64,000 nt of DNA, taken from assembly GCA_012838235.1 (NCBI GenBank), contig DUPQ01000069.1, forward strand, positions 1-64,000, given 5' to 3'. The notes beneath the pieces are model-generated. The model was not told the DNA's origin. It did no database searches and saw nothing but the letters and a program-made list of their open reading frames with translations. Origin of the DNA: Clostridiaceae bacterium. GTDB lineage: Bacteria; Bacillota; Clostridia; DUPQ01. How positions within the stretch are numbered: the stretch's first letter is position 1; the number at the start of each line of letters is the position of its first letter. Shown here piece by piece: positions 1 through 64,000 of this stretch. The translations under genes and the position numbers were made by a program.

Positions 1-970
1 CTCTTGCGTTGGGCAGGGAATCTATACGAACCTGTTTGTCGAAATAATATGTTCCGTCATCAATCTGTTTTCTTACCTGCGCTCTTTCCCATTCGTACCA
101 GTCGGGTATATGGGCAAATTCGGTATTCCCTTCTTTTGCTTCCAGGCGCCCGTATTCGGTCATATACCATCGCTTATTACATTGTTTACAGAATATTTCG
201 GCACCTTCCGAGCCCATCATATATTCCGTATTGCAGTTAGGGCATTGATACAGTACTTTATGAAGACCTTCGGCTCTTTTTTTGTATTTCACTCTTACCT
301 TATTGTCATACTGCCACTTAAAATCATCGTATATGAATTCTTTGTTTATCAATTCATCTATTTCTTCTACACTCATTTTACTGATTTCATCTTTGCTTAT
401 TATGAGTTTGAGGTCGGCTTCGGTACGGTTTCCCCTCTTTTCAAGATTCCAGAACGGAGAGTTTATGTGGTGTCCTTTTGTAATGAGTGTCACAACGGGA
501 ATATTGAGATGCTTGACAAGCTTTGCAAGCGATTGCGGTAAAACGGCATTGGTACCGCATAATGAATATCGTGCTTCGGGGTATAGGGCTATAATCTCGC
601 CTTTTTTGGCTATTCTTATAAGGTGCCTTATAAGTATGGGGTCGTTGGTAAATTTTCTTTTGCATATGCAGCCCACACTGCGCAACAGCCATTCGCGCTT
701 TATGTACCCGTCAATAGCCACCACATAGTTGGCTCTTCTGGGAAATATGGCCGCGGTTGCCACCATGAAATCAAAAAATGCGTTGTGATTGCACAGCATC
801 AGATACGCACCTTTTATACCTTTCACTCCCTGCTTCCTTATTTTCGTCCCCTGAAACCATACTGCGGGAAAACTGATTATCCAGGTTAAAAGTCTCAGAT
901 ACCACCTTATGACACGTATCTCTTTTACCATGTCAAAACGTTGGACATTTTTCAAAGTCATATTATTCAT
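1..970 (-). CDS. 1-acyl-sn-glycerol-3-phosphate acyltransferase-like protein (PlsC family), 3' end cut by window
   Basis: The minus-strand frame is open from an ATG at 970 to the window edge, about 323 codons, so the C-terminus is missing. It has the acyltransferase signature NHNAFFD (NHx4D) about 60 residues in. Further on comes a YPEARYS segment, typical of a clostridial PlsC-like subfamily that would acylate a lysophospholipid or related acceptor at the membrane. Near residue 240 there is a four-cysteine zinc-ribbon pattern (CPNC, then CKQC about 20 residues later), an extra beyond the classical PlsC fold. The upstream GGGG is a weak ribosome site, and a second in-frame ATG lies three codons downstream. 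The exact acceptor cannot be told. Confidence 0.8.
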   Translation of the reverse strand, partial: MNNMTLKNVQRFDMVKEIRVIRWYLRLLTWIISFPAVWFQGTKIRKQGVKGIKGAYLMLCNHNAFFDFMVATAAIFPRRANYVVAIDGYIKREWLLRSVGCICKRKFTNDPILIRHLIRIAKKGEIIALYPEARYSLCGTNAVLPQSLAKLVKHLNIPVVTLITKGHHINSPFWNLEKRGNRTEADLKLIISKDEISKMSVEEIDELINKEFIYDDFKWQYDNKVRVKYKKRAEGLHKVLYQCPNCNTEYMMGSEGAEIFCKQCNKRWYMTEYGRLEAKEGNTEFAHIPDWYEWERAQVRKQIDDGTYYFDKQVRIDSLPNAR

Positions 971-1376
971 TCGGAATACCCCATAAACTTAAAAATACCA
1001 CACACTGCTTGATTATATCTTCTCACGGGGCTATTATCAACTCTAACGATATGCTTAAACAACAAGATTTCAGAATCTCAAGTTGTTTATATACTGATTT
1101 AAAATCCTTCCGGGGTCACAAAACTTCCAATAAACAGAACGCCCCCAAGTGTGCGTGTCCAATCCTGAGATTGTGATAGAGGCCTGGGGGAGAAGTTGCT
1201 TAAATTGTAAGGCAACAGAATATCCCTTGTCAATAAGCACATGGTGCATCAGGAACATATGCAAAAATGAAGAAAAATCATTTCTGAAGCAACTTGCTTC
1301 AGTATTTGTTCCTGAATTTCTGAACCAACCTGGCAGTTGTGACTGCCAAATTGTTATCTCTCGGAAACATAATATG
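971..1376. other. Intergenic stretch with no convincing gene
   Basis: Overlapping open frames exist on both strands (about 1070-1384 minus, 1149-1400 plus). Neither protein resembles a known family, and neither has a clear ribosome site. The stretch lies directly inside an insertion-sequence-like end at 1377-1402, so it may be decayed internal sequence of that element. Confidence 0.4.
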
Positions 1377-1402
1377 CTCCCCAAAAAGGTAACACTTTAA
1401 CC
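1377..1402 (-). repeat. Insertion-sequence-like terminal motif, left copy
   Basis: Read on the minus strand, this contains TTAAAGTGTTACCTTTTTGG. Nearly the same motif occurs on the plus strand at 3871-3894. The pair is inverted, with the copies pointing outwards from the 1.4-3.9 kb segment. It cuts an ORF6N reading frame immediately after a GGRR motif, as expected for an insertion or rearrangement point. The element family could not be assigned because no transposase is recognisable. Confidence 0.45.
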
Positions 1403-1403
1403 T

Positions 1404-1662
1404 TCTGCCACCATAATTAAGCTTCGAACTTGAGATTCCATTTTGGAACCTCAAGTGGTCATATTATTCATTTATTGGTTGAAAAAAATATCTCTCAGGA
1501 AACCGATCAACATTTCGCATCATCGCTTTATTCAAGTTCCCCCTTGGTACTTGATACAGTTCTGCTAAATCACTATCAACCATGACTTACTTACCTCTAA
1601 TGCTATATCATGTCCTGAATTTTTCTATCATCTATAAGCACAGGGGACTTGTCATCAGCCAT
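1404..1662 (-). pseudogene. Broken ORF6N-domain gene, interrupted by the IS-like end
   Basis: Starting at an ATG at 1662, the translation begins MADDKSPVLIDDRKIQDMI and matches the start of the intact ORF6N gene at 1866-2759. It then hits a stop and shifts frame. It continues as a recognisable VDSDLAELYQV and NVDRFPERYFFQ segment, meets another TAA, and ends as RFQNGISSSKLNYGGRR at the IS-like motif. It therefore carries at least two stops and one frameshift and is truncated. Its leader (1663-1715) is nearly identical to that of the truncated copy at 2859-3095, which points to duplication of gene plus promoter. Confidence 0.75.
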
Positions 1663-1865
1663 GTTTGTCTCCTTAGTAAAACAATACTTTCGATAAGTTT
1701 ATAAGTACTTAACCAAGACACATATCTACAGAAGGAAATTTGACATAGGCGAATAGAGATAAAGAACAATGCTCCTCATAATCTTGTAAAACGTAATTTC
1801 TTCGCACCGGAACCTCGAATTAAGTTAGTGCAAGATATTACATGTCTTCTTCCACGACATCCTCA

Positions 1866-2759
1866 CTATTTCACTTTTTTTATTAAGTTATCTTTCAATA
1901 CTTCATCCTCAATTTTTGAAATTCCGAAACTCTTTTTGCCGGCATCTTTGATTGAAGCACCTATATGATATACTTCCAAATCATCTATAATCAAAAATCG
2001 GTCATGAAAATCCTTTCTCGTTTTTACTGTTAAGCCTTGATACTGAGCGTTAAATTTGGAGATATCCTTACTTGTTAAACTTCCATTTCCCGAGCCTGCA
2101 ATAAAAACAGAAACCCCTTGATTTTTCTTACATAGCAGATTTAAAGTATTTGTATCCACGTAATTATCTATCAATATTAGCTTATTTCGAGCTTTTTTTA
2201 TCAGGTCCACAATAAAGCTAAAGGCATCGTAGATTTGTCCGTCATAAAAAATATTCTGCTTCACTTCTGTTTGTGTAGCAATGTAGTTGAAGACTTTTTC
2301 GAGTTTTTGATCCGTTTCAAGTTGCTTTAATTCGACACGATTTAGTCTCTCAAAAATCCCGGCATTACTAACTAAAAAACGGCGCATTTCCACAAAAGCA
2401 TTCATGATTTTTATACTTACTTGAACAGCCACATCACTTCTCAAAACCGCAGATAGCATGGCTATTCCTTGCTCTGTAAAAACATACGGCATATATCTTC
2501 GTCCACCATGCTTACTCCCATCACTTGAGGTCGCAATTTGCGACTTCAAGTTCTCATATTCCTTCTCTGTTAATTGGAACCTGAATCGTTCAGGAAACCT
2601 GTCTATATTTCTTTTGACAGCTTGATTAAAAGCCTTGGTTTGAACTTGATATAGCATTGAAAGGTCACTGTCAACCATGACTTGCTTACCTCTAATGGCA
2701 TATATCATGTCCTGAATTTCTCTGTTTTCTACTATCACAGGTAATTTGTCGTCTGCCAT
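1866..2759 (-). CDS. ORF6N-domain protein with C-terminal PLD-like (HxD) domain
   Basis: The 297-residue protein is the only intact member of the local ORF6N family. ORF6N domains are found in phage and bacterial proteins and are thought to bind DNA. The N-terminal 130 residues carry the typical core ([39 protein letters not shown]). The C-terminal part ends with HDRFLIIDD, resembling a phospholipase D-superfamily catalytic motif with the usual lysine replaced, so nuclease activity is uncertain. The start at 2759 is chosen because GGAGGTAAC lies just upstream. An ATG at 2780 is in frame but lacks such a site. A 29-bp palindrome at 2523-2551 lies inside the coding region. Confidence 0.8.
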   Translation of the reverse strand: MADDKLPVIVENREIQDMIYAIRGKQVMVDSDLSMLYQVQTKAFNQAVKRNIDRFPERFRFQLTEKEYENLKSQIATSSDGSKHGGRRYMPYVFTEQGIAMLSAVLRSDVAVQVSIKIMNAFVEMRRFLVSNAGIFERLNRVELKQLETDQKLEKVFNYIATQTEVKQNIFYDGQIYDAFSFIVDLIKKARNKLILIDNYVDTNTLNLLCKKNQGVSVFIAGSGNGSLTSKDISKFNAQYQGLTVKTRKDFHDRFLIIDDLEVYHIGASIKDAGKKSFGISKIEDEVLKDNLIKKVK

Positions 2760-2858
2760 AGTTACCTCCGGATTCTCCATAACCGGTCGCTAATTGCGAC
2801 CACTTCATGTTTTTTCATGTTTGATATCGCTATTTATTTCATCAAATAATATACACCT

Positions 2859-3095
2859 CTAAAAGTATATATCATAAGATTGCATGGCTATTCCTTGCTC
2901 TGTAAAAACATAAGGACTTCTAGTAGAATGTTTTAGTGTTTCGAACCGGTCACAATTTGTGACCAGTTCTGTTTTTTCTTCATCATCTAATTGAAATCTA
3001 AATTCTATAGGAAAACGATCTATATTCCTCTTAACGGCTTGATTAAGAACCTTCGTTTCAACATGATAAACCTCAGCCAAATCTCTATCTGCCAT
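2859..3095 (-). pseudogene. Truncated ORF6N-domain gene
   Basis: This 78-codon frame has a good ribosome site (GGAGGCAAAC). It starts [15 protein letters not shown], so the first 25 or so residues of a normal ORF6N domain are missing, as if a deletion joined the first ATG to the internal VMVDSDLA position. It ends abruptly after [10 protein letters not shown] with unrelated codons. The internal VTNCDRF segment is encoded by the palindrome at 2944-2968. The fragment could be expressed but lacks half of the usual protein. Confidence 0.7.
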
Positions 3096-3225
3096 GTTTG
3101 CCTCCTTAGCAAAACAATACTTTCGGTAAATTTATAAGGTTTTCGACTTGCATTCCTACCTCGTATTTTTATTTCCGTTTTACACTTTCATCAAGGTCTA
3201 CTTCATCTAACATCTTCGGTACCTC

Positions 3226-3629
3226 TTACATAATGGGTGTAAAATCTTTATAACTGTCCGGCAATGTTTCCGAAAAATTATTAACCAATGCGCCTTTGCG
3301 ATTGTATAAATCTTCTTTCAGCCTTGTTCTCAGCAATCGCCTGCTCCAATATCCCGATGCACATTCACGGATATAGAAGAGTCGTTCATTTAACTCTTTT
3401 GTGTTACGTAGAATTTCCATATGATGCGAAAAACCAATCTCAATAAATGCTTCTCTATCGGAAAATCTTCGAAATTTACCAATCTTTTTTGTAAAACAGA
3501 CAACTCAGTATCATTCATCTGTTTCAAATCGGTAGCCATGGTTACCGATTTGTCTTCCGGAAGATATTCTGCTCTTGTTTGCAGATACGGCTGCCAAATA
3601 TTTTTATCCATTCTCTGCCACCTCGACAA
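3226..3629 (-). pseudogene. Decayed DUF1016 (YhcG-like nuclease) N-terminal fragment
   Basis: Two overlapping frames together read MATDLKQMNDTELSVLQKRL, then after a shift near 3425 MEILRNTKELNERLFYIREC, SGYWSRRLLRTRLKEDLY and NFSETLPD. The order and wording recall the N-terminal DUF1016 domain of YhcG-type PDDEXK proteins, in which an RxFYIE segment, an SGWSVRxL helix and an xTLP motif follow one another. The C-terminal nuclease domain is absent. The full-length protein at 51370-52428 belongs to the same superfamily. The assignment rests on motif resemblance only. Confidence 0.5.
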
Positions 3630-3840
3630 CTTTTTTATTATTTTTCCCGTAATTTTACAATATACATTGGTCCTGCAAATTTATAAAATTGTATGAATAG
3701 ATATTAAAACCATAAAGCTGTATTTCTGCTTACCTATCTATTTGAATTTTACTTTGCCGCATAGCGCAAGTCCATGCTAACATATCGCATATTTTGTCAT
3801 ATATTGAAAATAACCAATTGTCTTTATCGTTAAGACAGAT

Positions 3841-3894
3841 AAAAGTGTTACCCTTTAGGGGTGCAGTGAGATTAAAGTGTTACCTTTTTTGGAG
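3841..3894 (+). repeat. Insertion-sequence-like terminal motif, right copy with two GTGTTACC units
   Basis: AAGTGTTACC occurs twice, about 34 bp apart, first followed by CTTTAGGGG and then by TTTTTTGGAG. The second unit matches the motif at 1377-1402 in inverted orientation. Several repeated end motifs are known in some IS families such as IS21. No transposase gene accompanies them here. Confidence 0.45.
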
Positions 3895-3904
3895 CGGATC
3901 ACTT

Positions 3905-4040
3905 AACCCGGATTCAGATTTTGAAGTGACATTTTGGCACCTCAAAACCATGTTTGCCATCCTCACTTGAGGTCACAAAATGTGACCTCAAGTTTTCATA
4001 CTCCTCTTCCGTCAATTAAAATCTAAAGACTACACACAGA
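3905..4040 (-). pseudogene. ORF6N gene fragment
   Basis: The minus strand reads LTEEEYENLRSHFVTSSEDG, which matches the middle of the intact ORF6N protein (LTEKEYENLKSQIATSSDG). It then runs into a second copy of the same palindromic region (LRCQNVTSK in another frame) and is cut by the IS-like motif. Both ends of the gene are missing. The fragment contains the 29-bp palindrome at 3965-3993. Confidence 0.6.
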
Positions 4041-4107
4041 AAGTCCATGCTAACATATCGAATATTGTGTCATATATTTAAAATGTTCAATCGCCTTTAT
4101 ACCGTTG

Positions 4108-5952
4108 CTACACCTTCTTCTTAAGCAACCTCATGGCATTGAGCACGGCAAGAAACGACACGCCCACATCGGCAAATACCGCTATCCACAATGAGGCCAA
4201 TCCCGCTGCTCCCGCTATAAGTACAATGAGTTTGACCGATATTGCAAAAACCATATTCTGTTTTGCTATTCTCATTGTTTTTTTTGAAAGACGTATCAGC
4301 AGCGGTACTTTGGAAGGCTTGTCGTCCATTATAACCACATCGGAAGCTTCTATTGCAGCCTGAGAGCCGGATAACCCCATGGATATGCCTATGTCGGCTT
4401 GGGCCAGCACCGGTGCGTCATTAATGCCGTCTCCTACAAAGACCACTGCTCCTTTATCTTTAGGCTTGTTATTAACATATTCCGCCTTCTGATGAGGAAG
4501 AAGCGAGTGAGCCACATTCTCTATTCCCGCCTTATCCGCTATATGGTATGCGGCCGACTTATTGTCTCCCGTCAGCATGGATATATCGGTAATTCCCATG
4601 CCTTTAAGTTCCTCTACGGTTCGTGCGGCATCCTTTTTTATCTCGTCGGAAATAACTATATGCCCCATATACTCGTCGTCAACAGCCACATGCACTATAG
4701 TTCCCGCAAGATTGCACCTGTGCCATTCAACACCGTCCGCTTCCATAAGATTTTCATTGCCTACGCTTACTTTCCTGCCGTCAATTACCGCTTTTATCCC
4801 CTGCCCCGCTATTTCCTTTATCTCACTTATACGACCGTTTTCTATTTGTTTCGCGTATTCCGCCTTAAGCGACTTGGAGATGGGATGGTCGGAGTAACTT
4901 TCCGCCGTAGCGGCAATATCTAAAAGTTGTTGTGAATTGAGTTTCTCCGGATGAATTGCCGTCACTTTGAATATACCTTTTGTAAGAGTACCGGTCTTGT
5001 CGAATATAACGGAGTTTGTGCTTGCCAGCGCTTCCAAGCAGTTTCCGCCTTTTACCAGAATACCGTTTTTTGAGGCTGACCCCAATGCGGAAAAGAAACT
5101 CAAAGGCACCGATAAAACCAAAGCACAGGGACAGGATACCACCAAAAACACCAGTGCTCTGTATATCCAATCGGTTAACCGTTGTCTAAAAAGAAGCGGC
5201 GGAATAATTGCAAGCAGAACTGCACATATAACTACAACCGGTGTATAGAAACGGGAAAATCGCGTGATTATCCTTTCGGTCTTGGCTTTTCTTGATGAAG
5301 CATTCTCCACAAGGTCCAAAATGCCTGCTACTGTCGATTGATTGTACGGTTTTTCCACCTGAAGTTTAAGCATACCGAATGTATTAATACTTCCGCTTAA
5401 AACGGTATCATCCGGGTTTATATCCGCAGGCAGCGACTCGCCGGTGAGAGAAGACATATCCAGAGCCGAGTGCCCTTCAATGACAATACCGTCCAGCGGC
5501 ACTCTTTCACCCGGCTTGACCACTATTATATCCCCTGCTTTCACTGTCTCGGGCTGCACCGTTATGATACCTTCGTTTGTGATAAGATTTGCATGCTCCG
5601 GACGTATTTCCATCAGATCGGATATGGATTTTCTGGACTTTTCCACAGCATATTCCTGGAAAAATTCTCCTATCTCATAGAAAAGCATAACTGCTACCGC
5701 TTCGGGGTATTGTTTTATTACAAGTGCTCCTATTGTGGCAATAGTCATCAGGAAATTCTCGTCAAAAATATCTCCCCTTATTATATTTTTTACGGATTTT
5801 ATGAGTATTTCATAACCTATCACCAGATAGGAAAGTATGTATAGTATAAGAGATATTACCATGTTTTGTATTAGCAATGCCGGTATGAGAAGAGCAACCG
5901 AAATACCCATCCTTATCAATGTTGTTTTCTGCTTTTTATTAAGCTTTTTCAT
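4108..5952 (-). CDS. Heavy-metal-translocating P1B-type ATPase (Zn/Cd/Co-type)
   Basis: The 614-residue protein is an ATP-driven metal exporter of the inner membrane. It shows TGES (about 170), the transmembrane metal site SCPC (about 273-276), the phosphorylation motif DKTGTLT (about 318), an HP pair in SDHPIS, and GDGINDAP near residue 520. At least six hydrophobic segments are visible. No N-terminal metal-binding domain is present; it is encoded as the separate upstream gene, whose stop codon overlaps this ATG. The SCPC motif and the ArsR/SmtB regulator fit export of Zn, Cd, Co or Pb rather than Cu. The exact metal cannot be read from the sequence. Confidence 0.93.
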   Translation of the reverse strand: MKKLNKKQKTTLIRMGISVALLIPALLIQNMVISLILYILSYLVIGYEILIKSVKNIIRGDIFDENFLMTIATIGALVIKQYPEAVAVMLFYEIGEFFQEYAVEKSRKSISDLMEIRPEHANLITNEGIITVQPETVKAGDIIVVKPGERVPLDGIVIEGHSALDMSSLTGESLPADINPDDTVLSGSINTFGMLKLQVEKPYNQSTVAGILDLVENASSRKAKTERIITRFSRFYTPVVVICAVLLAIIPPLLFRQRLTDWIYRALVFLVVSCPCALVLSVPLSFFSALGSASKNGILVKGGNCLEALASTNSVIFDKTGTLTKGIFKVTAIHPEKLNSQQLLDIAATAESYSDHPISKSLKAEYAKQIENGRISEIKEIAGQGIKAVIDGRKVSVGNENLMEADGVEWHRCNLAGTIVHVAVDDEYMGHIVISDEIKKDAARTVEELKGMGITDISMLTGDNKSAAYHIADKAGIENVAHSLLPHQKAEYVNNKPKDKGAVVFVGDGINDAPVLAQADIGISMGLSGSQAAIEASDVVIMDDKPSKVPLLIRLSKKTMRIAKQNMVFAISVKLIVLIAGAAGLASLWIAVFADVGVSFLAVLNAMRLLKKKV

Positions 5953-6155
5953 TCTATCTCGAAAGTACCCGCATGTTTTTTTAATATTTTCTCACACTCG
6001 CAAAAAATCTCTTCGCTATCTGTTTCTATTGCGGCTTTTTTAGTGAAGAAGTTTAAGTTTACCTGCTTTACGCCGGTTAATTTGGATATTTTTCTCTCTA
6101 TTTTATCTGCACATGCCGCACAGTCAAGATTGTTTAATTTGTATGTCCTCTTCAT
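5949..6155 (-). CDS. Free-standing heavy-metal-associated (HMA) domain protein
   Basis: This 68-residue protein is a single HMA fold. It begins MKRTYKLNNLDCAACADKIE, where CAAC is the metal-binding CxxC pair, and continues VKQVNLNFFTKKAAI. Such domains normally form the N-terminus of P1B ATPases and deliver or sense metal. Here the domain is a separate polypeptide, translationally coupled (ATGA overlap) to an ATPase that lacks its own. It probably acts as that pump's regulatory domain or chaperone. Confidence 0.9.
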   Translation of the reverse strand: MKRTYKLNNLDCAACADKIERKISKLTGVKQVNLNFFTKKAAIETDSEEIFCECEKILKKHAGTFEIE

Positions 6156-6158
6156 GGT

Positions 6159-6515
6159 TCACTCCTCTATATGTTCTTTCCCCTGTTGCAGTATTGTTCT
6201 GACATGGTCGTCGGCAAGCGAGTAGAAAGTGGCTTTCCCTTCTTTTCTGTATTTAACCAGTTTGTTTGCTCTCAATGTCTTTAACTGATGCGAAATAGCC
6301 GATTGTGTCATCCGAGTCAGGCTTGCTATATCGCATACACACATTTCGGCGACCGATAATGCGTATAAAATCTTTATCCTTGTCTTGTCACCGAACACCT
6401 TGAAAAGATCGGAAAGGTTATACAGTTTATCTTCACTCGGAATGCTCTTTAATACTTCCTTTACTTCTTCCTCAGTCATGTTTATGTATTCACAGATATC
6501 AATTTGTTCTTTCAT
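6159..6515 (-). CDS. ArsR/SmtB-family metal-responsive repressor
   Basis: This 118-residue winged-helix repressor is first in the metal-efflux operon. The recognition region is MTQSAISHQLKTLRANKLV. It holds two potential metal sites. The first is the alpha3N type: Cys8 in DICEYI plus the MCVCD pair, as in CadC. The second is the alpha5 type: DDH with a second His 11 residues later and a nearby Glu, as in SmtB. Metal binding would release the operator just upstream and induce export. Having both sites fits a Cd/Pb/Zn sensor. The next gene starts 3 bp after its stop. Confidence 0.92.
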   Translation of the reverse strand: MKEQIDICEYINMTEEEVKEVLKSIPSEDKLYNLSDLFKVFGDKTRIKILYALSVAEMCVCDIASLTRMTQSAISHQLKTLRANKLVKYRKEGKATFYSLADDHVRTILQQGKEHIEE

Positions 6516-6532
6516 TTTATCCGCCTTTCATA

Positions 6533-6580
6533 TGAACAGTTGTTCATGCATAAGTATATACATTCCCTTGTTTTTGTCAA
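6533..6580 (-). promoter_or_regulatory. Promoter and ArsR-type operator of the metal-efflux operon
   Basis: On the minus strand a TTGACA (6575-6580) and TATACT (6553-6558) are 16 bp apart. Just downstream is the inverted repeat TGAACA-GT-TGTTCA (6533-6546), the kind of site bound by ArsR/SmtB repressors. It lies around the transcription start, so a bound repressor would block initiation. Confidence 0.85.
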
Positions 6581-6583
6581 CAG

Positions 6584-6608
6584 AAAAAAAGAGAGTTAAA
6601 TAACTCTC
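6584..6608 (-). terminator. Intrinsic terminator after the diguanylate cyclase gene
   Basis: GAGAGTTA and TAACTCTC form a perfect 8-bp stem with a 2-base loop. On the minus strand it is followed by seven T residues. Confidence 0.85.
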
Positions 6609-6636
6609 CCTCTTTACGGTATGTAATGTAATACAG

Positions 6637-8109
6637 TTACAGTATTATTTTCCTTTTCTGTTCTTCTTTCATATGATACATAGCAAAATCCGCACGCTTT
6701 GCGGTATCATACGCCGACTGATCGGTTTTCTGATTAAATCTTGCAACCCCGTAAGCGACGGAGAACGTATAGGAAAGTTTTTTGTTCCATCCTTGTACCA
6801 GTTTCTCAAATACCTTACATTCTTTCTGAAGATTATCATCTGCTTTTGTCAGAACGGCAAACTCATCTCCTCCTATCCTGAAACACTCTCCTTTATTGGA
6901 AAAAGCTTCTTTTATGCATTCCGCACACTTTTTTAATGCACTGTCTCCGACCACATGTCCGAAGTTATCATTTATATACTTCAGATAGTTCAAATCAAAA
7001 AGTACCGCAGTCAGAGGTTGATTAGGTTCATGAGACTGCAGAAACTGTTCGTATTTATTCCTGTTACCCAGATTTGTCAGCATGTCCACACTTGCCAGCT
7101 GTTCATAATATTCCGCCTGTTTCAATTCCAACAGATTATCGTAATAACTCTTTATGGCGTTAATTATTATCACAACCAAAAATGCAACAACCGCAATACG
7201 TAACGCGAAGGATGTCTGTGTCATATTGGAGTAATAGTAAAGAATCATCTCAAGAAGACCGCCTGCAGATACCAGCGCCAGAGGTACAATGAACATGCGA
7301 AGATCCTTGTTTTTCTCAATACGCAACTCTACATGTACGACATATACCGCGACAATCATATTCAAAGCCATAAGCGAATGAGTAAGAAGCACCAGCTGGA
7401 ACATATCCACAAGACCGAATACCTGAAGCAGTAAGTTTAAAACCAATGTTGCGGCATAGGCATAAGCAAAGTATAACATATACTTTCTTTTTTCATTTTT
7501 GGAAACATCATATATGTATAAATTCAAAGGAACGGGAAACAGTACCAGACTTATGAGGTCGGCAAAATACATTATCTGCGGATATCCGAACATAAGCTGG
7601 CAGGAATCGCTTTGGAAAAACAACCAAATCGATACCAGGAATATGAAACTGCTTATATATAGAAAGGATTTTGACAGTGCATACTTCTTGTTCTTTGTAA
7701 CGAAATACAAAATCATTATAGTCAATCCGCCCAACAGCACAACGGTCAGACTGAACAACGAATACATGGATTTATTCTGGTAGTATGCTATACATTCACC
7801 TTTTGTACCGTACTGTATATCAGGCAGGAAACCGTGGTAATTGGAGTAAGGACTCTGGAAATCGAAAACAATCTCTTTATTGCTGCTCATAGCCGGAAGT
7901 TCCACCAGGTGATAGGAAGTTCCGGGAGATTTCAGAAAAGAAACGGCATTTTCTTCATATCCGAAAGAATAGACCATTTTTTCGTTAATATATATTTTAA
8001 AACGCAAATGACTGGTCTTGAACAACAGAGTCTGCGGCATGACGAAATCAATATTAAGTATTACTTTTGCTTTGTATTCACACGGATTGATTCCGTTCGA
8101 CACTCTCAT
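6637..8109 (-). CDS. Membrane-bound GGDEF diguanylate cyclase (main open frame)
   Basis: The 490-residue frame has an N-terminal extracellular-looking beta domain of about 110 residues, about seven hydrophobic helices (about 115-330, like 7TM sensor modules) and a C-terminal GGDEF domain (about 335-490). RIGGDEFAV is intact near residue 412, so synthesis of c-di-GMP is expected. No RxxD inhibitory site is obvious just before it. The true start is probably upstream: the frame continues to a GTG at 8238 with a good ribosome site and a signal-anchor helix, but is broken by one TAG. If the TAG is real and not read through, only a version without the first helix could be made, and the ATG at 8109 has no good ribosome site. 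Confidence 0.85.
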   Translation of the reverse strand: MRVSNGINPCEYKAKVILNIDFVMPQTLLFKTSHLRFKIYINEKMVYSFGYEENAVSFLKSPGTSYHLVELPAMSSNKEIVFDFQSPYSNYHGFLPDIQYGTKGECIAYYQNKSMYSLFSLTVVLLGGLTIMILYFVTKNKKYALSKSFLYISSFIFLVSIWLFFQSDSCQLMFGYPQIMYFADLISLVLFPVPLNLYIYDVSKNEKRKYMLYFAYAYAATLVLNLLLQVFGLVDMFQLVLLTHSLMALNMIVAVYVVHVELRIEKNKDLRMFIVPLALVSAGGLLEMILYYYSNMTQTSFALRIAVVAFLVVIIINAIKSYYDNLLELKQAEYYEQLASVDMLTNLGNRNKYEQFLQSHEPNQPLTAVLFDLNYLKYINDNFGHVVGDSALKKCAECIKEAFSNKGECFRIGGDEFAVLTKADDNLQKECKVFEKLVQGWNKKLSYTFSVAYGVARFNQKTDQSAYDTAKRADFAMYHMKEEQKRKIIL

Positions 8110-8238
8110 TTCCTGAAAGGGCTTGAGAGCATCACTCTAAATAATTATATTGGAATGGTCAAATTCTATCGCCATTCCTATTACAAATATTGTAGCTAAT
8201 ATAATGACAATGATTAATGCTCTTGAATAATATTTCAC
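8110..8238 (-). other. N-terminal coding part of the diguanylate cyclase, separated by in-frame TAG
   Basis: GTG at 8236-8238 is preceded by GGAAGG at proper spacing. It opens KYYSRALIIVIILATIFVIG, a typical signal-anchor helix. After 33 codons comes TAG (8137-8139), and the frame then continues without a break into the main protein. A single TGG-to-TAG change would explain it. Confidence 0.75.
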
Positions 8239-8278
8239 GTCATACCTTCCAATAAAAAAACTATCAAGGTTATAAAAC

Positions 8279-8307
8279 AGTATATAATTGATACTTCGTA
8301 TTGTAAA
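8279..8307 (-). promoter_or_regulatory. Promoter for the diguanylate cyclase gene
   Basis: TTTACA (8302-8307) and TATACT (8279-8284) are 17 bp apart on the minus strand, about 40 bp upstream of the GTG at 8238. This supports 8238 as the original start. Confidence 0.75.
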
Positions 8308-8366
8308 CACTTTTTTTAAAAATGTTAGATATTTAACACAAAAAACCCATTATTTCTTACTTTTAA

Positions 8367-9134
8367 TCACTTTCTTACACTTCCCGGAGTAACTCCCGTC
8401 ACCGATTTGAACTGCCGGATAAAGTGATAAACACTGCTGTAACCTAACATCTCGGCAACTTGGTTTACGGAATAATCCTTAGTCTGCAAAAGAGTCCTGG
8501 CTTTTTCGATACGTGCGATAATGAGGTCTCTGTTAGGTGTAATTTTATACACCGATTTATATACCGTATAGAACCGCGATTCGCTCAATCCGGCAAGTTT
8601 TGCCATTCTTGCAACGGGCCAGTCTTCGGCCGGAGAGGTGAACATTTTTCTTCTGACCTGTTCCACTTTATCCGATATCTGCTTTTTGACATTTGCGGCA
8701 TTTGCTGAGTCTTTTTCCGATCGGGCCATCATGATAAAAATCTGCTCTATGTACAGCTCGCACAATTTCACGGAGTATTGCATATCGGTAAAAAACTCCG
8801 ATTCCATCTTGCGTACCGTTCCGGTAATTTCCAGTCTGTCATACGGATAATATACGGTATCGGGTAACAGATTGTACTTTTGCATATTACTTTCCACATC
8901 GCCCGTAAAATGAAACCAGTCATGTACAAGTTTCTGCTCGCTTCTGAACCACTGTGCTTTATCGGGCGAGACAATAATACATGCATGGGGATTCGTGCGT
9001 ATTATCCCGTTATTGCATAATAAGTCAACCGGATTAAAGTAATGTAAAAATATATATTCTTTGGGTCCGTGCGGTCTGTTCAGTATAAAACCCGCCTTTT
9101 CCGGCCATTCATGCCGTACATTATGTATTTTCAT
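8367..9134 (-). CDS. AraC-family transcriptional regulator
   Basis: The 255-residue protein has a C-terminal double helix-turn-helix (about 165-253) with ARMAKLAGLSESRF and the hallmark VAEMLGYSSVYHFIRQFKSV. The N-terminal half is a probable cupin-like ligand-binding domain containing a run of beta-strand-like sequence. It is divergently transcribed from the GH2 gene at 9264 with 129 bp between them. It is therefore the likely sugar-responsive activator of that gene, although no operator could be defined. Confidence 0.9.
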   Translation of the reverse strand: MKIHNVRHEWPEKAGFILNRPHGPKEYIFLHYFNPVDLLCNNGIIRTNPHACIIVSPDKAQWFRSEQKLVHDWFHFTGDVESNMQKYNLLPDTVYYPYDRLEITGTVRKMESEFFTDMQYSVKLCELYIEQIFIMMARSEKDSANAANVKKQISDKVEQVRRKMFTSPAEDWPVARMAKLAGLSESRFYTVYKSVYKITPNRDLIIARIEKARTLLQTKDYSVNQVAEMLGYSSVYHFIRQFKSVTGVTPGSVRK

Positions 9135-9202
9135 TATTAACTCCCGTTCAAGAATATGATATCAGAACAGTAGGATAAGTCAATTGATAGAAGTATTGTG
9201 CA

Positions 9203-9231
9203 TTGAAAGACATATATGCAGGTTATAAACT
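9203..9231 (+). promoter_or_regulatory. Promoter for the GH2 gene
   Basis: TTGAAA (9203-9208) and TAAACT (9226-9231) have a 17-bp spacer, placed 33 bp before the start codon. It lies in the intergenic region shared with the divergent AraC gene. Confidence 0.6.
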
Positions 9232-9263
9232 ATATATATAACTGTTCAAAGGAGAATAATGAT

Positions 9264-10967
9264 ATGGCTGAAATACCTCGTAAAGAACATCCGAGACCGC
9301 AGATGTACAGGAAATCCTGGATCAATCTAAACGGTAAATGGCAGTTTGAAATTGATCACGGAAGAAGCGGAAAAGAGCGGGAATTGTATAAAGATGCAAA
9401 ACTCTCGTCCTCTATAATTGTTCCCTTCTGCCCCGAAAGCGCACTCTCCGGAGTAAATAACAAAGACTTTATGGAGTGCGTGTGGTACAAACGGACGGTC
9501 AGGATAAATAAGAGTTGGCTGGAGAACGGCAGAAGAACCTTGCTTCACATAGACGCATGCGATTATCTTACCGAAGTATGGATTAATGCCCAATCGGTCG
9601 GAACTCATATGGGCGGATATTCTTCATTCAGTTTTGACATAACAGAGCAACTTAAAGAAGGTGAAAACACCATAACAATAAGTGCTACCGATCTTTTAAG
9701 AACCATGGAACAACCTGCAGGAAAGCAATCCGTAGGGTATTTTTCCAGAGGCTGCCACTATACAAGAACTACCGGAATATGGCAGACGGTATGGCTGGAA
9801 AACCTTCCGTCTTCCAGTATAGCGTCTTTCAAATGTATACCGGACATAAACACATCCAGTATATATTTTGATATATTGTGCAGAAATGCTAACGGTAAGA
9901 AAATAAAGGCTACCGCATATTTTGACAATAAAAAGATGGCTTCCTGCACTGCGATAATAGAAGGAAAGCATGCAAAGTTCAATATGAAACTGAAAGAGCT
10001 TCATCTTTGGTGCTGTGAGACCCCCAATTTATATACCCTCAAACTGGAACTGGATGAAGATAAAGTGGACAGTTACTTCGGAATGAGAAGTATATATTAT
10101 CATGATAACAAGTTTTATCTGAACGGTAAGGTTGTATTTCAGAGACTGATACTGGACCAGGGTTTCTATCCCGACGGCATATACACCGCACCTACCGATC
10201 AAGAACTGAAAAATGACATAATAAGGTCACAGGCTATGGGATTCAACGGTGCAAGGCTGCATGAAAAAGTATTTGAACCGAGATTTTTATATCACTGTGA
10301 TGTTCTGGGATATCTGGTGTGGGAAGAGCATGCCAACTGGGGATTGGATGTATCCAAAGACAAGGCATGGGAGCGGTTTGTTCCCGAATGGCTGGAGATA
10401 ATGGAAAGAGACTTCAATCATCCTTCAATTATCGGATGGTGTCCCTTCAACGAAACACAGAAAGATCAGAACCCCGATCTTATTAAATTCGTCGCTGACA
10501 TGACCAGAGCAACAGACCCTACCAGACCGGTTATCGACACTTCGGGATGGACACATGTAAGCGGAGCATCCGACATAAGGGATAAGCACGACTATGACCA
10601 GAATCCGGTTACATTCAAAGAGCGATATGCCGAGCTGGACAAGCAATGTAAGAATTATGACGGCTATGTTGACGATAATTGCGCTCCCGTATTCATATCG
10701 GAATACGGCGGAATATGGTGGTCGGAAACAGATATGACCGGCTGGGGATACGGGGAACGTCCCAAGAGCCTTGATGAGGTTATCGAGCGATACGGAGCAT
10801 TGACCGAAGTGCTGTTAAATAATCCCAATATCGGGGCATTCTGTTACACGCAACTGACCGATGTCGAGCAGGAACAGAACGGACTTTACACATATGACAG
10901 AAAACCCAAGATGGACCCTGCTGTTATACGGGCGATTAATACAAAGAAAGCTGCAGTGGAAGATTAG
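9264..10967 (+). CDS. Glycoside hydrolase family 2 protein (beta-galactosidase/beta-glucuronidase type)
   Basis: The 567-residue enzyme has the GH2 order: a jelly-roll sugar-binding domain (RKSWINLNGKWQF, about 12-180), an Ig-like domain (about 180-270) and a TIM barrel. The catalytic acid/base is the Glu of CPFNETQ and the nucleophile is the Glu of FISEYGG. No signal peptide is seen, so it acts in the cytoplasm on imported oligosaccharides. The start at 9264 follows AAAGGAGA; an in-frame ATG at 9216 lacks a ribosome site. The protein is shorter than LacZ and nearer in size to glucuronidases. The linkage cleaved is not determinable. The nearby GPH symporter and sugar kinase support sugar catabolism. 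Confidence 0.9.
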   Translation: MAEIPRKEHPRPQMYRKSWINLNGKWQFEIDHGRSGKERELYKDAKLSSSIIVPFCPESALSGVNNKDFMECVWYKRTVRINKSWLENGRRTLLHIDACDYLTEVWINAQSVGTHMGGYSSFSFDITEQLKEGENTITISATDLLRTMEQPAGKQSVGYFSRGCHYTRTTGIWQTVWLENLPSSSIASFKCIPDINTSSIYFDILCRNANGKKIKATAYFDNKKMASCTAIIEGKHAKFNMKLKELHLWCCETPNLYTLKLELDEDKVDSYFGMRSIYYHDNKFYLNGKVVFQRLILDQGFYPDGIYTAPTDQELKNDIIRSQAMGFNGARLHEKVFEPRFLYHCDVLGYLVWEEHANWGLDVSKDKAWERFVPEWLEIMERDFNHPSIIGWCPFNETQKDQNPDLIKFVADMTRATDPTRPVIDTSGWTHVSGASDIRDKHDYDQNPVTFKERYAELDKQCKNYDGYVDDNCAPVFISEYGGIWWSETDMTGWGYGERPKSLDEVIERYGALTEVLLNNPNIGAFCYTQLTDVEQEQNGLYTYDRKPKMDPAVIRAINTKKAAVED

Positions 10968-11010
10968 AGCGGTCTTAAAAAACCGATAGAATTGTTCTTT
11001 CCGAAGAGAG

Positions 11011-11040
11011 ACTGTGTGTTCGCAAGAATACACAGTTTTT
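11011..11040 (+). terminator. Intrinsic terminator after the GH2 gene
   Basis: ACTGTGT and ACACAGT pair around a TTC-GCAA-GAA tip (two single-base bulges) and are followed by a run of T. Confidence 0.85.
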
Positions 11041-11114
11041 CTATTGTAATAAGCATATTAGTAACTGAAACTTTAAAACAGACTGCAAAAATGCTTTAAA
11101 TTCTTTATTTTTGC

Positions 11115-11127
11115 AGTACAATGTACT
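11115..11127. promoter_or_regulatory. Small palindrome in the toxin-antitoxin promoter
   Basis: AGTACAATGTACT is nearly palindromic and contains a TACAAT that could be the -10 element. It lies 22 bp before the antitoxin start, where ribbon-helix-helix antitoxins usually autoregulate. The binding itself is inferred. Confidence 0.5.
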
Positions 11128-11149
11128 ATGGAGATGGAGGTGACATAAC

Positions 11150-11371
11150 ATGGCCTTTTCAATCAGATTAACTGAAGAAGAAAGAGCATTGGCGGAAAGC
11201 TATGCAAAACTACATTCGTACACATTGGCGGAGGCTTTCAAAAGAGCTTTGTTTGAGAAAATTGAAGACCAATATGATATTGCGATTTATGATGCTGCGT
11301 ACAAAGAATATGAGGACAGCGGAAAACAAAGCCGCCCTATTAAAGAGTTTTGGAAAGAGCTTCAGACATGA
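11150..11371 (+). CDS. RelB-like antitoxin (ribbon-helix-helix, DUF6290-type)
   Basis: The 73-residue protein starts MAFSIRLTEEERALAESYAK, a ribbon-helix-helix beta strand followed by helix. It continues with an acidic, toxin-neutralising tail (AYKEYEDSGKQSRPIKEFW). A strong ribosome site, GGAGGTG, precedes the ATG. Its stop codon overlaps the toxin start (ATGA), the usual sign of a coupled type II toxin-antitoxin pair. The RHH domain would bind the promoter palindrome. The pair interrupts the carbohydrate locus and is probably horizontally acquired. Confidence 0.88.
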   Translation: MAFSIRLTEEERALAESYAKLHSYTLAEAFKRALFEKIEDQYDIAIYDAAYKEYEDSGKQSRPIKEFWKELQT

Positions 11372-11637
11372 CATATTCGATTGAAGTGACATCAAGATTT
11401 GAAAGAGAATTTAAAAAACTCGACCGCTATACAAAATTGATGATTAATGCCTGGATTGAAAAAAACCTTTTAGACTGCGAAAATCTCGGAACATGCAAAA
11501 AAACTCTGATTGAAAACAGAAAAGGTCTATGGAGATGCCGAATCGGCGATTATCGTTTGATTTGTCATATAGAGGATAAAAAATTTATTATCTTCGCATT
11601 GAACATCGGACATCGCAGTGAAGTTTATAAAAGCTGA
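11368..11637 (+). CDS. RelE/ParE-family toxin
   Basis: The 89-residue protein has the RelE/ParE pattern: SIEVTSRFEREFKKLD near the N-terminus, a central basic LGTCKKTLIENRKGLWRCRIGDYRLIC, and a C-terminal NIGHRSEVYK. In RelE relatives these basic and His/Tyr residues drive ribosome-dependent mRNA cleavage. The ATG at 11368 overlaps the antitoxin stop, and translation from there is more likely than from the in-frame ATG at 11350, which lies inside the antitoxin gene. Confidence 0.9.
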   Translation: MTYSIEVTSRFEREFKKLDRYTKLMINAWIEKNLLDCENLGTCKKTLIENRKGLWRCRIGDYRLICHIEDKKFIIFALNIGHRSEVYKS

Positions 11638-11756
11638 TATCTCTTTTTCATGTTTTTCTAAAACAGTTTCTTACCCAAAATCCCGATAACTTATGATTTG
11701 ATGTTGCTTAAAATTGCCCATCGGCTATAATGAGTAAAAGGGCAAGGAGAGATGTA

Positions 11757-13418
11757 ATGAAATATACATTGGATCTGTACAAAGCAAGTTTAAAATCATA
11801 TGAAATTTATCTGGAAAGACTTATAAGAAATCAGATGACACAGGCATCCGACTGGAGAAAAGACGGTGTCATTATAGTGGATGAGGGCTTTGTGCCCACC
11901 CATATCGCAGGGGTTTTATATGCTCCCGGATTGTTGTATTTCAATGAGGACAGCAAATACTATAAATCAAAAGAAGCAATGGAGTTCGCCTTTTCCGTTC
12001 TGGAGTTCTTTGAAAGAAACTTAAGTCCCGAAGGACTTATGGATTTCTATATGTGCAATTTCCAGTCGGCACCGGATACATCCTTCTCCATACAGCCTCT
12101 GGTCGCTCTTTACAATATCATTAAAGATAAAAAAACCGATGATACGGGAGAACTGTTCAAGAAAAGACTTTACGACTTCATAGTAAAAATGGCGGACGGA
12201 GTCTTTGAGGGAGGATTCCATACACCCAACCACAGATGGGTTGTAACATCGGCTTTAGCCATGGTCATGAACATGACAGGAGATAAAAAATATCTTAAGA
12301 GAATAAATGAATATCTGGCCGAAGGTATCGATTGCGATGAGGAAGGAGAATACTCTGAGCGCTCTTCGGGCGGATATAATTTTGTCAATAATGAAGCACT
12401 TTTAATAATTGCGGAACAACTTGATAAACCGGAACTGCTGGAATTCGTGCGCAGGAATCTTATGATGATGACCTACTACATACATACCGACTTTCTCATA
12501 TTCACGCAGAATTCCACCCGCCAGGATAAAGGAAAAGAAAACATATATCTGGACAAATATCTCTACCAGTATCTTAAAGCGGGTTATCTGCTTAAGGATG
12601 AGCAGCTGCTCGGTATAGCAAAAGCCATACAGAATGAACTTTTCTCCAAAGGAAGAAGATACCCTATAGGATTGGACACCATGATGGCGGAACCGGAGGT
12701 ATTGATAATACCGGAACATATAAAACCGTTTGAAATACAGCCGTATGTAAAGCATTTCAAAAAATCCAAGATATTAAAAATTCATCACAACGGTATGACT
12801 TTATCGGTTATTGAAGACAAAGAAACCTTTTTGTATCTCAAATATAAGAGTTTCGACATGTTTATTCAGGGAGGAATACTCTTTTTCAATGAGCGACATA
12901 TTAAAGTTAAGAATATCCGTCCCGTAGAAAACGGCTTTGCAATGGACTACCACGGACAAGGCATATATTATCATCCGTTCGGGCAATATCAGGGAACTGC
13001 AAATTTCTGGGAAATGGACAAATCCAAGAGAGTAACATCCGAATTGCTTACGGTGGATGCCGTTATTGAAGTTACCTTGACGGAAAAAGGGTTCAAAATA
13101 TATCTGAAAGCTTGGGGAATAGAAAAGGTATCCGTAAGATTGGATATTGCTATTAATAACAATGCTTTTATCATGGGTGACGGATATACAATAAAGGCAA
13201 ATGCGGGCGGAATGTTGTTGCCCGAGTCGGGTGCTGTCAGGGCGGAATTCGGCACCTGCGGAGTGAAAATAGGACCTGTAAGAAACGATACATACATCAC
13301 CCGTGGATTGTTCGGTTCGGAACCTCTGGATACCGATAAATACCATATATTCTTTAACTATCTTACTCCGTTCGAGCACAGTTTTACCATAGAGCCGGTA
13401 ACTGAATTTGAGGATTGA
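11757..13418 (+). CDS. Uncharacterised carbohydrate-locus protein, probable (alpha/alpha) toroid plus beta-sandwich
   Basis: This 553-residue protein has no signal peptide. The first 330 residues are helix-rich, with a conserved-looking GGFHTPNHRWVVTSALA segment and an ERSSGGYNFVNN turn, as in alpha/alpha-toroid lyases or hydrolases. The remainder is beta-rich. The order resembles heparinase- or alginate-lyase-like enzymes, but no diagnostic family motif is visible, so no reaction is assigned. The start at 11757 follows AAGGAGAG; a frame extension to 11730 lacks a ribosome site. Neighbouring GH2, ROK, GPH and amidohydrolase genes suggest a role in oligosaccharide or uronide breakdown. Confidence 0.7.
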   Translation: MKYTLDLYKASLKSYEIYLERLIRNQMTQASDWRKDGVIIVDEGFVPTHIAGVLYAPGLLYFNEDSKYYKSKEAMEFAFSVLEFFERNLSPEGLMDFYMCNFQSAPDTSFSIQPLVALYNIIKDKKTDDTGELFKKRLYDFIVKMADGVFEGGFHTPNHRWVVTSALAMVMNMTGDKKYLKRINEYLAEGIDCDEEGEYSERSSGGYNFVNNEALLIIAEQLDKPELLEFVRRNLMMMTYYIHTDFLIFTQNSTRQDKGKENIYLDKYLYQYLKAGYLLKDEQLLGIAKAIQNELFSKGRRYPIGLDTMMAEPEVLIIPEHIKPFEIQPYVKHFKKSKILKIHHNGMTLSVIEDKETFLYLKYKSFDMFIQGGILFFNERHIKVKNIRPVENGFAMDYHGQGIYYHPFGQYQGTANFWEMDKSKRVTSELLTVDAVIEVTLTEKGFKIYLKAWGIEKVSVRLDIAINNNAFIMGDGYTIKANAGGMLLPESGAVRAEFGTCGVKIGPVRNDTYITRGLFGSEPLDTDKYHIFFNYLTPFEHSFTIEPVTEFED

Positions 13419-13480
13419 TTTTCAAATGCTTACGGACATTTAAAGTTTTAAAAACAACCTTCTACAACTTATGTGTAAAA

Positions 13481-14380
13481 CTATTCGTTGTTTATAATCA
13501 GATAATGTTGTAAAGCCCCTATCATTGAAGCATCATTTTCATATACCGCGCATTCAATGGTCGTTTTTTCATAATAAAATTGATCCGTCATCATGCTTAA
13601 ATACTTTTTAAAGCCCGCTACAAGACTGTCTCCCCTTGCACTTATACCCCCGCCGATTATAATCTTCTGCGGAGAGAATGCGTATATAAGGTTGGCCAAA
13701 GCCGATGCCATATCCTTGTAAAACACATCTATTATCCGGTAAGCGGTGTCGTTACCGGCATCAAACAAATCAAACAGTTCTCTTCCGTTGGATACCAAAA
13801 GCTTTTGTTCTTTTGCCGACTTGACCAACGCACTTATGGAACATAACGATTCCCAGTTTTTGCCGTCTCTTAAGTGCATAAGTCCGAACTCTCCCGCGGA
13901 ATAACCGTATCCTTCATACAGTTTGTCGGAAATTACAATTCCGCCGCCTATTCCGGTCCCTATGGCTACAACAATGAAATCCTTTCCCTTATTAAACTGT
14001 ATTTGCGACAAAGCAAGACAATTCACATCGTTACAGGCGGTGGCATTCAGATTGAATTTTTGCTTGATTATTTCACGAAAATCGGTACCCGTGTATCCGA
14101 CCATTACATCATCGGCATACAATACACGCCCGTTGCCGCTGTCCACCGCTCCTGTTGTGGCAATAGCCACTCCTTCAAGCGGATATTGCTTCGACATATC
14201 CGCTATTATGCCCATTACACGATTCAGAAGTTCCTCTCCTCCCAACAATATTCTCGACGGTATTTTATTTTTGTGTACAAAATTAAATGACTCATCCAGA
14301 ACTCCGTACTTGATGGAGCTTCCTCCGATATCTATGGCAAGATACAACCTTCCTGAATCGGTATTATCATAGGCACTCAT
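13481..14380 (-). CDS. ROK-family sugar kinase-like protein without the zinc motif
   Basis: The 299-residue protein has the ROK ATP-binding start (LAIDIGGSSIKYGVL), the catalytic ND pair (CNDVNCLAL), GTGIGGG, and the C-terminal IIIGGGISARGD. The usual GEIGH histidine is replaced (GEFGLM) and the CxCGxxGC zinc loop is missing. The protein belongs to a subgroup whose substrate cannot be guessed; glucose, N-acetylmannosamine and allose are all possible in the family. It overlaps the preceding transporter gene by 4 bp and is the last gene of a three-gene catabolic operon. Confidence 0.88.
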   Translation of the reverse strand: MSAYDNTDSGRLYLAIDIGGSSIKYGVLDESFNFVHKNKIPSRILLGGEELLNRVMGIIADMSKQYPLEGVAIATTGAVDSGNGRVLYADDVMVGYTGTDFREIIKQKFNLNATACNDVNCLALSQIQFNKGKDFIVVAIGTGIGGGIVISDKLYEGYGYSAGEFGLMHLRDGKNWESLCSISALVKSAKEQKLLVSNGRELFDLFDAGNDTAYRIIDVFYKDMASALANLIYAFSPQKIIIGGGISARGDSLVAGFKKYLSMMTDQFYYEKTTIECAVYENDASMIGALQHYLIINNE

Positions 14381-15750
14381 TTTTCCTTCCCCATCTCATT
14401 ATATTCTTTGGGCATGTAATTGGCCGCTATTATAGCTATTACACATGCTGCTATTACTATATAAGGCATTAAATGAGCTCCGAAAACGGGATTGTCGGGC
14501 AGTGTAATTTCTTTAACATTGAGCCACACAACAGATGTGGATAATGCTCCCACAAGAGCCGTACATAATCCCTGCATTGCAAAATACATGGACGGATGAC
14601 TCTTTCCTGTAGCCTTCAGTTCATCGGCTGCCGCTTGTGCGGGTATCGCATAAGGTGCGGAGAAAAATGCACCTAAACCGTAACTGCCTATTGCGCCTCC
14701 AGTTGCTCCTATCGCCAACCTTATATATTCATTGGGTATCCACTTGATATATGCTATTGAGAACATGAGCATGGCAACGGCAAACGAACCCATAGCCGTC
14801 TGGAATGCAAATCGGAAACCTTTCTTTTTCATTACCTTCCTGTAGAAATACAACATTAAAGGAACAGGGGCGAATGCTGCGGAATTTATAATGGCAATCT
14901 GCCAGCTGTTAAGCCCCATCGGTCCCGATGCCAGCACATTCTGTCCCGCCAAGAACATCTGAAGCCCGAAGAAAAAGATACCGAAAACCAATAACCACAT
15001 AAGAAAACCTTTATTCATAATTGTCAGTTTTATGCTCTCTAAGAAAGGCACTTCCTCTTCCACAGTTTCTCCCGCTTCCACGCGTTTTGCAACATCCTCG
15101 GGTAGCGTCGATTGTTCTTTGAGCAGGAAAAACGGTATTATCATGGTAAGAAGCAGGGGTGACAGTATAAGGGCAATATGCCTGATATTCAACCCGCCTA
15201 CCATTAAAGGTATAACGGCATAACCTATGGAATACTGAATGGTATCAAAAAACGCTTTCCAGGAAGAAAGATAATGACGGTCGCTGTCATTCTCGGTTAC
15301 TTCCGAATAAGTACCGTAATATGTTACCAGTGTCAAAGTATAGGAAGTAAAGAAAAAGATAAGCAGCACACCGAACCATATCGTATTTAACAAACTGTGT
15401 TCCGCTATTTCCAGCGGGAAACAGAATAATATGTATGTGATAATCATAGGTATGTACCCTATCAGTATAGCCGGACGCCTTTTACCCCATCTAGTCTTTA
15501 ACGTGTCGGTCAGTGATGCAAGCGGTACATCCGCTACACCGTCAACAATCTTGGCTATCAATACAAACACACTGAACAAAGCGGTCATAACAATGGTTTT
15601 ATTGGCATATGTCCAGTTTTCAATGTTCTTCAAAAAACCTGCAGTACTCAAGCCGTCTATAAGATAGGCGGTAATCATGAGGTTTATAAGCCCGGGTCCG
15701 AAACCGGACAGAGCATACAGAGGCAGGTAGTTTCTTTTGATTTTTTGCAT
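14377..15750 (-). CDS. GPH-type sugar:cation symporter (MFS)
   Basis: The 457-residue membrane protein has about 12 hydrophobic segments. It carries the glycoside-pentoside-hexuronide family motif region near the N-terminus (KIVDGVADVPLASLTDTLKTRWGKRRP). GPH members such as MelB, GusB and XynB import glycosides or uronides with H+ or Na+. The location between the amidohydrolase and ROK genes, facing a GH2 gene, makes it the likely importer of the GH2 substrate. AGGAGGACATT precedes the ATG. Confidence 0.9.
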   Translation of the reverse strand: MQKIKRNYLPLYALSGFGPGLINLMITAYLIDGLSTAGFLKNIENWTYANKTIVMTALFSVFVLIAKIVDGVADVPLASLTDTLKTRWGKRRPAILIGYIPMIITYILFCFPLEIAEHSLLNTIWFGVLLIFFFTSYTLTLVTYYGTYSEVTENDSDRHYLSSWKAFFDTIQYSIGYAVIPLMVGGLNIRHIALILSPLLLTMIIPFFLLKEQSTLPEDVAKRVEAGETVEEEVPFLESIKLTIMNKGFLMWLLVFGIFFFGLQMFLAGQNVLASGPMGLNSWQIAIINSAAFAPVPLMLYFYRKVMKKKGFRFAFQTAMGSFAVAMLMFSIAYIKWIPNEYIRLAIGATGGAIGSYGLGAFFSAPYAIPAQAAADELKATGKSHPSMYFAMQGLCTALVGALSTSVVWLNVKEITLPDNPVFGAHLMPYIVIAACVIAIIAANYMPKEYNEMGKEK

Positions 15751-15759
15751 AATGTCCTC

Positions 15760-16890
15760 CTAAATCTTTTCCAATTGCTTATAAGCTTTCTTCAGTGATG
15801 CAAAATCGTACTTAATGCCGGATTTATCTCCGATTTTCATTAAACAAAGTTTGATTATGGTTTTTCTGACTTCCGCTAACACTTTATTTATATTAATCTC
15901 ATACGGAGCATGTCCTATGAAATCTAAAAAATTCTGTGAAAATATCTTTTTCTGTATTTTTTTACTTAAACCCAGAGGGCTCAATGTGAAATCGTTATCA
16001 TGCATGAGATAGGAGTAATGCTCGTCAATAACAAAATCCGCTTTGGAAGAAATATACCTTTTAACAAGATCCGCTCTTCTCTTCTCCTCTTCTTTAGAAG
16101 CACTCTTTCCGTCCACCACACCTTTTGTACCTATATCGGTTCCGTACATAATCCTGTCCTGATATTTTTCGAAAAAGGCTGTTGCTTTTTCTTTATTTTC
16201 GGAGAAATTGATATACATCTCTATTCCCGGGGTAAGATCAACATATACATTTTGATACTTATCCAATATTTCCGATAATCTGTCCAGTTGTTTTGACAGG
16301 AAAAAGAAGTGCGCAAATATTATCTTCAGATCAGGATGTTTTTTTAATACATTCAACACTTCCTCATATTGTTGTTCATTATTGACATATGTCTCATCAT
16401 ATAGCCAGTTCTGCTCCATTGCCCATTTGGGTATTTTATCTTTATCCCAGAACTCTTCAGGGTCATTGACATGCCATAAAATAGGGAAAGCGGTGTCTTC
16501 CATAAACGCAAAATACGGATCCCACACCGGAGCATCAAAGGAAGGTACATTGAGCATCTTTCTTATCTGAGGTTTGCCCTCTATCATCTTTATACCGTCA
16601 CATCCTGCTTCTCTCATCCGCAATGCATATTTTGCCATTGCTTTTCCCAAAGTTTTCTTTTTGGTGAAATAGTTGGAAGCATCCAGACTTGCAAACACAT
16701 ATATCCTGTCGGGTAATTTGTGTTTAAGAATAAGGGCGTCCTGTACCGCTGACAATTTCGCTCTGTCGGGCACAACAACAATATTGGCTATGTCGGTATC
16801 GCAATAGTCCAGTATTCTTATCATCTCATCAACAGGTATGTTGGATGAATAGTGTATGTGGCAGTCAACAATTTTCATATCATTGAACAT
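15760..16890 (-). CDS. Amidohydrolase-family (PF04909-like) TIM-barrel hydrolase
   Basis: The 376-residue protein opens KIVDCHIHY, giving the HxH metal pair. Later metal or catalytic positions are the His of LWHVND, the His of IIFAHFF and the Asp of MYGTDIGT. Members of this group act as decarboxylases, lactonases or hydrolases on small ring compounds and sugar acids. It is the first gene of the operon with the symporter and ROK kinase, so a sugar-acid or lactone step is plausible. The C-terminal 40 residues are helical and atypical. The specific reaction is unknown. Confidence 0.8.
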   Translation of the reverse strand: MFNDMKIVDCHIHYSSNIPVDEMIRILDYCDTDIANIVVVPDRAKLSAVQDALILKHKLPDRIYVFASLDASNYFTKKKTLGKAMAKYALRMREAGCDGIKMIEGKPQIRKMLNVPSFDAPVWDPYFAFMEDTAFPILWHVNDPEEFWDKDKIPKWAMEQNWLYDETYVNNEQQYEEVLNVLKKHPDLKIIFAHFFFLSKQLDRLSEILDKYQNVYVDLTPGIEMYINFSENKEKATAFFEKYQDRIMYGTDIGTKGVVDGKSASKEEEKRRADLVKRYISSKADFVIDEHYSYLMHDNDFTLSPLGLSKKIQKKIFSQNFLDFIGHAPYEININKVLAEVRKTIIKLCLMKIGDKSGIKYDFASLKKAYKQLEKI

Positions 16891-17003
16891 ATGCGCCTCT
16901 TAAAACAATACTTTATTTGCATATATATAATATCACAAGTGCAACACATGTTTAAGGTGATACTTTTAAATTTTGAAGAAAAAGGTGTAAAGAATATACT
17001 GCA

Positions 17004-17291
17004 TCATGCAAAATATTTTAGCCCTCTTCCCTGCCCCGATATTTCAATATATCCTCCGGCTACAAGATTATTCAAAATGGAAACTGCTTTGGTTTTCCCG
17101 AAACCTGTCGCTTTTACAATGTCCGAGCTGGATAGGCGTCTTCCCTTTAAAAGTGAGTACACTCGTTTCTCATCTTCCGTCAGATTTTTTTTCTTCACTA
17201 ACCGGAAGAACAACCTTGTATCCTCTGCTACAAAACGAACGCAAATATTTTCGTTCGCTTTTACGTTCGCATTTACAAAAACCGCTTCTGC
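17004..17291 (-). pseudogene. Winged-helix C-terminal part, separated from its membrane part by TAA
   Basis: The region reads, in one frame with the preceding gene, AEAVFVNANVKANENICVRF then a winged-helix domain (LTEDEKRVYSLLKGRRL, SSSDIVKATGFGKTKAVSIL) ending KYFA. Such domains sit at the C-terminus of small membrane-anchored regulators. The only start codons are weak (TTG at 17213 with an imperfect GAGGAT). One TAA at 17292-17294 therefore seems to split a single 171-codon gene. It could alternatively be an independent MarR-like protein starting at the TTG. Confidence 0.55.
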
Positions 17292-17522
17292 TTATTGGTC
17301 TATATCGTCTTCTCTTTCTGTTTCTCTTTTGGCCTTTTTCTTTGCTGAAATATGATATGCCAGATTATATGCAAACACCAATGCAATACATATCAGAATT
17401 ATCATAGACACGGATTTCTCCAGATTGCGAACATAGCAAAGAATAATATTTGCTATTGCCAGCACCAGGGCTGCCCCGCTTATAACTACCGCAACCGTTG
17501 TATTACCTTTTATCTTTCTCAT
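17292..17522 (-). CDS. Small two-helix membrane protein, probable N-terminal part of a split regulator
   Basis: The 76-residue protein has two transmembrane segments (about 8-30 and 36-58) and a charged C-terminus (KKKAKRETEREDDIDQ). The ATG directly abuts the stop of the 857-residue beta-propeller gene, so the two are co-translated. The same frame continues after the TAA into a winged-helix domain (17004-17291). The original product was probably a membrane-tethered DNA-binding protein. No function is known. Confidence 0.6.
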   Translation of the reverse strand: MRKIKGNTTVAVVISGAALVLAIANIILCYVRNLEKSVSMIILICIALVFAYNLAYHISAKKKAKRETEREDDIDQ

Positions 17523-20096
17523 TTACTTTATCCTCACACCGTAAATCTTTTCCGCATATGTTCCTACTACCAGTATATCGTTATATATAGCGGGAGTAGC
17601 TTCTATTGTTATGTACTGTCTGCCTAAACTCAATGTTATTTGGTCAATCTGTTTTCCCGTCAATGCATCAAGCAGCGATATCTTACCGTTGTGCTCGCAG
17701 TATGCGATATATGCTTTGTTATCCTCTGTATACACGGCTACCGGCGAACTCCAGCTGTAAGGCGATTTGTATATCCAGACTATCTGTCCGGTTAATTTGT
17801 CTATGGCTATAAGCCTTCCCGCCCATATGGAATCTTCCAGCGTCTTACTTATATTGAAAATAACCAGATCTTTTATCGGACCTTTACCTATAACGGGTGA
17901 AGCAAGTGCTCCGCCGTTCACCACATCCACATAAAACGCCGGTACATCCACCTGCCACAGCAGTTCACCGGTAAGAGCATTGAACTTACGGATATTGCTG
18001 TTATCATCCCGCCCCCTTATATCCACTTCGTTTGCGGTGTATAAAAATACACCTTCTTCGGTAACATCAATGGCAACCGATGCGTCGGTATCGTCTCCCG
18101 TGTTGTATGCCCACAATATCTTAAGACTTTCCAGATCCAGACATATCAGCATACCGGCATTATCGGTAAAGTACATATATTTTTCATATATGGACGGAGA
18201 GCTTTCTATTCCGTACGAGTATGCCCCTTCCGATACATATTTATACCTTGTTATCTCCGGTTTTATAGAAATTGTTTTTGCCCCTTTATCAAATACGGTA
18301 TTTAACTTAACTATATAAATAATCCCGTTCTCTCCGCACTGATAATATGTGTCGTTTTTGATATCCAATATACCCGAAGAATCAAATGCTCCCCAACCGG
18401 GTCTCGGAGCAAATGTATCATATCCTTTAATCTCATGAAGAAGCTTGTTGTCTATCAGACTGAATATCCTGTAACCGAATGGTCTGTATCTGTCTTCTCC
18501 TTCATTTGTGGTTGCGGCCTCTAACCCTTGTCCGACATATAAAAGGGGATATCCTCTGGGGTCTACGGATAATGTACCTTTTACGGGTACACCTATGTAG
18601 ATATAGTTTCTGGTGGGTTCTCCGGTATACAGGTCAAGGAAATATATGTTGCCGTCCAGCGTTGCATATATGACTTCAATAAGTTCGTTCATATTCTTGA
18701 ACTTCTCATAAACATTCATAATGCTCAGCATTTCTCTATCCCATTTAACTATGCAAGGCTGGCCTGTCCAGCCAACTCCCGGCCATATTGAGCCGGCACC
18801 GGTCATTCCGCCTATCTCATAGCTCCATATCTCTTCAAGTTTTTGCTCTTTTATGCTTATATTACCGAAAAAGCCCGAGTCCCTGTAATTATTGCCTCTG
18901 TATGTGGTTATACCCCTGTCCGAATATTCATCGGAATGAGGAAAGAATATGTCATCTTCGGATATATATACATTTGACGCGGTACCGTCAGGATACATGA
19001 TAACGGACTGTAATTTTTCAGCAGTCTGTTTCGCTTTTTCATCAATATTGTCCAAAATAAGAGCATGACTGTATTTGCTTTTTTCCACAATAACCGCATT
19101 TTTCGCAAAAAGCGTATTTATTATCCCGCATATATCCTTAAAGGTACTTTCCGCTTCGGACAAGTTTGCATCTTTTGCGCTCATTGAAACAATGAATATA
19201 TTTTTTGCATATACCATGGCGGAACCGTTCATACTGAAAATGTCTTTGTCCTTCGTAACGAAGGAAGCCGCAGACACACCGGTAAGTATGTCGGAAGACA
19301 GATATTCCCGTATTGCGGAATAACCGTCAACATGTGAGTCAATTTTATCTTTAAACAATTTAAAACCGACCGTCATATCGTCAGGTGAATAGTAAGACTC
19401 GGAACCGGACATACCTCTGTCGGACATATATTTTTCAATGTTGTTTTTACCGTAAACTCTTAAAAGCATGTTAAGAGCGGCTCTGTCGTCATTCTTCAAT
19501 ACATACTCACATAATTTTTGTATAGTATATTTATCGGAATAGCTGCCTTTTGCCACCACATCGGAATTGCTGTCATAGTCAGCTTCAGTATATTCAACCG
19601 ATGTATCCAAAGGTATTTTCTGTCTGATTTCCGGCTCATATGCATACATAACAACCGCCAGTTTATATGCAGCAGTATTATCAAATTTCCGGTTTGCGGA
19701 AATATTGAAGGATTTATCGGCAGTAATATCATAAACGGATAATGCATAAACACCGGTCTTTGAGGAAAGAAGGTATTCAAAATATCCCAAAAGATTTTCA
19801 AACTTATCAATTTTTATATGATTATCCGGTAACGGCTGTTCAATTACGGGCGTTCCGGTCGGTGTCGGAGAGGGCGTGTCGGTCCCGGTCTCGCCAGGAG
19901 AAGGCGATGCAACTATCGTAGGTTCTTCCGTCCGTATCAGTGAGGGGGTAGGGGTAATTTCTCCGTCAAACCAGCCCTTCATATATGCGTAAATAAAAGA
20001 TATGGCTATACACAGGATTACGGCGATTGCTACCAATACCGCTATATTTCTTTTATCCTTTTTTGTATTCTCAGTACTTTTCTTCTTATTTGCCAT
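17523..20096 (-). CDS. Membrane-anchored pseudo-beta-lactamase and PQQ-type beta-propeller protein
   Basis: This 857-residue protein has a transmembrane segment (about 18-38), a Pro/Thr/Ser-rich linker (about 48-92), a class A beta-lactamase-like domain (about 105-345) and a C-terminal beta-propeller with PQQ/BamB-like blades (about 400-857). In the lactamase domain the position of the catalytic SxxK reads AAYK (in NTAAYKLAV), and the SDN position reads NDD, so the active serine is lost. The protein probably binds rather than cleaves cell-wall or antibiotic-like ligands on the outer surface. The propeller may be a scaffold. The following membrane protein gene starts at the next base. Confidence 0.75.
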   Translation of the reverse strand: MANKKKSTENTKKDKRNIAVLVAIAVILCIAISFIYAYMKGWFDGEITPTPSLIRTEEPTIVASPSPGETGTDTPSPTPTGTPVIEQPLPDNHIKIDKFENLLGYFEYLLSSKTGVYALSVYDITADKSFNISANRKFDNTAAYKLAVVMYAYEPEIRQKIPLDTSVEYTEADYDSNSDVVAKGSYSDKYTIQKLCEYVLKNDDRAALNMLLRVYGKNNIEKYMSDRGMSGSESYYSPDDMTVGFKLFKDKIDSHVDGYSAIREYLSSDILTGVSAASFVTKDKDIFSMNGSAMVYAKNIFIVSMSAKDANLSEAESTFKDICGIINTLFAKNAVIVEKSKYSHALILDNIDEKAKQTAEKLQSVIMYPDGTASNVYISEDDIFFPHSDEYSDRGITTYRGNNYRDSGFFGNISIKEQKLEEIWSYEIGGMTGAGSIWPGVGWTGQPCIVKWDREMLSIMNVYEKFKNMNELIEVIYATLDGNIYFLDLYTGEPTRNYIYIGVPVKGTLSVDPRGYPLLYVGQGLEAATTNEGEDRYRPFGYRIFSLIDNKLLHEIKGYDTFAPRPGWGAFDSSGILDIKNDTYYQCGENGIIYIVKLNTVFDKGAKTISIKPEITRYKYVSEGAYSYGIESSPSIYEKYMYFTDNAGMLICLDLESLKILWAYNTGDDTDASVAIDVTEEGVFLYTANEVDIRGRDDNSNIRKFNALTGELLWQVDVPAFYVDVVNGGALASPVIGKGPIKDLVIFNISKTLEDSIWAGRLIAIDKLTGQIVWIYKSPYSWSSPVAVYTEDNKAYIAYCEHNGKISLLDALTGKQIDQITLSLGRQYITIEATPAIYNDILVVGTYAEKIYGVRIK

Positions 20097-20227
20097 GTTT
20101 ATCCGTTTTCATTGCATAATAAATGTCTGCGTTAAGATTATACCATTAAATAACCTTATACAATTGTAATTATAGCAGTGTAAACCGGACATATACTAAA
20201 AAGCGAAAAAGTGATATATATGAAATA

Positions 20228-21133
20228 TTATTCAAAACCGTTAAGTACCTGCTCTATTTTTTCTTTTGTTGCCAGTGTATCGGAAAATGCCGTTGCACTT
20301 CCCGCTGCCAGCCCGTATCTTAATGCATAATCGAAATCGGCCGAATGCATATATCCCGCAATAAAGCCCGCTGTCAGCGAATCTCCCGCTCCTACGGTGT
20401 TTTTCACTTGTCCTTTGGGTGCGTCACGACATATTACCCGATTATTCTCGGTAACCAATACCGCTCCTTTATCGCCTATGGATACAAGTACATTCCTTGC
20501 ACCCATCTTTTGCAGTTTCTTTGCATAAAACACTATATCCGAATCGGTATGTATCTCTTTACCGAAAAGCTGACCCAGTTCCGCTCTGTTAGGCTTGACC
20601 AAAAATGGTTTGTGTTTCAGCGTGTTTAAAAGATAGTCTTCCGTCGCATCGACAATCACATAAACATTCCCGGCCTTTATACTGTTTATAAGATTGGAAT
20701 AAATCCCGGTACCGAGATTTTTTGGTACCGCTCCCGCCAGGACCAGACAATCACCGTCTTTAAGTGTTTCCATCTTCTTTAAAAGAGTATTCACGGAATC
20801 TTGGTCTACCCGAGGTCCTATGCCGTTAATATCCGTTTCCTTGTCGGACTTAATCTTGACGTTGATTCTCGTCATACCCGGGGTAAGTTCGATGAAATCA
20901 CTCTTTATTCCCAAAGAGTGTAATCCCTGTCGAATAAACTGTCCGGTAAAACCCGCAACAAAACCCGATGCGACACTTTCTATCCCCAGATTGTGCAGCA
21001 CAACGGATACATTGATGCCTTTCCCGCCGAAGAAATATGCTTCTCTTTCCGTTCTGTTGACTTCTCCCAAAACCAGTTGCGGTACCAATACAGTGTAATC
21101 TACCGCCGGATTCATTGTAACCGTGTAAATCAA
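20228..21133 (-). CDS. fruK: 1-phosphofructokinase (PfkB family)
   Basis: This 301-residue sugar kinase would phosphorylate fructose-1-phosphate to fructose-1,6-bisphosphate, or a tagatose equivalent. It shows MNPAVDYTV, the substrate-site FGGKGINVS, VKPNRAEL and the ATP/catalytic NTVGAGDSLTAGF, with the catalytic Asp in GAGD. Length and start match FruK/LacC proteins. Translation appears to start at TTG (21131-21133), with GGAGG nine bases upstream. No PTS or FruR gene is adjacent, so fructose import must be encoded elsewhere or the substrate differs (LacC is the alternative). Confidence 0.88.
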   Translation of the reverse strand: MIYTVTMNPAVDYTVLVPQLVLGEVNRTEREAYFFGGKGINVSVVLHNLGIESVASGFVAGFTGQFIRQGLHSLGIKSDFIELTPGMTRINVKIKSDKETDINGIGPRVDQDSVNTLLKKMETLKDGDCLVLAGAVPKNLGTGIYSNLINSIKAGNVYVIVDATEDYLLNTLKHKPFLVKPNRAELGQLFGKEIHTDSDIVFYAKKLQKMGARNVLVSIGDKGAVLVTENNRVICRDAPKGQVKNTVGAGDSLTAGFIAGYMHSADFDYALRYGLAAGSATAFSDTLATKEKIEQVLNGFE

Positions 21134-21342
21134 GATAATACCTCCGTTTGTAAAGACATCTTAAGTATATCATGTTAATTTGTTTTAAAAAATCGATTAA
21201 TGAATTGTCGGAAAGACATTTTTTTATTTTATTCTCTGCATTTTTATGCTATATTATTGTATAATCACTTGTAGTGTGATACCCTGTAAACGAAGTAGTT
21301 TAGTAGTATATTGTCAGTGAAATTGTTATTTGAAGGACGCGA

Positions 21343-24144
21343 ATGGATATTCAAACATCGGAAAAGAGAATATCTTTGAAACTCAATCATCGCAGAATTA
21401 TCTTCTTTCTGCTTGCATTACTGTTTCTGGCAGGCGGTGTGTTTTTTACCCATAAGATATGCAATGACCATATTGACATACAAAAGGACGAAGCGCTTCT
21501 TTTAGCTGACAGTTCCTCCTCGCTGATTCCGCAATCCTATCTGAAAGCCTTGGATAATGATCTTAGCGATTTGGACAAAAAAGAATATCTCAGCATAAAG
21601 AGCAGCCTTATACAACTTGTCAAAACAAACGATCATATAGGATATGCATACTTCGTGATGATGAAAAAAGGAATTATTGTCTTAGCGGCGGATTCTCACC
21701 CTGCGGACTCCGATTATTATTACTTTCCGGGACAGATATGCTCAGGAGCGGAAAAACTGAAGCATATAAGGTTTAATTGGCAAACCCCGCAAATATCCAA
21801 ACCGTATGAAGACGATACGGGCAAGTGGATAAGCGTCACCGTACCCGTAACAGACAATAAAACGGGTGAAGTACTGGCTATATTCGGACTGGATTATCCT
21901 GCAAATCAATGGTATATGACACCGAGAAAGATTGCCGTACAATCAGGTATTTTTTGGCTCAGTACTCTTGCAATGCTTGCGGTGATTTATATGACTTCAT
22001 CAATTAATACTCAACTGAAAAAAGACCGTCAGTTGATAAAGGAAACCGATAACCGTTTGAATGAAAGCATGACTTTATTCAAAGGAGTGTTTGACCAGAA
22101 CGCTATTGGAATAGCTATTATGGACGGTTATAATTATCTTATTGAAACGGAATCGGGGCTTCCGGGTATTAATGCCGCCTTTGAGAATATACTGGGAAGA
22201 ACAAAGGAAGAAATTGCGACCACCACATGGGTTGACCTTACAAATCCGGAAGATCTTGATGAGGACATGGAACATTTCCGAAAATTCAAATCCGGTCTTA
22301 TAGACAGATATGATATGGAAAAAAGATATATTAAACCCGACGGGGAGGAAGTATGGGTACATATGACCGTTTCTCCTCTGTATTTCGAGAATGTAGGCAA
22401 TAAGTATCATCTGTGCACAATCAGAGATATATCAAAAAGAAAGCAGATTGAAAAAAATCTTTTGGAATCGGAAAGAAGCTATTCTCTCTTATTGGACAAT
22501 ACACCCGGAATGATTTACAGATGCAAATATGACAGAGACTGGACCATGTTGTTTGTATCTCAAGGGTGTTTTGAACTGACAGGTTATCAACCCGAATCAC
22601 TGATTAACAATGCCGTCAAGTCATACAATGACCTCATTGCACCCGAGTATCGTGAGATTGTATGGCAGAAATGGTCCTATTCGCTGTCTTACAAGCAAAA
22701 AATGGTATATGAGTATGAGATTATAACCGCATCGGGTGAAACAAAATGGGTACGCGAACAAGGGCAGGGCATTTATGATGAGTTCGGCAATGTAATTGCT
22801 CTTGAAGGTCTCATAACGGACATATCCGCCAGAAAAGAACATGAGGAAACAATAAAGTACATTAACAATCATTACCCGGCAACCGGATTGTTTAATCAAA
22901 AATATCTTGTTGAAAAATTCAGCGAGGATATAGCCGCAAAAGACCACTCTTCCAAAGCTTTATTGGTCATTCGCATAAGAAAATACAATCTTATACTGAC
23001 TACTTACGGATACTCCTACTGCAGATCGGTTATTCGCAATATCGCCACGCATTTAGCCGAGATAACAGATGATTCTCATATACTCTGTCAGCTTTCAATG
23101 GATAAATTCGCTCTCTATGTGAAAAACTTCCGCACTAAAAATGAACTTGTGAAACTGTGTGGAGATATTCTGAAAATGTTGAGCAACAATACGGCTTTAA
23201 AAGCATACGGAGCATGGATAGGTGTCGATATATTCAATAAAAAAGACAAGGATATCCAGACAGTTCTGAAAAATGCCACAATGACCGCAACATTGACCGA
23301 TGCCGTTAAACCGTTCGGCTACAGTTTTTACGACACGGATATGGAATCCGATGTAATGAGGCAGGAACACATAAAAGACATATTGGCACATATTTGCGAC
23401 AACACCGAAAGAGATTCATTTTATCTGGAGTACCAACCTATCATAAACAGAGACGGAAGTATTCATGCTTTCGAAGCACTTGCCCGTATAAATGACAAAG
23501 AACTGGGCAACATAAGTCCGATTGAGTTCATAGATGTTGCGAAGAAGCGGTATCTTATCGTGGAACTGGGTAGAATAATACTTGATGAAGCATGCGGATT
23601 TATGAAGAAGTTACAGGATAACGGTTGGCACGATATATCGGTTTCCGTTAACATTTCGGAAATTCAGTTATCAAGAGATGATTTCCTTACCGACTTAAAA
23701 AATGCTATAGATAAACATTCCGTTTTACCGGAAAATCTCATTCTGGAGATTGCCGAATCGGGTTTTGCCGATAATCTGGAAGTGATAAATAATCAACTGA
23801 CAAAAGCTCAGATTATGGGCATACGGTTTGCCATTGATGATTTCGGTACAGGTTACTCCTCATTGGCGAAGGAACATGAAATTGCCGCCGATATGATAAA
23901 GATAGACAAGTTTTTCATCGACCAGCTTCTTGCTAAAGACGAAAAAGAACTCATAACTTCCGATATAATAAATCTTGCCCATAAAATGGGACAAAAAACG
24001 GTAGCCGAATGTATTGAATATCCGAAACAACTGGAATACCTCAAGAGAAACAACTGTGACTATTATCAGGGTTTTCTTTTCTCAAAACCGGTAAAAGCAA
24101 AAAAAGCCCTTGAACTTCTTGAAAGCGGAAAGTTTAATATTTAA
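21343..24144 (+). CDS. PAS-PAS-GGDEF-EAL c-di-GMP phosphodiesterase with degenerate GGDEF
   Basis: The 933-residue protein has two transmembrane segments (about 17-40 and 196-214) enclosing an extracellular sensor, then two PAS domains (about 240-365 and 375-500). A GGDEF-like domain (about 510-660) follows, in which the signature is replaced by LSMDKF, so it cannot make c-di-GMP. The EAL domain (about 680-930) is intact: FEALARI near 708, SVNISE, and DDFGTGYSS near 831. It should hydrolyse c-di-GMP and oppose the diguanylate cyclase at 6.6-8.1 kb. AAGGACG precedes the ATG. Confidence 0.92.
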   Translation: MDIQTSEKRISLKLNHRRIIFFLLALLFLAGGVFFTHKICNDHIDIQKDEALLLADSSSSLIPQSYLKALDNDLSDLDKKEYLSIKSSLIQLVKTNDHIGYAYFVMMKKGIIVLAADSHPADSDYYYFPGQICSGAEKLKHIRFNWQTPQISKPYEDDTGKWISVTVPVTDNKTGEVLAIFGLDYPANQWYMTPRKIAVQSGIFWLSTLAMLAVIYMTSSINTQLKKDRQLIKETDNRLNESMTLFKGVFDQNAIGIAIMDGYNYLIETESGLPGINAAFENILGRTKEEIATTTWVDLTNPEDLDEDMEHFRKFKSGLIDRYDMEKRYIKPDGEEVWVHMTVSPLYFENVGNKYHLCTIRDISKRKQIEKNLLESERSYSLLLDNTPGMIYRCKYDRDWTMLFVSQGCFELTGYQPESLINNAVKSYNDLIAPEYREIVWQKWSYSLSYKQKMVYEYEIITASGETKWVREQGQGIYDEFGNVIALEGLITDISARKEHEETIKYINNHYPATGLFNQKYLVEKFSEDIAAKDHSSKALLVIRIRKYNLILTTYGYSYCRSVIRNIATHLAEITDDSHILCQLSMDKFALYVKNFRTKNELVKLCGDILKMLSNNTALKAYGAWIGVDIFNKKDKDIQTVLKNATMTATLTDAVKPFGYSFYDTDMESDVMRQEHIKDILAHICDNTERDSFYLEYQPIINRDGSIHAFEALARINDKELGNISPIEFIDVAKKRYLIVELGRIILDEACGFMKKLQDNGWHDISVSVNISEIQLSRDDFLTDLKNAIDKHSVLPENLILEIAESGFADNLEVINNQLTKAQIMGIRFAIDDFGTGYSSLAKEHEIAADMIKIDKFFIDQLLAKDEKELITSDIINLAHKMGQKTVAECIEYPKQLEYLKRNNCDYYQGFLFSKPVKAKKALELLESGKFNI

Positions 24145-24157
24145 TGTGAATACAACA

Positions 24158-25303
24158 TTATTTATACTTATGAAGAAGCTCCATCATCAGCATGAAGTTT
24201 TTTATCGGAGTAGTGGGCGAAACAAGATTGGAACATCCCACTATTGCACCGTTCAACTCCTTTGCAGCCAAAACGGCTTCCATAACTTCCGCTCTGACAT
24301 CGTCTCGGCTTTTACTGTCTAAAGTTGCTGCCGATATTCCCCCGATTACCGTTATATGTGGATATTTTGTCCTTACCGAGCGGATGTCCATTCCGCAGGA
24401 GCAGTCGGCTTCGTAATGTCCGTCGATACCGCTATGTATATAAAAATCATCCGCCACATCCCAAAAGTAACCGTCCGAACCGAAGACATGATAAAGTCCG
24501 TATTCGTGACACTTATCCGATATCCTTCGTAAGCGGGGAACCATAAGTGTCTTAAATATTTCATTTGAATAGAACAATCCTCTGTTACCCGCACAGTCTC
24601 CCCCTCCGTATGCTATACGTGCACCTATGGAAGCTATCAGAGGTATATTCATCAGTGCTCTTTGTGTCAAAGCTTCGAGATATCTCTCCACCAAATCAAG
24701 TCTTACCGCAACCGCTTCAAACCATACTTCTCTTGTATTGGGTATCAGAAGAGCCAGACCTCCGGTATAGGTAGCTCTTTGGTTGTTGAAGTAACTCATG
24801 GTATCTATATAATCGCTGTGCATGGAAATATCGGGAACATATTTTTTACTATATTGCTCCGTATTGATTACTTCCTCTTCCAAAAGATCGGGATCGTCCA
24901 CATCTTTCTTAGTATCTTCCATGCATGCAAAAAGTTCATATTCGTCAAAATACTTCATTATCCAGTGAGTGCCGTCTTCTCTTTCATAATAGAACGTAAC
25001 ATCATCCAGCATCTTTGTCGGTTTGTAGCGGTATCGCCAGTAGGAAGGACGTACATAGTCAAAATCCATCGCTTCATTCCAGTCAAAAGCATCCTGCCTG
25101 GATTTTTCCGCAAATTCCTTGTGAGCTTGTTCTCCGCGGAATCTTGCAAGGCTTTCCCTGTATTGCTGAATACCGCCGCCTACATACATGGTTCTTCCCA
25201 TTACCTGTGACGCGACTCTTGACGAAACGGAACCGCAATAGATAGGCACATGATCGCTTTTTTCCTTAGAAAATGCCGCCATTACCCTTTCATACGAATT
25301 CAT
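24158..25303 (-). CDS. Uroporphyrinogen decarboxylase (URO-D) superfamily protein
   Basis: The 381-residue protein starts MNSYERVMAAFSKEKSDHVPIY, the usual opening of URO-D-like enzymes. It carries a GGDCAGNRGLFYS loop and HYEADCSCGMDI and GGISAATLDS near the C-terminus. True HemE residues are not evident. This branch includes cobalamin- or corrinoid-linked methyltransferase-like proteins and many uncharacterised anaerobe proteins. It stands alone, convergent with the EAL gene, with 13 bp between the two. A role in heme synthesis is unlikely without neighbouring hem genes. Confidence 0.8.
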   Translation of the reverse strand: MNSYERVMAAFSKEKSDHVPIYCGSVSSRVASQVMGRTMYVGGGIQQYRESLARFRGEQAHKEFAEKSRQDAFDWNEAMDFDYVRPSYWRYRYKPTKMLDDVTFYYEREDGTHWIMKYFDEYELFACMEDTKKDVDDPDLLEEEVINTEQYSKKYVPDISMHSDYIDTMSYFNNQRATYTGGLALLIPNTREVWFEAVAVRLDLVERYLEALTQRALMNIPLIASIGARIAYGGGDCAGNRGLFYSNEIFKTLMVPRLRRISDKCHEYGLYHVFGSDGYFWDVADDFYIHSGIDGHYEADCSCGMDIRSVRTKYPHITVIGGISAATLDSKSRDDVRAEVMEAVLAAKELNGAIVGCSNLVSPTTPIKNFMLMMELLHKYK

Positions 25304-25409
25304 AATGCTTTATATATACAGTCAGTGACTTTTCCTCCCTCTCTTTTTTTTAAATAAATGACACCGATACGGATTTATTATATTCGTCACAACGGTTGTT
25401 TAAGATTAT

Positions 25410-26225
25410 TCAGTTCTTGCTGTGTATATATTCCCAATCATTACCGGTCTTCACATATGTACCGGCTCCGTAAAGTTGATATTGTTCATAGAAAGAAATA
25501 CCGTCTACCGAATTGGGCTGAATTTCTACACCGGTACCTATTGTAATAGTGCGCAGTTTGCCGTTTCCCAGAAATACATTCTCTCCGAGATATATAAGAT
25601 TGGCGGGCAAGGTTATGGTTTTCATATCGGTACTCTCCGCAAAAGCATAATCTTGTATATATATCACCGTATCCGGCATATGAACCGTGTAAAGCGGGCT
25701 TTTGTAAAAAGCCTTCTCCCCGATTATCCTTGTTCCGTGTGCTATATAGTATTCCGTTCTCATAAAAGAAACGGGGAAATACACTATTTCCGACATACCG
25801 TCCTTGAACAGCACACCGTTAAATGACTTATATACTTTGTTGCCCTGATCCACCTCTACTTTCGCAAATTCCGGACAGCCGGTAAAAGCCGTCGGACTTA
25901 TATATGTAACCGATTTGGGAATAAATATCTCTCTCAATGCGGAACAATTATAGAAGGCTTCATCTTTGATTTCTACAATGCCGTCATCCAATTTAACGGT
26001 TATCATAGAGGAGTTATCGCGAAAAGCCCTGCTTCCTATTGCGGTTACCGCTTTGTTATCTACCGATGCGGGTATAACAGGGTGTTTGGCATTTGTCTTA
26101 CAGGAAATAATTGTTTCTCCCGATACGATATACTCAACTTTTGTTTCGTAAGTAATAATCACATACATCAGTACGGCTGCGCACAGTATAAGCACTACAA
26201 GAGATATCGGTTTGAGATACTTCAT
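25410..26225 (-). CDS. Membrane-anchored leucine-rich repeat (BspA-type) protein
   Basis: The 271-residue protein has an N-terminal transmembrane anchor (about 5-25) and about five BspA/LRR_5 repeats. Examples are VTAIGSRAFRDNSSMITVKL, VEIKDEAFYNCSALREIFIP and YIQDYAFAESTDMKTITLP. Such domains lie outside the cell and bind proteins or surfaces. It is a small relative of the 880-residue LRR lipoprotein at 27276. No partner gene is obvious. Confidence 0.85.
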   Translation of the reverse strand: MKYLKPISLVVLILCAAVLMYVIITYETKVEYIVSGETIISCKTNAKHPVIPASVDNKAVTAIGSRAFRDNSSMITVKLDDGIVEIKDEAFYNCSALREIFIPKSVTYISPTAFTGCPEFAKVEVDQGNKVYKSFNGVLFKDGMSEIVYFPVSFMRTEYYIAHGTRIIGEKAFYKSPLYTVHMPDTVIYIQDYAFAESTDMKTITLPANLIYLGENVFLGNGKLRTITIGTGVEIQPNSVDGISFYEQYQLYGAGTYVKTGNDWEYIHSKN

Positions 26226-26267
26226 TTAAAAACCCTTTCTACCGTTAGATTATAACATAATCGGACA

Positions 26268-26306
26268 TAAAAAAAGGGACTGTTAAAAATTTCTTAACAG
26301 TTCCTT
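26268..26306 (-). terminator. Intrinsic terminator after rplY
   Basis: GGAACTGTTAAGAAA and its near-perfect complement form a 12-14 bp stem, followed on the minus strand by seven T residues. Confidence 0.9.
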
Positions 26307-26327
26307 TAAAACCGGATTAACTAATGT

Positions 26328-26945
26328 TTATTCCTCTTCCTTATCGGACACAAGAGCAGGCTCGGCAACATCCGTTGTTTCAGCTTCCTCTTCTTCCGTA
26401 TATACTTTAGGTATCGTTACGGTAACAACAACGCTGTCCAAAGGCGTAATCAGCTCTATTTTTTCGTTCTTTGCTATATCAAGTTCCTCCACAGTCAACA
26501 CATCGCCGGGCTTCATATGTGAAACATCCACTTCCACACGGTCTACAAGATCCGCGGGAAGAGCACTGAATGCTATTTCATCCAACATATGAATAAGTAC
26601 ACCTTCTCGCACTTTTTCTCTTCCGTTAATTATGACTCTGGCCACACTCCTTATAACCTCTCCCGCCACCAAAGCCTGAAAACTTAAATGCTCCAGCTTA
26701 TATGCACCGGGTGTGTATGTGGCTTCTTTCAGTACCGCCAAATGCTTTTCTTTACCTATTACTATTTCCACTTTCGAACCGATGAAATTGTATTGCAGAA
26801 ATCTCTCGGCTTCATGTACGGGTAGTTGTAAGCAAACCGATTCCTCCAGATGCTTTCCGTAAAGCACCGCCGGTATTATGCCTCTATTTCTAAGTTGTCT
26901 TCCTTTTGCACTCTTATCACGTTTTTCCAAGTTTAATGTAACCAC
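26328..26945 (-). CDS. rplY: 50S ribosomal protein L25 (general stress protein Ctc type)
   Basis: This 205-residue protein is the long, two-domain form of L25 that binds 5S rRNA. The N-terminal L25 domain contains the RKGRQLRNRGIIPAVLYGK-like segment (KGRQLRNRGIIPAVLYGK) and HLSFQAL. The C-terminal TL5 beta domain contains IPADLVDRVEVDVS-like ALPADLVDRVEVDVSHMKPGD. An acidic tail (EEEEAETT) follows. Translation most likely starts at GTG (26943-26945), because AAGGAGAT lies five bases before it. A longer frame from a TTG at 26960 would put that ribosome site inside the gene. It is followed by a strong terminator and appears monocistronic. Confidence 0.92.
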   Translation of the reverse strand: MVTLNLEKRDKSAKGRQLRNRGIIPAVLYGKHLEESVCLQLPVHEAERFLQYNFIGSKVEIVIGKEKHLAVLKEATYTPGAYKLEHLSFQALVAGEVIRSVARVIINGREKVREGVLIHMLDEIAFSALPADLVDRVEVDVSHMKPGDVLTVEELDIAKNEKIELITPLDSVVVTVTIPKVYTEEEEAETTDVAEPALVSDKEEE

Positions 26946-26960
26946 GATATCTCCTTTCAA

Positions 26961-27275
26961 GGTCAGTTATCATTCCTGCCGAATATTCAGCCTAAAAGAT
27001 ATTTTACCATGATTTTACAGGCAAGGCAAATATAAATGAAAAGATAGAAATCCGGAATTTAAGGAATTTAAGATATTTCAATGTCGTTCCGTATATTTAA
27101 GAAAACATCTCGGTATTTCACTTATCACGAGTTAAGTGTATCTGTGCTGCGTGTACATGTTGAGCGGAAGCGGTAAAGAATTCATGTAATGTTTTCAATT
27201 TGTTCACAGTTTATTAATATCTTCTATCTATATTATAATTGTTATATCATCATTAATACTTACTTCGAGGTAGAC
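26961..27275. other. Divergent intergenic region
   Basis: It separates rplY (minus) from the LRR lipoprotein (plus). A TATAAT at 27234-27239 may be the -10 of the lipoprotein gene, but a matching -35 is weak. Nothing else is recognisable. Confidence 0.5.
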
Positions 27276-29918
27276 ATGAAAACAAATACTTTATGCAAAT
27301 TAGTTCTTTTACTGATAACATTATCCATTCTTTTATGTTCCTGTGAGAGTGCAACTCCCACCGTATCCCGTGTTCCCTCTCCCCAAGCGGAACAATCCGA
27401 ACAACCTGTTAATACGGAAGTTATACCTTCACCGACCGATACTCCAACTCCAACACCTACTCCTACTTCCACACCGTTGCCCGCAAAGCCTACAGCATAT
27501 ACCGACGGTAAGTATTTCACCGTGGATGAACTGAACGGAGTTATATTGGACTACAATACGGAAGGCGGAGTATATGTTAATATTCCCGAAACCATAAACG
27601 GTGTAAAGATTAGAGGCATAGGTTGGCAGGCCTTTTCTTTTAAACCTCTATACGGAGTCATATTGCCCGATACGGTAACATATATCAGTGATCAGGCATT
27701 TTCCAATACCGGTTTAGTTGAGGTGCATTTGGGTAACAATGTTGAACACATAGGTTTCAGGGCTTTCAGTGATAATGTGAAGATAAATATAAAGTATAAA
27801 GACGGTGGCCGTGATTGGAATTTCTTATCTAACGGTATAGAACAAATCAAACTGCCCGATAAATTGAAATACATAGGAGATAAAGCTTTTGATAAAAACT
27901 CCATTACCTATCTAAAGCTGCCCGAAGGATTGGAATATATAGGTAAAAATGCTTTTGCGAATAATAATCTGTCTTCGGCGGATATACCCGACAGTGTAAC
28001 TTATATAGGTAAAGATGCTTTCCTGGGACTTGATTTGAATAAGATAAAGACAGGTAAAGGGCATCCGTCACACCTTTCCATAGATGACGATACGATAACG
28101 GGAGCTATAGGAAAACCTATGAGTACCCTGGTCATACCGAGTATACCGGGTGTCAACAAAATAAATCCGTTATCCTTCAACGATTATGAAGGAATAACCG
28201 AAGTGGATATTAAGCCGGGAATAGAGTATATAGGAAGGTACGCTTTCCGCACTATCAACAGGCTGGACCCGCAAAGATCTGTCACCTTGCCGGACGGTAT
28301 TAAATATATAAATCAAACTGCATTCTGGCCGGTTGAGAAACACATCTTCAACAATGCTGTTACAACCCAACCGGGTATTCCGGACTTTTCCGATAAATCA
28401 CCTGCCAATCCCTTGTACAGCTTCCCTCAGAGCAGAACCGAGATTATCCGAACAAACATATCACAAGAAGAAATTTCCACTTTTGATGAAATCTCTCCTT
28501 TGGAAGAGTGGGCTCAAAGATATATATGCACAAAGTATAAGGATAAAGATATAACAAGTTGCAACGCATACTGCGATAATAACTTGCGTGATGAGTATTA
28601 CTTAGATGATGTACTTATGTGTGATGATTACAATCTTATTGCGAATATGTGCACAATAATACTCAGAACAAACGTTGATATCGAAGGTTTGACGAAAAGG
28701 GATCTCGATTACTATATATCCGTTCAAATTGTCTATGCGGAAGATAAAGAAACAGGCCGGTTTACACTATGCGGCTTCCTGGATAAAAATGAAGCATTGG
28801 AAACAAAGAAAGACTTATACGACTATATAAAAGCGGACGGAAGATTTAAACTTAATGAAAACAAACTCAGCAAGAAGCTTTCACAAATACAGTCGGCAAT
28901 TCATATGGAAGACTTATCAAAATGTCCCGTTATAGCCGAACTTACCGGGGATGTTGAATATTTTCAAGGCAGTCTCATGGCACATGAGCACTATTTACCG
29001 GCAGGTAAAGACTGTGTAATATTCTTTGTTAAAGACCCTGTAAATAAGCTTTTTAAAGTTAATTACAAAACAAATGAAATAATATGGGAAAAAGGCTACG
29101 GCTTGATTGATTCGGGAATACTTAAGTACACGGACAGATTTCCCGATGAGGTGAATGGCGTATTTAAGTTTATGTATTACAACGGTGAATATTTTACGGA
29201 TTTTATAGATACTGACGGTAAAGTTATTGTTGAAGATGCAAAAGATTATAGGGTGGATTATATATCCGGTACCGATTGGAAGGTTATAAGCGATAACGGA
29301 AAGATAACTCTTGAGGATAGAAAAACCGGAAAATACTATATGATTCTTGATCATGTCGGATTTTCAGGTATGAATTTTACTTCAAGCAGATTTGTAAAAG
29401 CAATCAGTAAGAATAAGATTGTTATAGAATCCACATTTCCGGGAGAAGGAGCATATCATAATTGGTATTTCTCATACGATATCGATACAGGTCGTCTAAC
29501 CCATATGACAGTATATGACGACCTGCTTATATCCAACAAAGATGATAAATATGTAAGCAAAATAATCGGCACTTACGAGTATTACAACAAAGAAATATTA
29601 TACATACTAAACCCTGATGACAACACCTCTATAGATATACGTAATTGGACGGATCCCTTTGTATGTATCAATGCTTATGCGTTATCAAAGGACGGTAAAT
29701 ACCTTGCTCTTCTAACTGCAGACAGCCTTATAAAAGACGAGTATGTTATAACCTATGATAATACCGGCATAATAATAATAGACCTTGAACAGAAAAAGGT
29801 ATTGGTGCAGGATGAACTAATATTAAGTTACGGAAGTTTATCTTTTCTTGACGATAACACATTGGTTGTAAACGATCAAAAAACAATGATATATATTGAT
29901 GTTCCATCCGTTAAATAG
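27276..29918 (+). CDS. Leucine-rich repeat surface lipoprotein (BspA-type)
   Basis: The 880-residue protein begins MKTNTLCKLVLLLITLSILL then CSC, a lipoprotein signal with the lipid-modified Cys near residue 23. A Pro/Thr-rich stalk (PTPTPTPTSTP) leads to BspA-type LRRs (about 90-300), including IKLPDKLKYIGDKAFDKN and LEYIGKNAFANNNL. The C-terminal 550 residues are beta-rich with propeller-like blades (DGKYLALLTAD, LSFLDDNTLVVND). ATG at 27276 is the best start; a frame extension to 27189 gives no signal peptide. It is anchored outside the membrane and probably binds a ligand or surface. The end overlaps the convergent MinD gene by 8 bp. Confidence 0.85.
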   Translation: MKTNTLCKLVLLLITLSILLCSCESATPTVSRVPSPQAEQSEQPVNTEVIPSPTDTPTPTPTPTSTPLPAKPTAYTDGKYFTVDELNGVILDYNTEGGVYVNIPETINGVKIRGIGWQAFSFKPLYGVILPDTVTYISDQAFSNTGLVEVHLGNNVEHIGFRAFSDNVKINIKYKDGGRDWNFLSNGIEQIKLPDKLKYIGDKAFDKNSITYLKLPEGLEYIGKNAFANNNLSSADIPDSVTYIGKDAFLGLDLNKIKTGKGHPSHLSIDDDTITGAIGKPMSTLVIPSIPGVNKINPLSFNDYEGITEVDIKPGIEYIGRYAFRTINRLDPQRSVTLPDGIKYINQTAFWPVEKHIFNNAVTTQPGIPDFSDKSPANPLYSFPQSRTEIIRTNISQEEISTFDEISPLEEWAQRYICTKYKDKDITSCNAYCDNNLRDEYYLDDVLMCDDYNLIANMCTIILRTNVDIEGLTKRDLDYYISVQIVYAEDKETGRFTLCGFLDKNEALETKKDLYDYIKADGRFKLNENKLSKKLSQIQSAIHMEDLSKCPVIAELTGDVEYFQGSLMAHEHYLPAGKDCVIFFVKDPVNKLFKVNYKTNEIIWEKGYGLIDSGILKYTDRFPDEVNGVFKFMYYNGEYFTDFIDTDGKVIVEDAKDYRVDYISGTDWKVISDNGKITLEDRKTGKYYMILDHVGFSGMNFTSSRFVKAISKNKIVIESTFPGEGAYHNWYFSYDIDTGRLTHMTVYDDLLISNKDDKYVSKIIGTYEYYNKEILYILNPDDNTSIDIRNWTDPFVCINAYALSKDGKYLALLTADSLIKDEYVITYDNTGIIIIDLEQKKVLVQDELILSYGSLSFLDDNTLVVNDQKTMIYIDVPSVK

Positions 29919-30780
29919 CAAGAAGCAGAGCCATTGTCCTGTTGTAAACATCCTTAACCGCTGTTCCCGATATGCAGTCTATGTCAACAACGGTCTGACC
30001 GTTGTTGATTGCTGTTACCGCTGCCGGGTCAAAGGGTATATTGCCCGCAAGAGCTATCCCGTGCTTTTTACAATAATCTTCAATCTTTTCGGTATTACCG
30101 ATATTTGTATCGTATTTATTAATACATACGGCTATCTCTATTCCGAATATAGCCGCTGTTCCGATAATACGTTCCATATCGCTGATACCGGATATGGAAG
30201 GTTCGGCAACAATAAGTACCATGTCCACTCCGCTTAGAGAAGCAATTACCGGACAGCCTATGCCGGGTGAGCCGTCAATAATTGCAAAATCCGTATTCAC
30301 TTCTACCGACTTCATTTGTTTTTTCACTTCCGTGACAAGTAACCCCGAGTTGCCGCTGCCCATTTTGAGCTGTGCGGTGGAAAAAACTTTTTCATTATCG
30401 GAGTAAAGGGTTAATTCACCGTCCACAGAAGGAATCATCGTTATGGCTTGGGCGGGACAAACCAGTTCACATACACCGCAACCCTCACAAGCAAAAGGCT
30501 TCATCTTGTATTCTCCGTTCGACAACAGGATAGCATCAAAACGACAATGCTCTTTACACTGACCGCATGAGATACACTGTTCGGGATTTATCTCGGCTTT
30601 GGGTAATCCGTAATAGTCCTTTATTTGAGGTTGCGTTTTCCATTTTGTTACCAGATGCAAATTGGGGGCATCCACATCGCAGTCGGCACATGCTTTGGCA
30701 TCCGCCAACTTTATAAACGCACTTGCTATGGTGGTCTTTCCTGTACCGCCTTTACCGCTTAATATCAGTAACTGTCGCAT
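29911..30780 (-). CDS. MinD/ParA-superfamily ATPase with inserted two-[4Fe-4S] ferredoxin domain (second)
   Basis: The 289-residue protein has the deviant Walker A SGKGGTGKTTIA and an inserted ferredoxin domain with CISCGQCKEHC and CEGCGVCELVC, two four-cysteine clusters. DGSPGIGCPV serves as the switch region. This family (with NBP35/Mrp relatives) is thought to load or insert Fe-S clusters. It overlaps the preceding paralogue by 29 bp, with GGGGAGG ahead of the ATG. The pair is encoded with NifX-like and DUF134 proteins, a constellation recurring in anaerobes and pointing to Fe-S or FeMo-type cofactor handling. Its target enzyme is not in the window. Confidence 0.9.
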   Translation of the reverse strand: MRQLLILSGKGGTGKTTIASAFIKLADAKACADCDVDAPNLHLVTKWKTQPQIKDYYGLPKAEINPEQCISCGQCKEHCRFDAILLSNGEYKMKPFACEGCGVCELVCPAQAITMIPSVDGELTLYSDNEKVFSTAQLKMGSGNSGLLVTEVKKQMKSVEVNTDFAIIDGSPGIGCPVIASLSGVDMVLIVAEPSISGISDMERIIGTAAIFGIEIAVCINKYDTNIGNTEKIEDYCKKHGIALAGNIPFDPAAVTAINNGQTVVDIDCISGTAVKDVYNRTMALLLAI

Positions 30781-31618
30781 GTTTAACCTCCCCTACCACC
30801 CTATCAAGCAATGAAGAAAACATATCTTTATACTTCTTTTCTTCATAAGCAACTATCTTTGCATCGGAGTTTAATGCTCCGAGATCGGTATCAAACGGAA
30901 TCTTTCCCAAGATTTTAATATTATTCTCTATACAGAACCGCTCTGCCGGATTTTCTCCTTCTAAGCATTTATTAAGTACCGCTCCGAACGGCTTTTTGAA
31001 TAATTTGACCAATTGATATACCAATTCCAGGTTATGTACACCGAACAAGGTAGGCTCGGCTACCAGAATACAGTAATCCACATCCTTGATACTTTCCATT
31101 ACAACGCAGGAGGCTCCGGGAGGACAGTCAATAACGGTCAGTTTATTTGCTGCAAAATTCTTTTCCTCCAGCAGTTGATTTATAATGGGAACTCCCGAAG
31201 CTACACCGACATTCAATATCCCGGAATATACCGATACGTGTTCGGAAGTTCCTTTCCGAATACTGCCTATAACTTTATCTGTCTCGGTTAATGCTTTTTG
31301 GGGACAAACCAACATACAACCGCCGCAAAAATGGCAGATATCATCAAAAATAATCAGATTATCCGCGGTATGCGCCAATGCATTGAACTTGCAGAAGTTA
31401 ACGCATTTACGGCATCCGTTGCATAATGTTTCATCAACTTTCGGAACCTTTACCGTTACATCTTCTTCTTTAATTCCTTCGGGCGCAAAAAACAGATGGC
31501 CGTTCGGTTCCTCCACATCACAGTCTATATATGTTGCACTCTTTGCAACCGCCGCTAAGTTGACCGACACCAATGTTTTTCCTGTACCGCCCTTACCGCT
31601 CAGTACGGCAATTCTCAT
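30752..31618 (-). CDS. MinD/ParA-superfamily ATPase with inserted two-[4Fe-4S] ferredoxin domain (first)
   Basis: This 288-residue paralogue of the next gene carries LSGKGGTGKTLVSVNLA, CNGCRKCVNFC and CHFCGGCMLVC, then DCPPGASC. The start at 31618 follows GAGGAT. A longer frame to 31660 would overlap the NifX-like gene. The two ATPases probably work as a heterodimer, since such pairs are always adjacent. They may transfer Fe-S clusters with ATP hydrolysis. Confidence 0.9.
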   Translation of the reverse strand: MRIAVLSGKGGTGKTLVSVNLAAVAKSATYIDCDVEEPNGHLFFAPEGIKEEDVTVKVPKVDETLCNGCRKCVNFCKFNALAHTADNLIIFDDICHFCGGCMLVCPQKALTETDKVIGSIRKGTSEHVSVYSGILNVGVASGVPIINQLLEEKNFAANKLTVIDCPPGASCVVMESIKDVDYCILVAEPTLFGVHNLELVYQLVKLFKKPFGAVLNKCLEGENPAERFCIENNIKILGKIPFDTDLGALNSDAKIVAYEEKKYKDMFSSLLDRVVGEVKHATVTDIKR

Positions 31619-31628
31619 ATTTTTATCC

Positions 31629-31988
31629 TCAGCGTCCGTGAAATCCTGCATGAATTTCATCTAATAACGAAAGTTTGCCCGCAACAAAAGCATCAATGTT
31701 ATCCTTTGCCGAACCCGCAACCGTTTTATAAATCAAAATATCGGCCGATTGTATGACATGAGCTGCGTTTTGTCCGCAACGCGGAGCCAATACAACTTTT
31801 ACTTTGTTATCTATTATTGTCTGTGCAGCCTTAATTCCCGCACCTCCCATGCTGGTTGCGGCACTGTTTTCTATAAATTTACTATCCTTGGTTTCCGTGT
31901 CGTAAATAAGGAAATACGGAGCTCTGCCGAATGATGCATATACATTCGACTCATAACTTTTCTCTGTTACCGGAACTGCTACTTTCAT
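31629..31988 (-). CDS. NifX/NifB C-terminal-like (dinitrogenase iron-molybdenum cofactor) domain protein
   Basis: The 119-residue protein reads MKVAVPVTEKSYESNVYASF, then an APYFLIYDTE strand and GGAGIKAAQTIIDNKV, typical of the DiNase_FeMo_co fold found in NifX, NafY and the NifB C-terminus. The cavity is thought to hold metal-sulfur clusters. AGGAGGATTATC precedes the ATG. In nitrogen-non-fixing anaerobes such proteins travel with MinD-type ATPases, as here. No nitrogenase genes are visible, so nitrogen fixation is not implied. Confidence 0.9.
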   Translation of the reverse strand: MKVAVPVTEKSYESNVYASFGRAPYFLIYDTETKDSKFIENSAATSMGGAGIKAAQTIIDNKVKVVLAPRCGQNAAHVIQSADILIYKTVAGSAKDNIDAFVAGKLSLLDEIHAGFHGR

Positions 31989-32022
31989 GATAATCCTCCT
32001 GTTTTTTTTAATATTCAATAAC

Positions 32023-32382
32023 CTATTCTTCAAAACGTCTGCCGCGTCTGTGTCTGTTACACCTGCGTCCGCAGTCATTTACAAATTCATCACAAAGCAG
32101 ATATTCACCGCCTTCAATCAGCAGAACTTTACCGTTTACTAAAGATTCAGCCAACTTTTTTCTGGCTTCAACATAAATACCCTGTACGGTACTTCTGGCA
32201 ACATTCATTTGCTTTGCACACTCTTCCTGCATTAACCCTTCCAAATCTATAAGCCTTATGGTCTCATACTCATCTACAGTCATGTTTACAAAACCGTTTG
32301 CTCCGGTAGGTAAATCAAGCGGTCCGAATCGCTTAATCTTCGGTAAGTAACAAACCCTTCTTCTCTTCATAGGTCTGGCCAT
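32023..32382 (-). CDS. DUF134-family DNA-binding protein
   Basis: The 119-residue protein begins MARPMKRRRVCYLPKIKRFG and contains MTVDEYETIRLIDLEGLMQEECA and MNVARSTVQGIYVEARKKL, a sigma-70 region 4-like helix-turn-helix. A cysteine/basic tail follows. DUF134 proteins usually accompany NifX-like and MinD-like proteins and are probable regulators of that operon, possibly cluster-sensing through the C-terminal cysteines. It is the first gene of the four-gene unit. Confidence 0.9.
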   Translation of the reverse strand: MARPMKRRRVCYLPKIKRFGPLDLPTGANGFVNMTVDEYETIRLIDLEGLMQEECAKQMNVARSTVQGIYVEARKKLAESLVNGKVLLIEGGEYLLCDEFVNDCGRRCNRHRRGRRFEE

Positions 32383-32490
32383 TAATGATTACCTCCTCTG
32401 CCTGCACAAATAGTCTACACCTATAATTATATATTGTTTCCGGCATATGTCAATAACTTGTCTGTTTGTATATAGATTGATATAGAAAAT

Positions 32491-33453
32491 TTAACTGTTC
32501 AAAACAGATATCCTTGCAGTTATAAGCTGCTCCAATTCCGATTTCATATTATCCGGAAGGTAAGAATCCCGACACATGGAAAGATATGTGTCTTTCAATG
32601 ACACCACTTGATTTATTATCTTTTCCGCCGATTTTATAGGTATTTGCGAATTCTCTGCAAATGTGAGGAAGTCTTTCCTTCTTATATTCCGTTTCTTCCC
32701 GTTAAGAGTAAGTGCAAACTGATCTTCATCTTCAGGAAGAATAATATTAACCGGTAACAAGTCATATGCCGAAGAGAGAACATATTGTCGACTACCGGGT
32801 GCAGTCTCTATTAATGAAAAATTTTTCAAATGCATATCGCTATTACCTACCGCATAGGAAAACACTATTCTGAAGAAAAGCTCGGATAAATCCAATCCGC
32901 TGTTAATCGAATATCTTGATATTATCTTGGCACATTGTTCATATGATCCGTGATATTTGTCCGCCGTTAATCGTCCGCTTAACTGGCAGAAGTCTTCCAT
33001 TGCAAGCATATGTGTTTTAAGACTTTTCTTACTTATCAGAATACGGTCAACACGTCTTGTAATAAATGCATAACTGTTATCTTTCATCATTAATAATGCA
33101 AAAGGAACGGTTTTAATACCTGTCTCAAATGCCATACGCATAACCAGGTATTCCGCCTCAGGTAAAGAAGAATATTCAGATACCTGAGGTTTTAAAATAT
33201 ATCCTGTCGGATAGTTCACCAGAGTCAACCTCAAATTGTTATCATGAGTCAATTGAAGAGATATTTTCTTCTGAACTCCGGCAACGGAAATCCCCTTTTT
33301 TACATTTTCATTTACATACCGCTCCAATATTTCGTCAGATAAATCCATACTCGGAAGTTTTTTTGTAAAAAAGAATTTTTTCACACAGGCATCATGCCAG
33401 AATGAAGCATTAGTATTTTCATTTAAAGGTTTTCCGCAACATAAACATTTCAT
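32491..33453 (-). CDS. hipT: HipT-like Ser/Thr kinase toxin (HipA C-terminal family)
   Basis: The 320-residue protein is the kinase part of a tripartite HipBST locus. It has an N-terminal cysteine pair (CLCCGKPL), the Gly-rich loop SVAGVQKKISL, catalytic GNSDMHLKNFSL (Asp and Asn of the kinase loop) and the metal-binding SSAYDLLPV. It lacks the N-terminal subdomain of HipA, which is supplied by the preceding small gene. HipA-family kinases phosphorylate glutamyl- or tryptophanyl-tRNA synthetase and stop growth. The ATG overlaps the hipS stop. Confidence 0.88.
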   Translation of the reverse strand: MKCLCCGKPLNENTNASFWHDACVKKFFFTKKLPSMDLSDEILERYVNENVKKGISVAGVQKKISLQLTHDNNLRLTLVNYPTGYILKPQVSEYSSLPEAEYLVMRMAFETGIKTVPFALLMMKDNSYAFITRRVDRILISKKSLKTHMLAMEDFCQLSGRLTADKYHGSYEQCAKIISRYSINSGLDLSELFFRIVFSYAVGNSDMHLKNFSLIETAPGSRQYVLSSAYDLLPVNIILPEDEDQFALTLNGKKRNIRRKDFLTFAENSQIPIKSAEKIINQVVSLKDTYLSMCRDSYLPDNMKSELEQLITARISVLNS

Positions 33454-33785
33454 TTTTTCACCTGTCTGATGCTCACATCACCAATACAATCCTGACAAGC
33501 CACCATGAGTATACCGAACCGATCCTGTTTATTTATTTTCCAGTTGCGGGATACAACTTCTAAAAACCATCCTTCGGGTATAAGCCCGTCAAAAAAGGAA
33601 AAGAGTGTTTTAGATTGATATGCTTCTTCCCGCTTCGGTAAAGTCAGGCTTACAAAAGCAGCTTCAGGATTGTTCAAATACTCTTTATCGTATTGAAACA
33701 GGTATCCCGTATCGGTTTCTTTCAATACACCGGCATATATATCCTGCACATACACAAAAACTGTTCTGTAGGAATCCTGCATCAT
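33450..33785 (-). CDS. hipS: HipS-like antitoxin (HipA N-terminal subdomain protein)
   Basis: This 111-residue protein corresponds to the HipA N-subdomain-1 as a separate chain. It contains VYVQDIYAGVLKE, LTLPKREEAYQSKTLFSFFDGL and IPEGWFLEVV. In characterised HipBST systems the small HipS neutralises the HipT kinase through a tryptophan in a similar segment; the Trp of EGWF fits that role. The 4-bp overlaps with both neighbours indicate translational coupling. The assignment as antitoxin rests on comparison with HipBST, not on sequence alone. Confidence 0.85.
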   Translation of the reverse strand: MMQDSYRTVFVYVQDIYAGVLKETDTGYLFQYDKEYLNNPEAAFVSLTLPKREEAYQSKTLFSFFDGLIPEGWFLEVVSRNWKINKQDRFGILMVACQDCIGDVSIRQVKK

Positions 33786-33988
33786 TCATCCTTTCTTCCG
33801 GGAACCGCTTTCATACCGAACATTCCGAGAGCCTGATTTACCTTATCCAGTCTGACTGTCTCTTTTCCCTGCTCCAACTCGCGTATAAAACGAAGTCCCA
33901 GTCCGGAACGTATAGCAAAATCCACCTGAGTCAGGCCTGCTCCTTTTCTCTTCCGTTTTATATACTTTCCAATAGTATCCATAACCAC
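33782..33988 (-). CDS. hipB: HipB-like XRE-family regulator
   Basis: The protein of about 68 residues carries an XRE helix-turn-helix (IGKYIKRKRKGAGLTQVDFA, LGLRFIRELEQGKETV). It is the first gene of the hipBST operon and would repress it through the palindromes just upstream. A GTG at 33988 or ATG at 33982 can start; neither has a good ribosome site, suggesting low or near-leaderless translation. Confidence 0.85.
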   Translation of the reverse strand: MVMDTIGKYIKRKRKGAGLTQVDFAIRSGLGLRFIRELEQGKETVRLDKVNQALGMFGMKAVPGRKDE

Positions 33989-33990
33989 AT

Positions 33991-34091
33991 ATTACACCCG
34001 ATAGGGTAATATGTCAACACTTTTGCTAATAATTATACCTATATGGGTATAATATATGCTATTTTCACATATTTATACCTTTTAGGGTATA
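33991..34091. promoter_or_regulatory. Three related palindromes, probable HipB operators
   Basis: Three imperfect palindromes share TACC...GGGTA: 33991-34010 (ATTACACCCGATAGGGTAAT), 34032-34053 and 34074-34091. The second contains TATAAT on the minus strand, which may be the -10 of hipB. The first abuts the start codon. The spacing of about 40 bp would place them on one side of the helix, allowing cooperative repression. Confidence 0.7.
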
Positions 34092-34096
34092 TTTTA

Positions 34097-35518
34097 CTAT
34101 TGCTTATCCGACAGTTCACGTCCCTTTTGTGTTGTTACATATTGCTGATTCTTACTTGTCGGTTTGTCCGGAACTGTCATTCTCAATAAGCCTTCTTCAA
34201 GTAACGGGTTGATATATGCTCTTCTGAAATAGGTTTTATGGGACATTCCGAACCATTTCATTATGCTTTCCAGTGTCCGCTCAACCGTGCAAAAAGCAAG
34301 TATGTCTTTTACTTTAATACCTTGGTCACTGACTTGGTCACTATCTTGGTCATTTTGCTTACTTCCGATATCATATTTGACTCCTAATTCGGAAAAACCG
34401 TAAGGAGCGGTAAAATGAATCATTATATCACCGGGATGTACCTTAAATTGCGGCATAGGTACATTTTCCACTTTGCAGGCATTAAAAATTTTCTCAATAC
34501 CGCGCCCCCAGCTTTCAATGTGACCGGCAAGATAAAAAACATTGGCAACATCGGGATTGAAAGGAATGGAATTGTGTTTACCCAATAAGTCATCAAGTGT
34601 CCAATGCTCAGGGAGCCTGCCGACATTACCTATGTAAAGCTGATCGCTATACACACTAATCTGTATGGGAATCTTACTGCTATAATCTTTGTGGCATATA
34701 GCGTTCAGTATTGCTTCTCTCAAGGCTTCATCCGGAACAAAATAGCGTTCTATTCTCTGAATACCTTCGTATGTAATTCTCGCTTTCATATACTTAAGGT
34801 GCACAACTTCCATAACACGATCTATCTGATTAATCAAAGGTCCATGGATTTCATCCTGATACTCCAAATCTGCGTGATTGCGAAAGAAACCTATCTTCAC
34901 ATATGCACCCTGTTGCCATCTTTGAGGATTCTCGGAAAATAAAAGCATTGCCGCATTGGTCAGATAACCGTTTTTAATCAATCCCATCCGACTGAAAAGA
35001 ACATCATTCGGCTCATCTAAGTACTCAGCAGGAATCCTGCCTTTTTTTGCTGCCAATTTTTTAAAATGGTCAACTGCTTTATCACTGATGTCTTCCATTT
35101 TAAAACCGGGTATAGGTAAACTGTCCCAATTTACACCTCTTTTACTTAAAATATAGCTTTCAAGTGCACTCCCGCTTAAGCGTTGATTAGTAGCACCGCT
35201 ACGGACATAATAACTGCCGTTACAGGAAATCGGAACAGGATAGGAAGGTACTATAATTTCAATCAAGTCTTTTCCGCCTTCCTGAACAAGCTTAATCTCA
35301 ACAATAATTCCCAAGGCATCACGAATTTTATTCGGTAGATCGGTCATCAATTTCTTCGCATTAATCACACCTACAGCTTCTCCTGCATCGCTTCTACCCA
35401 ATACAATAATTCCGCCGGTACTATTAGCAAAACCGCAAATCCAAGCCAAATATTCATCTTTCCAACGTTCTTTCCATTCCGTTGTTTGTGATTCCTGCAA
35501 GGTCGTGTACTCCTTCAT
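34097..35518 (-). CDS. AlbA_2 (Schlafen-like) domain ATP-binding protein
   Basis: The 473-residue protein has an N-terminal AlbA_2 domain (QTTEWKERWKDEYLAWICGFANSTGG, about 8-130) and a RecG-related HATPase_c_4 segment (LREAILNAICHKDYS, about 260-300; ESWGRGIEKI near 355). The C-terminal part is winged-helix-like with repeated DQVSDQ residues. Such proteins are variously annotated as divergent AAA or RecG-like and often occur in defence-rich or mobile regions; the function is not established. It lies immediately upstream of the hipBST promoter, and its leader is the 106-bp repeat also found near dinD. Confidence 0.85.
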   Translation of the reverse strand: MKEYTTLQESQTTEWKERWKDEYLAWICGFANSTGGIIVLGRSDAGEAVGVINAKKLMTDLPNKIRDALGIIVEIKLVQEGGKDLIEIIVPSYPVPISCNGSYYVRSGATNQRLSGSALESYILSKRGVNWDSLPIPGFKMEDISDKAVDHFKKLAAKKGRIPAEYLDEPNDVLFSRMGLIKNGYLTNAAMLLFSENPQRWQQGAYVKIGFFRNHADLEYQDEIHGPLINQIDRVMEVVHLKYMKARITYEGIQRIERYFVPDEALREAILNAICHKDYSSKIPIQISVYSDQLYIGNVGRLPEHWTLDDLLGKHNSIPFNPDVANVFYLAGHIESWGRGIEKIFNACKVENVPMPQFKVHPGDIMIHFTAPYGFSELGVKYDIGSKQNDQDSDQVSDQGIKVKDILAFCTVERTLESIMKWFGMSHKTYFRRAYINPLLEEGLLRMTVPDKPTSKNQQYVTTQKGRELSDKQ

Positions 35519-35530
35519 TTATTTAGTAAC

Positions 35531-35636
35531 TAAACATATTTTACCATCTGTATGCAAGCAATTCTATTAAAAACAGCATATTCTGACCGTATCTGAACTA
35601 TGTTATATATTTTAGAATATATCGCAAATATGTTGC
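35531..35636. repeat. 106-bp direct repeat, copy 1
   Basis: It begins TAAACATATTTTACCAT and contains CATATTCTGACCGTATCTGA, unbroken in both copies, ending TTGTTGC or TATGTTGC. The second copy is 39035-39140, with roughly 85-90 percent identity by eye. Each is just upstream of a minus-strand accessory gene (AlbA_2 and dinD remnant). Confidence 0.85.
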
Positions 35637-35899
35637 ACAATTCTAAAGTCCCGCGAATTTGCAAAGGAGATTTTTACGTAACCCGCTGTCGGATATTTTA
35701 AATGTAAAAACTTTTCTGTAATTCGTAATATCATGTACATCAACTAAATCATCTAAGCATATTAAATTCCTTCCGTTATTACGGTAAATTCCTATTATAT
35801 TGTTTTTTTTGTGATATGATTAAGTATATAACATGCTACCGTTTTGGAGCCTTTTGAAAATATTGAGTACAGCGCGTACTCAAGGACGAGGAGGATAAA
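35637..35899. promoter_or_regulatory. Upstream region of ftsH
   Basis: This AT-rich region has a likely -10 (TATGAT at about 35815) but no clear -35. GGACGAGGAGG precedes the ftsH ATG. No other gene is visible. Confidence 0.4.
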
Positions 35900-37951
35900 A
35901 TGAGTTCTAATAATGAAGACAGAATAAACAACGTTTCGGGAACGGAACAGGACAATGCCCGAAGTAACGGACCCAATCAAATGAATTCAAATGATTCAAA
36001 TAACAGATACAGCGGCAACACCGGAAGGGATGGCGGTCCTGCTTCCAATGTGCCCAGAGGGCCGAATATTTTCAATATAATATTGATAATATTTCTTATC
36101 ACCTTCATAATAAATACACTTTTTGCAGGCAGGCTGAATAAATCGGTTCAAGTCATTCAATACAGCCAATTCATGGAATTGGTGGAAAGCGGGAACGTCA
36201 GCCAGGCTTTATTAAGTGACGAGCAGCTTCAGATAACAATCAGTAATGATGCGGATCTTGCTGAGGTGGAGAAAATAATTTATCCGACCGGACGCACCGA
36301 AAAGCAACCGGCTCCGGCATCGGGCACCAACTATATTGCAGTTCGGATGGAAGACCCCGATTTAATACATCGGTTAGCCGATAACGGTGTAGCCTTCAGT
36401 CAAGTTATCAGCAACACCAAAGTTTCACCGTTAAGAAGCTTTATCACCATGTGGATTATCCCCACCCTTATTATGTATCTGATTTACTTCTTTGTTATCC
36501 GCAATGTTATAAAGAAAATCGGGAAAAAGGCACCCGGTGGCGGCATGGGCGGTATATTCGGAGTAGGGAAAAGTAAAGCAAAAGAATACAATATTGAGAA
36601 GAATACGGGAGTCACATTTGATGATGTAGCGGGACAGGACGAGGCCAAAGAAAGTCTGAAAGAAATGGTTGATTTTCTGCATAATCCGGAAAAATATCGT
36701 GAAATCGGTGCAAAACAACCCAAAGGAGCTCTTTTGGTGGGACCTCCCGGAACGGGAAAGACACTTCTGGCAAAAGCGGTTGCGGGAGAATCGGGTGTTC
36801 CCTTCTACTCCATCTCCGGCAGTGAGTTTGTGGAAATGTTCGTAGGTGTAGGAGCATCCCGTGTACGTGATTTGTTTGAAAATGCCAAGAAGAACACTCC
36901 CTGCATCATATTCATTGATGAAATAGATGCCATAGGTAAAAGACGTGACAATCAATTCGGTTCCAACGATGAAAGAGAACAAACCTTAAATCAGCTTCTG
37001 GCTGAAATGGACGGTTTCGACAGCGGTAAAGGAATAGTTGTTCTGGCTGCCACAAACCGACCTGAAGTACTGGATAAGGCATTGCTTCGTCCGGGACGTT
37101 TTGACAGACGCATTATTGTTGACAAACCCGACCTTATAGGACGTGAAGCTATTCTGAAAGTGCATGCCGCAAAGGTCAAGCTGGATTCCGATGTCAATCT
37201 GCGTGAAATAGCACTGGCAACCAGTGGCGCAACCGGTGCGGATCTTGCCAATATGATTAATGAAGGAGCATTACTGGCTGTAAAGGAAGGCAGACAGAAA
37301 GTATCCCAGAAAGATTTAATGGAAGCGGTGGAAGTTGTCATTGCAGGTAAAGAGAAGAAAGACCGTGTAATGAATCCCAAGGAACGTGAGATGGTAGCTT
37401 ATCACGAAGTAGGACATGCTTTGGTCAGCGCCCTTCAGAAAAACAGTCAACCTGTTCAGAAGATTACTATCGTTCCCCGTACTATGGGAAGTCTGGGCTA
37501 TACAATGAGTATGCCGGAGGAAGAACGCTATCTTATGACCGAGTCGGAGATTCTTGCTCAGATTACCACCCTGCTTGGAGGACGAGCTGCCGAGAATCTT
37601 ATATTCGGAGAAGTAAGTACCGGTGCATCCAATGACATCGAACGGGCAACCAAACTGGCAAGGGGTATGATTACCCAATACGGTATGAGCGACAAGTTCG
37701 GACCTATGGGACTGGAAAGCACACAAAATCAGTATCTGGACGGCCGCAATGTAGCTCATCACTCGGAACAGACCGGTGCATTAATTGATAAAGAGGTCAG
37801 CAATATACTTGTTCAATGTCAGCAGAATGCTTTCAATTTACTGCAGGATAACAAAGATGCTTTGGAAAGAATATCAAAATATCTCTTAGAAAAAGAAAAC
37901 ATCACTGGTAAGGAGTTTATGCAGCTGCTTGAAGAAACACGTTCAAAATGA
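35900..37951 (+). CDS. ftsH: ATP-dependent zinc metalloprotease FtsH
   Basis: This 683-residue membrane protease degrades unassembled membrane proteins and short-lived regulators. It has a Ser/Asn/Gly-rich N-terminal cytoplasmic tail and two transmembrane helices (about 55-75 and 175-195) enclosing a periplasmic-side domain. An AAA+ domain follows with GPPGTGKT and FIDEIDAIG and the second region of homology ([19 protein letters not shown]). The M41 protease domain carries HEVGH. All catalytic motifs are intact. GAGGAGG precedes the ATG. It is flanked by accessory minus-strand genes and a shared repeat. Confidence 0.97.
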
Positions 37952-37972
37952 GTGATAAACAAAAAATACAGG

Positions 37973-38003
37973 AAAAGCTCTAAGTCAAACTTGGAGCTTT
38001 TTT
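37973..38003 (+). terminator. Intrinsic terminator after ftsH
   Basis: AAAAGCTCTAAG and CTTGGAGCTTTT pair around a short loop and run into six T residues. Confidence 0.88.
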
Positions 38004-38107
38004 GTCAAATGATTTTATTCTTTGAACTGCTGTTTCTTTCTAATTAGGAAAACAGTTGTCAATATAATATATCCTAAGTTTATTCTACACAGTCCATGAC
38101 CTAAGTG

Positions 38108-38497
38108 TTATATGTAAACAAATGACTGTGGTGCATTCAATATCCCTAAATCCTGTAAACTCTTTGGATTATCATAGACAGTAATCTCTCCCAGTACATA
38201 AGCATATGCAACTGTAGTATCTTTAAAATACTGTCTAAATCTACTTTGAGTAATTCCGGCTTCTTCTTTAGTTATTTCCCATATGTAATCGGGAGTACCG
38301 GAAAGAAGTCCTTCAAGTTTAATTTCACCCATAACTTGCTTTACCGGATTTGTAGCATATATTACCAGCTTACCTACTTCTTCTTTCGGCAATCTTCTGC
38401 GAAACTCATAGCGTTTAGTGCCTGCAAAGATTTGTTTTACAAATTCCGGCTTTATAGACAGCAGTATTGTTCTATGAGTATAAGTGATATTATTCAT
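38108..38497 (-). CDS. ASCH/PUA-like domain protein
   Basis: The 129-residue protein contains ILLSIKPEFVKQIFAGTKRYEFRRR, the usual start of the ASCH RNA-binding or RNase-like fold. It continues KLVIYATNPVKQVMGEIKLEGLL and AYVLGEITVYDNP. Members have been linked to translation control or RNA modification. It begins within the last codons of the dinD remnant (overlap), so it is likely co-transcribed. The function is uncertain. Confidence 0.8.
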   Translation of the reverse strand: MNNITYTHRTILLSIKPEFVKQIFAGTKRYEFRRRLPKEEVGKLVIYATNPVKQVMGEIKLEGLLSGTPDYIWEITKEEAGITQSRFRQYFKDTTVAYAYVLGEITVYDNPKSLQDLGILNAPQSFVYI

Positions 38498-38951
38498 CCA
38501 ACATCAATTTCCCTTTCTTAACTTTTTCTTTTAAGCGTTTAATCTGTTCTTTTTCTATCTGTTGAATGCTTTTTTCCGGAACGGGTAAATCTTCCACATC
38601 CAATCCACCATACAAACCCATGTAGCCTGCGTTTTAAAAAATTGCAAATTCTTCGTTTGTAATAACACCCGCAGCATGTGCCGTTTCTGCCAAAAGTTGG
38701 TTCCATTGTTTAATATCTCCGCGAACAAAAAGTCTTCTTCTGTCTTCGTCAAGTTGATTAAATTGGTCGGCTAATTCTTGGCGATATGTTTGTATTGCGA
38801 AATAAGTCTGACCTAAAGCTATAACTTCTTTTCTTGGATCTCCGTTTTGAACAATTAAGTAACATGCATATCTCGTAAGTTCATAATCCTTAATAGGTCT
38901 ACTTACAGCACCAGTTTCCACGATTTTGCTGACCTCAGCAAAATCGCTCAT
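38490..38951 (-). pseudogene. dinD: Remnant of a DinD (DNA damage-inducible protein D)-like gene
   Basis: From an ATG at 38951 the frame reads FAEVSKIVETGAVSRPIKDY, YACYLIVQNGDPRKEVIALG and FNQLDEDRRRLFVR, characteristic of DinD. A TAA at 38634-38636 breaks the segment TNEEFAIF then NAGYMGLYGGLDVEDLP, which continues in the same frame to a stop at 38490. The N-terminal half of DinD (about 150 residues) is missing. The gene is therefore both truncated and interrupted. Confidence 0.8.
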
Positions 38952-39034
38952 TACTTCATGTACAACCTCATCTGATTACTGCTTAATACAGAATACTTCA
39001 CTGTCCGAAATATTTCACCTTACAATTTCGAAAT

Positions 39035-39140
39035 TAAACATATTTTACCATATACATGTAAGGATTTCTACTAAAAGCAGCATATTCTGACCGTATCTGA
39101 ACTATGTTATATGTTTTAGGATATATAGCAAATTTGTTGC
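39035..39140. repeat. 106-bp direct repeat, copy 2
   Basis: It matches 35531-35636, including CATATTCTGACCGTATCTGA and AACTATGTTATAT. It lies about 84 bp upstream of the dinD remnant. Confidence 0.85.
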
Positions 39141-39151
39141 TATATGTATAA

Positions 39152-39188
39152 AGAAAGAAAACAGCCATCAATATATAGCTGTTCTCTT
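39152..39188 (-). terminator. Intrinsic terminator of the tRNA unit
   Basis: AGAGAACAGCTATATATTGA and the complementary GCTGTTTTCTTTC form a stem with a T-rich tail on the minus strand. It follows the fMet tRNA. Confidence 0.75.
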
Positions 39189-39191
39189 AGT

Positions 39192-39268
39192 TGGTTGCGG
39201 AGAAAGGATTTGAACCTTTGACCTCCGGGTTATGAGCCCGACGAGCTTCCGGACTGCTCTACTCCGCG
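39192..39268 (-). tRNA. tRNA-fMet (CAT), initiator
   Basis: The 77-nt gene folds as a cloverleaf, starts CGCGGAGTAGAGCAG and has a CAT anticodon in GGGCTCATAACCC. The C1-A72 mismatch and the three GC pairs beside the anticodon loop are the initiator hallmarks. CCA is encoded. It is the second tRNA of a two-gene unit. Confidence 0.95.
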
Positions 39269-39274
39269 GCATAC

Positions 39275-39362
39275 TGGTACCGAAGACCGGGGTCGAACCG
39301 GTACAGTCTATTCGACCGCAGGATTTTAAGTCCTGTGCGTCTGCCTATTCCGCCACTTCGGC
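39275..39362 (-). tRNA. tRNA-Leu (TAA)
   Basis: The 88-nt gene starts GCCGAAGTGGCGGAATAGGC, has the anticodon TAA in CAGGACTTAAAATCCTG, a long variable arm and encoded CCA. It is six bases from the fMet gene. Confidence 0.95.
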
Positions 39363-39383
39363 ATGGCTTTAGAGACTTTTCCT

Positions 39384-39412
39384 ATTATATACATCACTTT
39401 GTCTATTGTCAA
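39384..39412 (-). promoter_or_regulatory. Consensus promoter of the Leu-fMet tRNA unit
   Basis: TTGACA (39407-39412) and TATAAT (39384-39389) have a 17-bp spacer on the minus strand and sit 21 bp before tRNA-Leu. They match the sigma-70 consensus exactly. Confidence 0.92.
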
Positions 39413-39419
39413 CCGAAAT

Positions 39420-40520
39420 CTATCGCCCGACCGTCATGTCTATCTTCTTAAGATACTCTTTATTCTTAATATTATCCTGTATATAGGTCACTAAAGACTT
39501 AACCATCCGGTCGTCATCAATCTCGGAAAAGACTGTGTCTACCACCGACTGAGCGTAGTCAGGTTTGCCCTGTGAAATATATTGATACAGAATTTCGGTC
39601 ATTCTGGGGGCTATATACCCTATAGTATCCTGACGAACAGGGATGGATTTAAGGATAATAAATGCATAATCGGTTTTTTGTGTCTCCAGGCGTAAATCGG
39701 TCTGCTCCAACTTGTAAAACATGTCTTCCATATCGTCCGAGAGGAAAGAAATACACACCGCCGCATATTCCGGACGGGAATAAATTGATTCCAGTTTTCT
39801 TGACCATTCCTTAATTGCGTCTTTAACGCCGGGCTCCATGCGTATAAGAAGTTTTATCAATTTATCATGAATCTCATAAGCTTTATCTATGTCATCCTTG
39901 TAATACAGAAGTCTTATTGCCAGATCCACAGAATACTCCGCAAGTTTGGGTACCGTATTGCTGTTTATATCCACCGACAAGATGACATCGGCAGCCTTAT
40001 AGTATTCTTCTCTATAAAGTAATACATATACAATACTTAAGAGATATTCCTGAGCTTTATCATAGTTTCCGGAATCATCTATTTCCACAAGTTTGAACTT
40101 ATTATGGGCATCGTAATACAATTGGGCAAGATACAACTCCCTTGCTTGATTATAGGCTGTTCTTGATGCCTGTATTCTTTCAACTTCGTTTTTTGCATTC
40201 TCCAGATTATACAGCGGCATTTCCAGCAGCGAGAAAAGATTCAGTTTCTTTTCCGCGGTTTTGTATGAGGTCTTGTCCTGTTTGAATGATGTAACTATGT
40301 TTTCAATATATTGATAGACATACTCCGATGTATTCATCGCATGTACATAATTCTTTTCAATTTTCTCATACTGTTTGTTGGCTTTTCTGTAATCACCCTG
40401 CATTAAAGTGTCAACCATGTTAATCCACGGCCGGTTGTCACAACCTGTCAGTATAAAGGATAATATAAAAAGGCAAATTATAAGCAGGCATACTTTTTTC
40501 ATAGAAAAAGTATATCCCAT
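39420..40520 (-). CDS. TPR-like surface lipoprotein of unknown function
   Basis: The 366-residue protein has a lipoprotein signal ending FILSFILTGC (Cys near residue 27). It is otherwise strongly helical with repeated DxxxAxxxY patterns, consistent with tetratricopeptide-like repeats. The start could be the ATG at 40520 (AAAGG upstream) or the ATG at 40502. No enzyme motif is visible. It follows the SGNH hydrolase gene by 26 bp and may share its transcript. It could be a scaffold or chaperone on the outer face of the membrane. Confidence 0.75.
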   Translation of the reverse strand: MGYTFSMKKVCLLIICLFILSFILTGCDNRPWINMVDTLMQGDYRKANKQYEKIEKNYVHAMNTSEYVYQYIENIVTSFKQDKTSYKTAEKKLNLFSLLEMPLYNLENAKNEVERIQASRTAYNQARELYLAQLYYDAHNKFKLVEIDDSGNYDKAQEYLLSIVYVLLYREEYYKAADVILSVDINSNTVPKLAEYSVDLAIRLLYYKDDIDKAYEIHDKLIKLLIRMEPGVKDAIKEWSRKLESIYSRPEYAAVCISFLSDDMEDMFYKLEQTDLRLETQKTDYAFIILKSIPVRQDTIGYIAPRMTEILYQYISQGKPDYAQSVVDTVFSEIDDDRMVKSLVTYIQDNIKNKEYLKKIDMTVGR

Positions 40521-40546
40521 ATTGCCTTTTCATTCAATATAATGCG

Positions 40547-41257
40547 TTAAACAGCTCCTTGTAAAACCTCTCTTTTGTAATCGGATATGTATTCTATGAG
40601 GCAGCCTGCTATGATTTCATGCCCTTTTTCATTGGGATGAATGCCGTCTCTGCATAACAGTTCCATCAGGTTTTTTGCATCCAGGAATGCCTTCCTTATA
40701 TCTATAAGCCGGACATTCAACTGTTTGGAAATATGCTCTATGGTAAGAGAATAAAGCTCCTGAAATCTGTATATCTTGAATACATCCTTAAGCCACTTCA
40801 GTATGGCTTCTTTTGATGTTCCGTCTTTTGTTATCCAGTCCAGATATCTGACGGGATCTATCGGGTGCAGGTTGGTCAGAACCGGTTCAATACCTTTTTC
40901 TCTGAACATGGTAACCATCTGCCTTATTGTCTTATCAAACACTTTAATAGGGGTATTGGGGTCATGGTTAATATCCGGGTTTGATGCTACTTCCTTCCAG
41001 TTAAAATCGCAGTCATTACCTCCCAATTCAATAAGTGCAAAATCCGGTTTAATATCACTTTCTTCCAGATTCTTCTTCATTCTTTCCAAAGCCTTGGGTG
41101 CGGTCATACCGTATTTGGAATTATTGACATATGTGATATTAAAGTTTTTAGCGGTTTCCGGTATGCAGCTGTTCTGTAGAAAAACATACTTACCGGCATT
41201 GTCATCATATACAACGCCTCTCAAAACCGAATCTCCCCATATTGATATATTGGTCAT
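40547..41257 (-). CDS. SGNH/GDSL-family hydrolase
   Basis: The 236-residue protein has the four family blocks: GDS in ISIWGDSVLRG (catalytic Ser), the Gly of KYGMTA, GGND in ELGGNDCDF, and DGIHPNEKGH (catalytic Asp-His). No signal peptide is present, so the enzyme is probably cytoplasmic and could deacylate a lipid, sugar ester or thioester. GGGGAGG precedes the ATG. Confidence 0.9.
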   Translation of the reverse strand: MTNISIWGDSVLRGVVYDDNAGKYVFLQNSCIPETAKNFNITYVNNSKYGMTAPKALERMKKNLEESDIKPDFALIELGGNDCDFNWKEVASNPDINHDPNTPIKVFDKTIRQMVTMFREKGIEPVLTNLHPIDPVRYLDWITKDGTSKEAILKWLKDVFKIYRFQELYSLTIEHISKQLNVRLIDIRKAFLDAKNLMELLCRDGIHPNEKGHEIIAGCLIEYISDYKREVLQGAV

Positions 41258-41366
41258 AACAAAATCCTCCCCGTATTACCTTACACTATATATGCGGAAG
41301 ATGAACTAAATATGACTTTTTAAGCTTATTAAGTTAAATCAATATTAATTAATGTATAAGAAAAAT

Positions 41367-42044
41367 CTATTTCTTAAACAGCTCCAGCAGAAGATTGTTG
41401 TTATACAGGACACTTGCCAGTTTACTTTCCTGAATTGTTTCATGAACTACACTCATTACTTCCGCTGTCTGGAAACCGGAAATGAGCAGGAGTATTATAT
41501 AAACCAACAGTAATCCCGATACTCCTCCGATAACCGCTCCTACTATTGCATCTACCTGCTTGATAACCGGCAGTTCCGATATTTTCTTTACCAATCCTCT
41601 GAGAAGTTTGAATATTATCAATAACAGAATAAACAATATGATACCTATGATTATTACTATTATAAGGTCGGTTATGTTAGCAACCAATCCGCCCATAGCT
41701 TCCGCTTTTGTGGTGGTTTGGGAAAAATCTATTCTCTCTATAAGCCAAATCTTTATATCATCGGGAAACGGCAAAGAATTGACGGTAGCGATAATCGCTT
41801 CTTCCACCGAATCCAGATTGGGTACCAATGCTTCCGCCATATGCTCAATCTTTTCATGTATGTTGTTATAGAAACTGGTTCCCACCAACAAATCTCTGAT
41901 GGGCTGAGCGAATTTAAAGGAGAGAAAAATACTTAAGATGGTGGTCAGCAATCCGTATGCCGACATGATGATTCCCCTTATTCCTCCCAAAATCATGGAA
42001 ACAATTATTATTAATATTAAGATATAGTCTGCTACATTCATCAT
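41367..42044 (-). CDS. cvpA: CvpA-family membrane protein
   Basis: The 225-residue protein has four hydrophobic segments and begins with ADYILILIIIVSMILGGIRG, typical of CvpA (colicin V production family). The C-terminal part has the glycine-rich VDAIVGAVIGGVSGLLLV. In bacteria the family is linked to purine metabolism or envelope function; the exact role here is unknown. AGAAGGAGATAA precedes the ATG. Confidence 0.88.
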   Translation of the reverse strand: MMNVADYILILIIIVSMILGGIRGIIMSAYGLLTTILSIFLSFKFAQPIRDLLVGTSFYNNIHEKIEHMAEALVPNLDSVEEAIIATVNSLPFPDDIKIWLIERIDFSQTTTKAEAMGGLVANITDLIIVIIIGIILFILLLIIFKLLRGLVKKISELPVIKQVDAIVGAVIGGVSGLLLVYIILLLISGFQTAEVMSVVHETIQESKLASVLYNNNLLLELFKK

Positions 42045-42102
42045 TTATCTCCTTCTACATATATTCTCCCACACTTCATATAAATCATCAATCTACAGCT
42101 AT

Positions 42103-43209
42103 CTAATACTTATAAACAATCACATTCCTTGACGTTAATATGGCAATTCTGTGACCGCCTATCGCTATTACCTGTTGTATAAGCGAATCGGTTTCCACTG
42201 TATGGAAATCATTTCCCTTAAGTGTAAACATGCTCAAGGTCTGTGCTTTCCAGATTACCGGTTTGTTCTCGGAAACCGAAAATCCCTGAACATCCTCTTG
42301 CAATGCTTTTTCCCATGTCAATGAACCGATTGAATCTATCTTAAATATCCTGTCTTCACCGTCTATTATACCATATCCGTATGCATGGTTTTCATATCCT
42401 TTTAAATAAACAATCTGTTGATCTTTAAAAACCGAGGTCTTTTCCATTACTTTATCTATCAGCAAAACATCGGTATCATTGGCCATAAGAAATTTTCCGT
42501 CTTGCAAACATACCGTTTTGGGCAGGAACCCGTCCAATGTGATACCTGCTATCGGAGTGGGTTTCCCTATTTCAAACACCTCAATATGTGTTTTTGACAT
42601 ATCATCGGGGACACAGGAAACAACCGCAAATTGCTCCTTATCATCAAACATGTCAAGATAAACGGGATATCTCTCGGAATATTGTATATCATTCTTGTAT
42701 CCGTCGGGTATTATGAGGTTTGTCTGATATGTCGAACAGTATACCGCTCCGAGGTATCCTTGTAAGCCTTCGCAAAGTAAAAACATATATTCATCAAATG
42801 CGAATACATATGTTATGGCGGTTTTTGCAGTATATTCATCTACCTTCTTACCTTCACAAAAAACGGTGTACGATGTGGCACCTTTATCATATACCACTAC
42901 ATGCGTATCGGAATAGGCAATCTTTGTGTCTGTATAGGAAAGAAGATAAGAGCGTAAAAACTCTCCGTTGCTTTTGAAAATGGATAAGTTGTTGTCGGTA
43001 CAGATATATATATACCCGTTTTCCGATGCAACAACACTTCCCGTCACTACGGGAATTGTGTATTGTACGCCGGCATCTTTTGCTACTACATCGGCCTTAA
43101 AGAACCTGAGTATCTCCGTTCTGAAAAATATGAAACCGACCGCTACCAATACCGCAAGCAGCACGACAATTATAATCCAGTAAGCTTTTTTCTTTCGTTT
43201 TTTAGCCAA
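42103..43209 (-). CDS. DUF5711-like membrane-anchored beta-propeller protein
   Basis: The 368-residue protein has one N-terminal transmembrane helix (about 9-30) and a beta-rich extracellular domain with repeated strand pairs (VVASENGYIYICTDNNLSI; TDVLLIDKVMEKTSVFKD). It appears to be a small propeller. Translation starts at TTG (43207-43209), nine bases after AGGAGAT. It lies with cvpA in a minus-strand cluster. Function not known. Confidence 0.7.
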   Translation of the reverse strand: MAKKRKKKAYWIIIVVLLAVLVAVGFIFFRTEILRFFKADVVAKDAGVQYTIPVVTGSVVASENGYIYICTDNNLSIFKSNGEFLRSYLLSYTDTKIAYSDTHVVVYDKGATSYTVFCEGKKVDEYTAKTAITYVFAFDEYMFLLCEGLQGYLGAVYCSTYQTNLIIPDGYKNDIQYSERYPVYLDMFDDKEQFAVVSCVPDDMSKTHIEVFEIGKPTPIAGITLDGFLPKTVCLQDGKFLMANDTDVLLIDKVMEKTSVFKDQQIVYLKGYENHAYGYGIIDGEDRIFKIDSIGSLTWEKALQEDVQGFSVSENKPVIWKAQTLSMFTLKGNDFHTVETDSLIQQVIAIGGHRIAILTSRNVIVYKY

Positions 43210-43277
43210 TTAAAGATATCTCCTATCACTTTTATCAAACATATTCTACCACAATACATATACTGCTACAAACAACA

Positions 43278-44942
43278 TCAGAGCAAATTCGCAACAGTTA
43301 ACATATTAAACAGCATCTGTGCTATTTCGCTTCTTTGTATCTGTACTTTAGGCTCTACCTTAAGTGCGGAGTCGCTGAGTATATCTTTTTTGTAACAAAA
43401 AGCCATTGATTCCATTGCCCAATCCGCCACCGTTACATAGTCTTCAAACTGAGATAAAACATCCCTTATCTCGGCATTGCTCATCTTTGTATCCAGTCCG
43501 CATAATGCAGCTGCACGAGCAACCATTGTAGCGGCTTCCTGTCTTGTAATAGTGCCTTCGGGATTGAATTTTCCCTCTCCGACACCGTTTACTATCCCGT
43601 ACTTGTTGGCTGTTCCTATATAACCCGCATACCACTTATCCGAAGATACATCGCTGAACACTTTGGTATCCTCTTCAACAAGGCCTAACCCGCGGGTTAT
43701 TATGGTAGCAAACTCCGCTCTGGTCATATCGGCATCGGGTGCAAAGCTCTCCTTGCTTCTCCCGTTTATAATACCCCTCGAAGCAAGCGCCTCTATCGCC
43801 GCTATATTGGGACTGAATGTAATATCTTCAAATGTTGTACCGGGTGCGGTTATGGGCATAGGCAACACATCTTTATGCTTCCCCTCGAGACCTTCACCTT
43901 TTTTAACGGTAATATCAACAGAGCCTTCTACAGTTATAGCATCACTCATTCTGTAAAGGCTATTTTTACCCTCAATCGCTCTAAGAGCTGCAACCACTCC
44001 GTAAAATCCCTGTTCCGAAGCCATCTGATTGCTGCCGGAGCCGGAATATGTATGAAGAAAACTGCCGTCCTCTAACTGATAAGTCTTTAAATTATCCAAA
44101 AGAGTAACACCGTTTTTTGCAAAACGTGAATCGTCCAAAGGTATTCCGAGTTCACACAGTGCGACAAGCATTTGCACGCAGCTTTCGGAATTTGTTGTTC
44201 CCCAACTGTCAAAACTGCCGCTACCGCCCTGCTTACCGCTCATACATGCTAAAGCCTTTTTTGTCGCTTTAGCCACTTTAGGTTGGTCCTGATATTTTGC
44301 AAGAGCCTGAAGTGCCATTCCGGTAATGTCCGGATCGGGAATTTCGTCCTGAGCGGCAGCTATGGAACTTCCTCCGAACAAACTCCAGCCTCCGTCTTTT
44401 AGCTGACACTCTAAAATGCGGTCTATATACTTCTGTCTTGTCGCCTGAGTTTTGGCTTCTTTGTTTTCCGGAACTGGATAATCCCTTGTATCCAATGCAA
44501 TTAAAGCCCATATGGGTCCGTTAAGTCCCTGCCATACAGTTTTATCGTAATCACCTAAAGCATAAGTAAGGTCATAGCCTGCAACATCACGGGCATCTTT
44601 ACCGATTGAAGAAAGAGCTACAATAATACGGCTGTATTCCGTATATTTCTTTTCATGCAACACTCCCTTACAAGCCTTTACATAGTTTTCCACGGTAGCA
44701 TAATAGTTCTCGTAATATCCGTCCGGTACCTCATAACCGCTGCGTGCTAACCCTATTATCGCCCACTCTCCCCCGATAGACCCTACCTGCGGATTCTTTA
44801 CCGTATTTACCATATATTCAGCTGCTGCGGAAACCGACTTTTCCAACTCATCTTTTGAAAGAGCCGTTATGGGAGTTGCAAACCCCATAACAAGAGAAAG
44901 CACTATAAGCAATAAAACTGTTCTTCTCAATACTGTTTTCAC
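43278..44942 (-). CDS. Alpha/alpha-toroid (transcobalamin alpha-domain-like) SLH-anchored surface protein
   Basis: This 554-residue protein has a signal peptide (cleaved near 27), an alpha/alpha toroid (about 30-330) and three SLH repeats (about 370-554) that would bind the cell-wall polymer. The toroid shares its blocks with the larger neighbour: GSIGGEWAIIGLAR, DPDITGMALQALAKY and SEQGFYGVVAALRAIEG. The same fold occurs in squalene cyclases and in the alpha domain of intrinsic factor and transcobalamin. No catalytic DxDD motif of squalene cyclases is present. No DUF4430 domain is attached. It starts at GTG with AGGAGG and may be co-transcribed with the upstream 1881-residue gene. Confidence 0.85.
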   Translation of the reverse strand: MKTVLRRTVLLLIVLSLVMGFATPITALSKDELEKSVSAAAEYMVNTVKNPQVGSIGGEWAIIGLARSGYEVPDGYYENYYATVENYVKACKGVLHEKKYTEYSRIIVALSSIGKDARDVAGYDLTYALGDYDKTVWQGLNGPIWALIALDTRDYPVPENKEAKTQATRQKYIDRILECQLKDGGWSLFGGSSIAAAQDEIPDPDITGMALQALAKYQDQPKVAKATKKALACMSGKQGGSGSFDSWGTTNSESCVQMLVALCELGIPLDDSRFAKNGVTLLDNLKTYQLEDGSFLHTYSGSGSNQMASEQGFYGVVAALRAIEGKNSLYRMSDAITVEGSVDITVKKGEGLEGKHKDVLPMPITAPGTTFEDITFSPNIAAIEALASRGIINGRSKESFAPDADMTRAEFATIITRGLGLVEEDTKVFSDVSSDKWYAGYIGTANKYGIVNGVGEGKFNPEGTITRQEAATMVARAAALCGLDTKMSNAEIRDVLSQFEDYVTVADWAMESMAFCYKKDILSDSALKVEPKVQIQRSEIAQMLFNMLTVANLL

Positions 44943-44987
44943 AAATAACCTCCTGCACTGCTACTAAATAGCAGGGTATTTGAAACC

Positions 44988-45025
44988 GTACACCCGCCAC
45001 CTGAATAATCGGGCGACGGGTGTAC
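44988..45025 (-). other. Strong intercistronic hairpin without a T-tract
   Basis: GTACACCCG and CGGGTGTAC pair, extended by further G-C and wobble pairs, around a 10-base loop. No T-run follows on the minus strand, so it is more likely a processing or stabilising hairpin between the two SLH genes than a terminator. Confidence 0.6.
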
Positions 45026-45079
45026 TATTACTTTACATCATTAGTACAGTTACTCATTTTAAATCATTAGTATAACTGT

Positions 45080-48000
45080 CTACTTAACTATGTTTTTCAT
45101 AAAACGTGTAAGCATTACAGCAGCTTCGGCACGTGTTGTGTTGCCTGCGGGCACTATTCCGGTACGTGTACGTCCGTTTATGAGTTTTTCTCCGTTTGCC
45201 CACTTAAGCGCACCCAATGCCCATTCGCTTATCTCTTTTTTGTCACCGAATACGGTAAGGTCTCCGGTTTTGGATACATCATAATTCTTGTACTGTGCAT
45301 ACCTGTAAAGAATGGTTGCCATCTGCTCTCTTGTGATGCTGTCATTCGGAGCAAATATACCCTCTCCGTAACCGTTTACTATGCCGTTACTTGCAGCCCA
45401 GCATATTGCATCTGAATACCACATACCTTTTTTAACGTCGGTAAAGATGTTCTTACTATCTGCTTTAGGCTCTTTCTCCAAACGATAAAGCATTGTTACA
45501 AGCATTGCTCTACTTAATGTCTCTCTGGGTTCAAATGTGGTTTCACTTGTTCCTCTCATTATTCCCTTAGCATAGACATACTTAATCTCTTTTACAGCCC
45601 AGTGTTTATTCAGGTCGGTAAATGCCAGTACCACATCATCTAAGAGTACTACAAAAGTACTTAAGTGAGTTACACTGATACGTACATAGAGTCTACCGTC
45701 AATCTTTATACACTCACCTTTTATGGTTTCCGTGGAACCGTTCTTTGATATATGTACTACACTGTAGGTTTCACCTGCTTCAAACTCGTTACTTACAGGA
45801 ATGTCTATTGTAATGCTCTTTCCTCCGAAGCTTGATATCTCTTTACCGTCGGAAGATATACTTACCGAAACCACTATACCGCTTGATGTATCTATACTAT
45901 CATCCGTAACATCCGCTGCACTCTTTTTAGCAATACTTACCTCAATATCCGAGCCTTTAGCCTCGTTTGCTATGGAAGTTAAGGCATCGTTGGGAATGGT
46001 TATTATTCCGACAGGAGTATCTATCTCCAGACCTAAATTCTTCTCATCAGCTATGCTCTTTGCGGCAGTAGTCGGTATATTTACGGCTACATTCTTTGCC
46101 TTATCCGCTCCTGAGGGTGCAATACCTACACTTCCGGAAGAGCCGCTCTTTACTGCTTTTACTGCTGAGTTAATCTGCTCAGCGGTAACCGAAGCGGTAG
46201 CATCGGAACCGGTAACATCCGCTTTAGGTGTCAGAGTTGCTACACCTTGCTCAGCTGTATCGGTATCTTCCACTCCAGGCAGGTATCCGCCTACATCCTT
46301 GCCCAGGTCTCTTGTGTATACCCACTCAACTACATCATTTTCTTTCAATTCATACAATGATGAAGAATAACCGGGGAACACACCGTTAACCTTGTACATC
46401 CAACCGGACTGCGGACCGTCATCAAACTCACCGAATCCGCTTATAGCTTCAACATAAACGCCTGCATACTGTGAATGGTCCGATACCCGAAGTGTCAAAC
46501 CTGTGCGTCTGAGTATTGAATATGCCGTCTCACCGTCATTCATTTCCATTGCTGTGGGCGGAAAGTATACGCTCTGTTGGTTAGCTTTGGCATTGGGATC
46601 GGTTACACTGAGTCTGACATATTTAAGTTGAACGGCGGGTTCCGCTATTTTCAGTTTCGCTATTGCTGAAACCAATGAACTAACGGCATTATCCACAACC
46701 GCCTGAGTTACGGTTTCCAAGTCTCTTACAGCTTTTGCATCCCTTAGTTCAATTTGTAATGCACTCCAACTTCCCGCTGTATAATCGCTCTCACTGTATC
46801 TTTCCGCTTGTGCTATTTTCTCTTCCAATGCCGTTTTATCCGCAACCGCCGGAAGCACATCATCGGAAACCATCTTCACAACATCACTCATATCATAAAG
46901 GCGTGCTTTACCGTTTTTGAAGCGGTCATATGCTACCAATGCATATGCACCCTGCTCGCTTGACATTAAATTGGCTGCACTTTCACGTAAGAAAGCCTTG
47001 TTTGTAGCATCATAGTAGGAAAGAAGTATGCTGATATAGTTTTTACCGTTGAAATCGGCGGCATCTTCTCCCAATGCTGACAATGCTACTATTACCTGTG
47101 AACAACCTTCCGAATCGGTTATCTTCTGCCTGACAATCCATGCGAGAGCCTTGCCAACAGCTGCTGATACATCATCTTGCTCTTTGTATGGGGCAAGAGC
47201 CTGGATGGTCATTGCCGTAATGTCCAGATTGGGATTGGTATTGTCAAGCGACCAACCGTCGCCTACTTGGCAGCTTAAAATGTAGTCGACCAACTCCTGC
47301 CTGACCGGACTGTTCTTTGCGTACGGTAAAGAATCCATAGCTATCAATGCAAATACTGCACCGTTTATGCCCTGTCTTTTTACCCACTCGCTATCGGAAA
47401 GTAACGGAGCGATAAGGTTTTTACCGTTGACATTTACAGCACCGATTCCTAAAGAAGTCAAAGCCAGTATAAGTCGCGAGTTTTCCGTAGATTTGTTGTC
47501 ATTCAACTTGTCCGGTTTATCCGCTATACTTGTCAGTATGCGACTGTAATAACCGTCATAATACGGAGTATCTGAAAAACCGCCGCGCGCTAACGAAAGA
47601 ATAGCCCATTCACCGCCGATACTTCCCAATTCCGGGGTTTCCACATTACTTCTGATATAGTTAAGTACATCATTCAATGCACCCGCATAACCGTCTTTCA
47701 AAACAAGACGAGTCATTCTGTCGTTAAGATTTGCTAAAGCATTGTCAACTTTTCCCTGTGCGGCATTCCAATCGCCTTCAACTTGTTTTGCGGCACGTAA
47801 TGCGTTGAAAAACTCATCCCAACCCTCGATATAGTGGTCTTGGTTCTTTGTTTCCGCCAAAGTAATCGCTTCCCTAAGTGCGCCTTTATCGCCTCTAAGT
47901 ACAAGCATACTCTCTGACGGGAAAGTAATTGCATTCACTTCTTCAACAGTAGTTGCCGCATCAATCGATGCCATTGTTGTCTGGTAGCCTCTGCAATATG

Positions 48001-50725
48001 CCGTCCATGAACCCGGTGTATAAGGTAATTGATACAGATATCTATTTCTTTCCTCTATTTGTGCTTTCTTCTCCGCTTTCGCAGCCGCCAACTCCTCTTT
48101 AAGTGTCACCAGTCCGTCAGTTGACGGGATGCGAACCGCTTTTACTTCTTCCACCGATTCGGCACTGTTTACTTCTTCCTTTGCATTGTTAACAGCCGTT
48201 TGTAAGGCTGCCCACGATGCTTCAGTGTATTCGGCTTGCACTAAACCGTCAAAGACCGCTTCAAATCTTGCAATTCTCGCCGCTTTCTCAGAATCCAATA
48301 TTGTTACAAGATTCTCTGTCGAAGGGATAGATATTGCTTCTACCGCTGCTAAAGTTTTGGCATTTTGCACATCGGCTGTTGCCGTTGCCATCGCTGACTG
48401 CAATGCAGACCATGATGCTTTGGTATATATTGATTGGTTTAAACCGTCGGTAACGGCAGCTATTTGGGCAATCTTCGCCTCTTTAGCCGAAGCCAACTGT
48501 GAAGCAACCGCTACAAGACCGTCAGTTGACGGTATAGCTACTTCCTTTACCGCAGGAACATCGGTTGCGTTATTGACCGCTTGAATCGCATCGATTATCG
48601 CTGTCTGCAATGCTGCCCATGAATCGGCTGTATAGTCGGTTTCCGAAAAACCGTTGGTAACGCCGTTTATCTGAGCAATCTTTGCTCTCTTCACTTCTTC
48701 CAATTCCGAACCTGCCGCAACAAGACCGCTTATTGAAGGTATATTAACCGCTTCCACTGCGGCTGCATCCGTAGCATCGGTAACCGCTTGAATCGCATCG
48801 GTTATTGCGGTCTGTAATTCCGTCCATGAATCGGGTGTATAATCGGCCTCCGTCAAACCGTTGATAACGGCATTTATCTTTTCAATCCTGGCTGTTTTTA
48901 GGGTTGCAAGATGTGCCGCAACCGTTTCAAGACCGTCTGTTGAAGGTATTGCAACAGCATTAATGGCATCAACTGTTGTAGCTGCATGCACATTTGCAAT
49001 GGCACTTTGTATCAAAGCATAAAAACGTGTCCATGAATCTTTTGTGTAATCGGTCTCATCGACACCGGTATATACGGCATTAATTTGATCAATTCTTGCC
49101 TGTTTTGCCTCCTCAAGTTGCTGTGCAAGGCTTATAGTAACCGTTATATCAAAGTCTTTGGAAAAGTCTTCTTTTATTTTACCGTTTTCAATTGTTGCAG
49201 TAACCGTAACATTACCTTCCGACAAGGTATGTAAAATATTTTTCTCTATGAATGCACCTGTCGTACCCTGATTCTTAACAGTCCAGGTTATTTCTTTATG
49301 GGATGCATTATCCGGCTCTACCGTACCGACTAATGACAAAGGCGTCTCCGCAGCAACTTCGGCAGGGACATCAACAATATCCGTTACGGAAACGGATGTT
49401 TCTATGGTAATCAATGCATTCAGAGCACTTGACACCTCGTATTCTCCAACGGTAGTTTGTTTCAAAACAGTCATTGCGTCATCGTATGCAGTACCGTATA
49501 TCTCCGTTATGGCTTCAATAGAATTTGAATACTGCTTACGAATATTAGCAACCTTTCTTATAAGGTCACTCCTGTTCGCTCCGCCGCCTGTAGCACTGTA
49601 ATGCCCTACGTATATAAGACGCATAACGTCATTGTCTTCTAACGTATAACCGTCCATACCGGTTGAGGGGAATCTTTCATTAACGCAATACATCCAGCCG
49701 CTGAAAGAACCCGCATCTTTTTCGCTTAGGTATCCCTCTTTCTGCACCGTTCCCGAGCCCTTATACACAAAGTCCGGATCCCAAACACCTGCAAGATAAC
49801 CGCCGTTGTACCGATATGCTTCTTCACCCTTTTCGGGATAACGTGCTTTCAGAGCCTGCATCATAAGATCTGCCGCATTAAGACCTTTAGGCAGTTTCAT
49901 TTCTGTCGGTTCCACAATAAAATTGCCGTCAATAAACAATTTTTCCACCGTGATATATGTGATAATATACTCAACTGTAGGTCCGGTTGCTTCACCGCCG
50001 GCAATAATGGTATTTATTGCTTCTATTCCGGTATTTTTCACTTCTTCAATTTCTTTTATACTCGGAGCCATATTTATGGCTGTAACGGTTTCGTTATACG
50101 TCGAGTCAACATTTGAAGCAATATCGGCTGTTTCTCCGCTTGCGTTTTTGTAAGCATCGGTTTCTTTAGCAGCTTCCCAAACTTCGGTTAATGCATTTAT
50201 TGATGTTTCTCTTTTCTCATTTACAGCTGTAGCTGACGACCACTCTATTATGATAAAGCCTGCAATATGTGCTACGGCAGGACCAAGCCCAGGCATAGGT
50301 TGCATTCCATACCAATAATACCCGATAGTGTTTTCTTCCATGCAATCATTGACTATATCTTCCGGCAGAAAACCTTTTGTGTTCTCATAACACTCTTTAC
50401 CTATATTGGTCTCGGAAACTATACCCAACCGAACAAGCTGTATCATTTTGTATTGACCGGAAGGTGTACGAAGTACGGGCATCCTGTTGCCGAGCATATC
50501 CCGTCCCTTTAACTGTACAGAGCCATATTTGGAACCGTCAAGGGACAGCTTATATATATCCATTGTTTGACCGCTCTGAGTAAATGAACCTATTTTCGTT
50601 GCCGTTGTATCCTTAAGCTCATATATTGCTGTTGCGGAAAATACACCTAACGGGCATATTTGCAGGAGTATAAGCAGGGATAAAATAACAGCTAAAAACT
50701 TATTTACTTTTATACTTCTTTGCAT
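45080..50725 (-). CDS. Giant SLH-anchored protein: DUF4430, Ig-like, FIVAR-type repeats, alpha/alpha toroid, DUF4430, SLH
   Basis: The 1881-residue surface protein has (numbering from 11 residues upstream) a signal peptide (about 15-42), a DUF4430 domain (about 270-390, GWMYCVNERFP), an Ig-like domain (about 450-545) and six degenerate 65-70-residue FIVAR-type repeats (about 545-960; ARIEKINAV, YTPDSWTELQTAI, IPSTDGL). A toroid (about 1050-1335; GSIGGEWAILSLAR, LDITAMTIQALAPY) is followed by another FIVAR, a second DUF4430 (about 1395-1500; GWMYKVNGVFPGYSS, VVEWVYTRDLGKDVGG) and three SLH repeats (1700 on). ATAAGGAGA supports the ATG at 50725. A cobalamin riboswitch and terminator lie upstream. 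It is best read as an intrinsic-factor-like B12-capture protein. Confidence 0.9.
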   Translation of the reverse strand: MQRSIKVNKFLAVILSLLILLQICPLGVFSATAIYELKDTTATKIGSFTQSGQTMDIYKLSLDGSKYGSVQLKGRDMLGNRMPVLRTPSGQYKMIQLVRLGIVSETNIGKECYENTKGFLPEDIVNDCMEENTIGYYWYGMQPMPGLGPAVAHIAGFIIIEWSSATAVNEKRETSINALTEVWEAAKETDAYKNASGETADIASNVDSTYNETVTAINMAPSIKEIEEVKNTGIEAINTIIAGGEATGPTVEYIITYITVEKLFIDGNFIVEPTEMKLPKGLNAADLMMQALKARYPEKGEEAYRYNGGYLAGVWDPDFVYKGSGTVQKEGYLSEKDAGSFSGWMYCVNERFPSTGMDGYTLEDNDVMRLIYVGHYSATGGGANRSDLIRKVANIRKQYSNSIEAITEIYGTAYDDAMTVLKQTTVGEYEVSSALNALITIETSVSVTDIVDVPAEVAAETPLSLVGTVEPDNASHKEITWTVKNQGTTGAFIEKNILHTLSEGNVTVTATIENGKIKEDFSKDFDITVTISLAQQLEEAKQARIDQINAVYTGVDETDYTKDSWTRFYALIQSAIANVHAATTVDAINAVAIPSTDGLETVAAHLATLKTARIEKINAVINGLTEADYTPDSWTELQTAITDAIQAVTDATDAAAVEAVNIPSISGLVAAGSELEEVKRAKIAQINGVTNGFSETDYTADSWAALQTAIIDAIQAVNNATDVPAVKEVAIPSTDGLVAVASQLASAKEAKIAQIAAVTDGLNQSIYTKASWSALQSAMATATADVQNAKTLAAVEAISIPSTENLVTILDSEKAARIARFEAVFDGLVQAEYTEASWAALQTAVNNAKEEVNSAESVEEVKAVRIPSTDGLVTLKEELAAAKAEKKAQIEERNRYLYQLPYTPGSWTAYCRGYQTTMASIDAATTVEEVNAITFPSESMLVLRGDKGALREAITLAETKNQDHYIEGWDEFFNALRAAKQVEGDWNAAQGKVDNALANLNDRMTRLVLKDGYAGALNDVLNYIRSNVETPELGSIGGEWAILSLARGGFSDTPYYDGYYSRILTSIADKPDKLNDNKSTENSRLILALTSLGIGAVNVNGKNLIAPLLSDSEWVKRQGINGAVFALIAMDSLPYAKNSPVRQELVDYILSCQVGDGWSLDNTNPNLDITAMTIQALAPYKEQDDVSAAVGKALAWIVRQKITDSEGCSQVIVALSALGEDAADFNGKNYISILLSYYDATNKAFLRESAANLMSSEQGAYALVAYDRFKNGKARLYDMSDVVKMVSDDVLPAVADKTALEEKIAQAERYSESDYTAGSWSALQIELRDAKAVRDLETVTQAVVDNAVSSLVSAIAKLKIAEPAVQLKYVRLSVTDPNAKANQQSVYFPPTAMEMNDGETAYSILRRTGLTLRVSDHSQYAGVYVEAISGFGEFDDGPQSGWMYKVNGVFPGYSSSLYELKENDVVEWVYTRDLGKDVGGYLPGVEDTDTAEQGVATLTPKADVTGSDATASVTAEQINSAVKAVKSGSSGSVGIAPSGADKAKNVAVNIPTTAAKSIADEKNLGLEIDTPVGIITIPNDALTSIANEAKGSDIEVSIAKKSAADVTDDSIDTSSGIVVSVSISSDGKEISSFGGKSITIDIPVSNEFEAGETYSVVHISKNGSTETIKGECIKIDGRLYVRISVTHLSTFVVLLDDVVLAFTDLNKHWAVKEIKYVYAKGIMRGTSETTFEPRETLSRAMLVTMLYRLEKEPKADSKNIFTDVKKGMWYSDAICWAASNGIVNGYGEGIFAPNDSITREQMATILYRYAQYKNYDVSKTGDLTVFGDKKEISEWALGALKWANGEKLINGRTRTGIVPAGNTTRAEAAVMLTRFMKNIVK

Positions 50726-50978
50726 TGTTAATCTCCTTATACAAATTAGTTTCTTCATATTAATACTCTCAAGTGACTAAATATCATCACCTGAACCTGT
50801 CATCTTTTGTGGAAAATCATTTGTAACTGTCAATATTTCATTTTCCGTGCATCAACCCCTTTCTTCATCGAATTTAGAGACCGCTTTGCAGCGGGGTTCT
50901 TTAAAAGAACTCGCTCCGCTGTTTTTACGATTGGTCTTTTTTCCGTCTTCGACAAAGGATGTGCTTAGGAATCAGATG

Positions 50979-51015
50979 AAAAAACCGCACGACAGTAAAT
51001 ATTTACCATCGTGCG
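50979..51015 (-). terminator. Riboswitch expression-platform terminator
   Basis: CCGCACGA and TCGTGCGG form an 8-bp stem, extended by AT pairs around TAAATATTTA, and are followed by TTTTTT on the minus strand. It lies between the B12 box and the start of the giant SLH gene, as expected of a transcription-attenuating switch. Confidence 0.88.
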
Positions 51016-51072
51016 GCTGTATCTTCGCACATCAAAACACCATGCCCCTGTCATTTATCGTGTGACGGCATG

Positions 51073-51276
51073 AATTCCGAGCAGGTCTCCTGACTTCGGT
51101 CCTTTTTATGCTCTCCCTTGCCTTATCAAATCATAACGATTCAATGACCGGTTTTCACCGCGGGAGTGCGGACCTTCACAGTGGCAGCGTCCGTGCCGGA
51201 TTCCGACCGGCTTCCCTTTTAACATGTATGCGTTCTTATTCCAAAGAACAGACCACCGCATACAGCACTCGAAATT
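51073..51276 (-). ncRNA. Cobalamin riboswitch controlling the giant SLH protein gene
   Basis: On the minus strand the aptamer contains AAAAGGGAAGCCGG, CGGAATCCGGCACGGACGC, GCCACTGTG, and the B12 box GTCAGGAGACCTGCTCGG. Outer P1 arms AATTTCGAG (51268-51276) and CTCGGAATT (51073-51081) pair with one wobble. It is followed by the terminator at 50979-51015 and then by the 1881-residue gene, so B12 should switch that gene off. Confidence 0.95.
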
Positions 51277-51331
51277 ATCTCCTGAAATCCCGTAAACTAC
51301 CGAGACTTCAAACTCAACTAAACCATATCAC

Positions 51332-51360
51332 AAAGGGTATGCAATTGCTACCCTTTTTTT
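51332..51360 (+). terminator. Hairpin with T-run on the plus strand
   Basis: AAAGGGTA and TACCCTTT pair around GCAATTGC, followed by seven T on the plus strand. No plus-strand gene ends here. On the minus strand it follows the yhcG stop, where the T-run is short, so it may be a bidirectional or weak yhcG terminator. Confidence 0.55.
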
Positions 51361-51369
51361 ACTTTTCAA

Positions 51370-52428
51370 CTATAAAAATACCTCTTTTCCGATTGCCATA
51401 ACGCCTTGCTCAATTTCTTTAATACTCGGCAAACTGCTCCTGTAATCTTTCGGAAGAAGTTGAGATAAATGATATTCTGAAATTCCGATAGGTTGACTGC
51501 TGGATTCCAAAGCATATTCAGCCACGACATTATCCTTTGTTTTACAGATTAACAATCCCAATGTTTCATTATCTGCTTCCTTTTTCCTCTGATGATTCAT
51601 TGCAGCAACATAAACACCTAATTGCCCGATATAGCCGGGTTCAAATTCCGTCGCCTTGAGTTCCACAACAACATAGCATCTAAGCTCCAAGTGATAAAAC
51701 AATAGATCAATAAACATCTCTTTTGAGCCAACCATAATCGGCACCTGTCGCCCCACAAAAGCAAAGCCTTGCCCCAGCTCTAATAAAAACTGAGTAATAT
51801 TCGTTGTCAATGCATCCTCTAATTCTTTTTCCCTATATCCTTCCGTCAAGGTAAGGAAATCAAAATTATATGGATCTTTTAATGTTTCTTTTGCTAAATC
51901 ACTTTGAGAATCAGGCAGGAGAGTTGTAAAATTTGTGATTGCCTTTCCTTGTGTTGTGTAAAGAGTCGTATCTAAATAATTGAGAAGTACTGCTCTGCTC
52001 CAACCGTTTTTAATTGTTTTCTCAATGTAAAACAACGCTTCTTCCGGACTTTTACATTTTGTCATTAACAGAATATGATGTCCCCAAGGAATTGAGAATA
52101 TATATTCCAATTGGTCAACAGCCTGTTGACTTTTTTGGTAAAACAAATAAAAGCGCTTCATATACTTAAGGTTAGTTTCGGAAAACCCTTGCAGTTTAGG
52201 AAATTCCTTGCACAAATCTTTTGACAGTGACTTGATAAATGCATCGCCCCAAGCACACTGTTCCTGTCTTAATGCAATTTCCTTTCCGAAATTCCAATAC
52301 AAGTCCAAAAGTTCATAGTTCACTTTTACAGCAGCTTTTAGTTGACTGCTTCTCACTCTTTCTTTAAGTTCACCCAAGAGTTTTTGATACATATTGTCGT
52401 CAACAATACGCAAATTATTGTGTGCCAA
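51370..52428 (-). CDS. yhcG: YhcG-like protein with DUF1016 and PDDEXK nuclease domain
   Basis: The 352-residue protein has an N-terminal DUF1016 helical domain (YWNFGKEIALRQ, about 45-170) and a C-terminal PDDEXK-type nuclease (about 215-340; FIDLLFYHLELRCYVVVELK, with the D and ExK). TTLLPDSQSDLAKETLKDPY joins them. Family members are attributed to restriction-like or defence functions. Translation begins at TTG with GGGAGGTG upstream. It is inserted between the cobalamin transporter operon and the riboswitch of the SLH gene. A decayed relative lies at 3226-3629. Confidence 0.9.
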   Translation of the reverse strand: MAHNNLRIVDDNMYQKLLGELKERVRSSQLKAAVKVNYELLDLYWNFGKEIALRQEQCAWGDAFIKSLSKDLCKEFPKLQGFSETNLKYMKRFYLFYQKSQQAVDQLEYIFSIPWGHHILLMTKCKSPEEALFYIEKTIKNGWSRAVLLNYLDTTLYTTQGKAITNFTTLLPDSQSDLAKETLKDPYNFDFLTLTEGYREKELEDALTTNITQFLLELGQGFAFVGRQVPIMVGSKEMFIDLLFYHLELRCYVVVELKATEFEPGYIGQLGVYVAAMNHQRKKEADNETLGLLICKTKDNVVAEYALESSSQPIGISEYHLSQLLPKDYRSSLPSIKEIEQGVMAIGKEVFL

Positions 52429-52562
52429 AGAAACACCTCCCTATCTCAAGTAGTTAATATACTTGAAAATATTATACCATTTTTAAGATGCCCTATCTAT
52501 TCGTTTTCTGATGATAACAGAAAACTGTTTGGCAGCTTTTTATGTTAAAGAAGCAAAAAACT

Positions 52563-55313
52563 TCACCTTTCTATAAGTCCGTACTTCAGTTTTACCCTGT
52601 CCAATTTCTCCAGCATGGGTTTTGCAATGGAAAACAGGAAGACAACGGTGGCAACCGCATGGATAAGGTCAAAAGGAATACCCCGGATATATGCAACATA
52701 GAACATTTCCATTGTGGGTTTTGCCTCATACATCAATACCGATGCGGGATTCATTATACCTCCGTATATTAAGAATGTAGCCAGTCCGCCGAAGATACAA
52801 AGTGCAATAGTATTGCGCCGTAATATTCCTTTTCTGAATAATATCCCGGCCAAAAACCCTATTATACCGAAAGCAAACATCTGCCAAGGTGTCCACGGAC
52901 CCTGACCGAAAAACATATTGGACACAAAGGCGGTAACCGCTCCTACTAAAAATCCCGTCTCCCCTCCGAATGCAACTCCCGCTATAATTACAATAGCCGC
53001 TACCGGCTTGAATTGCGGTAACATGAAAAAAGCCGTACGCCCCGCCACTCCTATGGCACAAAGCACCGCAATTATAATCAACTCTCTTGCCTGAGGTTTG
53101 CGCCCTTCAAATATAAGGACAAAAGGCAGCATGGTTTCCAATATTATCAGCATACTGATAAAATAATATTTTCTGTCCTCTAAATAATAGACGCCTAAGT
53201 AGATAGTTAATGGGATAGCTATAAGTATCATTGCAGCGGCAAGAAGTGTACGCTTGGAAAGCTTTCTTTTATCCGCCGCTACCTGTTCGTTATCTATCTT
53301 TGTATGTTTAGGCCGAAGAAGAATAAAGAACAGGAGTAATTCCGCTGCCAATGCAACGGCTAACAGAACATAGTGCCATATATTCATTTCTTTACCGAAA
53401 GAAACTACCGATAAATCACCCTGTTTAATAATAGCTGACAAATCCCCCATGTTGCTTACGGCAAAATATGCCGTTACAAGAAAGGCTAAAGCAGTAAGTA
53501 CTGCACCTGCTATACGCCAGGCGGGCAACTTATTATTCTTTTTTTCACTTTTTAATACACTTTTGTCATATTCCTCTGCTGTATCTTCTTTTGTATCTAT
53601 GGGCATAATGTTTCTATCTTCCGGTATCTTTATTTCAAAAGGTTCCGCTTTTCCCCCGCACGCATAAATTATATCTTCCGCAGTTATTGCGGTCGGAAGC
53701 ATATGTCTTGCCATTCTGTTGGCTGCGGTGGTATAGAAACTGTTGTCGGAAAAGAAACTTCGCGGGGTATTCCAGCTTACTATATTACCGTCAAAGAACA
53801 GAGCACATTTATGAGCATATTTTGCACAAAACTCAATATCGTGGCTTACCATGAGTACGGTAACGCCTTTATACAAAAGCTCATAAAGAATATTAGCGAA
53901 TATCCGTTTAAATTCCGCGTCCATGCCTTTAGTAGGCTCATCTAAAAGCAATATCTTAGGCTCTAAAAGAAGAACCTTGGCTAAAGCCGCCCGCTGTTGT
54001 TCTCCGCCTGACAAATCATAAGGGTGCATGGATAACAGCTCTTCCAATCTGCACAGTTTCGCGATCTTTGCTATTTGTTGCTCTTTTTCCGCTTTGGACT
54101 TCTTTTGTCCGGACAGCATTTCCAAAAGATCCTCCTGCACGGTCTTTTTAACAAAAAGTGCTTGAGGATTTTGCGGTAATACACCCAACATACGGTTAAA
54201 CAGTTCTTTATCCCCTATCTTGGACCGTTCTTTCCCGTTTATTCTAACCGTTCCTCTGTAAGGCTTGTTTATGCCGGATATGAGCGACAGTGCCGTGGTT
54301 TTTCCCGTACCGTTTCCGCCCAATATGGCATAGAACTCTCCTTGATATATTTTCATGGAAAGACCTTTAAGCACATCCGGAGCATCCTTTTCATATTTGA
54401 ACCATACTTCATCAAACTCAATAACGGGAATACCCTCTTGCTCCTTTATTGAATCCTCAGCAGGGATATCTCTTAACTGTTTGTTCTTTGTAAAGGTATC
54501 CAACCATGTACGTCCCTCTCTTACGGTAACGGGACAAGCAAGACTATTTTCCACACCCGCATAGACACGCATGGGAACAGGCATTGCTAAAAACATGCCG
54601 TGATGTAAGTCTTTCAACTGTTCACCCACTTCATTAGGTGTACCGTCACAGATTATCCGCCCTTCATCCATAACCAATACCCTGTCGGATATAGCGAAAA
54701 CCTCCTCCAACCTATGCTCGGTTATTATAACGGTGACACCTAATTCTCTGTTTATCTTTTCCACAGCGGAGATAAATTCCGTTGCCGCTATGGGGTCTAA
54801 CTGACTTGTGGGTTCGTCCAGTATAAGTACCGACGGTTGCATCGCCATGATAGCTGCAAGGTTCAGCAGTTGCTTTTGTCCTCCGGATAGTTCGGTAACA
54901 TTTTTATAAAACCAGGTCTCTATACCGAAAAATGAAGCCATTTCAGCTACTTTCAAACGGATAGCGGGTGTATTAAAGCCTAAACTTTCCAACCCGAAAG
55001 CCAATTCATGCCATACCTTGTCGGTAACAATCTGATTATCGGGAGATTGCATTACAAAACCTATCTTTGAACTTTGGGTACGTATATCAACTTCAGATAA
55101 CGGTTTCCCTTCAAATATGATATCTCCGCTTAAACTTCCATGCGGTGCAAGCACAGTTTTTAGTTGTCTGAGAAGTGTGGTTTTACCGCACCCCGAAGGT
55201 CCGCAAAGAGTTACGAACTGTCCCCGCTCTATGGAAAAAGAGAGATTATTTAATACTTTTTTCTCTTTCTCCGGATAGGAAAAAGTTAAATTTTTGATTG
55301 TATAGCTTTCCAT
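52563..55313 (-). CDS. Fused ECF transporter: two ATPases plus cobalamin-type S component
   Basis: The 916-residue protein joins two ABC ATPases to a membrane S component. ABC1 (about 1-240) has GPSGCGKTTL, LSGGQKQLLNLA and ILDEPTSQLD. ABC2 (about 285-510) has GGNGTGKTTAL, LSGGEQQRAALA and LLDEPTKGMD. After a charged linker come hydrophobic segments and a C-terminal S component (about 710-916) with RTAFFMLPQFKPVAAIVIIAGVAFG and FFGQGPWTPWQMFAFGIIGFLAG, as in predicted cobalamin S proteins. The ATPases would power vitamin import. It overlaps ecfT by 28 bp. The whole operon is under a cobalamin riboswitch, supporting B12 as substrate. Confidence 0.9.
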   Translation of the reverse strand: MESYTIKNLTFSYPEKEKKVLNNLSFSIERGQFVTLCGPSGCGKTTLLRQLKTVLAPHGSLSGDIIFEGKPLSEVDIRTQSSKIGFVMQSPDNQIVTDKVWHELAFGLESLGFNTPAIRLKVAEMASFFGIETWFYKNVTELSGGQKQLLNLAAIMAMQPSVLILDEPTSQLDPIAATEFISAVEKINRELGVTVIITEHRLEEVFAISDRVLVMDEGRIICDGTPNEVGEQLKDLHHGMFLAMPVPMRVYAGVENSLACPVTVREGRTWLDTFTKNKQLRDIPAEDSIKEQEGIPVIEFDEVWFKYEKDAPDVLKGLSMKIYQGEFYAILGGNGTGKTTALSLISGINKPYRGTVRINGKERSKIGDKELFNRMLGVLPQNPQALFVKKTVQEDLLEMLSGQKKSKAEKEQQIAKIAKLCRLEELLSMHPYDLSGGEQQRAALAKVLLLEPKILLLDEPTKGMDAEFKRIFANILYELLYKGVTVLMVSHDIEFCAKYAHKCALFFDGNIVSWNTPRSFFSDNSFYTTAANRMARHMLPTAITAEDIIYACGGKAEPFEIKIPEDRNIMPIDTKEDTAEEYDKSVLKSEKKNNKLPAWRIAGAVLTALAFLVTAYFAVSNMGDLSAIIKQGDLSVVSFGKEMNIWHYVLLAVALAAELLLFFILLRPKHTKIDNEQVAADKRKLSKRTLLAAAMILIAIPLTIYLGVYYLEDRKYYFISMLIILETMLPFVLIFEGRKPQARELIIIAVLCAIGVAGRTAFFMLPQFKPVAAIVIIAGVAFGGETGFLVGAVTAFVSNMFFGQGPWTPWQMFAFGIIGFLAGILFRKGILRRNTIALCIFGGLATFLIYGGIMNPASVLMYEAKPTMEMFYVAYIRGIPFDLIHAVATVVFLFSIAKPMLEKLDRVKLKYGLIER

Positions 55314-56179
55314 TTTCTATCCTCATTTACATTAATAACAACCGGCATTATACACAAGGCAAAGTAGCAGATATAAAGGGATATGGGATAAAGTTCAAAC
55401 CCCACACCTTTCATAGTGGGAAAATATCTCCAATATATACCGCCTAAAAAAGCCCCTAATATGATATATATTCCGCAAAGAGACAAAAAGAGCATAGCTT
55501 TTTTATCCCGCTTATCAAAACGATATATGGAAAAGGCTGTGCGTCCCGGCAAACCGTAACCGCGGCTTTTCATGGAATCCGCCGTTTCAATGGCGTTTTC
55601 CAACGCCCATGTAACCATAATGGACAGTATTCGTATACCGTGCTTTGCCCGCTGTAAAATACTTCCGTTGGAGACATCCCGCCCTATACACTTTTGCGCA
55701 TCGGAAACCACCTTAATCTGTGCCTTAAAATGTGGAACAAAACGTAAAGCCATGGATAATATCAGCGACAGAGCAGGAATAATGCGTCCGAAAAGGTACA
55801 CAAACTTATCGGAAGTCATAACCGCGTTATAGCAGGAAAACCAGGATATGACGGTAATAAGCATAACCGCTGCGGCTATTCCGTATGTTATGGATTCCAG
55901 CGTTAAAGGATTGCCGTCTCTAAGATAGGTAAGAATGGTGCCGCCTTCATGGTTAAAAGCGGGGTTTATAAGGGCGGTAATGATAAGTAGCGGTAACATA
56001 TATTTAAGATTGAAGAATAAAGCTTTTTTACCGTTCAAATAAATTGAATAACATAAAGCCGACAGTAAAGATGTTGCAAGACAAACAGGGTGCATAAAAA
56101 ACATGGAAAACACCAGTATTAAAGTGAAATACAGAAAGTTTACGGCAGGGTGGTATGTGGAAAACGTGTCTTTCATCAT
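55286..56179 (-). CDS. ecfT: ECF transporter T component (EcfT/CbiQ-like)
   Basis: The 297-residue membrane protein has at least five hydrophobic segments and the EcfT coupling motifs (ADSMKSRGYGLPGR, with the Ala-Arg-Gly type motif facing the ATPase). It links the two ATPase domains to the S component. Its ATG overlaps the upstream DUF4430 gene and its end overlaps the fused ATPase gene, so the three proteins are made together. Length is slightly above the usual 260-270. Confidence 0.92.
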   Translation of the reverse strand: MMKDTFSTYHPAVNFLYFTLILVFSMFFMHPVCLATSLLSALCYSIYLNGKKALFFNLKYMLPLLIITALINPAFNHEGGTILTYLRDGNPLTLESITYGIAAAVMLITVISWFSCYNAVMTSDKFVYLFGRIIPALSLILSMALRFVPHFKAQIKVVSDAQKCIGRDVSNGSILQRAKHGIRILSIMVTWALENAIETADSMKSRGYGLPGRTAFSIYRFDKRDKKAMLFLSLCGIYIILGAFLGGIYWRYFPTMKGVGFELYPISLYICYFALCIMPVVINVNEDRKWKAIQSKI

Positions 56180-56910
56180 TCTTCCCCCATAGCGTAATAT
56201 CCACCCACATCGCGTCCTAAATTACAGGTATATACCCATTCAACCACATCACCGGCTTTTAACTGATAACGGGAAGCGCCGTAATTGGGAAACCAACCGT
56301 TCACCTTATACATCCAGCCGGAAAGCTCACCTACATCAAACTCGTAAAGATTGTTGATACCTTCAATATATACACTGTTGTACATGGGAGTATTCACAAA
56401 CTCCATATGAATTCCTGCTTTCTTCATTTCTCTTCGAAGAATATTAAAAACCGATTCACCCTCATAGAAAGTTACTTCGGTAGCCGGGAAAATAACTCCG
56501 TCTTTCGGCACAAGCTCCACCTTTTCTTTGTCTAAATATTTCATATTATTCAATATGGTATCGCAACGGACAGAAAGAATGCAGGTATGTGCAGTGTCGG
56601 TTATAACGGCATCTTGGGGTTCTACGGGTATGGGTTTTCCTTCAGGAACAGGGTCGGTAAGATATCTGTCCTTGCCTGTTTCCTTATCAAATACCATACC
56701 CAACTGTTCGGAATAGGATTTGGAACCTTCAAAAACACCCTCCGAAGAACCCTCTCTTTGACAAGGTGTAGGAGAAGGACTTGCCGAGTTATATGATATA
56801 TCCGATACAGCATAATTGCCGCCCCAAATATATGTTACAACGAGGACACACAGTATAACTACTGCTGCAATTATTTTTCCCTTATGCTTTTTTATGCCCT
56901 TTACCTGCAA
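56176..56910 (-). CDS. Membrane-anchored DUF4430 (transcobalamin C-terminal-like) protein
   Basis: The 244-residue protein has one N-terminal transmembrane helix (about 13-33), a Ser/Pro-rich linker and a DUF4430 domain (about 105-240). It reads VIFPATEVTFYEGESVFNIL, ELSGWMYKVNGWFPNYGASR and VVEWVYTCNLGRDVGGYY. DUF4430 corresponds to the C-terminal beta domain of transcobalamin and intrinsic factor. As first gene of the riboswitch-controlled ECF operon it is a likely B12-docking partner that hands the vitamin to the transporter. TTG at 56908-56910 follows GGGAGG. No lipobox Cys is present. Confidence 0.88.
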   Translation of the reverse strand: MQVKGIKKHKGKIIAAVVILCVLVVTYIWGGNYAVSDISYNSASPSPTPCQREGSSEGVFEGSKSYSEQLGMVFDKETGKDRYLTDPVPEGKPIPVEPQDAVITDTAHTCILSVRCDTILNNMKYLDKEKVELVPKDGVIFPATEVTFYEGESVFNILRREMKKAGIHMEFVNTPMYNSVYIEGINNLYEFDVGELSGWMYKVNGWFPNYGASRYQLKAGDVVEWVYTCNLGRDVGGYYAMGEE

Positions 56911-56950
56911 CCTTTATCCTCCCGAATATTTGCACCCGCCACATCCCTGT

Positions 56951-56988
56951 TAAAAAACGGTCACAACCGCAAAAAACTGTTGCAACCG
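56951..56988 (-). terminator. Expression-platform terminator of the ECF-operon riboswitch
   Basis: CGGTTGCAAC pairs with GTTGTGACCG (two G-T pairs) over a T-rich loop and runs into TTTTTT on the minus strand. It lies between the aptamer and the first gene. Confidence 0.8.
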
Positions 56989-57029
56989 TATTCATGCTAA
57001 ACGCACTTACTCCAAAAAGGAGCACAGCA

Positions 57030-57215
57030 TCTTCTTGTAGGTCTTCTGACTAACGCTTCGCAAGACTAATAGTCTGCTAACCAAACTCTGCCTTCCCGGT
57101 TTCCCAGTGACCGACTTTCGTCAACGAGCATTGATTATGGGCGCTTACAGCGGCGGTACCGTTCGGGCTTTGCACCCGATTCCCTTGTTCAGTCTCACAT
57201 TGTGAGACCACAAAA
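57030..57215 (-). ncRNA. Cobalamin riboswitch of the DUF4430-ecfT-ecfAAS operon
   Basis: The minus strand reads GAACAAGGGAATCGGGTGCA, then GCCGCTGTAAGCG, GTCACTGGGAAACCGGGAAG and the B12-box-like GTTAGTCAGAAGACCTACAA. The order and conserved pieces are those of the cobalamin (class I/II-like) fold, with some deviations from consensus in the core (for example GCCGCTGT instead of GCCACTGT). Boundaries are approximate. Confidence 0.9.
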
Positions 57216-57362
57216 AGAGATATTTAATTTTTAAAGAGCTTACATAAACTCTTTTCAATGTCTTCTAAAAGACATTACCGACTTTAATTAAATCATAATT
57301 AAGGAAGTATAACAACATCTTTGTACGCATCTTTGTTTGTTTGACACACCGGTTTTTTTCTG
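57216..57362. other. AT-rich region between riboswitch and tRNA promoter
   Basis: It contains the inverted repeat GTCTCACATTGTGAGAC near 57200-57216 at the 5' edge of the riboswitch, and no further recognisable gene. The transcription start for the riboswitch operon must lie here, but no clear minus-strand -35/-10 pair is evident. Confidence 0.4.
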
Positions 57363-57391
57363 TTGACAAAAATACGCCTATTTTGTATACT
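57363..57391 (+). promoter_or_regulatory. Consensus promoter of the tRNA-Asp-Phe-Gly-Cys cluster
   Basis: TTGACA (57363-57368) and TATACT (57386-57391) have a 17-bp spacer. They lie about 92 bp upstream of tRNA-Asp and face the cluster. Confidence 0.9.
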
Positions 57392-57483
57392 CAATAAGCG
57401 ACCTAAAAATGAAGGTCTGATTGTACTTTTTTAAGAGAATATATTGTAATGATCTGGTTAAGAGCAATTTTTACCCGTTATGC

Positions 57484-57560
57484 GGCCTGGTAGTTCAGTT
57501 GGTTAGAATGCCAGCCTGTCACGCTGGAGGTCGTGGGTTCGAGCCCCATCCAGGTCGCCA
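57484..57560 (+). tRNA. tRNA-Asp (GTC)
   Basis: The 77-nt cloverleaf starts GGCCTGGTAGTTCAG, has anticodon GTC in GCCTGTCACGC and ends in encoded CCA. First of four tandem tRNAs. Confidence 0.96.
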
Positions 57561-57563
57561 TAT

Positions 57564-57639
57564 GCCCAGATAGCTCAGTCGGTAGAGCAGGAGACTGAAA
57601 ATCTCCGTGTCGGTGGTTCGATTCCGCCTCTGGGCACCA
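57564..57639 (+). tRNA. tRNA-Phe (GAA)
   Basis: The 76-nt cloverleaf starts GCCCAGATAGCTCAG, has anticodon GAA in GACTGAAAATC, a GGTTCGATTCC T-arm and encoded CCA. Confidence 0.96.
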
Positions 57640-57644
57640 AACGA

Positions 57645-57719
57645 GCGGGTTTAACTCAGCGGTAGAGTGTCACCTTGCCAAGGTGAAAGTCGCGAGTTCG
57701 AATCTCGTAACCCGCTCCA
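57645..57719 (+). tRNA. tRNA-Gly (GCC)
   Basis: The 75-nt cloverleaf starts GCGGGTTTAACTCAG, has anticodon GCC in CCTTGCCAAGG, a GAGTTCGAATCTC T-arm and encoded CCA. Confidence 0.96.
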
Positions 57720-57728
57720 TTTATTTAT

Positions 57729-57803
57729 GGCGCCATAACCAAGCGGTAAGGTAGAGGTCTGCAAAACCTTCATTCTCCGGTTCAAATCCGGATGGCGCCT
57801 CCA
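57729..57803 (+). tRNA. tRNA-Cys (GCA)
   Basis: The 75-nt cloverleaf starts GGCGCCATAACCAAG, has anticodon GCA in GTCTGCAAAAC, a CGGTTCAAATCCG T-arm and encoded CCA. Confidence 0.96.
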
Positions 57804-57812
57804 GATTACGGT

Positions 57813-57843
57813 AGACGGACACAAAAGCGTGTTCGTCTTTTTT
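57813..57843 (+). terminator. Intrinsic terminator of the tRNA cluster
   Basis: AGACGGACAC and GTGTTCGTCT form a 10-bp stem (one wobble) with AAAAGC in the loop, followed by six T residues. Confidence 0.92.
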
Positions 57844-57895
57844 ATTTATATCATGTAGCTAATACATCTTTCAGCATTACTTGCCTGGCAATTGA

Positions 57896-58660
57896 TTAAT
57901 CTAAACCGTACAAAGAACGCAATTCTTCCAATATAGTGTCTTTGGTCTTATTCGGTATACGAAGCTTTATCAAATCCACATCTTCCGTTTCCATTTTCTC
58001 TAAAAAGGTTCTCATATCTTTCAGCACTGTAAGCGGCACATTCCGAAGCGGCTCTTGATCAGGGTAAAGAAGCTCCGTTAAGCGAAATACATCATTCTTA
58101 TGTTTCTTTATATCCCTGCTGTCTACATCACCGCAGGCTACATTTCTTTCAGACAACTCCAACCATGCCTTAGCTTTAAAAGCAATCAGATGAGTTACGT
58201 CTAAAACAGTTACTCCTGCAACCTTTGTTCTTCCCTGCATTAAAAAATTATAGTAATCATCATCAAGAAGAATAGCCGATAGACTGGAAATATTTTCATC
58301 TAACGGGAGCGGTGTAAGAATAGCATTTCGAGGCAGAATGATTGTGTCCGGTTTTCTTGTAAACAGTTCAATCATTGCAGGGTATTCTTGCAATTGCGGC
58401 TTTGAAAAGCGGTAAAATTGATATGCTTCCGTGCTTTTGTTGCGATGTTCATACCCTGCAGCAACTATGTATTCCCAAAATCTTTTTCCGAACGAAACAT
58501 CTAATGCTTCTATAACCAATACAAGATCAATATCTTTTGTCGCACGAAAATCCAACCCTTCATTTGTCATTAACAGGTCACAAGCAGTCCCCCCTATAAT
58601 CACATATTGCTCTTCACAGCCTTGGAACCATTTTCTAAAGCTTTCAATTCCTCTTATCAT
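57896..58660 (-). CDS. AbiEii-like nucleotidyltransferase toxin candidate
   Basis: The 254-residue protein has a minimal nucleotidyltransferase core: YVIIGGTACDLL, then RATKDIDLVLV, giving the GG and DxD catalytic signature, and further a Lys in IAFKAKAWLEL. AbiEii/AbiGii toxins carry the same features and inactivate tRNA or other targets by nucleotide transfer. The start at 58660 follows GGAGGG. It overlaps the upstream winged-helix gene by 17 bp, as in type IV AbiE-like pairs. No antiviral role can be claimed from sequence. Confidence 0.75.
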   Translation of the reverse strand: MIRGIESFRKWFQGCEEQYVIIGGTACDLLMTNEGLDFRATKDIDLVLVIEALDVSFGKRFWEYIVAAGYEHRNKSTEAYQFYRFSKPQLQEYPAMIELFTRKPDTIILPRNAILTPLPLDENISSLSAILLDDDYYNFLMQGRTKVAGVTVLDVTHLIAFKAKAWLELSERNVACGDVDSRDIKKHKNDVFRLTELLYPDQEPLRNVPLTVLKDMRTFLEKMETEDVDLIKLRIPNKTKDTILEELRSLYGLD

Positions 58661-59606
58661 CAATATCCCTCCATACCTGCTCAAGCATTTCCTGCACAGC
58701 TTCCTCTACCCTTTCGTCCTTATCTTCCCGAAGAGATAATGCAAGAGAAAGCCTGTCAACATTTTCGTCCTTGGATAGTTTTCTCGGATTATAACTCCAA
58801 AATTCCACTGCACATTGCTCATCCTTGTTTAGCAACTTCTTTGAAGCAATCTTCTCCCATCTTGCAATACTGTCTGTAGCATAAAAGTCAATGTCAGACG
58901 GATTCAACATAGAATAATTGGAAAGAGCAGAGTATCCGCTAAAAAGCAATCTTTCTTTTATCTCACTTTTCGGTACATATACTCTTCTCTTTACCGGATT
59001 AGCCAGGTGTTTTTGCCCTTCAGTAAAGAGCTCTTGCACAGTTTTATCGGAAAAAACAACTTTCTGTACACCTCTTTTTTCTGTCTTAATTAATCCCATA
59101 CCCTCAAGTTGTATTGATGCTCTGGAGATAGATGTCGGTGTTAATTCCAATGCTTTGGCAGCTTCACTGGTCAGCAGCTCACCGCAACCGTTATAAATGT
59201 AGTATAGAAACAGCAGTTGTGCGGAAGGAAGCATTACATCCGTCATTTGCTTTTCTCCATCGCTTCGCTCCTGAAGATAAGTTCCCATAAAAGGAAGGTA
59301 TATCTGTTTTTCCTCCACAATAAACGGTATACGATCGCGCAGAAGATATTCTTTCTGCCTATATGTCAGTTTCTTAGGAACAAGAATAACATGCAAATTT
59401 TCTTCTTTCTGTATCCTCTCTATATGTTTTTTAATAGCGCTTACAGGTTCCAATTCAGTCTTCGGGAATAGGAATATAACTTCATTTCCGTCAAGAGTGG
59501 CTTTCTGCAGCTTATATCGTGCATGAATAAAATTGGGTATATTCCTCACAATATCGCCCTTATATACTACATGTATTCCAAGTAAAGTATTCAAATATCC
59601 CATCAC
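58644..59606 (-). CDS. Winged-helix partner of the nucleotidyltransferase (AbiEi-like antitoxin candidate)
   Basis: The 320-residue protein is encoded directly upstream. It has a MarR-like winged helix (about 130-190; LLTSEAAKALELTPTSISRASI, GLIKTEKRGVQK) between an N-terminal region with a beta/alpha pattern and a C-terminal domain with LLFSGYSALSNYSMLN. AbiEi antitoxins have an N-terminal winged helix that autoregulates the operon. The inverted repeats at 59638-59673 are plausible operators. The first codon is GTG at 59606 or ATG at 59603. Confidence 0.65.
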   Translation of the reverse strand: MMGYLNTLLGIHVVYKGDIVRNIPNFIHARYKLQKATLDGNEVIFLFPKTELEPVSAIKKHIERIQKEENLHVILVPKKLTYRQKEYLLRDRIPFIVEEKQIYLPFMGTYLQERSDGEKQMTDVMLPSAQLLFLYYIYNGCGELLTSEAAKALELTPTSISRASIQLEGMGLIKTEKRGVQKVVFSDKTVQELFTEGQKHLANPVKRRVYVPKSEIKERLLFSGYSALSNYSMLNPSDIDFYATDSIARWEKIASKKLLNKDEQCAVEFWSYNPRKLSKDENVDRLSLALSLREDKDERVEEAVQEMLEQVWRDIDDKRN

Positions 59607-59637
59607 TTCCGCCCTTTCTTAACTCTGATTTGTATTA

Positions 59638-59673
59638 TAACTCAATTTAAGTTATAATGCAATAACTAAGTTA
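59638..59673. promoter_or_regulatory. Inverted repeats upstream of the AbiE-like pair
   Basis: TAACTCAATTTAAGTTA (59638-59654) and TAACTAAGTTA (59663-59673) share the TAACT/AGTTA arms. They lie directly before the winged-helix gene and may be its operator. Confidence 0.6.
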
Positions 59674-60020
59674 AGATATGGATTAATAATCAACTAAAAC
59701 CTAATTAGCTACACCTTTTTAGTTTTTAAGTGACCCTGTGTTAGTATCAGGCTACCACAGGAACATTAACCTCATTTTTAGAAATTGCCATATCAAATCC
59801 ACGCACTTGAGCACGTAGCCTCGAGTGATTTGACTATGTTTTCTTTGTATATTTATGCGGGTTTTAGGTTAAAGGAGAGACTCAAGAGTTTTACTTTAAA
59901 ATTGTGAACTTCAAGTTTAACTGTTATAAGCAGGTAATTTGCTATATCATTATGATTTGCAGGTAAAAACCAATAATCTGCATGCAATCAGGCAATAATG
60001 GTGCAGAATACTTGCATATC
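59674..60020. other. Intergenic stretch without a gene
   Basis: About 350 bp with no ribosome-site-supported frame on either strand and no known RNA. Scattered short inverted repeats (for example GTTAGTATCAGGCTACCAC region) do not form a convincing structure. Confidence 0.5.
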
Positions 60021-60052
60021 CTGCACCGAATATTACACTACATTCGGTGCAG
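60021..60052 (-). terminator. Perfect 11-bp hairpin after the lipoprotein gene
   Basis: CTGCACCGAAT pairs with ATTCGGTGCAG over a 10-base loop. An overlapping GGTGCAG/CTGCACC pair at about 60000-60027 could compete. No long T-run follows, so it could be a weak terminator or an mRNA-stabilising element. Confidence 0.45.
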
Positions 60053-60078
60053 CATTAATTTGTTATAACGGTTTCTGT

Positions 60079-60939
60079 TTATCGGTCGGAAAAACTTTCC
60101 GCTGTCTTCCGAATATGATTCTCAAATGCGGTCTCTTCTATAAGGTAACGGTTTTTCATTATATTCCATAATTGATCCGCTCCGTTTCCGGCTCGGACTT
60201 TCAATGTCTCTATGCAGGAAAGTGCCACCTCTTCACTTATTACTTTCCTCTTCGAAGAGGCTTCCATCTTTCTTTTAATGTACTCCTTTGATACATGTGA
60301 AAAGATATCAGATGCATCTTCTTTTGTCACTCCTATTGCACCTGCAAGACTTACAGCAGACGGAATATCCGAGAAAAAATCGCATACAAGATAATATCCG
60401 TCAATGTTCTCGCACAGCAAATCCTTGGGATAACAAATCCAACAATCGGCATATTTGTATGTCTCTCTCACGTCATCTTTGTCGTCAGCCGTGACATTGC
60501 AGAATAAAAGATAGCGTGCTCCTTCCGTTATTACGGGAAGTTCTTCGTTGTATGTACTCATAGTGTAACCTACACCTACTGTAATGCAATCCCGGTCGGG
60601 ATACAAATCCGATGTACAGGATAAAACTTTGTCTACCTTAATATCGAACAGTGTGGCTTTGTCGGAAACATTGGTATCCATGAATTCATAGTCTACGGTA
60701 GTATATCGCACATTTGAAACTTCACCGGTCAATATTACCGTGTTTTTTGTATAAGCATCTTCTTTCTTAAGAACAACCCAGTTATAATCAACAAAGACAA
60801 CTGTTTGCGTATCTTCAACGGTCCGGACTTCTGTATTGTCCGATACTTCCGGTTGTTTTTCTTTGTTAATCTGACAGGCAACTAAAAGTGAGATAAATAC
60901 TATACAGCAAACAATGTATAATAACTTTGTTTTCTTCAT
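60079..60939 (-). CDS. Uncharacterised surface lipoprotein
   Basis: The 286-residue protein begins MKKTKLLYIVCCIVFISLLV then AC, a lipoprotein signal (Cys near 22). A short Glu/Asp-rich stretch leads to a beta-rich domain (about 55-190), followed by a helical region of about 90 residues. No enzyme motif is recognised. GGGAGG precedes the ATG. It follows the VanY-type gene by 26 bp and may function with it in envelope remodelling. Confidence 0.65.
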   Translation of the reverse strand: MKKTKLLYIVCCIVFISLLVACQINKEKQPEVSDNTEVRTVEDTQTVVFVDYNWVVLKKEDAYTKNTVILTGEVSNVRYTTVDYEFMDTNVSDKATLFDIKVDKVLSCTSDLYPDRDCITVGVGYTMSTYNEELPVITEGARYLLFCNVTADDKDDVRETYKYADCWICYPKDLLCENIDGYYLVCDFFSDIPSAVSLAGAIGVTKEDASDIFSHVSKEYIKRKMEASSKRKVISEEVALSCIETLKVRAGNGADQLWNIMKNRYLIEETAFENHIRKTAESFSDR

Positions 60940-60965
60940 TATGGTACCTCCCGATTTTTATGCTT

Positions 60966-62246
60966 TTATTTCACCTTGCACAGTACCACATAACCCTCAA
61001 TGTTTGAAGCTATGCGCGAATACTGTACTGTTTCCATTACATTTTCATCTATGTATATGTTATCATTTTTTGCGTATATATACCAGTATGTTTCATTATC
61101 GTATGTAAAATCTATGAGCTTTTCGGTCAACAGTTTTTGATAAAACTCCTCCATGCATAAGTTCTCATTGTAAAGGTAAAATGCGGTGGGTAATCCTACA
61201 TACCGTAAGTGCCAGGGCTCATATAGAGTAATCTTTGTATACTGCTCCTTGCCTTCTTCATATCTTACGGTAAATCCGTATTTATAACTGTTGTTTTTAA
61301 GCCAGATTGCATATGGAGCGCCTTTTGACGATTCATCCATCATGTAGCCGTAACCTACCACATCCAATGTCAGTCCGTTATGATGCTCACTGCAGCCGGG
61401 TATCGCTACACGTCCCGCTGTGTATTCATAGGCCTGTGCATATGTCATATTTTCCTGAGTCACCCTTCTGTTGACCCAGTAATCAAAACTCTGTTTTTGA
61501 GAGTCATATGTTCTATATGCACTTGCAACATGCATTTTAAGACTTGCATCCTGCTTATCTGCAGCTGCTAATAGTTCTTCCAATGCCTGTTTAACATGAG
61601 GCAGAATGAAAAGGTCATCTCTGTTGTCTAAAACATAGTTTTTATCCTTAAGCTGTATAAGTCCCGTTGTATCGTTTGCTTCGTCTTGCGTTATAGGGTT
61701 ATCCCTGTTTATGATTCTCAGGGAAACATCATGTTTCATTGTACTCTTTTTTATTTCATTCATATAGATTGTACCGTCTCTGTCGGCCAAAAGATAACCC
61801 GACTTTATTATGCTGTCCGAAATAATCGTAACCGTGGCTATATAGTTATGTTTTTCATGAAATATTCCGGTATTCAGATTGAATTTATCATTCTCATAAC
61901 ACGCAACGGAGCTATCGGGAAAAGATATATAAACTGTGGCATCATTATCAACGGTACTGTTAAACATATCATTTATTACCTTATCCTTATCAGCTGTAAG
62001 TGTTACGTTTTGGGGATTGTTTTTACGGGGAAGATATCGGTTCAACCCTTCAATCGGAGTATACTGCCGTGTAGATGTGGGGGAAGATAAGTCGGAGGAT
62101 TCCGTTACCTGCCCTGTCGGATTTTCGGGTGTATTTATAACATCCCCTTTACGGAAAAGGAAAATAAGTATGGCTATAGCGACACAAAACAGTATTACCG
62201 CTGCTATAACTCCCGTTATTCTCTTTACTTTTTCTTTGTTCTTCAC
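60966..62246 (-). CDS. VanY-type D-Ala-D-Ala carboxypeptidase (M15B)
   Basis: The 426-residue protein has a transmembrane anchor (about 11-31), a Ser/Thr linker and a C-terminal M15B catalytic domain (about 205-390). SAYRTYDSQK, the zinc-binding SEHHNGLTLDVV and PWHLRYVG motifs are intact. The enzyme trims the terminal D-Ala of peptidoglycan stems outside the cell. Start is GTG (62244-62246) with AGAGGACAAT. The large N-terminal insertion (about 60-200) is unusual. Resistance to vancomycin is not implied, since no vanH, vanA or vanX genes are nearby. Confidence 0.88.
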   Translation of the reverse strand: MKNKEKVKRITGVIAAVILFCVAIAILIFLFRKGDVINTPENPTGQVTESSDLSSPTSTRQYTPIEGLNRYLPRKNNPQNVTLTADKDKVINDMFNSTVDNDATVYISFPDSSVACYENDKFNLNTGIFHEKHNYIATVTIISDSIIKSGYLLADRDGTIYMNEIKKSTMKHDVSLRIINRDNPITQDEANDTTGLIQLKDKNYVLDNRDDLFILPHVKQALEELLAAADKQDASLKMHVASAYRTYDSQKQSFDYWVNRRVTQENMTYAQAYEYTAGRVAIPGCSEHHNGLTLDVVGYGYMMDESSKGAPYAIWLKNNSYKYGFTVRYEEGKEQYTKITLYEPWHLRYVGLPTAFYLYNENLCMEEFYQKLLTEKLIDFTYDNETYWYIYAKNDNIYIDENVMETVQYSRIASNIEGYVVLCKVK

Positions 62247-62258
62247 ATTGTCCTCTGC

Positions 62259-63113
62259 TTATTCGATTATCTTCAGTATATCCTTACTGTGATAATGATA
62301 ATGAGAGTTGCAATACGGACAAACCGCTTCTATTGTTGACTGCTGCTTAGCCACTTCGTTCAGTTGTTCTTTGTCTATGGTCAGCAGTTTGTCCAATATC
62401 TTCTCTTTACTGCAGCTGCATTTGAATGCAATGCCGTGTGTGCCGGTTATCTCGGGGTTGCGGTCGGAAAAAAGGAAATTAAGGAGATTCTCCGGCGTTT
62501 CAAGATCATATATGAGTTTGGATATGTTGCCTGTCAGTGATACCCTTTGTTCAATCTCGTCCAGAATCCTGTCTTCGGTACCGGGTAAGACCTGTATTAT
62601 GTATCCTCCGGCAGATAACAATTTTCCTTTGTCATCAAAGTATGTTCCCAATGCACAGGCTGTGGGTGTCTGCTCACTGTCCATATAGTATCGGGCTATA
62701 TCCTCGGCAATCTCACCGGTTATGAGACGGGTTATGCCGGTATAAGGTTCTTTTAAACCGAAATCTCTGGATATCATAAGTTTTCCGGGCATGAGAAGTT
62801 GTCCCAGCGAAGTAATGTTTTCACCGTATGTTGTATAGTCATTGTTTGTGACATAACCTTTGACCTTGCCTTTTTCATCGGATATTGCCAATACCCCTTT
62901 CATAGGACCTTCCGATGATACCTGCACCGCAATGCTCTCGCTTTGCGTCATGTAAGACATTATCGCGGTTACGGTAAGCAATCTTCCCAACGCCATCGCC
63001 GACATCAGATTGAGCCTGTGTAAACGTATAGCCTCATTGACGGTATTTGTACTAAGTGCAATAAATACCCTTACCTTTTTATCATATGCCAAAGCCGTTA
63101 CTATTCTGTCCAT
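62259..63113 (-). CDS. hslO: Redox-regulated chaperone Hsp33
   Basis: The 284-residue protein matches HslO throughout, with RIVTALAYDKKVRVFIALST at the N-terminus and the C-terminal zinc-cysteine switch FKCSCSKEKI and VCPYCNSHYHY (CxC...CxxC). Zinc is released on oxidation, unfolding the chaperone into its active form. Length is typical. It lies 7 bp downstream of the methyltransferase gene. Confidence 0.95.
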   Translation of the reverse strand: MDRIVTALAYDKKVRVFIALSTNTVNEAIRLHRLNLMSAMALGRLLTVTAIMSYMTQSESIAVQVSSEGPMKGVLAISDEKGKVKGYVTNNDYTTYGENITSLGQLLMPGKLMISRDFGLKEPYTGITRLITGEIAEDIARYYMDSEQTPTACALGTYFDDKGKLLSAGGYIIQVLPGTEDRILDEIEQRVSLTGNISKLIYDLETPENLLNFLFSDRNPEITGTHGIAFKCSCSKEKILDKLLTIDKEQLNEVAKQQSTIEAVCPYCNSHYHYHSKDILKIIE

Positions 63114-63120
63114 AAAACAC

Positions 63121-63858
63121 CTATTTCTTTTTTAATATTATAAATTTCCTTGTGCTGTTCTTCTTAGGTTTATCAAAAGATAAATCGTCCAGCATATCCG
63201 CCAATTCAAAACCGCTTCTGTTTGCCATATCAATAATCTCTTTGTCGGAATATGCCCTTTCAATATTGCATGTATCGTATCGTTTATAGCATCCTTGTTG
63301 ATTCTTTATAAAATACGTAATCTCCATTCTGCATAATCCGGTCTTTTTGTTATATTTATTCATCCATGTATAGGAGACATCAGCCGAAAGATCGAAATAT
63401 GTGTTTTTTGCAAGAACGGTCTCAAACTTATATACCGTATTCAAATCGAATATGAACAATCCTTCGCTTTCCAGAAAAAGTGACACTCTGTCAAATGCTT
63501 TTTGCAGCCGTTTTCTGTCGGTTATATGATTTATGCAGTCCAATAAACTGACAGCTGTCTGAACGGTACCGAACAGATTAAGATGCTCCATTGCCTGATT
63601 GATATACTGTATATTTGTTGTGTCCTTTGCACACGCAACATTCAGCATATTCCGTGAAGGATCGGTACCTATCATCGAATATCCTTTATCTCGCAAAGCA
63701 CATGTAAGGCTGCCCGTACCGCAGCCTACATCCAATATTATTTCGCTCTTTTTTGTCTGATATCTTGCTATTATCTCATCTATATAATCCGCATATGCCG
63801 CATAGTTCACATCTTTCATGAGAATGTCATAGACATCAGCTATGCAATCATACATCAT
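63121..63858 (-). CDS. Class I SAM-dependent methyltransferase
   Basis: The 245-residue protein has motif I IILDVGCGTGSLTCAL, an acidic residue at the end of beta2 (IGTDPS), a post-II ISLLDCI region and the C-terminal strand typical of class I enzymes. It resembles the group with a PrmA/UbiE-like N-terminus (YDCIADVYDILM). No substrate can be named. Its start overlaps the stop of the S41 protease gene (ATGA). Confidence 0.88.
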   Translation of the reverse strand: MMYDCIADVYDILMKDVNYAAYADYIDEIIARYQTKKSEIILDVGCGTGSLTCALRDKGYSMIGTDPSRNMLNVACAKDTTNIQYINQAMEHLNLFGTVQTAVSLLDCINHITDRKRLQKAFDRVSLFLESEGLFIFDLNTVYKFETVLAKNTYFDLSADVSYTWMNKYNKKTGLCRMEITYFIKNQQGCYKRYDTCNIERAYSDKEIIDMANRSGFELADMLDDLSFDKPKKNSTRKFIILKKK

Positions 63859-64000
63859 TTACTCTCCAGTATCTCTATGGCTTTTTGAAGCTGTGCATCA
63901 TGCTCCAATTCCAAAGAGTCTACATAGGCATCTTCATAGCCCTCAAACGGTAATACTTCCACATCGGGTGTAATTCCTATACCGTCAATACAGGTGTCGT
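63855..64000 (-). CDS. C-terminal end of an S41-family (CtpA-like) protease, cut by window
   Basis: About 47 codons of the C-terminus are visible: DTCIDGIGITPDVEV, a polar stretch, then DAQLQKAIEILES. The IDGxGITPDxxV and DxQLxKAxxxL pattern is the characteristic tail of carboxy-terminal processing peptidases. The rest lies beyond the window. The stop overlaps the methyltransferase start. Confidence 0.8.
   Translation of the reverse strand, partial: DTCIDGIGITPDVEVLPFEGYEDAYVDSLELEHDAQLQKAIEILESK

Follow-up and report, generated by a model that had tools for sequence, protein, structure and literature searches.

An unclassified bacterial protein family, apparently a distant relative of uronic-acid-cutting toroid lyases

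What does a bacterial protein do when it is laid out like a polysaccharide lyase but fits no recognised family? The question arises from one gene in a 64,000-nucleotide stretch (the window) of contig DUPQ01000069.1 from a Clostridiaceae bacterium. The ORF at 11757-13418 on the plus strand is a genuine gene of 553 codons and a stop, delimited by translation, relatives and the family alignment, and the opposite strand holds several stops in the same register. We placed its start at the ATG at 11757 rather than at the mechanical ORF start, 11730, because a Shine-Dalgarno-like AAGGAG (11744..11749, plus strand) lies 7 bases before that ATG and the family alignment begins there. Translation confirmed the 553 residues given in a preliminary description of the locus and the sequence it had singled out, GGFHTPNHRWVV, at residues 152-163.

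By sequence comparison, the protein belongs to a family that has no Pfam or NCBIfam model. The window protein gave no useful match in Pfam, NCBIfam or the PDB with phmmer. Across 29 aligned members (alignment A1: 26 of 45 ORF matches plus P0001, L036 and L037), scanned at E ≤10, the best Pfam match was Med6 (E 0.018) and the best NCBIfam match had E 0.029, which bears out the earlier view that the protein fits no recognised family. The sole lyase-related Pfam match was Lyase_8_N, in 3 of the 29 (best E 0.025). Lyase_8 and PF07940 were absent from the matches of any member at E ≤10, a scan in which HMMER filters drop most weak matches. No PDB chain was clearly related in single-sequence or profile searches, the best profile match being a weak one to PL8 (E 0.007) over only 79 positions (profile positions 6-84). 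"Unclassified" is meant relative to Pfam and NCBIfam, the two general libraries compared.

Of 391 sampled genomes in the class, 24 (about 6%) have members, as do 14 of 60 related genomes, the host's own included in both counts. Genomes of the host's own taxonomic family (f1) hold up to five matching places each; the host genome has four besides the window gene, at two sites. Two relatives, L006 (95% identity) and L007 (76%), align across residues 1-553. L006 is apparently contig G327:C168 (5498 bases), assigned to the bin of a genome from a different family for which 6% contamination is given, and is perhaps, even probably, misbinned. Plasmid records yielded three relatives, L036 and L037 from Subdoligranulum and L038 from Streptomyces. 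L036 (42% identity) groups with the window clade at support 100/100 and is the nearest relative found outside the genus. IMG/VR yielded no relative, and none of 24 pattern matches there was confirmed. On the window's own contig, a tandem pair of members adjoins a ROK kinase (L069, G000:C41:83217-86458); similar pairs stand in L085, L086 and L100, with ROK beside the pair in L085 and L100.

Residues invariant in A1 are Asp96, Gly153, Thr156, Pro157, Asn158, His159, Arg160, Trp161, Glu189 and Asp192, followed by Gly197, Glu201, Ser203, Tyr207, Asn234, Thr250, Ser253, Arg255 and Asp257, and the window protein keeps every one. One stretch among these, GGFHTPNHRW (residues 152-161; 12210..12239, plus strand), carries Asn158 and His159, which conservation and profile alignment mark as the putative carboxylate-neutralising pair. 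A second, GEYSERSSGGYN (residues 197-208; 12345..12380, plus strand), carries Tyr207, the catalytic candidate from profile alignment. PNHRW occurs in 38 members of a wider 40-row set, drawn from 43 cluster members by omitting L007 and L084 (repeats) and L038 (uncertain start); L037 is likewise left out. Two rows of a 50-row tree set, L070:2535-4139 and L101:7729-9345, lack NHRW. These degenerate paralogues each adjoin another family member and are possible inactive partner subunits.

Profile comparison relates the family to toroid lyases, and it looks like a distant relative of those that cut uronic acids. The 40-member profile scored 59.8 (Prob 89) against heparinase II/III-type proteins, 60.1 (Prob 88) against PL8 (50.2 in the reverse direction) and 46.3 against c6, a heparinase-like neighbour family. 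GH127 reached 31.1 and GH88 30.1, the latter 44.8 (Prob 55) in reverse. The remaining 15 of 20 profiles scored at most 21.5: none of 14 other neighbourhood profiles exceeded 20.3, and a three-sequence heparinase-type set reached 21.5, which is no match. For a null, gap-trimmed lyase profiles were shuffled in 10-column blocks, 60 times each. None of the 60 shuffles reached the observed score for the heparinase-type profile (43, Prob 41; shuffle mean 18, maximum 31) or for PL8 (51, Prob 73; mean 21, maximum 34). Trimming itself cut the Prob of the heparinase-type match from 89 to 41. The resemblance to polysaccharide lyases proposed earlier thus stands at profile scores near 60, and the Asn/Tyr motif of toroid lyases makes it more specific.

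That motif falls into register with heparinase-type lyases. In the heparinase-type profile, Asn158 and Tyr207 land on the motif's Asn and Tyr, and Gly197, Glu201 and Tyr207 align with Gly254, Glu258 and Tyr263 of that profile, so that the neutralising Asn and the G-x3-E-...-Tyr motif of toroid lyases are both present in the family. The reference profile has the motif Asn, Gly and Glu in 19 of 19 sequences, and Tyr in 12 and Trp in 7 at the last position. An hhalign comparison of A1 with A3, a set of 18 proteins of heparinase II/III type, gave Prob 62 and P 7.5e-5, pairing TPNHRW with LGNHYF and GEYSERSSGGY with GMHFELSP-MY. We rejected membership of PL8: it supplies the best, weak PDB profile match and three of the six top Foldseek rows for the full model, but its profile alignment does not fall into catalytic register and the Lyase_8_N matches are weak.

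The best reading of these comparisons is a new family inside a known superfamily, the lyases that combine an (alpha/alpha) toroid with a beta-sheet domain. Among its closest known parallels, heparinase II/III-type lyases, whose fold is common to PL12, PL15, PL17, PL21, PL33, PL35, PL39 and PL40, resemble it in the predicted order of a helical and then a beta domain, and in the Asn followed by Gly-x3-Glu-...-Tyr. Unlike them, the family has no listed PF07940 match and no beta-domain HxHxD; the 553-residue length of the window protein and the lack of a signal peptide by a crude test are further differences. PL17 shares the Asn-His pair, and its Alg17C is the top structural row for residues 1-320, but there is no sequence match to Alg17C and other toroids score nearly as well. 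The GH88/GH105 unsaturated uronyl hydrolases, genomic partners in several lineages, are another protein, with profile scores of 30 forward and 44.8 in reverse against about 60 for the lyases.

The structure models are of low confidence. Both were built from three sequences only (window, L006 and L007), and their poor quality follows from this three-row input. In the full-length model (mean pLDDT 44, pTM 0.40), helices run to about residue 310 and strands begin at about 315, which bears out, at the level of predicted secondary structure, the helical N half and beta-rich C half described previously. The order of elements is right for the toroid plus antiparallel beta-sheet lyase fold, at low model confidence. 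Residues 1-310 (11757..12686, plus strand) would form the helical toroid domain, on low-confidence models and structural comparison, and residues 315-553 (12699..13415, plus strand) the beta-rich half without HxHxD, on model and alignment.

The preliminary description suggested searching structure databases with a predicted model. For the full model, Foldseek ranked lyases of PL8, PL12 and PL17 as its first six chains, at E values between 0.0016 and 0.017; query TM-scores ran from 0.13 to 0.25 and rmsd from 18 to 22. Nothing reached E 0.001 with either model. VIA-align of the full model returned no lyase among its best 50 rows, a result that does not exclude lyases. The model of residues 1-320 alone, also poor, had pLDDT 57 and pTM 0.60. 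Foldseek gave no clear match to them: a designed protein was best (E 0.05), designed repeat proteins and others came ahead, and the first lyase stood at rank 8 (E 0.29). In VIA-align the top row was Alg17C of PL17 (Z 10.7, rmsd 6.0, 245 aligned); GH76 (10.6), PL8 and 2-epimerase toroids scored nearly the same, and a Z under 13 may reflect no more than a common helical arrangement. Because Alg17C is nearly level with other toroids, the comparison supports a predicted (alpha/alpha) toroid for residues 1-320, not a particular family.

The active site would work without the usual histidine. The HxHxD His motif of the beta domain is absent from the family, and no column of its beta-half alignment has a conserved His; in the heparinase-type reference profile, His373 is found in 19 of 19 sequences and His375 in 18 of 19. 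Because the family has no such conserved His, we propose Tyr207 as acid/base and Tyr404 of the beta half as a second candidate base (Tyr in 38 of 38 letters of its column, with a gap in four A1 rows). The 49 residues from Asn158 to Tyr207 are slightly fewer than in the published catalytic pairs of lyases with this fold, 53-59 in PL8, PL12, PL17, PL35 and PL39 and 63 in PL23 (PMC12088678). In PL17 a His stands directly beside the neutralising Asn (PMC4765187), and with D-GlcA in the +1 site, Tyr acts as both acid and base in PL12, PL21 and PL33 (PMC11848413).

We consider it fairly probable that the protein works in the cytoplasm as a beta-eliminating lyase on small 4-O-substituted uronides. 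The family, its motifs, its profile relation and its gene neighbourhoods are observed; its fold, residue roles, reaction, substrate and cellular location are predictions. A crude test found a signal peptide in 0 of 40 family members; the protein is thus probably cytoplasmic and would act on imported small substrates rather than take the first step of polymer breakdown. Of the earlier suggestion that it may start breakdown of an uncommon uronide or glycan, the uronide part is favoured by the context of relatives, and the starting role is probably not correct. An imported small glycoside with a 4-O-substituted uronic acid would bind with its carboxylate neutralised by Asn158 and His159; Tyr207 would serve as acid, perhaps also as base, and beta-elimination would break the O4 bond, yielding an unsaturated uronide together with a neutral sugar. 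For relatives, the unsaturated uronide would go to a GH88/105 enzyme encoded next door for hydrolysis, and the freed sugar to an adjacent ROK kinase for phosphorylation. For the window protein the substrate is probably a small glucuronide.

Gene neighbourhoods of relatives repeatedly pair the family with GH88/105, enzymes that usually serve unsaturated products. GH88/105 genes (≥69 bits) occur in 10 of the 24 genomes with members, which together hold 12 members; 8 of the 12 lie within 12.5 kb of one against 0.39 expected, and 6 within 5 kb against 0.18 expected. The count drops 7 partial rows out of 47 and GH88 matches under 69 bits, and uses rounded genome sizes. The linked members spread over several tree lineages, although three of the genomes come from one genus and three from another and are non-independent. 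ROK neighbours occur in 12 of 38 clustered loci, the window included (among the 38, L084 nearly repeats the window, and L007 and L071 are one stretch). L036, from a plasmid record, lies directly behind a GH88 gene, on a stretch that also holds a GH2 gene, URO-D genes, a ROK kinase and a heparinase-like gene (Pfam E 0.0022, under its cut-off).

Heparinase-like proteins recur around the family as well. Cluster c6, whose profile matches heparinase II/III type at Prob 90, is found at six loci, each with a Cys/Met-type PLP enzyme in addition to a member of the family; one c6 protein, L072:6975-9149, has no Pfam match at E 0.01. Two other proteins near family members, L007:3438-5135 (566 residues) and L036:5881-7677 (599 residues), have no listed Pfam match.

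In order, the window locus holds an AraC-type regulator (minus strand), a GH2 enzyme (9216..10967, plus strand; closest solved sequence the beta-glucuronidase 7xyr, E 1e-135), overlapping DUF6290 and ParE-type toxin genes (11150-11637, plus strand) that are probably a type II toxin-antitoxin pair, the lyase-like gene, and three minus-strand genes assigned by family match: a ROK sugar kinase (13481..14380), a GPH-type sugar symporter (MFS_2; 14377..15750) and an amidohydrolase (Amidohydro_2; 15760..16890; no PDB match at E 0.001). These last three run convergent to the lyase-like gene and do not form one operon with it. The GH2, GPH, amidohydrolase and ROK locus pointed out earlier is kept in part in L084, a 95% relative that nearly repeats the window and retains the lyase-like gene, ROK, GPH and amidohydrolase. 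It is gone at L007, where a GH116 gene adjoins instead, which weakens a tight role in a GH2 locus. Elsewhere in the window, 17523-20096 (minus strand) encodes an 857-residue protein with a beta-lactamase-like domain and PQQ/BamB-type propeller repeats, and 24158-25303 (minus strand) a URO-D family protein whose BLAST cluster has further members close to family genes at six other loci.

What weighs most heavily against the window copy being a plain lyase, without being decisive, is the missing GH88/105 of its own lineage. Among the 10 f1 genomes searched, host included, not one GH88/105 match exceeds the cut-off by itself; one genome (G001) has a single partial match that does so only together with its neighbours in frame. 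The host's one heparinase II/III-type gene above cut-off softens this absence, and a KDPG-type aldolase is found in 9 of the 10. The same absence would suit a toroid glycoside hydrolase that works on glucuronides together with GH2, its invariant acids (for example Glu189, Asp192, Glu201 and Asp257) being catalytic. GH76 and 2-epimerase toroids scoring near lyases with the N-domain model and the reverse GH88 score of 44.8 also fit such a hydrolase. We hold it to be unlikely, since the forward scores for GH88 (30) and GH127 (31) are half those for lyases and PNHRW and Tyr are in register with the lyase motif.

Two further readings are less probable again. The GH88-linked relatives might be lyases while the window's own lineage acquired a non-lyase role, as up to five matching places in f1 genomes without a GH88/105 above cut-off alone, and the two paralogues that lost NHRW, could suggest; we give this little credence, because the window protein retains all A1-invariant residues and its nearest relative outside the genus, L036, is GH88-linked. 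The repeated linkage to GH88/105, with its usual role on unsaturated products, makes a uronosyl C5-epimerase such as DS-epi1 similarly improbable. In favour of this reading, DS-epi1 itself stands at Foldseek rank 9 (E 0.098) with the full model. DS-epi1 also has the fold and active-site Tyr in common with these lyases (PMC11848413). A beta-eliminating lyase remains our preferred reading.

Some relatives stand among genes for inositol use. A member adjoins iolC, iolD, iolB, iolE and iolG in five genomes (G036, G185, G225, G244 and G427) from three genera, and these members fall in two separate clades of the tree. Of 33 genomes examined, 9 have iolD, and a member is near it in 5 of the 9 by raw count; it is away from a member in G090, G321, G431 and G518, and was not found in the 10 f1 genomes at E 1e-100. 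One strand of L088 reads GH88, ROK, lyase-like gene, iolC, iolD, iolB, iolE and iolG, with IolC, IolD, IolE and IolG above the NCBIfam cut-offs and IolB under its own; L168 reads GH88, GH38, lyase-like gene, iolC, iolD, iolB, iolG and iolE. No GH88 lies within 500 kb of the iol-linked copy of G244. In L088, the GH88-type gene exceeds the cut-off for the NCBIfam model "beta-galactosidase BglB".

This gene content prompts a tentative and rather doubtful proposal: the inositol-linked subgroup may act as a lyase on the inositol glycan carried by GIPC sphingolipids of plants, the window protein being a relative that acts on another uronide. The cabbage GIPC head group is described as Man-alpha1,4-GlcA-alpha1,2-myo-inositol, and its Man as resisting removal by several alpha-mannosidases (PMC12498067). 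Beta-elimination at GlcA O4 of this glycan would release Man and unsaturated GlcA-inositol; GH88/105 would split the latter, ROK would phosphorylate the sugar and IolGEDBC would consume the inositol, the whole route being cytoplasmic. In the titles and abstract openings searched we found no report of such a bacterial route for the GIPC glycan; a fungal phospholipase C acting on GIPCs has been described (PMC11496612).

If the inositol-linked proposal is true, bacteria would have a route to degrade the glycan head group of a major membrane lipid of plants. If the lyase reading is true, the family would be one with an active site that does without the customary beta-domain histidine, and proteins unmatched in Pfam and NCBIfam, present in 24 of 391 sampled genomes of the class (about 6%, host included), would gain a testable function.

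Follow-up and report, generated by a model that had tools for sequence, protein, structure and literature searches.

A secreted protein of 554 residues, composed of an α/α toroid and three SLH repeats, is probably the α half of a split B12 receptor of the intrinsic factor/transcobalamin type in a Clostridiaceae bacterium, and the free DUF4430 protein encoded at 56176-56910 is most likely its β half. Both genes lie in the window, by which we mean the whole stretch of 64,000 nucleotides analysed here (GenBank assembly GCA_012838235.1, contig DUPQ01000069.1, positions 1 to 64,000; Table 1).

We infer that B12 is bound, that the halves assemble in trans, which partner takes part and how B12 is handed over; these steps would run as follows. 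A signal peptide would export the 554-aa protein, and its three SLH repeats would attach it to the secondary cell-wall polymer. Judging from the fold, the operon context and the conserved residues, its toroid would form one wall of the B12 site, while the DUF4430 domain of another protein would form the other wall; the most likely candidate is the membrane-anchored protein encoded together with an ECF-CbrT transporter. B12 would be clamped at the cell surface between wall-anchored α and membrane-anchored β, beside the ECF importer. The CbrT-type S component would then receive it, and ATP would drive the import. When B12 is scarce inside the cell, the riboswitches would turn on both operons. 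Assembly in trans around B12 at the cell surface is proposed by analogy with the human carriers, which hold B12 sandwiched between two domains, and whose TC-α and TC-β halves, when expressed separately, co-elute only with B12 (PMC5599065). The human carriers let go of B12 only after proteolysis (PMC11107200); separate halves would make the clamp reversible.

Table 1. Coordinates of the features of the window.
Feature	Positions	Strand	Evidence or remark
14-kb block with both riboswitch operons and the YhcG-family gene	43279..57354		Same-genus genomes lack it at this site
Gene of the 554-aa toroid-SLH protein	43278..44942	minus	GTG start; proposed α half of the split B12 receptor
Signal peptide of the 554-aa protein, residues 1-28	44859..44942	minus	MKTVLRRTVLLLIVLSLVMGFATPITAL, judged by eye; model helix 2-21
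α/α toroid of the 554-aa protein, residues 30-338	43929..44855	minus	AF2 model; Foldseek and VIA matches over residues 25-326
Three SLH repeats of the 554-aa protein, residues 372-553	43284..43829	minus	Pfam SLH 4e-27; fold match 3pyw
GC-rich hairpin (14 bp) separating the 1892-aa gene from the 554-aa gene	44988..45025	minus	Sequence; not followed by a T run
1892-aa wall protein (DUF4430, FIVAR-like repeats, toroid, FIVAR, DUF4430, three SLH)	45080..50758	minus	Domain maps
DUF4430 copy β2 of the 1892-aa protein	46301..46549	minus	Pfam and domain map
Toroid of the 1892-aa protein	46883..47677	minus	Alignment to the 554-aa toroid and domain map
DUF4430 copy β1 of the 1892-aa protein	49598..49900	minus	Alternative partner for the 554-aa toroid
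Cobalamin riboswitch 5' of the 1892-aa and 554-aa genes	51073..51276	minus	Rfam RF00174, 64.1 bits
ECF ATPase-ATPase-S component fusion, S part CbrT-like	52563..55313	minus	Pfam; PDB match 6fnp_A
EcfT (CbiQ family) transmembrane subunit	55286..56179	minus	Pfam CbiQ 6.4e-10
Free DUF4430 protein with N-terminal membrane anchor	56176..56910	minus	DUF4430 at residues 151-228; proposed β half
Cobalamin riboswitch 5' of DUF4430-EcfT-EcfAA'S	57019..57230	minus	Rfam RF00174, 83.4 bits

Architecture of the toroid-SLH protein

The open reading frame of the 554-aa protein is intact, and a ribosome-binding site (AGGAGG) lies just 5' of its start codon. The sequence-only reading of this DNA had described the product as a toroid-SLH protein lacking a β domain, and the description was borne out by the Pfam match to SLH, by the toroid of the AF2 model (pLDDT 90.6, from an alignment with 53 orthologues) and by a Pfam search that found no DUF4430 in the protein. 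The toroid families themselves score below their Pfam curated cut-offs (23.8 vs. 26.1 bits for SQHop_cyclase_C, 19.1 vs. 26.5 bits for Prenyltrans). Membership in the SLH family is given by family and fold match alike: the SLH part of the model matches the SLH structure of Bacillus anthracis Sap (3pyw, Z 21.7), and ITRAE-type motifs (TRAE, TRQE, and QRSE) are present. The genome encodes several other SLH proteins and one PS_pyruv_trans protein (2.4e-43), a candidate for the CsaB-type enzyme that would pyruvylate the wall polymer. Full-length orthologues of the 554-aa protein, 50-67% identical, occur in dozens of Clostridia; judging from these sequences, the family is far beyond chance.

The toroid of the 554-aa protein is 42% identical to that of the 1892-aa neighbour (E 2.6e-41). 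Two blocks had been reported as common to them: GSIGGEWAI is exact, at residue 54 of the former and residue 1045 of the latter (chance matches expected for its DNA pattern, 0), while ITGMALQAL is only similar, the neighbour having ITAMTIQAL (6/9 identical).

Operons and riboswitches in the window

Both riboswitches of the window exceed the gathering score of RF00174 (31.5 bits). The gap of 137 bp from the 1892-aa gene to the 554-aa gene contains a hairpin, which was considered as an intrinsic terminator and, being followed by no T run, was not scored as one; the two genes are likely co-transcribed. The free DUF4430 protein, whose existence had been noted earlier, is matched by Pfam DUF4430 at E 1.5e-18. 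In the window, the proposed α and β halves belong to two separate adjacent riboswitch operons, and the order of the module is broken, unlike in most loci; this separation and the hairpin weigh against the split receptor. A gene of the DUF1016/YhcG PDDEXK nuclease family (51370-52428) is located between the two B12 operons.

In the source genome, which is 85.6% complete, only three cobalamin riboswitches were found, and each of them heads a DUF4430/toroid operon. The third, on contig 34, heads genes for a DUF4430x2-SLH protein, a toroid-SLH protein, and a DUF4430 lipoprotein. Because the genome has six DUF4430 domains for three toroids, the pairing of DUF4430 with toroids may not be one to one.

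Gene order in relatives

We compared 73 loci from one scan and more from a survey of relatives, not all of them independent, in Oscillospiraceae, Peptococcaceae, Tissierellia, Family XIII, and others. In the order that recurs in the domain maps, a gene for a large DUF4430-SLH protein comes first, the toroid-SLH gene second, and the free DUF4430 gene third, with EcfT and then the ECF ATPase-S gene behind them. Where there was room downstream, the free DUF4430 gene lay directly 3' of the toroid-SLH gene in 55 of 61 cases, with a median gap of 13 bp, and EcfT came next in 47 of these 55. Toroid genes devoid of SLH keep the same place before DUF4430 (L053, L054, L059, L126, and L136). A hydrophobic N-terminal anchor or a lipobox is found in 43/44 aligned free DUF4430 proteins. 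Most loci have cobalamin riboswitches, and in 11 of them one lies no more than 600 bp 5' of the toroid-SLH gene. The earlier suggestion that the toroid-SLH protein may pair in trans with the free DUF4430 protein, or be a half-carrier, is supported by this adjacency, by the location of both genes of the window in cobalamin-riboswitch operons, and by the human precedent described above.

The large partner varies in architecture, with toroid, β-propeller, cadherin-like, or Ig-like modules, and is missing or non-adjacent in several loci. Among loci with at least 5 kb upstream, 32 of 47 had no nearby protein that carries both a toroid and DUF4430, which likewise supports pairing in trans. In the closest relative (L084, 3207-9002), the large SLH-DUF4430 protein has a β-propeller and Ig-like repeats and no toroid; its β-propeller recalls the B12-binding BtuG of Bacteroides. 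In Candidatus Formimonas warabiya DCMF (L075, 2890-9011), the ~6 kb 5' of the toroid-SLH gene contain three cobalamin riboswitches. The orthologous operon is also present in a cultured bacterium, Clostridium viride DSM 6836 (L093).

The ligand

The only credible PDB match of the S part of the ECF fusion protein was 6fnp_A (E 1.4e-9), which is CbrT of the Lactobacillus delbrueckii ECF transporter for B12 and cobinamide (PMC5997447). Neither CbiD nor CbiC was found in the source genome, while proteins with B12-binding domains are present, and an importer is therefore needed; the absence of the B12 synthesis genes is provisional because the genome is only 85.6% complete. Judging from the kinship to CbrT and from the B12-binding-domain proteins of a genome in which CbiD and CbiC were not found, B12 or a related corrinoid is the best candidate for the ligand. 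A structure from Ruminococcus gnavus labelled "putative metal binding protein" (PDB 3u7z) matches the DUF4430 part of the model of the neighbour protein, and in this context we regard B12 binding as the better guess for it.

Fold and residue comparison with the animal carriers

When the toroid and second DUF4430 of the neighbour protein were modelled (46283-47692), all 17 Foldseek hits under E 0.001 were intrinsic factor, transcobalamin, or haptocorrin, including isolated transcobalamin β. The 554-aa model itself matched transcobalamin at a Foldseek E of 8.5e-5, among other toroid proteins. In its VIA ranking, squalene-hopene cyclase was at the top (Z 22.5) and sugar epimerases followed (~20); the animal carriers were not listed, which does not exclude them. 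Because cyclases and epimerases also match well by VIA, the toroid fold is not sufficient to identify the ligand. PDB profile searches gave no transcobalamin match with the 554-aa toroid and no transcobalamin β match with either the free DUF4430 protein or its family profile, so the link to transcobalamin rests on fold. The fused neighbour model says nothing about closure of the clamp, because its toroid and DUF4430 are undocked (rmsd 18-20 over both).

By hhalign, the toroid-SLH alignment alone gave no alignment with transcobalamin, and only wider toroid sets aligned. The toroid alignment with human transcobalamin, whose letters were verified against the PDB chain, was weak (E 0.024, probability 2%) and colinear over 237 columns; fused toroids also aligned weakly (E 0.0037). 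This weak alignment pairs E102, N141, D205, N251, and Q311 of the 554-aa protein with Q86, Y137, D176, N224, and Q273 of transcobalamin, respectively. We take Q86, T134, Y137, D176, and N224 to be B12 contacts of transcobalamin; Q273 is not among these contacts. Gln270 was also considered as a contact and was dropped, since the verified chain has Met270. The conserved toroid residues of the 554-aa protein are E102, Q138, N141, D205, N251, and Q311, of which D205 and Q311 each reach 98% conservation in a set of 118 diverse toroids.

Alternative functions

The B12 role could be the same and the partner another one: the toroid might pair with a wall DUF4430, i.e., β1 or β2 of the 1892-aa protein, as a capture layer on the wall, with the membrane DUF4430 protein acting as a separate relay. 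The toroid-SLH gene usually follows directly after a large DUF4430-SLH protein, often one in which no toroid is detectable; the 1892-aa protein has one DUF4430 copy to spare, and in the window both proteins are SLH-anchored and share one riboswitch. We nevertheless consider a wall partner unlikely, because, as described above, the large partner is variable and, in several loci, absent or non-adjacent; the free DUF4430 gene, by contrast, is directly 3' in 55/61. That the toroid needs no β domain at all, and binds B12 or another corrinoid by itself as a wall-anchored store, seems to us quite improbable: the α domain in the rat transcobalamin-B12 complex does bury ~560 square angstroms with the ligand (PMC11107200), and several toroid residues are highly conserved, but every known relative holds its ligand between two domains, and a toroid acting alone would leave the conserved adjacency to the DUF4430 gene unexplained.

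We give hardly any credence to a secreted enzyme with the toroid fold of terpene cyclases, prenyltransferases, or glycoside hydrolases, in spite of the VIA matches to squalene-hopene cyclase and sugar epimerases and of SQHop_cyclase_C Pfam matches (E <0.01) in 47/54 orthologues. The 554-aa protein shares with squalene-hopene cyclase and other class II terpene cyclases the toroid fold and a QW-like repeat (QLKDGGW), but it has a single toroid where squalene-hopene cyclase has two, and it would be extracellular and SLH-anchored in a B12 uptake context. Its DxDD motif reads DPDI; position 206 is I, L, V, or M, and never Asp, in all 54 aligned orthologues, which agrees with the previous argument against catalysis from the missing squalene-cyclase residues. 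Squalene-cyclase activity was rejected on the lack of DxDD and the single toroid. That the protein is simply a structural part of the S-layer, carried along in the operon with no ligand role, is just as hard to credit; SLH repeats and the several other SLH proteins of the genome would suit this view, but the toroid keeps many invariant polar residues, and the SLH-less toroids hold the same place before DUF4430.

Relation to known B12 capture systems

B12 capture at the surface of Gram-positive gut bacteria is poorly known. Transcobalamin, intrinsic factor, and haptocorrin (2BB5, 2PMV, 3KQ4, 4KKI) likewise combine an α/α toroid with a DUF4430-type β domain, but the toroid of the 554-aa protein is bacterial, shares its chain with no β domain, and would be held at the wall by SLH, and the proposed β half is a separate membrane protein; the 554-aa protein would accordingly act as half of a carrier rather than as a full member of these carriers. 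The accessible text of Burroughs et al. (2007; PMC1796856) predicted that Gram-positive secreted toroid-SLBB proteins in CbiO/CbiQ operons scavenge B12, described a second extracellular SLBB protein as often present, and proposed that animals took their B12 carriers from such bacteria. Because of this prediction, the split receptor is a variation on an already predicted bacterial system and not a new kind. The proteins of the SLBB clade are described as toroid-SLBB fusions, and that text describes no toroid-only SLH protein, no fixed place before DUF4430, and no link to CbrT; the words S-layer and riboswitch are absent from the paper. What is new here is the conserved toroid-only SLH family, its recurrent membrane DUF4430 partner gene, the links to riboswitches and CbrT, and the replaceable block.

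The S part of the window is homologous to that of ECF-CbrT from L. delbrueckii (6FNP), but it forms a fusion with two ATPases, and it is accompanied by genes for extracellular binding proteins, none of which is noted for CbrT in the accessible part of that report (PMC5997447). BtuG of Bacteroides also catches B12 at the cell surface on behalf of a transporter, but it is a β-propeller lipoprotein of the Gram-negative outer membrane, unrelated in fold to the toroid (PMC6143338). In the literature searched we found no experimental study of the pair of toroid-SLH and free DUF4430 proteins; corrinoid-starvation proteomics in Dehalobacter concerns other operons (PMC4285132).

Evolution of the toroids and the 14-kb block

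In a tree of 77 toroids, the free-standing toroids of the window type formed one group of 41 rows with a support of 86 (not starred) and without fused toroids, and the contig-34-type toroid fell elsewhere, among fused toroids. Because free-standing toroids sit in different lineages, toroid and β domain seem to have parted on more than one occasion; in the mapped cases, the toroid lies next to a free DUF4430 gene.

Two same-genus genomes (G002 and G003) match the window at 39192-43278, then have 28 bp, and then match again from 57355 onward; the empty sites are at 10842-10871 of L152 (G002) and 9060-9089 of L151 (G003). Each of these genomes has only one cobalamin riboswitch, and EcfT, ATPases, and CbrT are encoded directly behind its contig-34-type locus. 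The EcfT-ATPase-CbrT genes of this locus are present in three same-genus relatives, and the contig-34 locus of the source genome is without them: it is colinear to 12616 and resumes at 12685 (L015 vs. L062, 8975-5782). The only close CbrT found in the source genome is that of the window. The clean gap at the contig-34 locus looks as if the ECF transporter of the window had replaced the native one. These observations are most simply explained if the source genome acquired the block and lost its native transporter; the relatives may instead have lost the block.

We see an even balance for and against a more general picture, in which many Clostridia would use a two-anchor clamp that is assembled only with B12 and feeds a CbrT-type ECF importer by its disassembly, and in which the 14-kb block would be mobile and able to displace a resident transporter. 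The split receptor, if right, would provide a named, testable receptor pair common to dozens of Clostridia and a bacterial intrinsic-factor clamp in the disassembled state, and would answer how a tight clamp could free its cargo without digestion.

No integrase was seen inside the block, and a search for candidate attachment repeats gave only a 9-bp match, possibly due to chance. The GC content of the block is 42.4%, vs. 39.5% in the rest of the window, and a tRNA cluster (57484-57800) adjoins it.

Follow-up and report, generated by a model that had tools for sequence, protein, structure and literature searches.

We describe a locus in which two units, each led by its own cobalamin riboswitch and terminator, very probably form one B12-repressed system for B12 acquisition, made up of binders anchored in the cell wall, a relay in the membrane and an importer of the ECF type. 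The locus lies in the window, which is the whole stretch of DNA that was analysed (64,000 nucleotides), and its features are collected in Table 1. Both riboswitches, their terminators, the domain content of the proteins, the fold match, the relationship to CbrT and the conserved linkage between riboswitch and genes were all computed directly. An earlier note on this DNA had singled out positions 45080-51276; the content that it gave for this range was right, but a second riboswitch and the transporter, encoded at 57230-52563, lie outside it.

Table 1 Coordinates of the riboswitches, terminators, genes and domains of the locus, listed in the direction of transcription.
Feature	Position	Strand	Evidence
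Cobalamin riboswitch aptamer 1 (RF00174), leader of the transporter unit	57019..57230	-	83.4 bits against a gathering score of 31.5
Terminator-like hairpin with T-run after aptamer 1	56953..56994	-	-16.4 kcal/mol
244-aa membrane-anchored DUF4430 protein	56176..56910	-	67.4 bits; TTG start behind GGGAGGA
EcfT (CbiQ family), transmembrane energising subunit	55286..56179	-	Matches EcfT chains including entry 6FNP, E 1e-11
EcfA-EcfA'-S fusion, 916 aa	52563..55313	-	Pfam; S domain (52563-53246) related to CbrT
Cobalamin riboswitch aptamer 2 (RF00174), leader of the surface-protein gene	51073..51276	-	64.1 bits (Rfam); 73.6 bits (own covariance model)
Intrinsic terminator, expression platform of aptamer 2	50983..51018	-	16-pair stem and T-run; -23.9 kcal/mol
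1881-aa surface protein gene	45080..50725	-	ORF from ATG 50725 behind AGGAG; Pfam, own HMM
First DUF4430 (transcobalamin beta-type), part matched by Pfam	49610..49735	-	30.3 bits
Alpha/alpha toroid domain	46880..47626	-	Own HMM, E 1.7e-72 (residues 1034-1282); fold
Second DUF4430, C-terminal to the toroid as in transcobalamin	46313..46534	-	56.5 bits; fold
Three SLH repeats (wall anchor)	45083..45628	-	116.5 bits; match to S-layer protein Sap
554-aa toroid and SLH protein, downstream of the 1881-aa gene	43278..44942	-	Toroid HMM, E 5.8e-106

Domain organisation of the surface proteins

The 1881-aa protein, which would be 1892 aa long if translated from an alternative upstream ATG at 50758, was found to contain, in this order, a signal peptide, a DUF4430 domain, an Ig-like region, about seven FIVAR-like repeats, a toroid, a FIVAR domain, a second DUF4430 domain and three SLH repeats. 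The N-terminal leader is hydrophobic, as judged by eye. Pfam recognised the two DUF4430 domains (PF14478, 75.9 bits, two stretches), FIVAR and the three SLH repeats; the toroid lies below every Pfam toroid model and was recovered by its fold and with an HMM built from the paralogues of the locus itself together with relatives. The two transcobalamin-like beta domains, the toroid and the S-layer anchor read in this protein by the earlier note were in this way all found. The toroid and the second DUF4430 domain are separated by a FIVAR-containing linker of about 116 residues. Ahead of the toroid, the roughly seven FIVAR-like repeats (47846-49108) are degenerate, measure about 70 residues each, fall below the Pfam threshold and probably form a stalk; the separate FIVAR domain at 46652-46840 passes that threshold. 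The 554-aa gene is probably carried on the same transcript as the 1881-aa gene. When related loci were searched with the whole 1881-aa protein, two relatives of its toroid/DUF4430 part and two SLH-only matches were obtained.

Structural relationship to B12 carriers

The toroid-FIVAR-DUF4430 part of the window protein was modelled with AlphaFold2 together with 23 relatives (pLDDT 78, pTM 0.61). Among 350,542 PDB chains searched with Foldseek, the top 14 matches of this model were intrinsic factor, transcobalamin and haptocorrin, followed by squalene-hopene cyclase, and the same carrier families ranked first for the model of a relative with a short linker (pLDDT 90, pTM 0.70). The two-domain models (pTM 0.61-0.70) depart from the domain arrangement of transcobalamin, with a full-length rmsd of 9-20 Å, and the relative position of their domains is unreliable, so that a clamp of both domains over one cobalamin is hypothetical. 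By Foldseek, the DUF4430 part matched 5no0, the human transcobalamin beta domain; a sequence-only PDB search with the beta domain returned nothing significant. The DUF4430 part of both models also matched 3u7z, a solved Ruminococcus gnavus "putative metal binding protein", which may be a B12 binder of this family.

The 1881-aa protein has a beta-grasp (DUF4430/SLBB) domain and, N-terminal to it, an alpha/alpha toroid, the pair that characterises B12 carriers. It gave no match to PF01122 (Cobalamin_bind), which was matched at E<=0.01 by 3 of 24 relatives, the toroid of one of them (L074) scoring above the cut-off (51.4 versus 25 bits). The protein is, by score, not a member of PF01122 but a distant homologue, a putative binder that would work like transcobalamin or intrinsic factor. 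The vertebrate carriers intrinsic factor, transcobalamin and haptocorrin likewise have a toroid followed by a beta-grasp domain. Each of them is a soluble protein of just two domains joined by a short linker, whereas the window protein, about 12% identical to them, has the long FIVAR linker, is anchored to the cell wall and carries additional copies of both domains. An enzyme of the squalene-cyclase type was also considered for the toroid, and sequence profiles from Pfam and the PDB do favour squalene-hopene cyclase; it was rejected because Foldseek puts B12 carriers first and the toroid adjoins DUF4430 in B12-riboswitch operons.

The surface proteins might instead bind another ligand, such as a polysaccharide or a different corrinoid-like metabolite, or have a role in adhesion, the riboswitch only coupling their expression to the B12 status of the cell. 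Adhesins commonly carry FIVAR and Ig-like modules, toroids are also contained in terpene cyclases and complement proteins, some DUF4430 units are without a riboswitch, and other ligands have been suggested for archaeal members (Burroughs et al., PMC1796856). We consider this unlikely, as toroid and DUF4430 together match B12 carriers before any other PDB fold, and their genes share operons with a CbrT-like S component, with cobalamin riboswitches in most cases.

The riboswitch of the surface-protein gene and its linkage to DUF4430 across the class

The cobalamin riboswitch and full intrinsic terminator that the earlier note had placed before the 1881-residue gene were both confirmed. Aptamer 2 belongs to RF00174 by its score (64.1 bits versus a gathering score of 31.5; E 1.5e-13), by its conserved core and by its expression platform. 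In the alignment the invariant core is retained as AAAAGGGAA and AGTCAGGAGACCTGC (AGGGAA and CAG.AGACCT), and divergence is seen in the GCCACTG/GGGAAGG region and in the J6/3-P6 region. The fold of the leader is more stable than that of 100 out of 100 shuffled sequences (z -3.5). The 5' arm of the terminator can alternatively pair with the 5' strands of P1 and P2 (-14 kcal/mol), a pairing that could possibly act as an antiterminator. Core motifs, a full RF00174 score and a terminator platform are shared with class-I riboswitches such as those of B. subtilis btuF and of C. difficile operons; the target here, unlike the btuFCD, cbi or metE genes, is a cell-wall protein.

We looked at this linkage in 80 loci, drawn from one bacterial class and from the genome of the window itself, using a covariance model made from 21 riboswitches and domains detected by iterated HMMs. 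Weak riboswitch cases were confirmed with Rfam, one of them being of the AdoCbl-II class. Among 196 genomes of the class, DUF4430 occurs in 88 and RF00174 in 158. A cobalamin riboswitch was present on the same strand within 3 kb upstream, at a median distance of 160 nt, in 53 of 88 DUF4430 units, which are a sample of 110 clusters and not a random draw. With riboswitches at about 0.7 per Mb, chance alone would give about 0.1 units, although the units are not independent and a P value itself is not meaningful. A curiosity of a single genome is ruled out by these 53 units. The riboswitch was not detected in the other 35, of which 7 have less than 400 nt of upstream sequence. It was present in 34 of the 60 loci that lay, for the riboswitch, outside the list of the 150 best matches, so that the effect is not an artefact of how the loci were selected. 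With a strict scan, 45 of 57 leaders were found to contain a strong terminator, compared with 8 of 203 segments chosen at random; laxer criteria matched 28 of 60 controls and were hence discarded.

Arrangement of the locus

The usual order in related loci is riboswitch, large surface protein, toroid-SLH protein, DUF4430 lipoprotein, EcfT, EcfA-EcfA' and S, and in several relatives (L074, L083, L124, L131 and L140) the genes for the surface protein, toroid-SLH, DUF4430, EcfT, EcfA and S make up one riboswitch-led operon. In the window the two halves are split and reversed in order, riboswitch 1 lying 5.7 kb upstream of riboswitch 2, and each half has kept a riboswitch and terminator of its own. 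The presence of B12 control on both split halves is an argument for the importance of this control and against mere coincidental proximity. The transporter genes have their nearest relative in a Clostridiales MAG (L155), where toroid-SLH, DUF4430, EcfT and EcfAA' stand in one row and EcfT is 68% identical to that of the window.

Some other arrangements were observed. A DUF1016/YhcG PDDEXK nuclease-like gene (51370-52428) lies between the two riboswitch units of the window. Locus L135 has two cobalamin riboswitches (1975-2098 and 3605-3729) before surface proteins and a weak third one (15561-15699; 34.6 bits, as L085) directly before EcfT, and in L072 a DUF4430 operon is headed by an AdoCbl-II (RF01689) riboswitch at 6743-6815 instead of RF00174. 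Three records without annotation that are labelled "Bacteriophage sp." and come from human faeces, MT837027 among them, also encode toroid/DUF4430 matches; they may be contigs of bacteria wrongly filed as phage.

The riboswitch could be real and still not control the 1881-aa gene, if a promoter in the spacer drove transcription and the switch were merely left over from the rearrangement by which the operon was split. The spacer between terminator 2 and the gene, of about 250 nt (50980-50726), holds a TTGACA-like hexamer, the 323-356 nt from aptamer 2 to the gene start are unusually long compared with the median of 160 nt, and the locus is rearranged with respect to its relatives. A scan of the minus strand for sigma-70-like promoters detected no promoter-like pair in the spacer; this is weak evidence, which cannot decide, because none was recognised upstream of aptamer 2 either. 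A relic seems improbable to us, as aptamer and terminator are intact on both split halves and the order riboswitch, terminator, gene is also found in relatives, at short range. The idea that the spacer is a repeated or mobile element with its own promoter was rejected, since it has no second copy in 11 family genomes and no promoter-like pair.

A second riboswitch and an ECF transporter unit

The unit led by riboswitch 1 codes for the 244-aa DUF4430 protein, a candidate relay or substrate binder, and for EcfT, two EcfA ATPases and an S component homologous to CbrT, as in ECF transporters of B12. Searched against PDB sequences, the S domain gave a single significant match, 6fnp_A (E 2.1e-9), which a profile of 13 S domains matched at E 7.8e-23, the next chain being at 0.019. 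The entry 6FNP is ECF-CbrT, the group II B12 transporter of Lactobacillus delbrueckii, and CbrT is a vitamin B12 S-component that has been characterised both biochemically and structurally (PMC5997447). The S component and EcfT of that transporter are homologous to those of the window. In ECF-CbrT, CbrT is a separate protein that shares its ECF module, whereas here both ATPases and the S domain form one chain of 916 aa, and the unit has a dedicated EcfT and a DUF4430 partner.

That the transporter imports cobalt or a B12 precursor and not complete B12, as could be thought from an EcfT of the CbiQ family, from an EcfA matching CbiO models and from the control of CbiMNQO cobalt importers by cobalamin riboswitches as well, is quite improbable, since CbrT is the only S component that the S domain matches at such a level and since CbiD was not found in the bin (about 86% complete), so that imported cobalt could not be converted to corrin by the anaerobic pathway. 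Uptake of cobinamide by the ECF unit is possible.

Origin of the contig

The bin to which the window contig (C41) is assigned is a MAG. The FtsH encoded on this contig (35900-37951) is 45% identical to that of sibling genomes, compared with 90% for the other FtsH of the bin, and the window EcfT is 27% identical to the EcfT of sibling genomes; the composition of the contig is compatible with the bin. Judging from these sequence identities, the contig may be mis-binned or may bear a laterally acquired region, a caveat that touches only statements on the locus's own genome and leaves the locus itself unaffected. All three RF00174 matches and all six DUF4430 matches of the bin sit in the window loci and in a locus of contig C34 (L010 8711-12613). 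There the third riboswitch heads a split version of the gene row, with genes for DUF4430x2-SLH, toroid-SLH and a DUF4430 lipoprotein but lacking the ECF genes found next in a sibling genome (L131). The bin also contains two proteins with a B12-binding domain, which, together with the absence of CbiD from its recovered part, is consistent with a B12-dependent auxotroph.

Discussion

The two riboswitch-led units would work together as follows. At a high intracellular level of (adenosyl)cobalamin, both aptamers would be occupied, the terminator hairpins would form and transcription would end ahead of the genes; under B12 scarcity no terminator would form and both units would be made. The SLH-anchored 1881-aa and 554-aa proteins would capture corrinoids at the cell wall, using toroid and beta domain in the manner of transcobalamin and intrinsic factor. 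From there the ligand would reach the CbrT-like S domain by way of the membrane-anchored 244-aa DUF4430 protein and would be imported by the EcfT/EcfA/EcfA' motor. In this scheme the binding of the ligand, the OFF direction of the switches, the relay and co-transcription are what we infer. Across the class, it is probable that Gram-positive capture of B12 is governed by riboswitches, with wall-anchored, multi-copy counterparts of intrinsic factor and transcobalamin, a membrane DUF4430 relay and a CbrT-type ECF importer, the cobalamin riboswitch being the genomic signature of the system.

The earlier note had seen the gene as an exception among cobalamin riboswitches, which mostly control transport or biosynthesis; this view does not hold, since the locus is itself a predicted transport system and the arrangement is widespread. 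Its proposal that the riboswitch points to cobalamin as the ligand is strongly supported, as far as sequences and models can indicate, by the class-wide association, the match to the carrier fold and the adjacent CbrT-like S domain, and cobalamin is the predicted ligand. The riboswitch is not the sole or clearly the strongest clue that it was held to be, because the homology to CbrT and the domain pair are independent of it and a B12 role was predicted in 2007 without it (PMC1796856).

In that work, Burroughs et al. defined the SLBB superfamily, described toroid and FIVAR fusions, a surface location in low-GC Gram-positives, CbiO/CbiQ operons and no B12 synthesis, and predicted that the toroid/SLBB surface proteins scavenge B12; they also proposed that animals obtained transcobalamin from low-GC Gram-positives, and the word riboswitch is absent from the paper (PMC1796856). 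The locus resembles their proteins in having DUF4430/SLBB fused to or adjoining a toroid, FIVAR fusions, a surface location with hydrophobic leader and SLH, and an adjacent EcfA/EcfT unit of the CbiO/CbiQ operon type, which here is under its own riboswitch. It differs from them in its two separate riboswitch-led units and its three SLH repeats, and CbrT was characterised only later. New in comparison with the prediction of 2007 would be the links to the riboswitch and to CbrT. We found no paper linking cobalamin riboswitches to DUF4430/SLH proteins in a search that covered published journal papers, few of them from subscription sources, in their main text, a scope that does not establish priority for the riboswitch link. 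In Bacteroidetes, BtuG and BtuH capture B12 at the surface ahead of a membrane transporter and under riboswitch control, which we take as an analogy only; to our knowledge they are outer-membrane lipoproteins and not of the toroid/DUF4430 architecture.

No B12-binding test of any bacterial toroid/DUF4430 protein was apparent in the literature searched. The locus is a well-supported case of a B12-capture type that has been predicted and experimentally neglected, its B12 binding being putative. The uptake of B12 across the thick Gram-positive wall is poorly described, and in dozens of genomes the riboswitch supplies independent evidence that ties large surface proteins labelled as "unknown" to B12. 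The linkage also gives a testable origin for the vertebrate B12 carriers, and it suggests that intrinsic-factor-like binders are displayed by gut Clostridia and could compete for B12.
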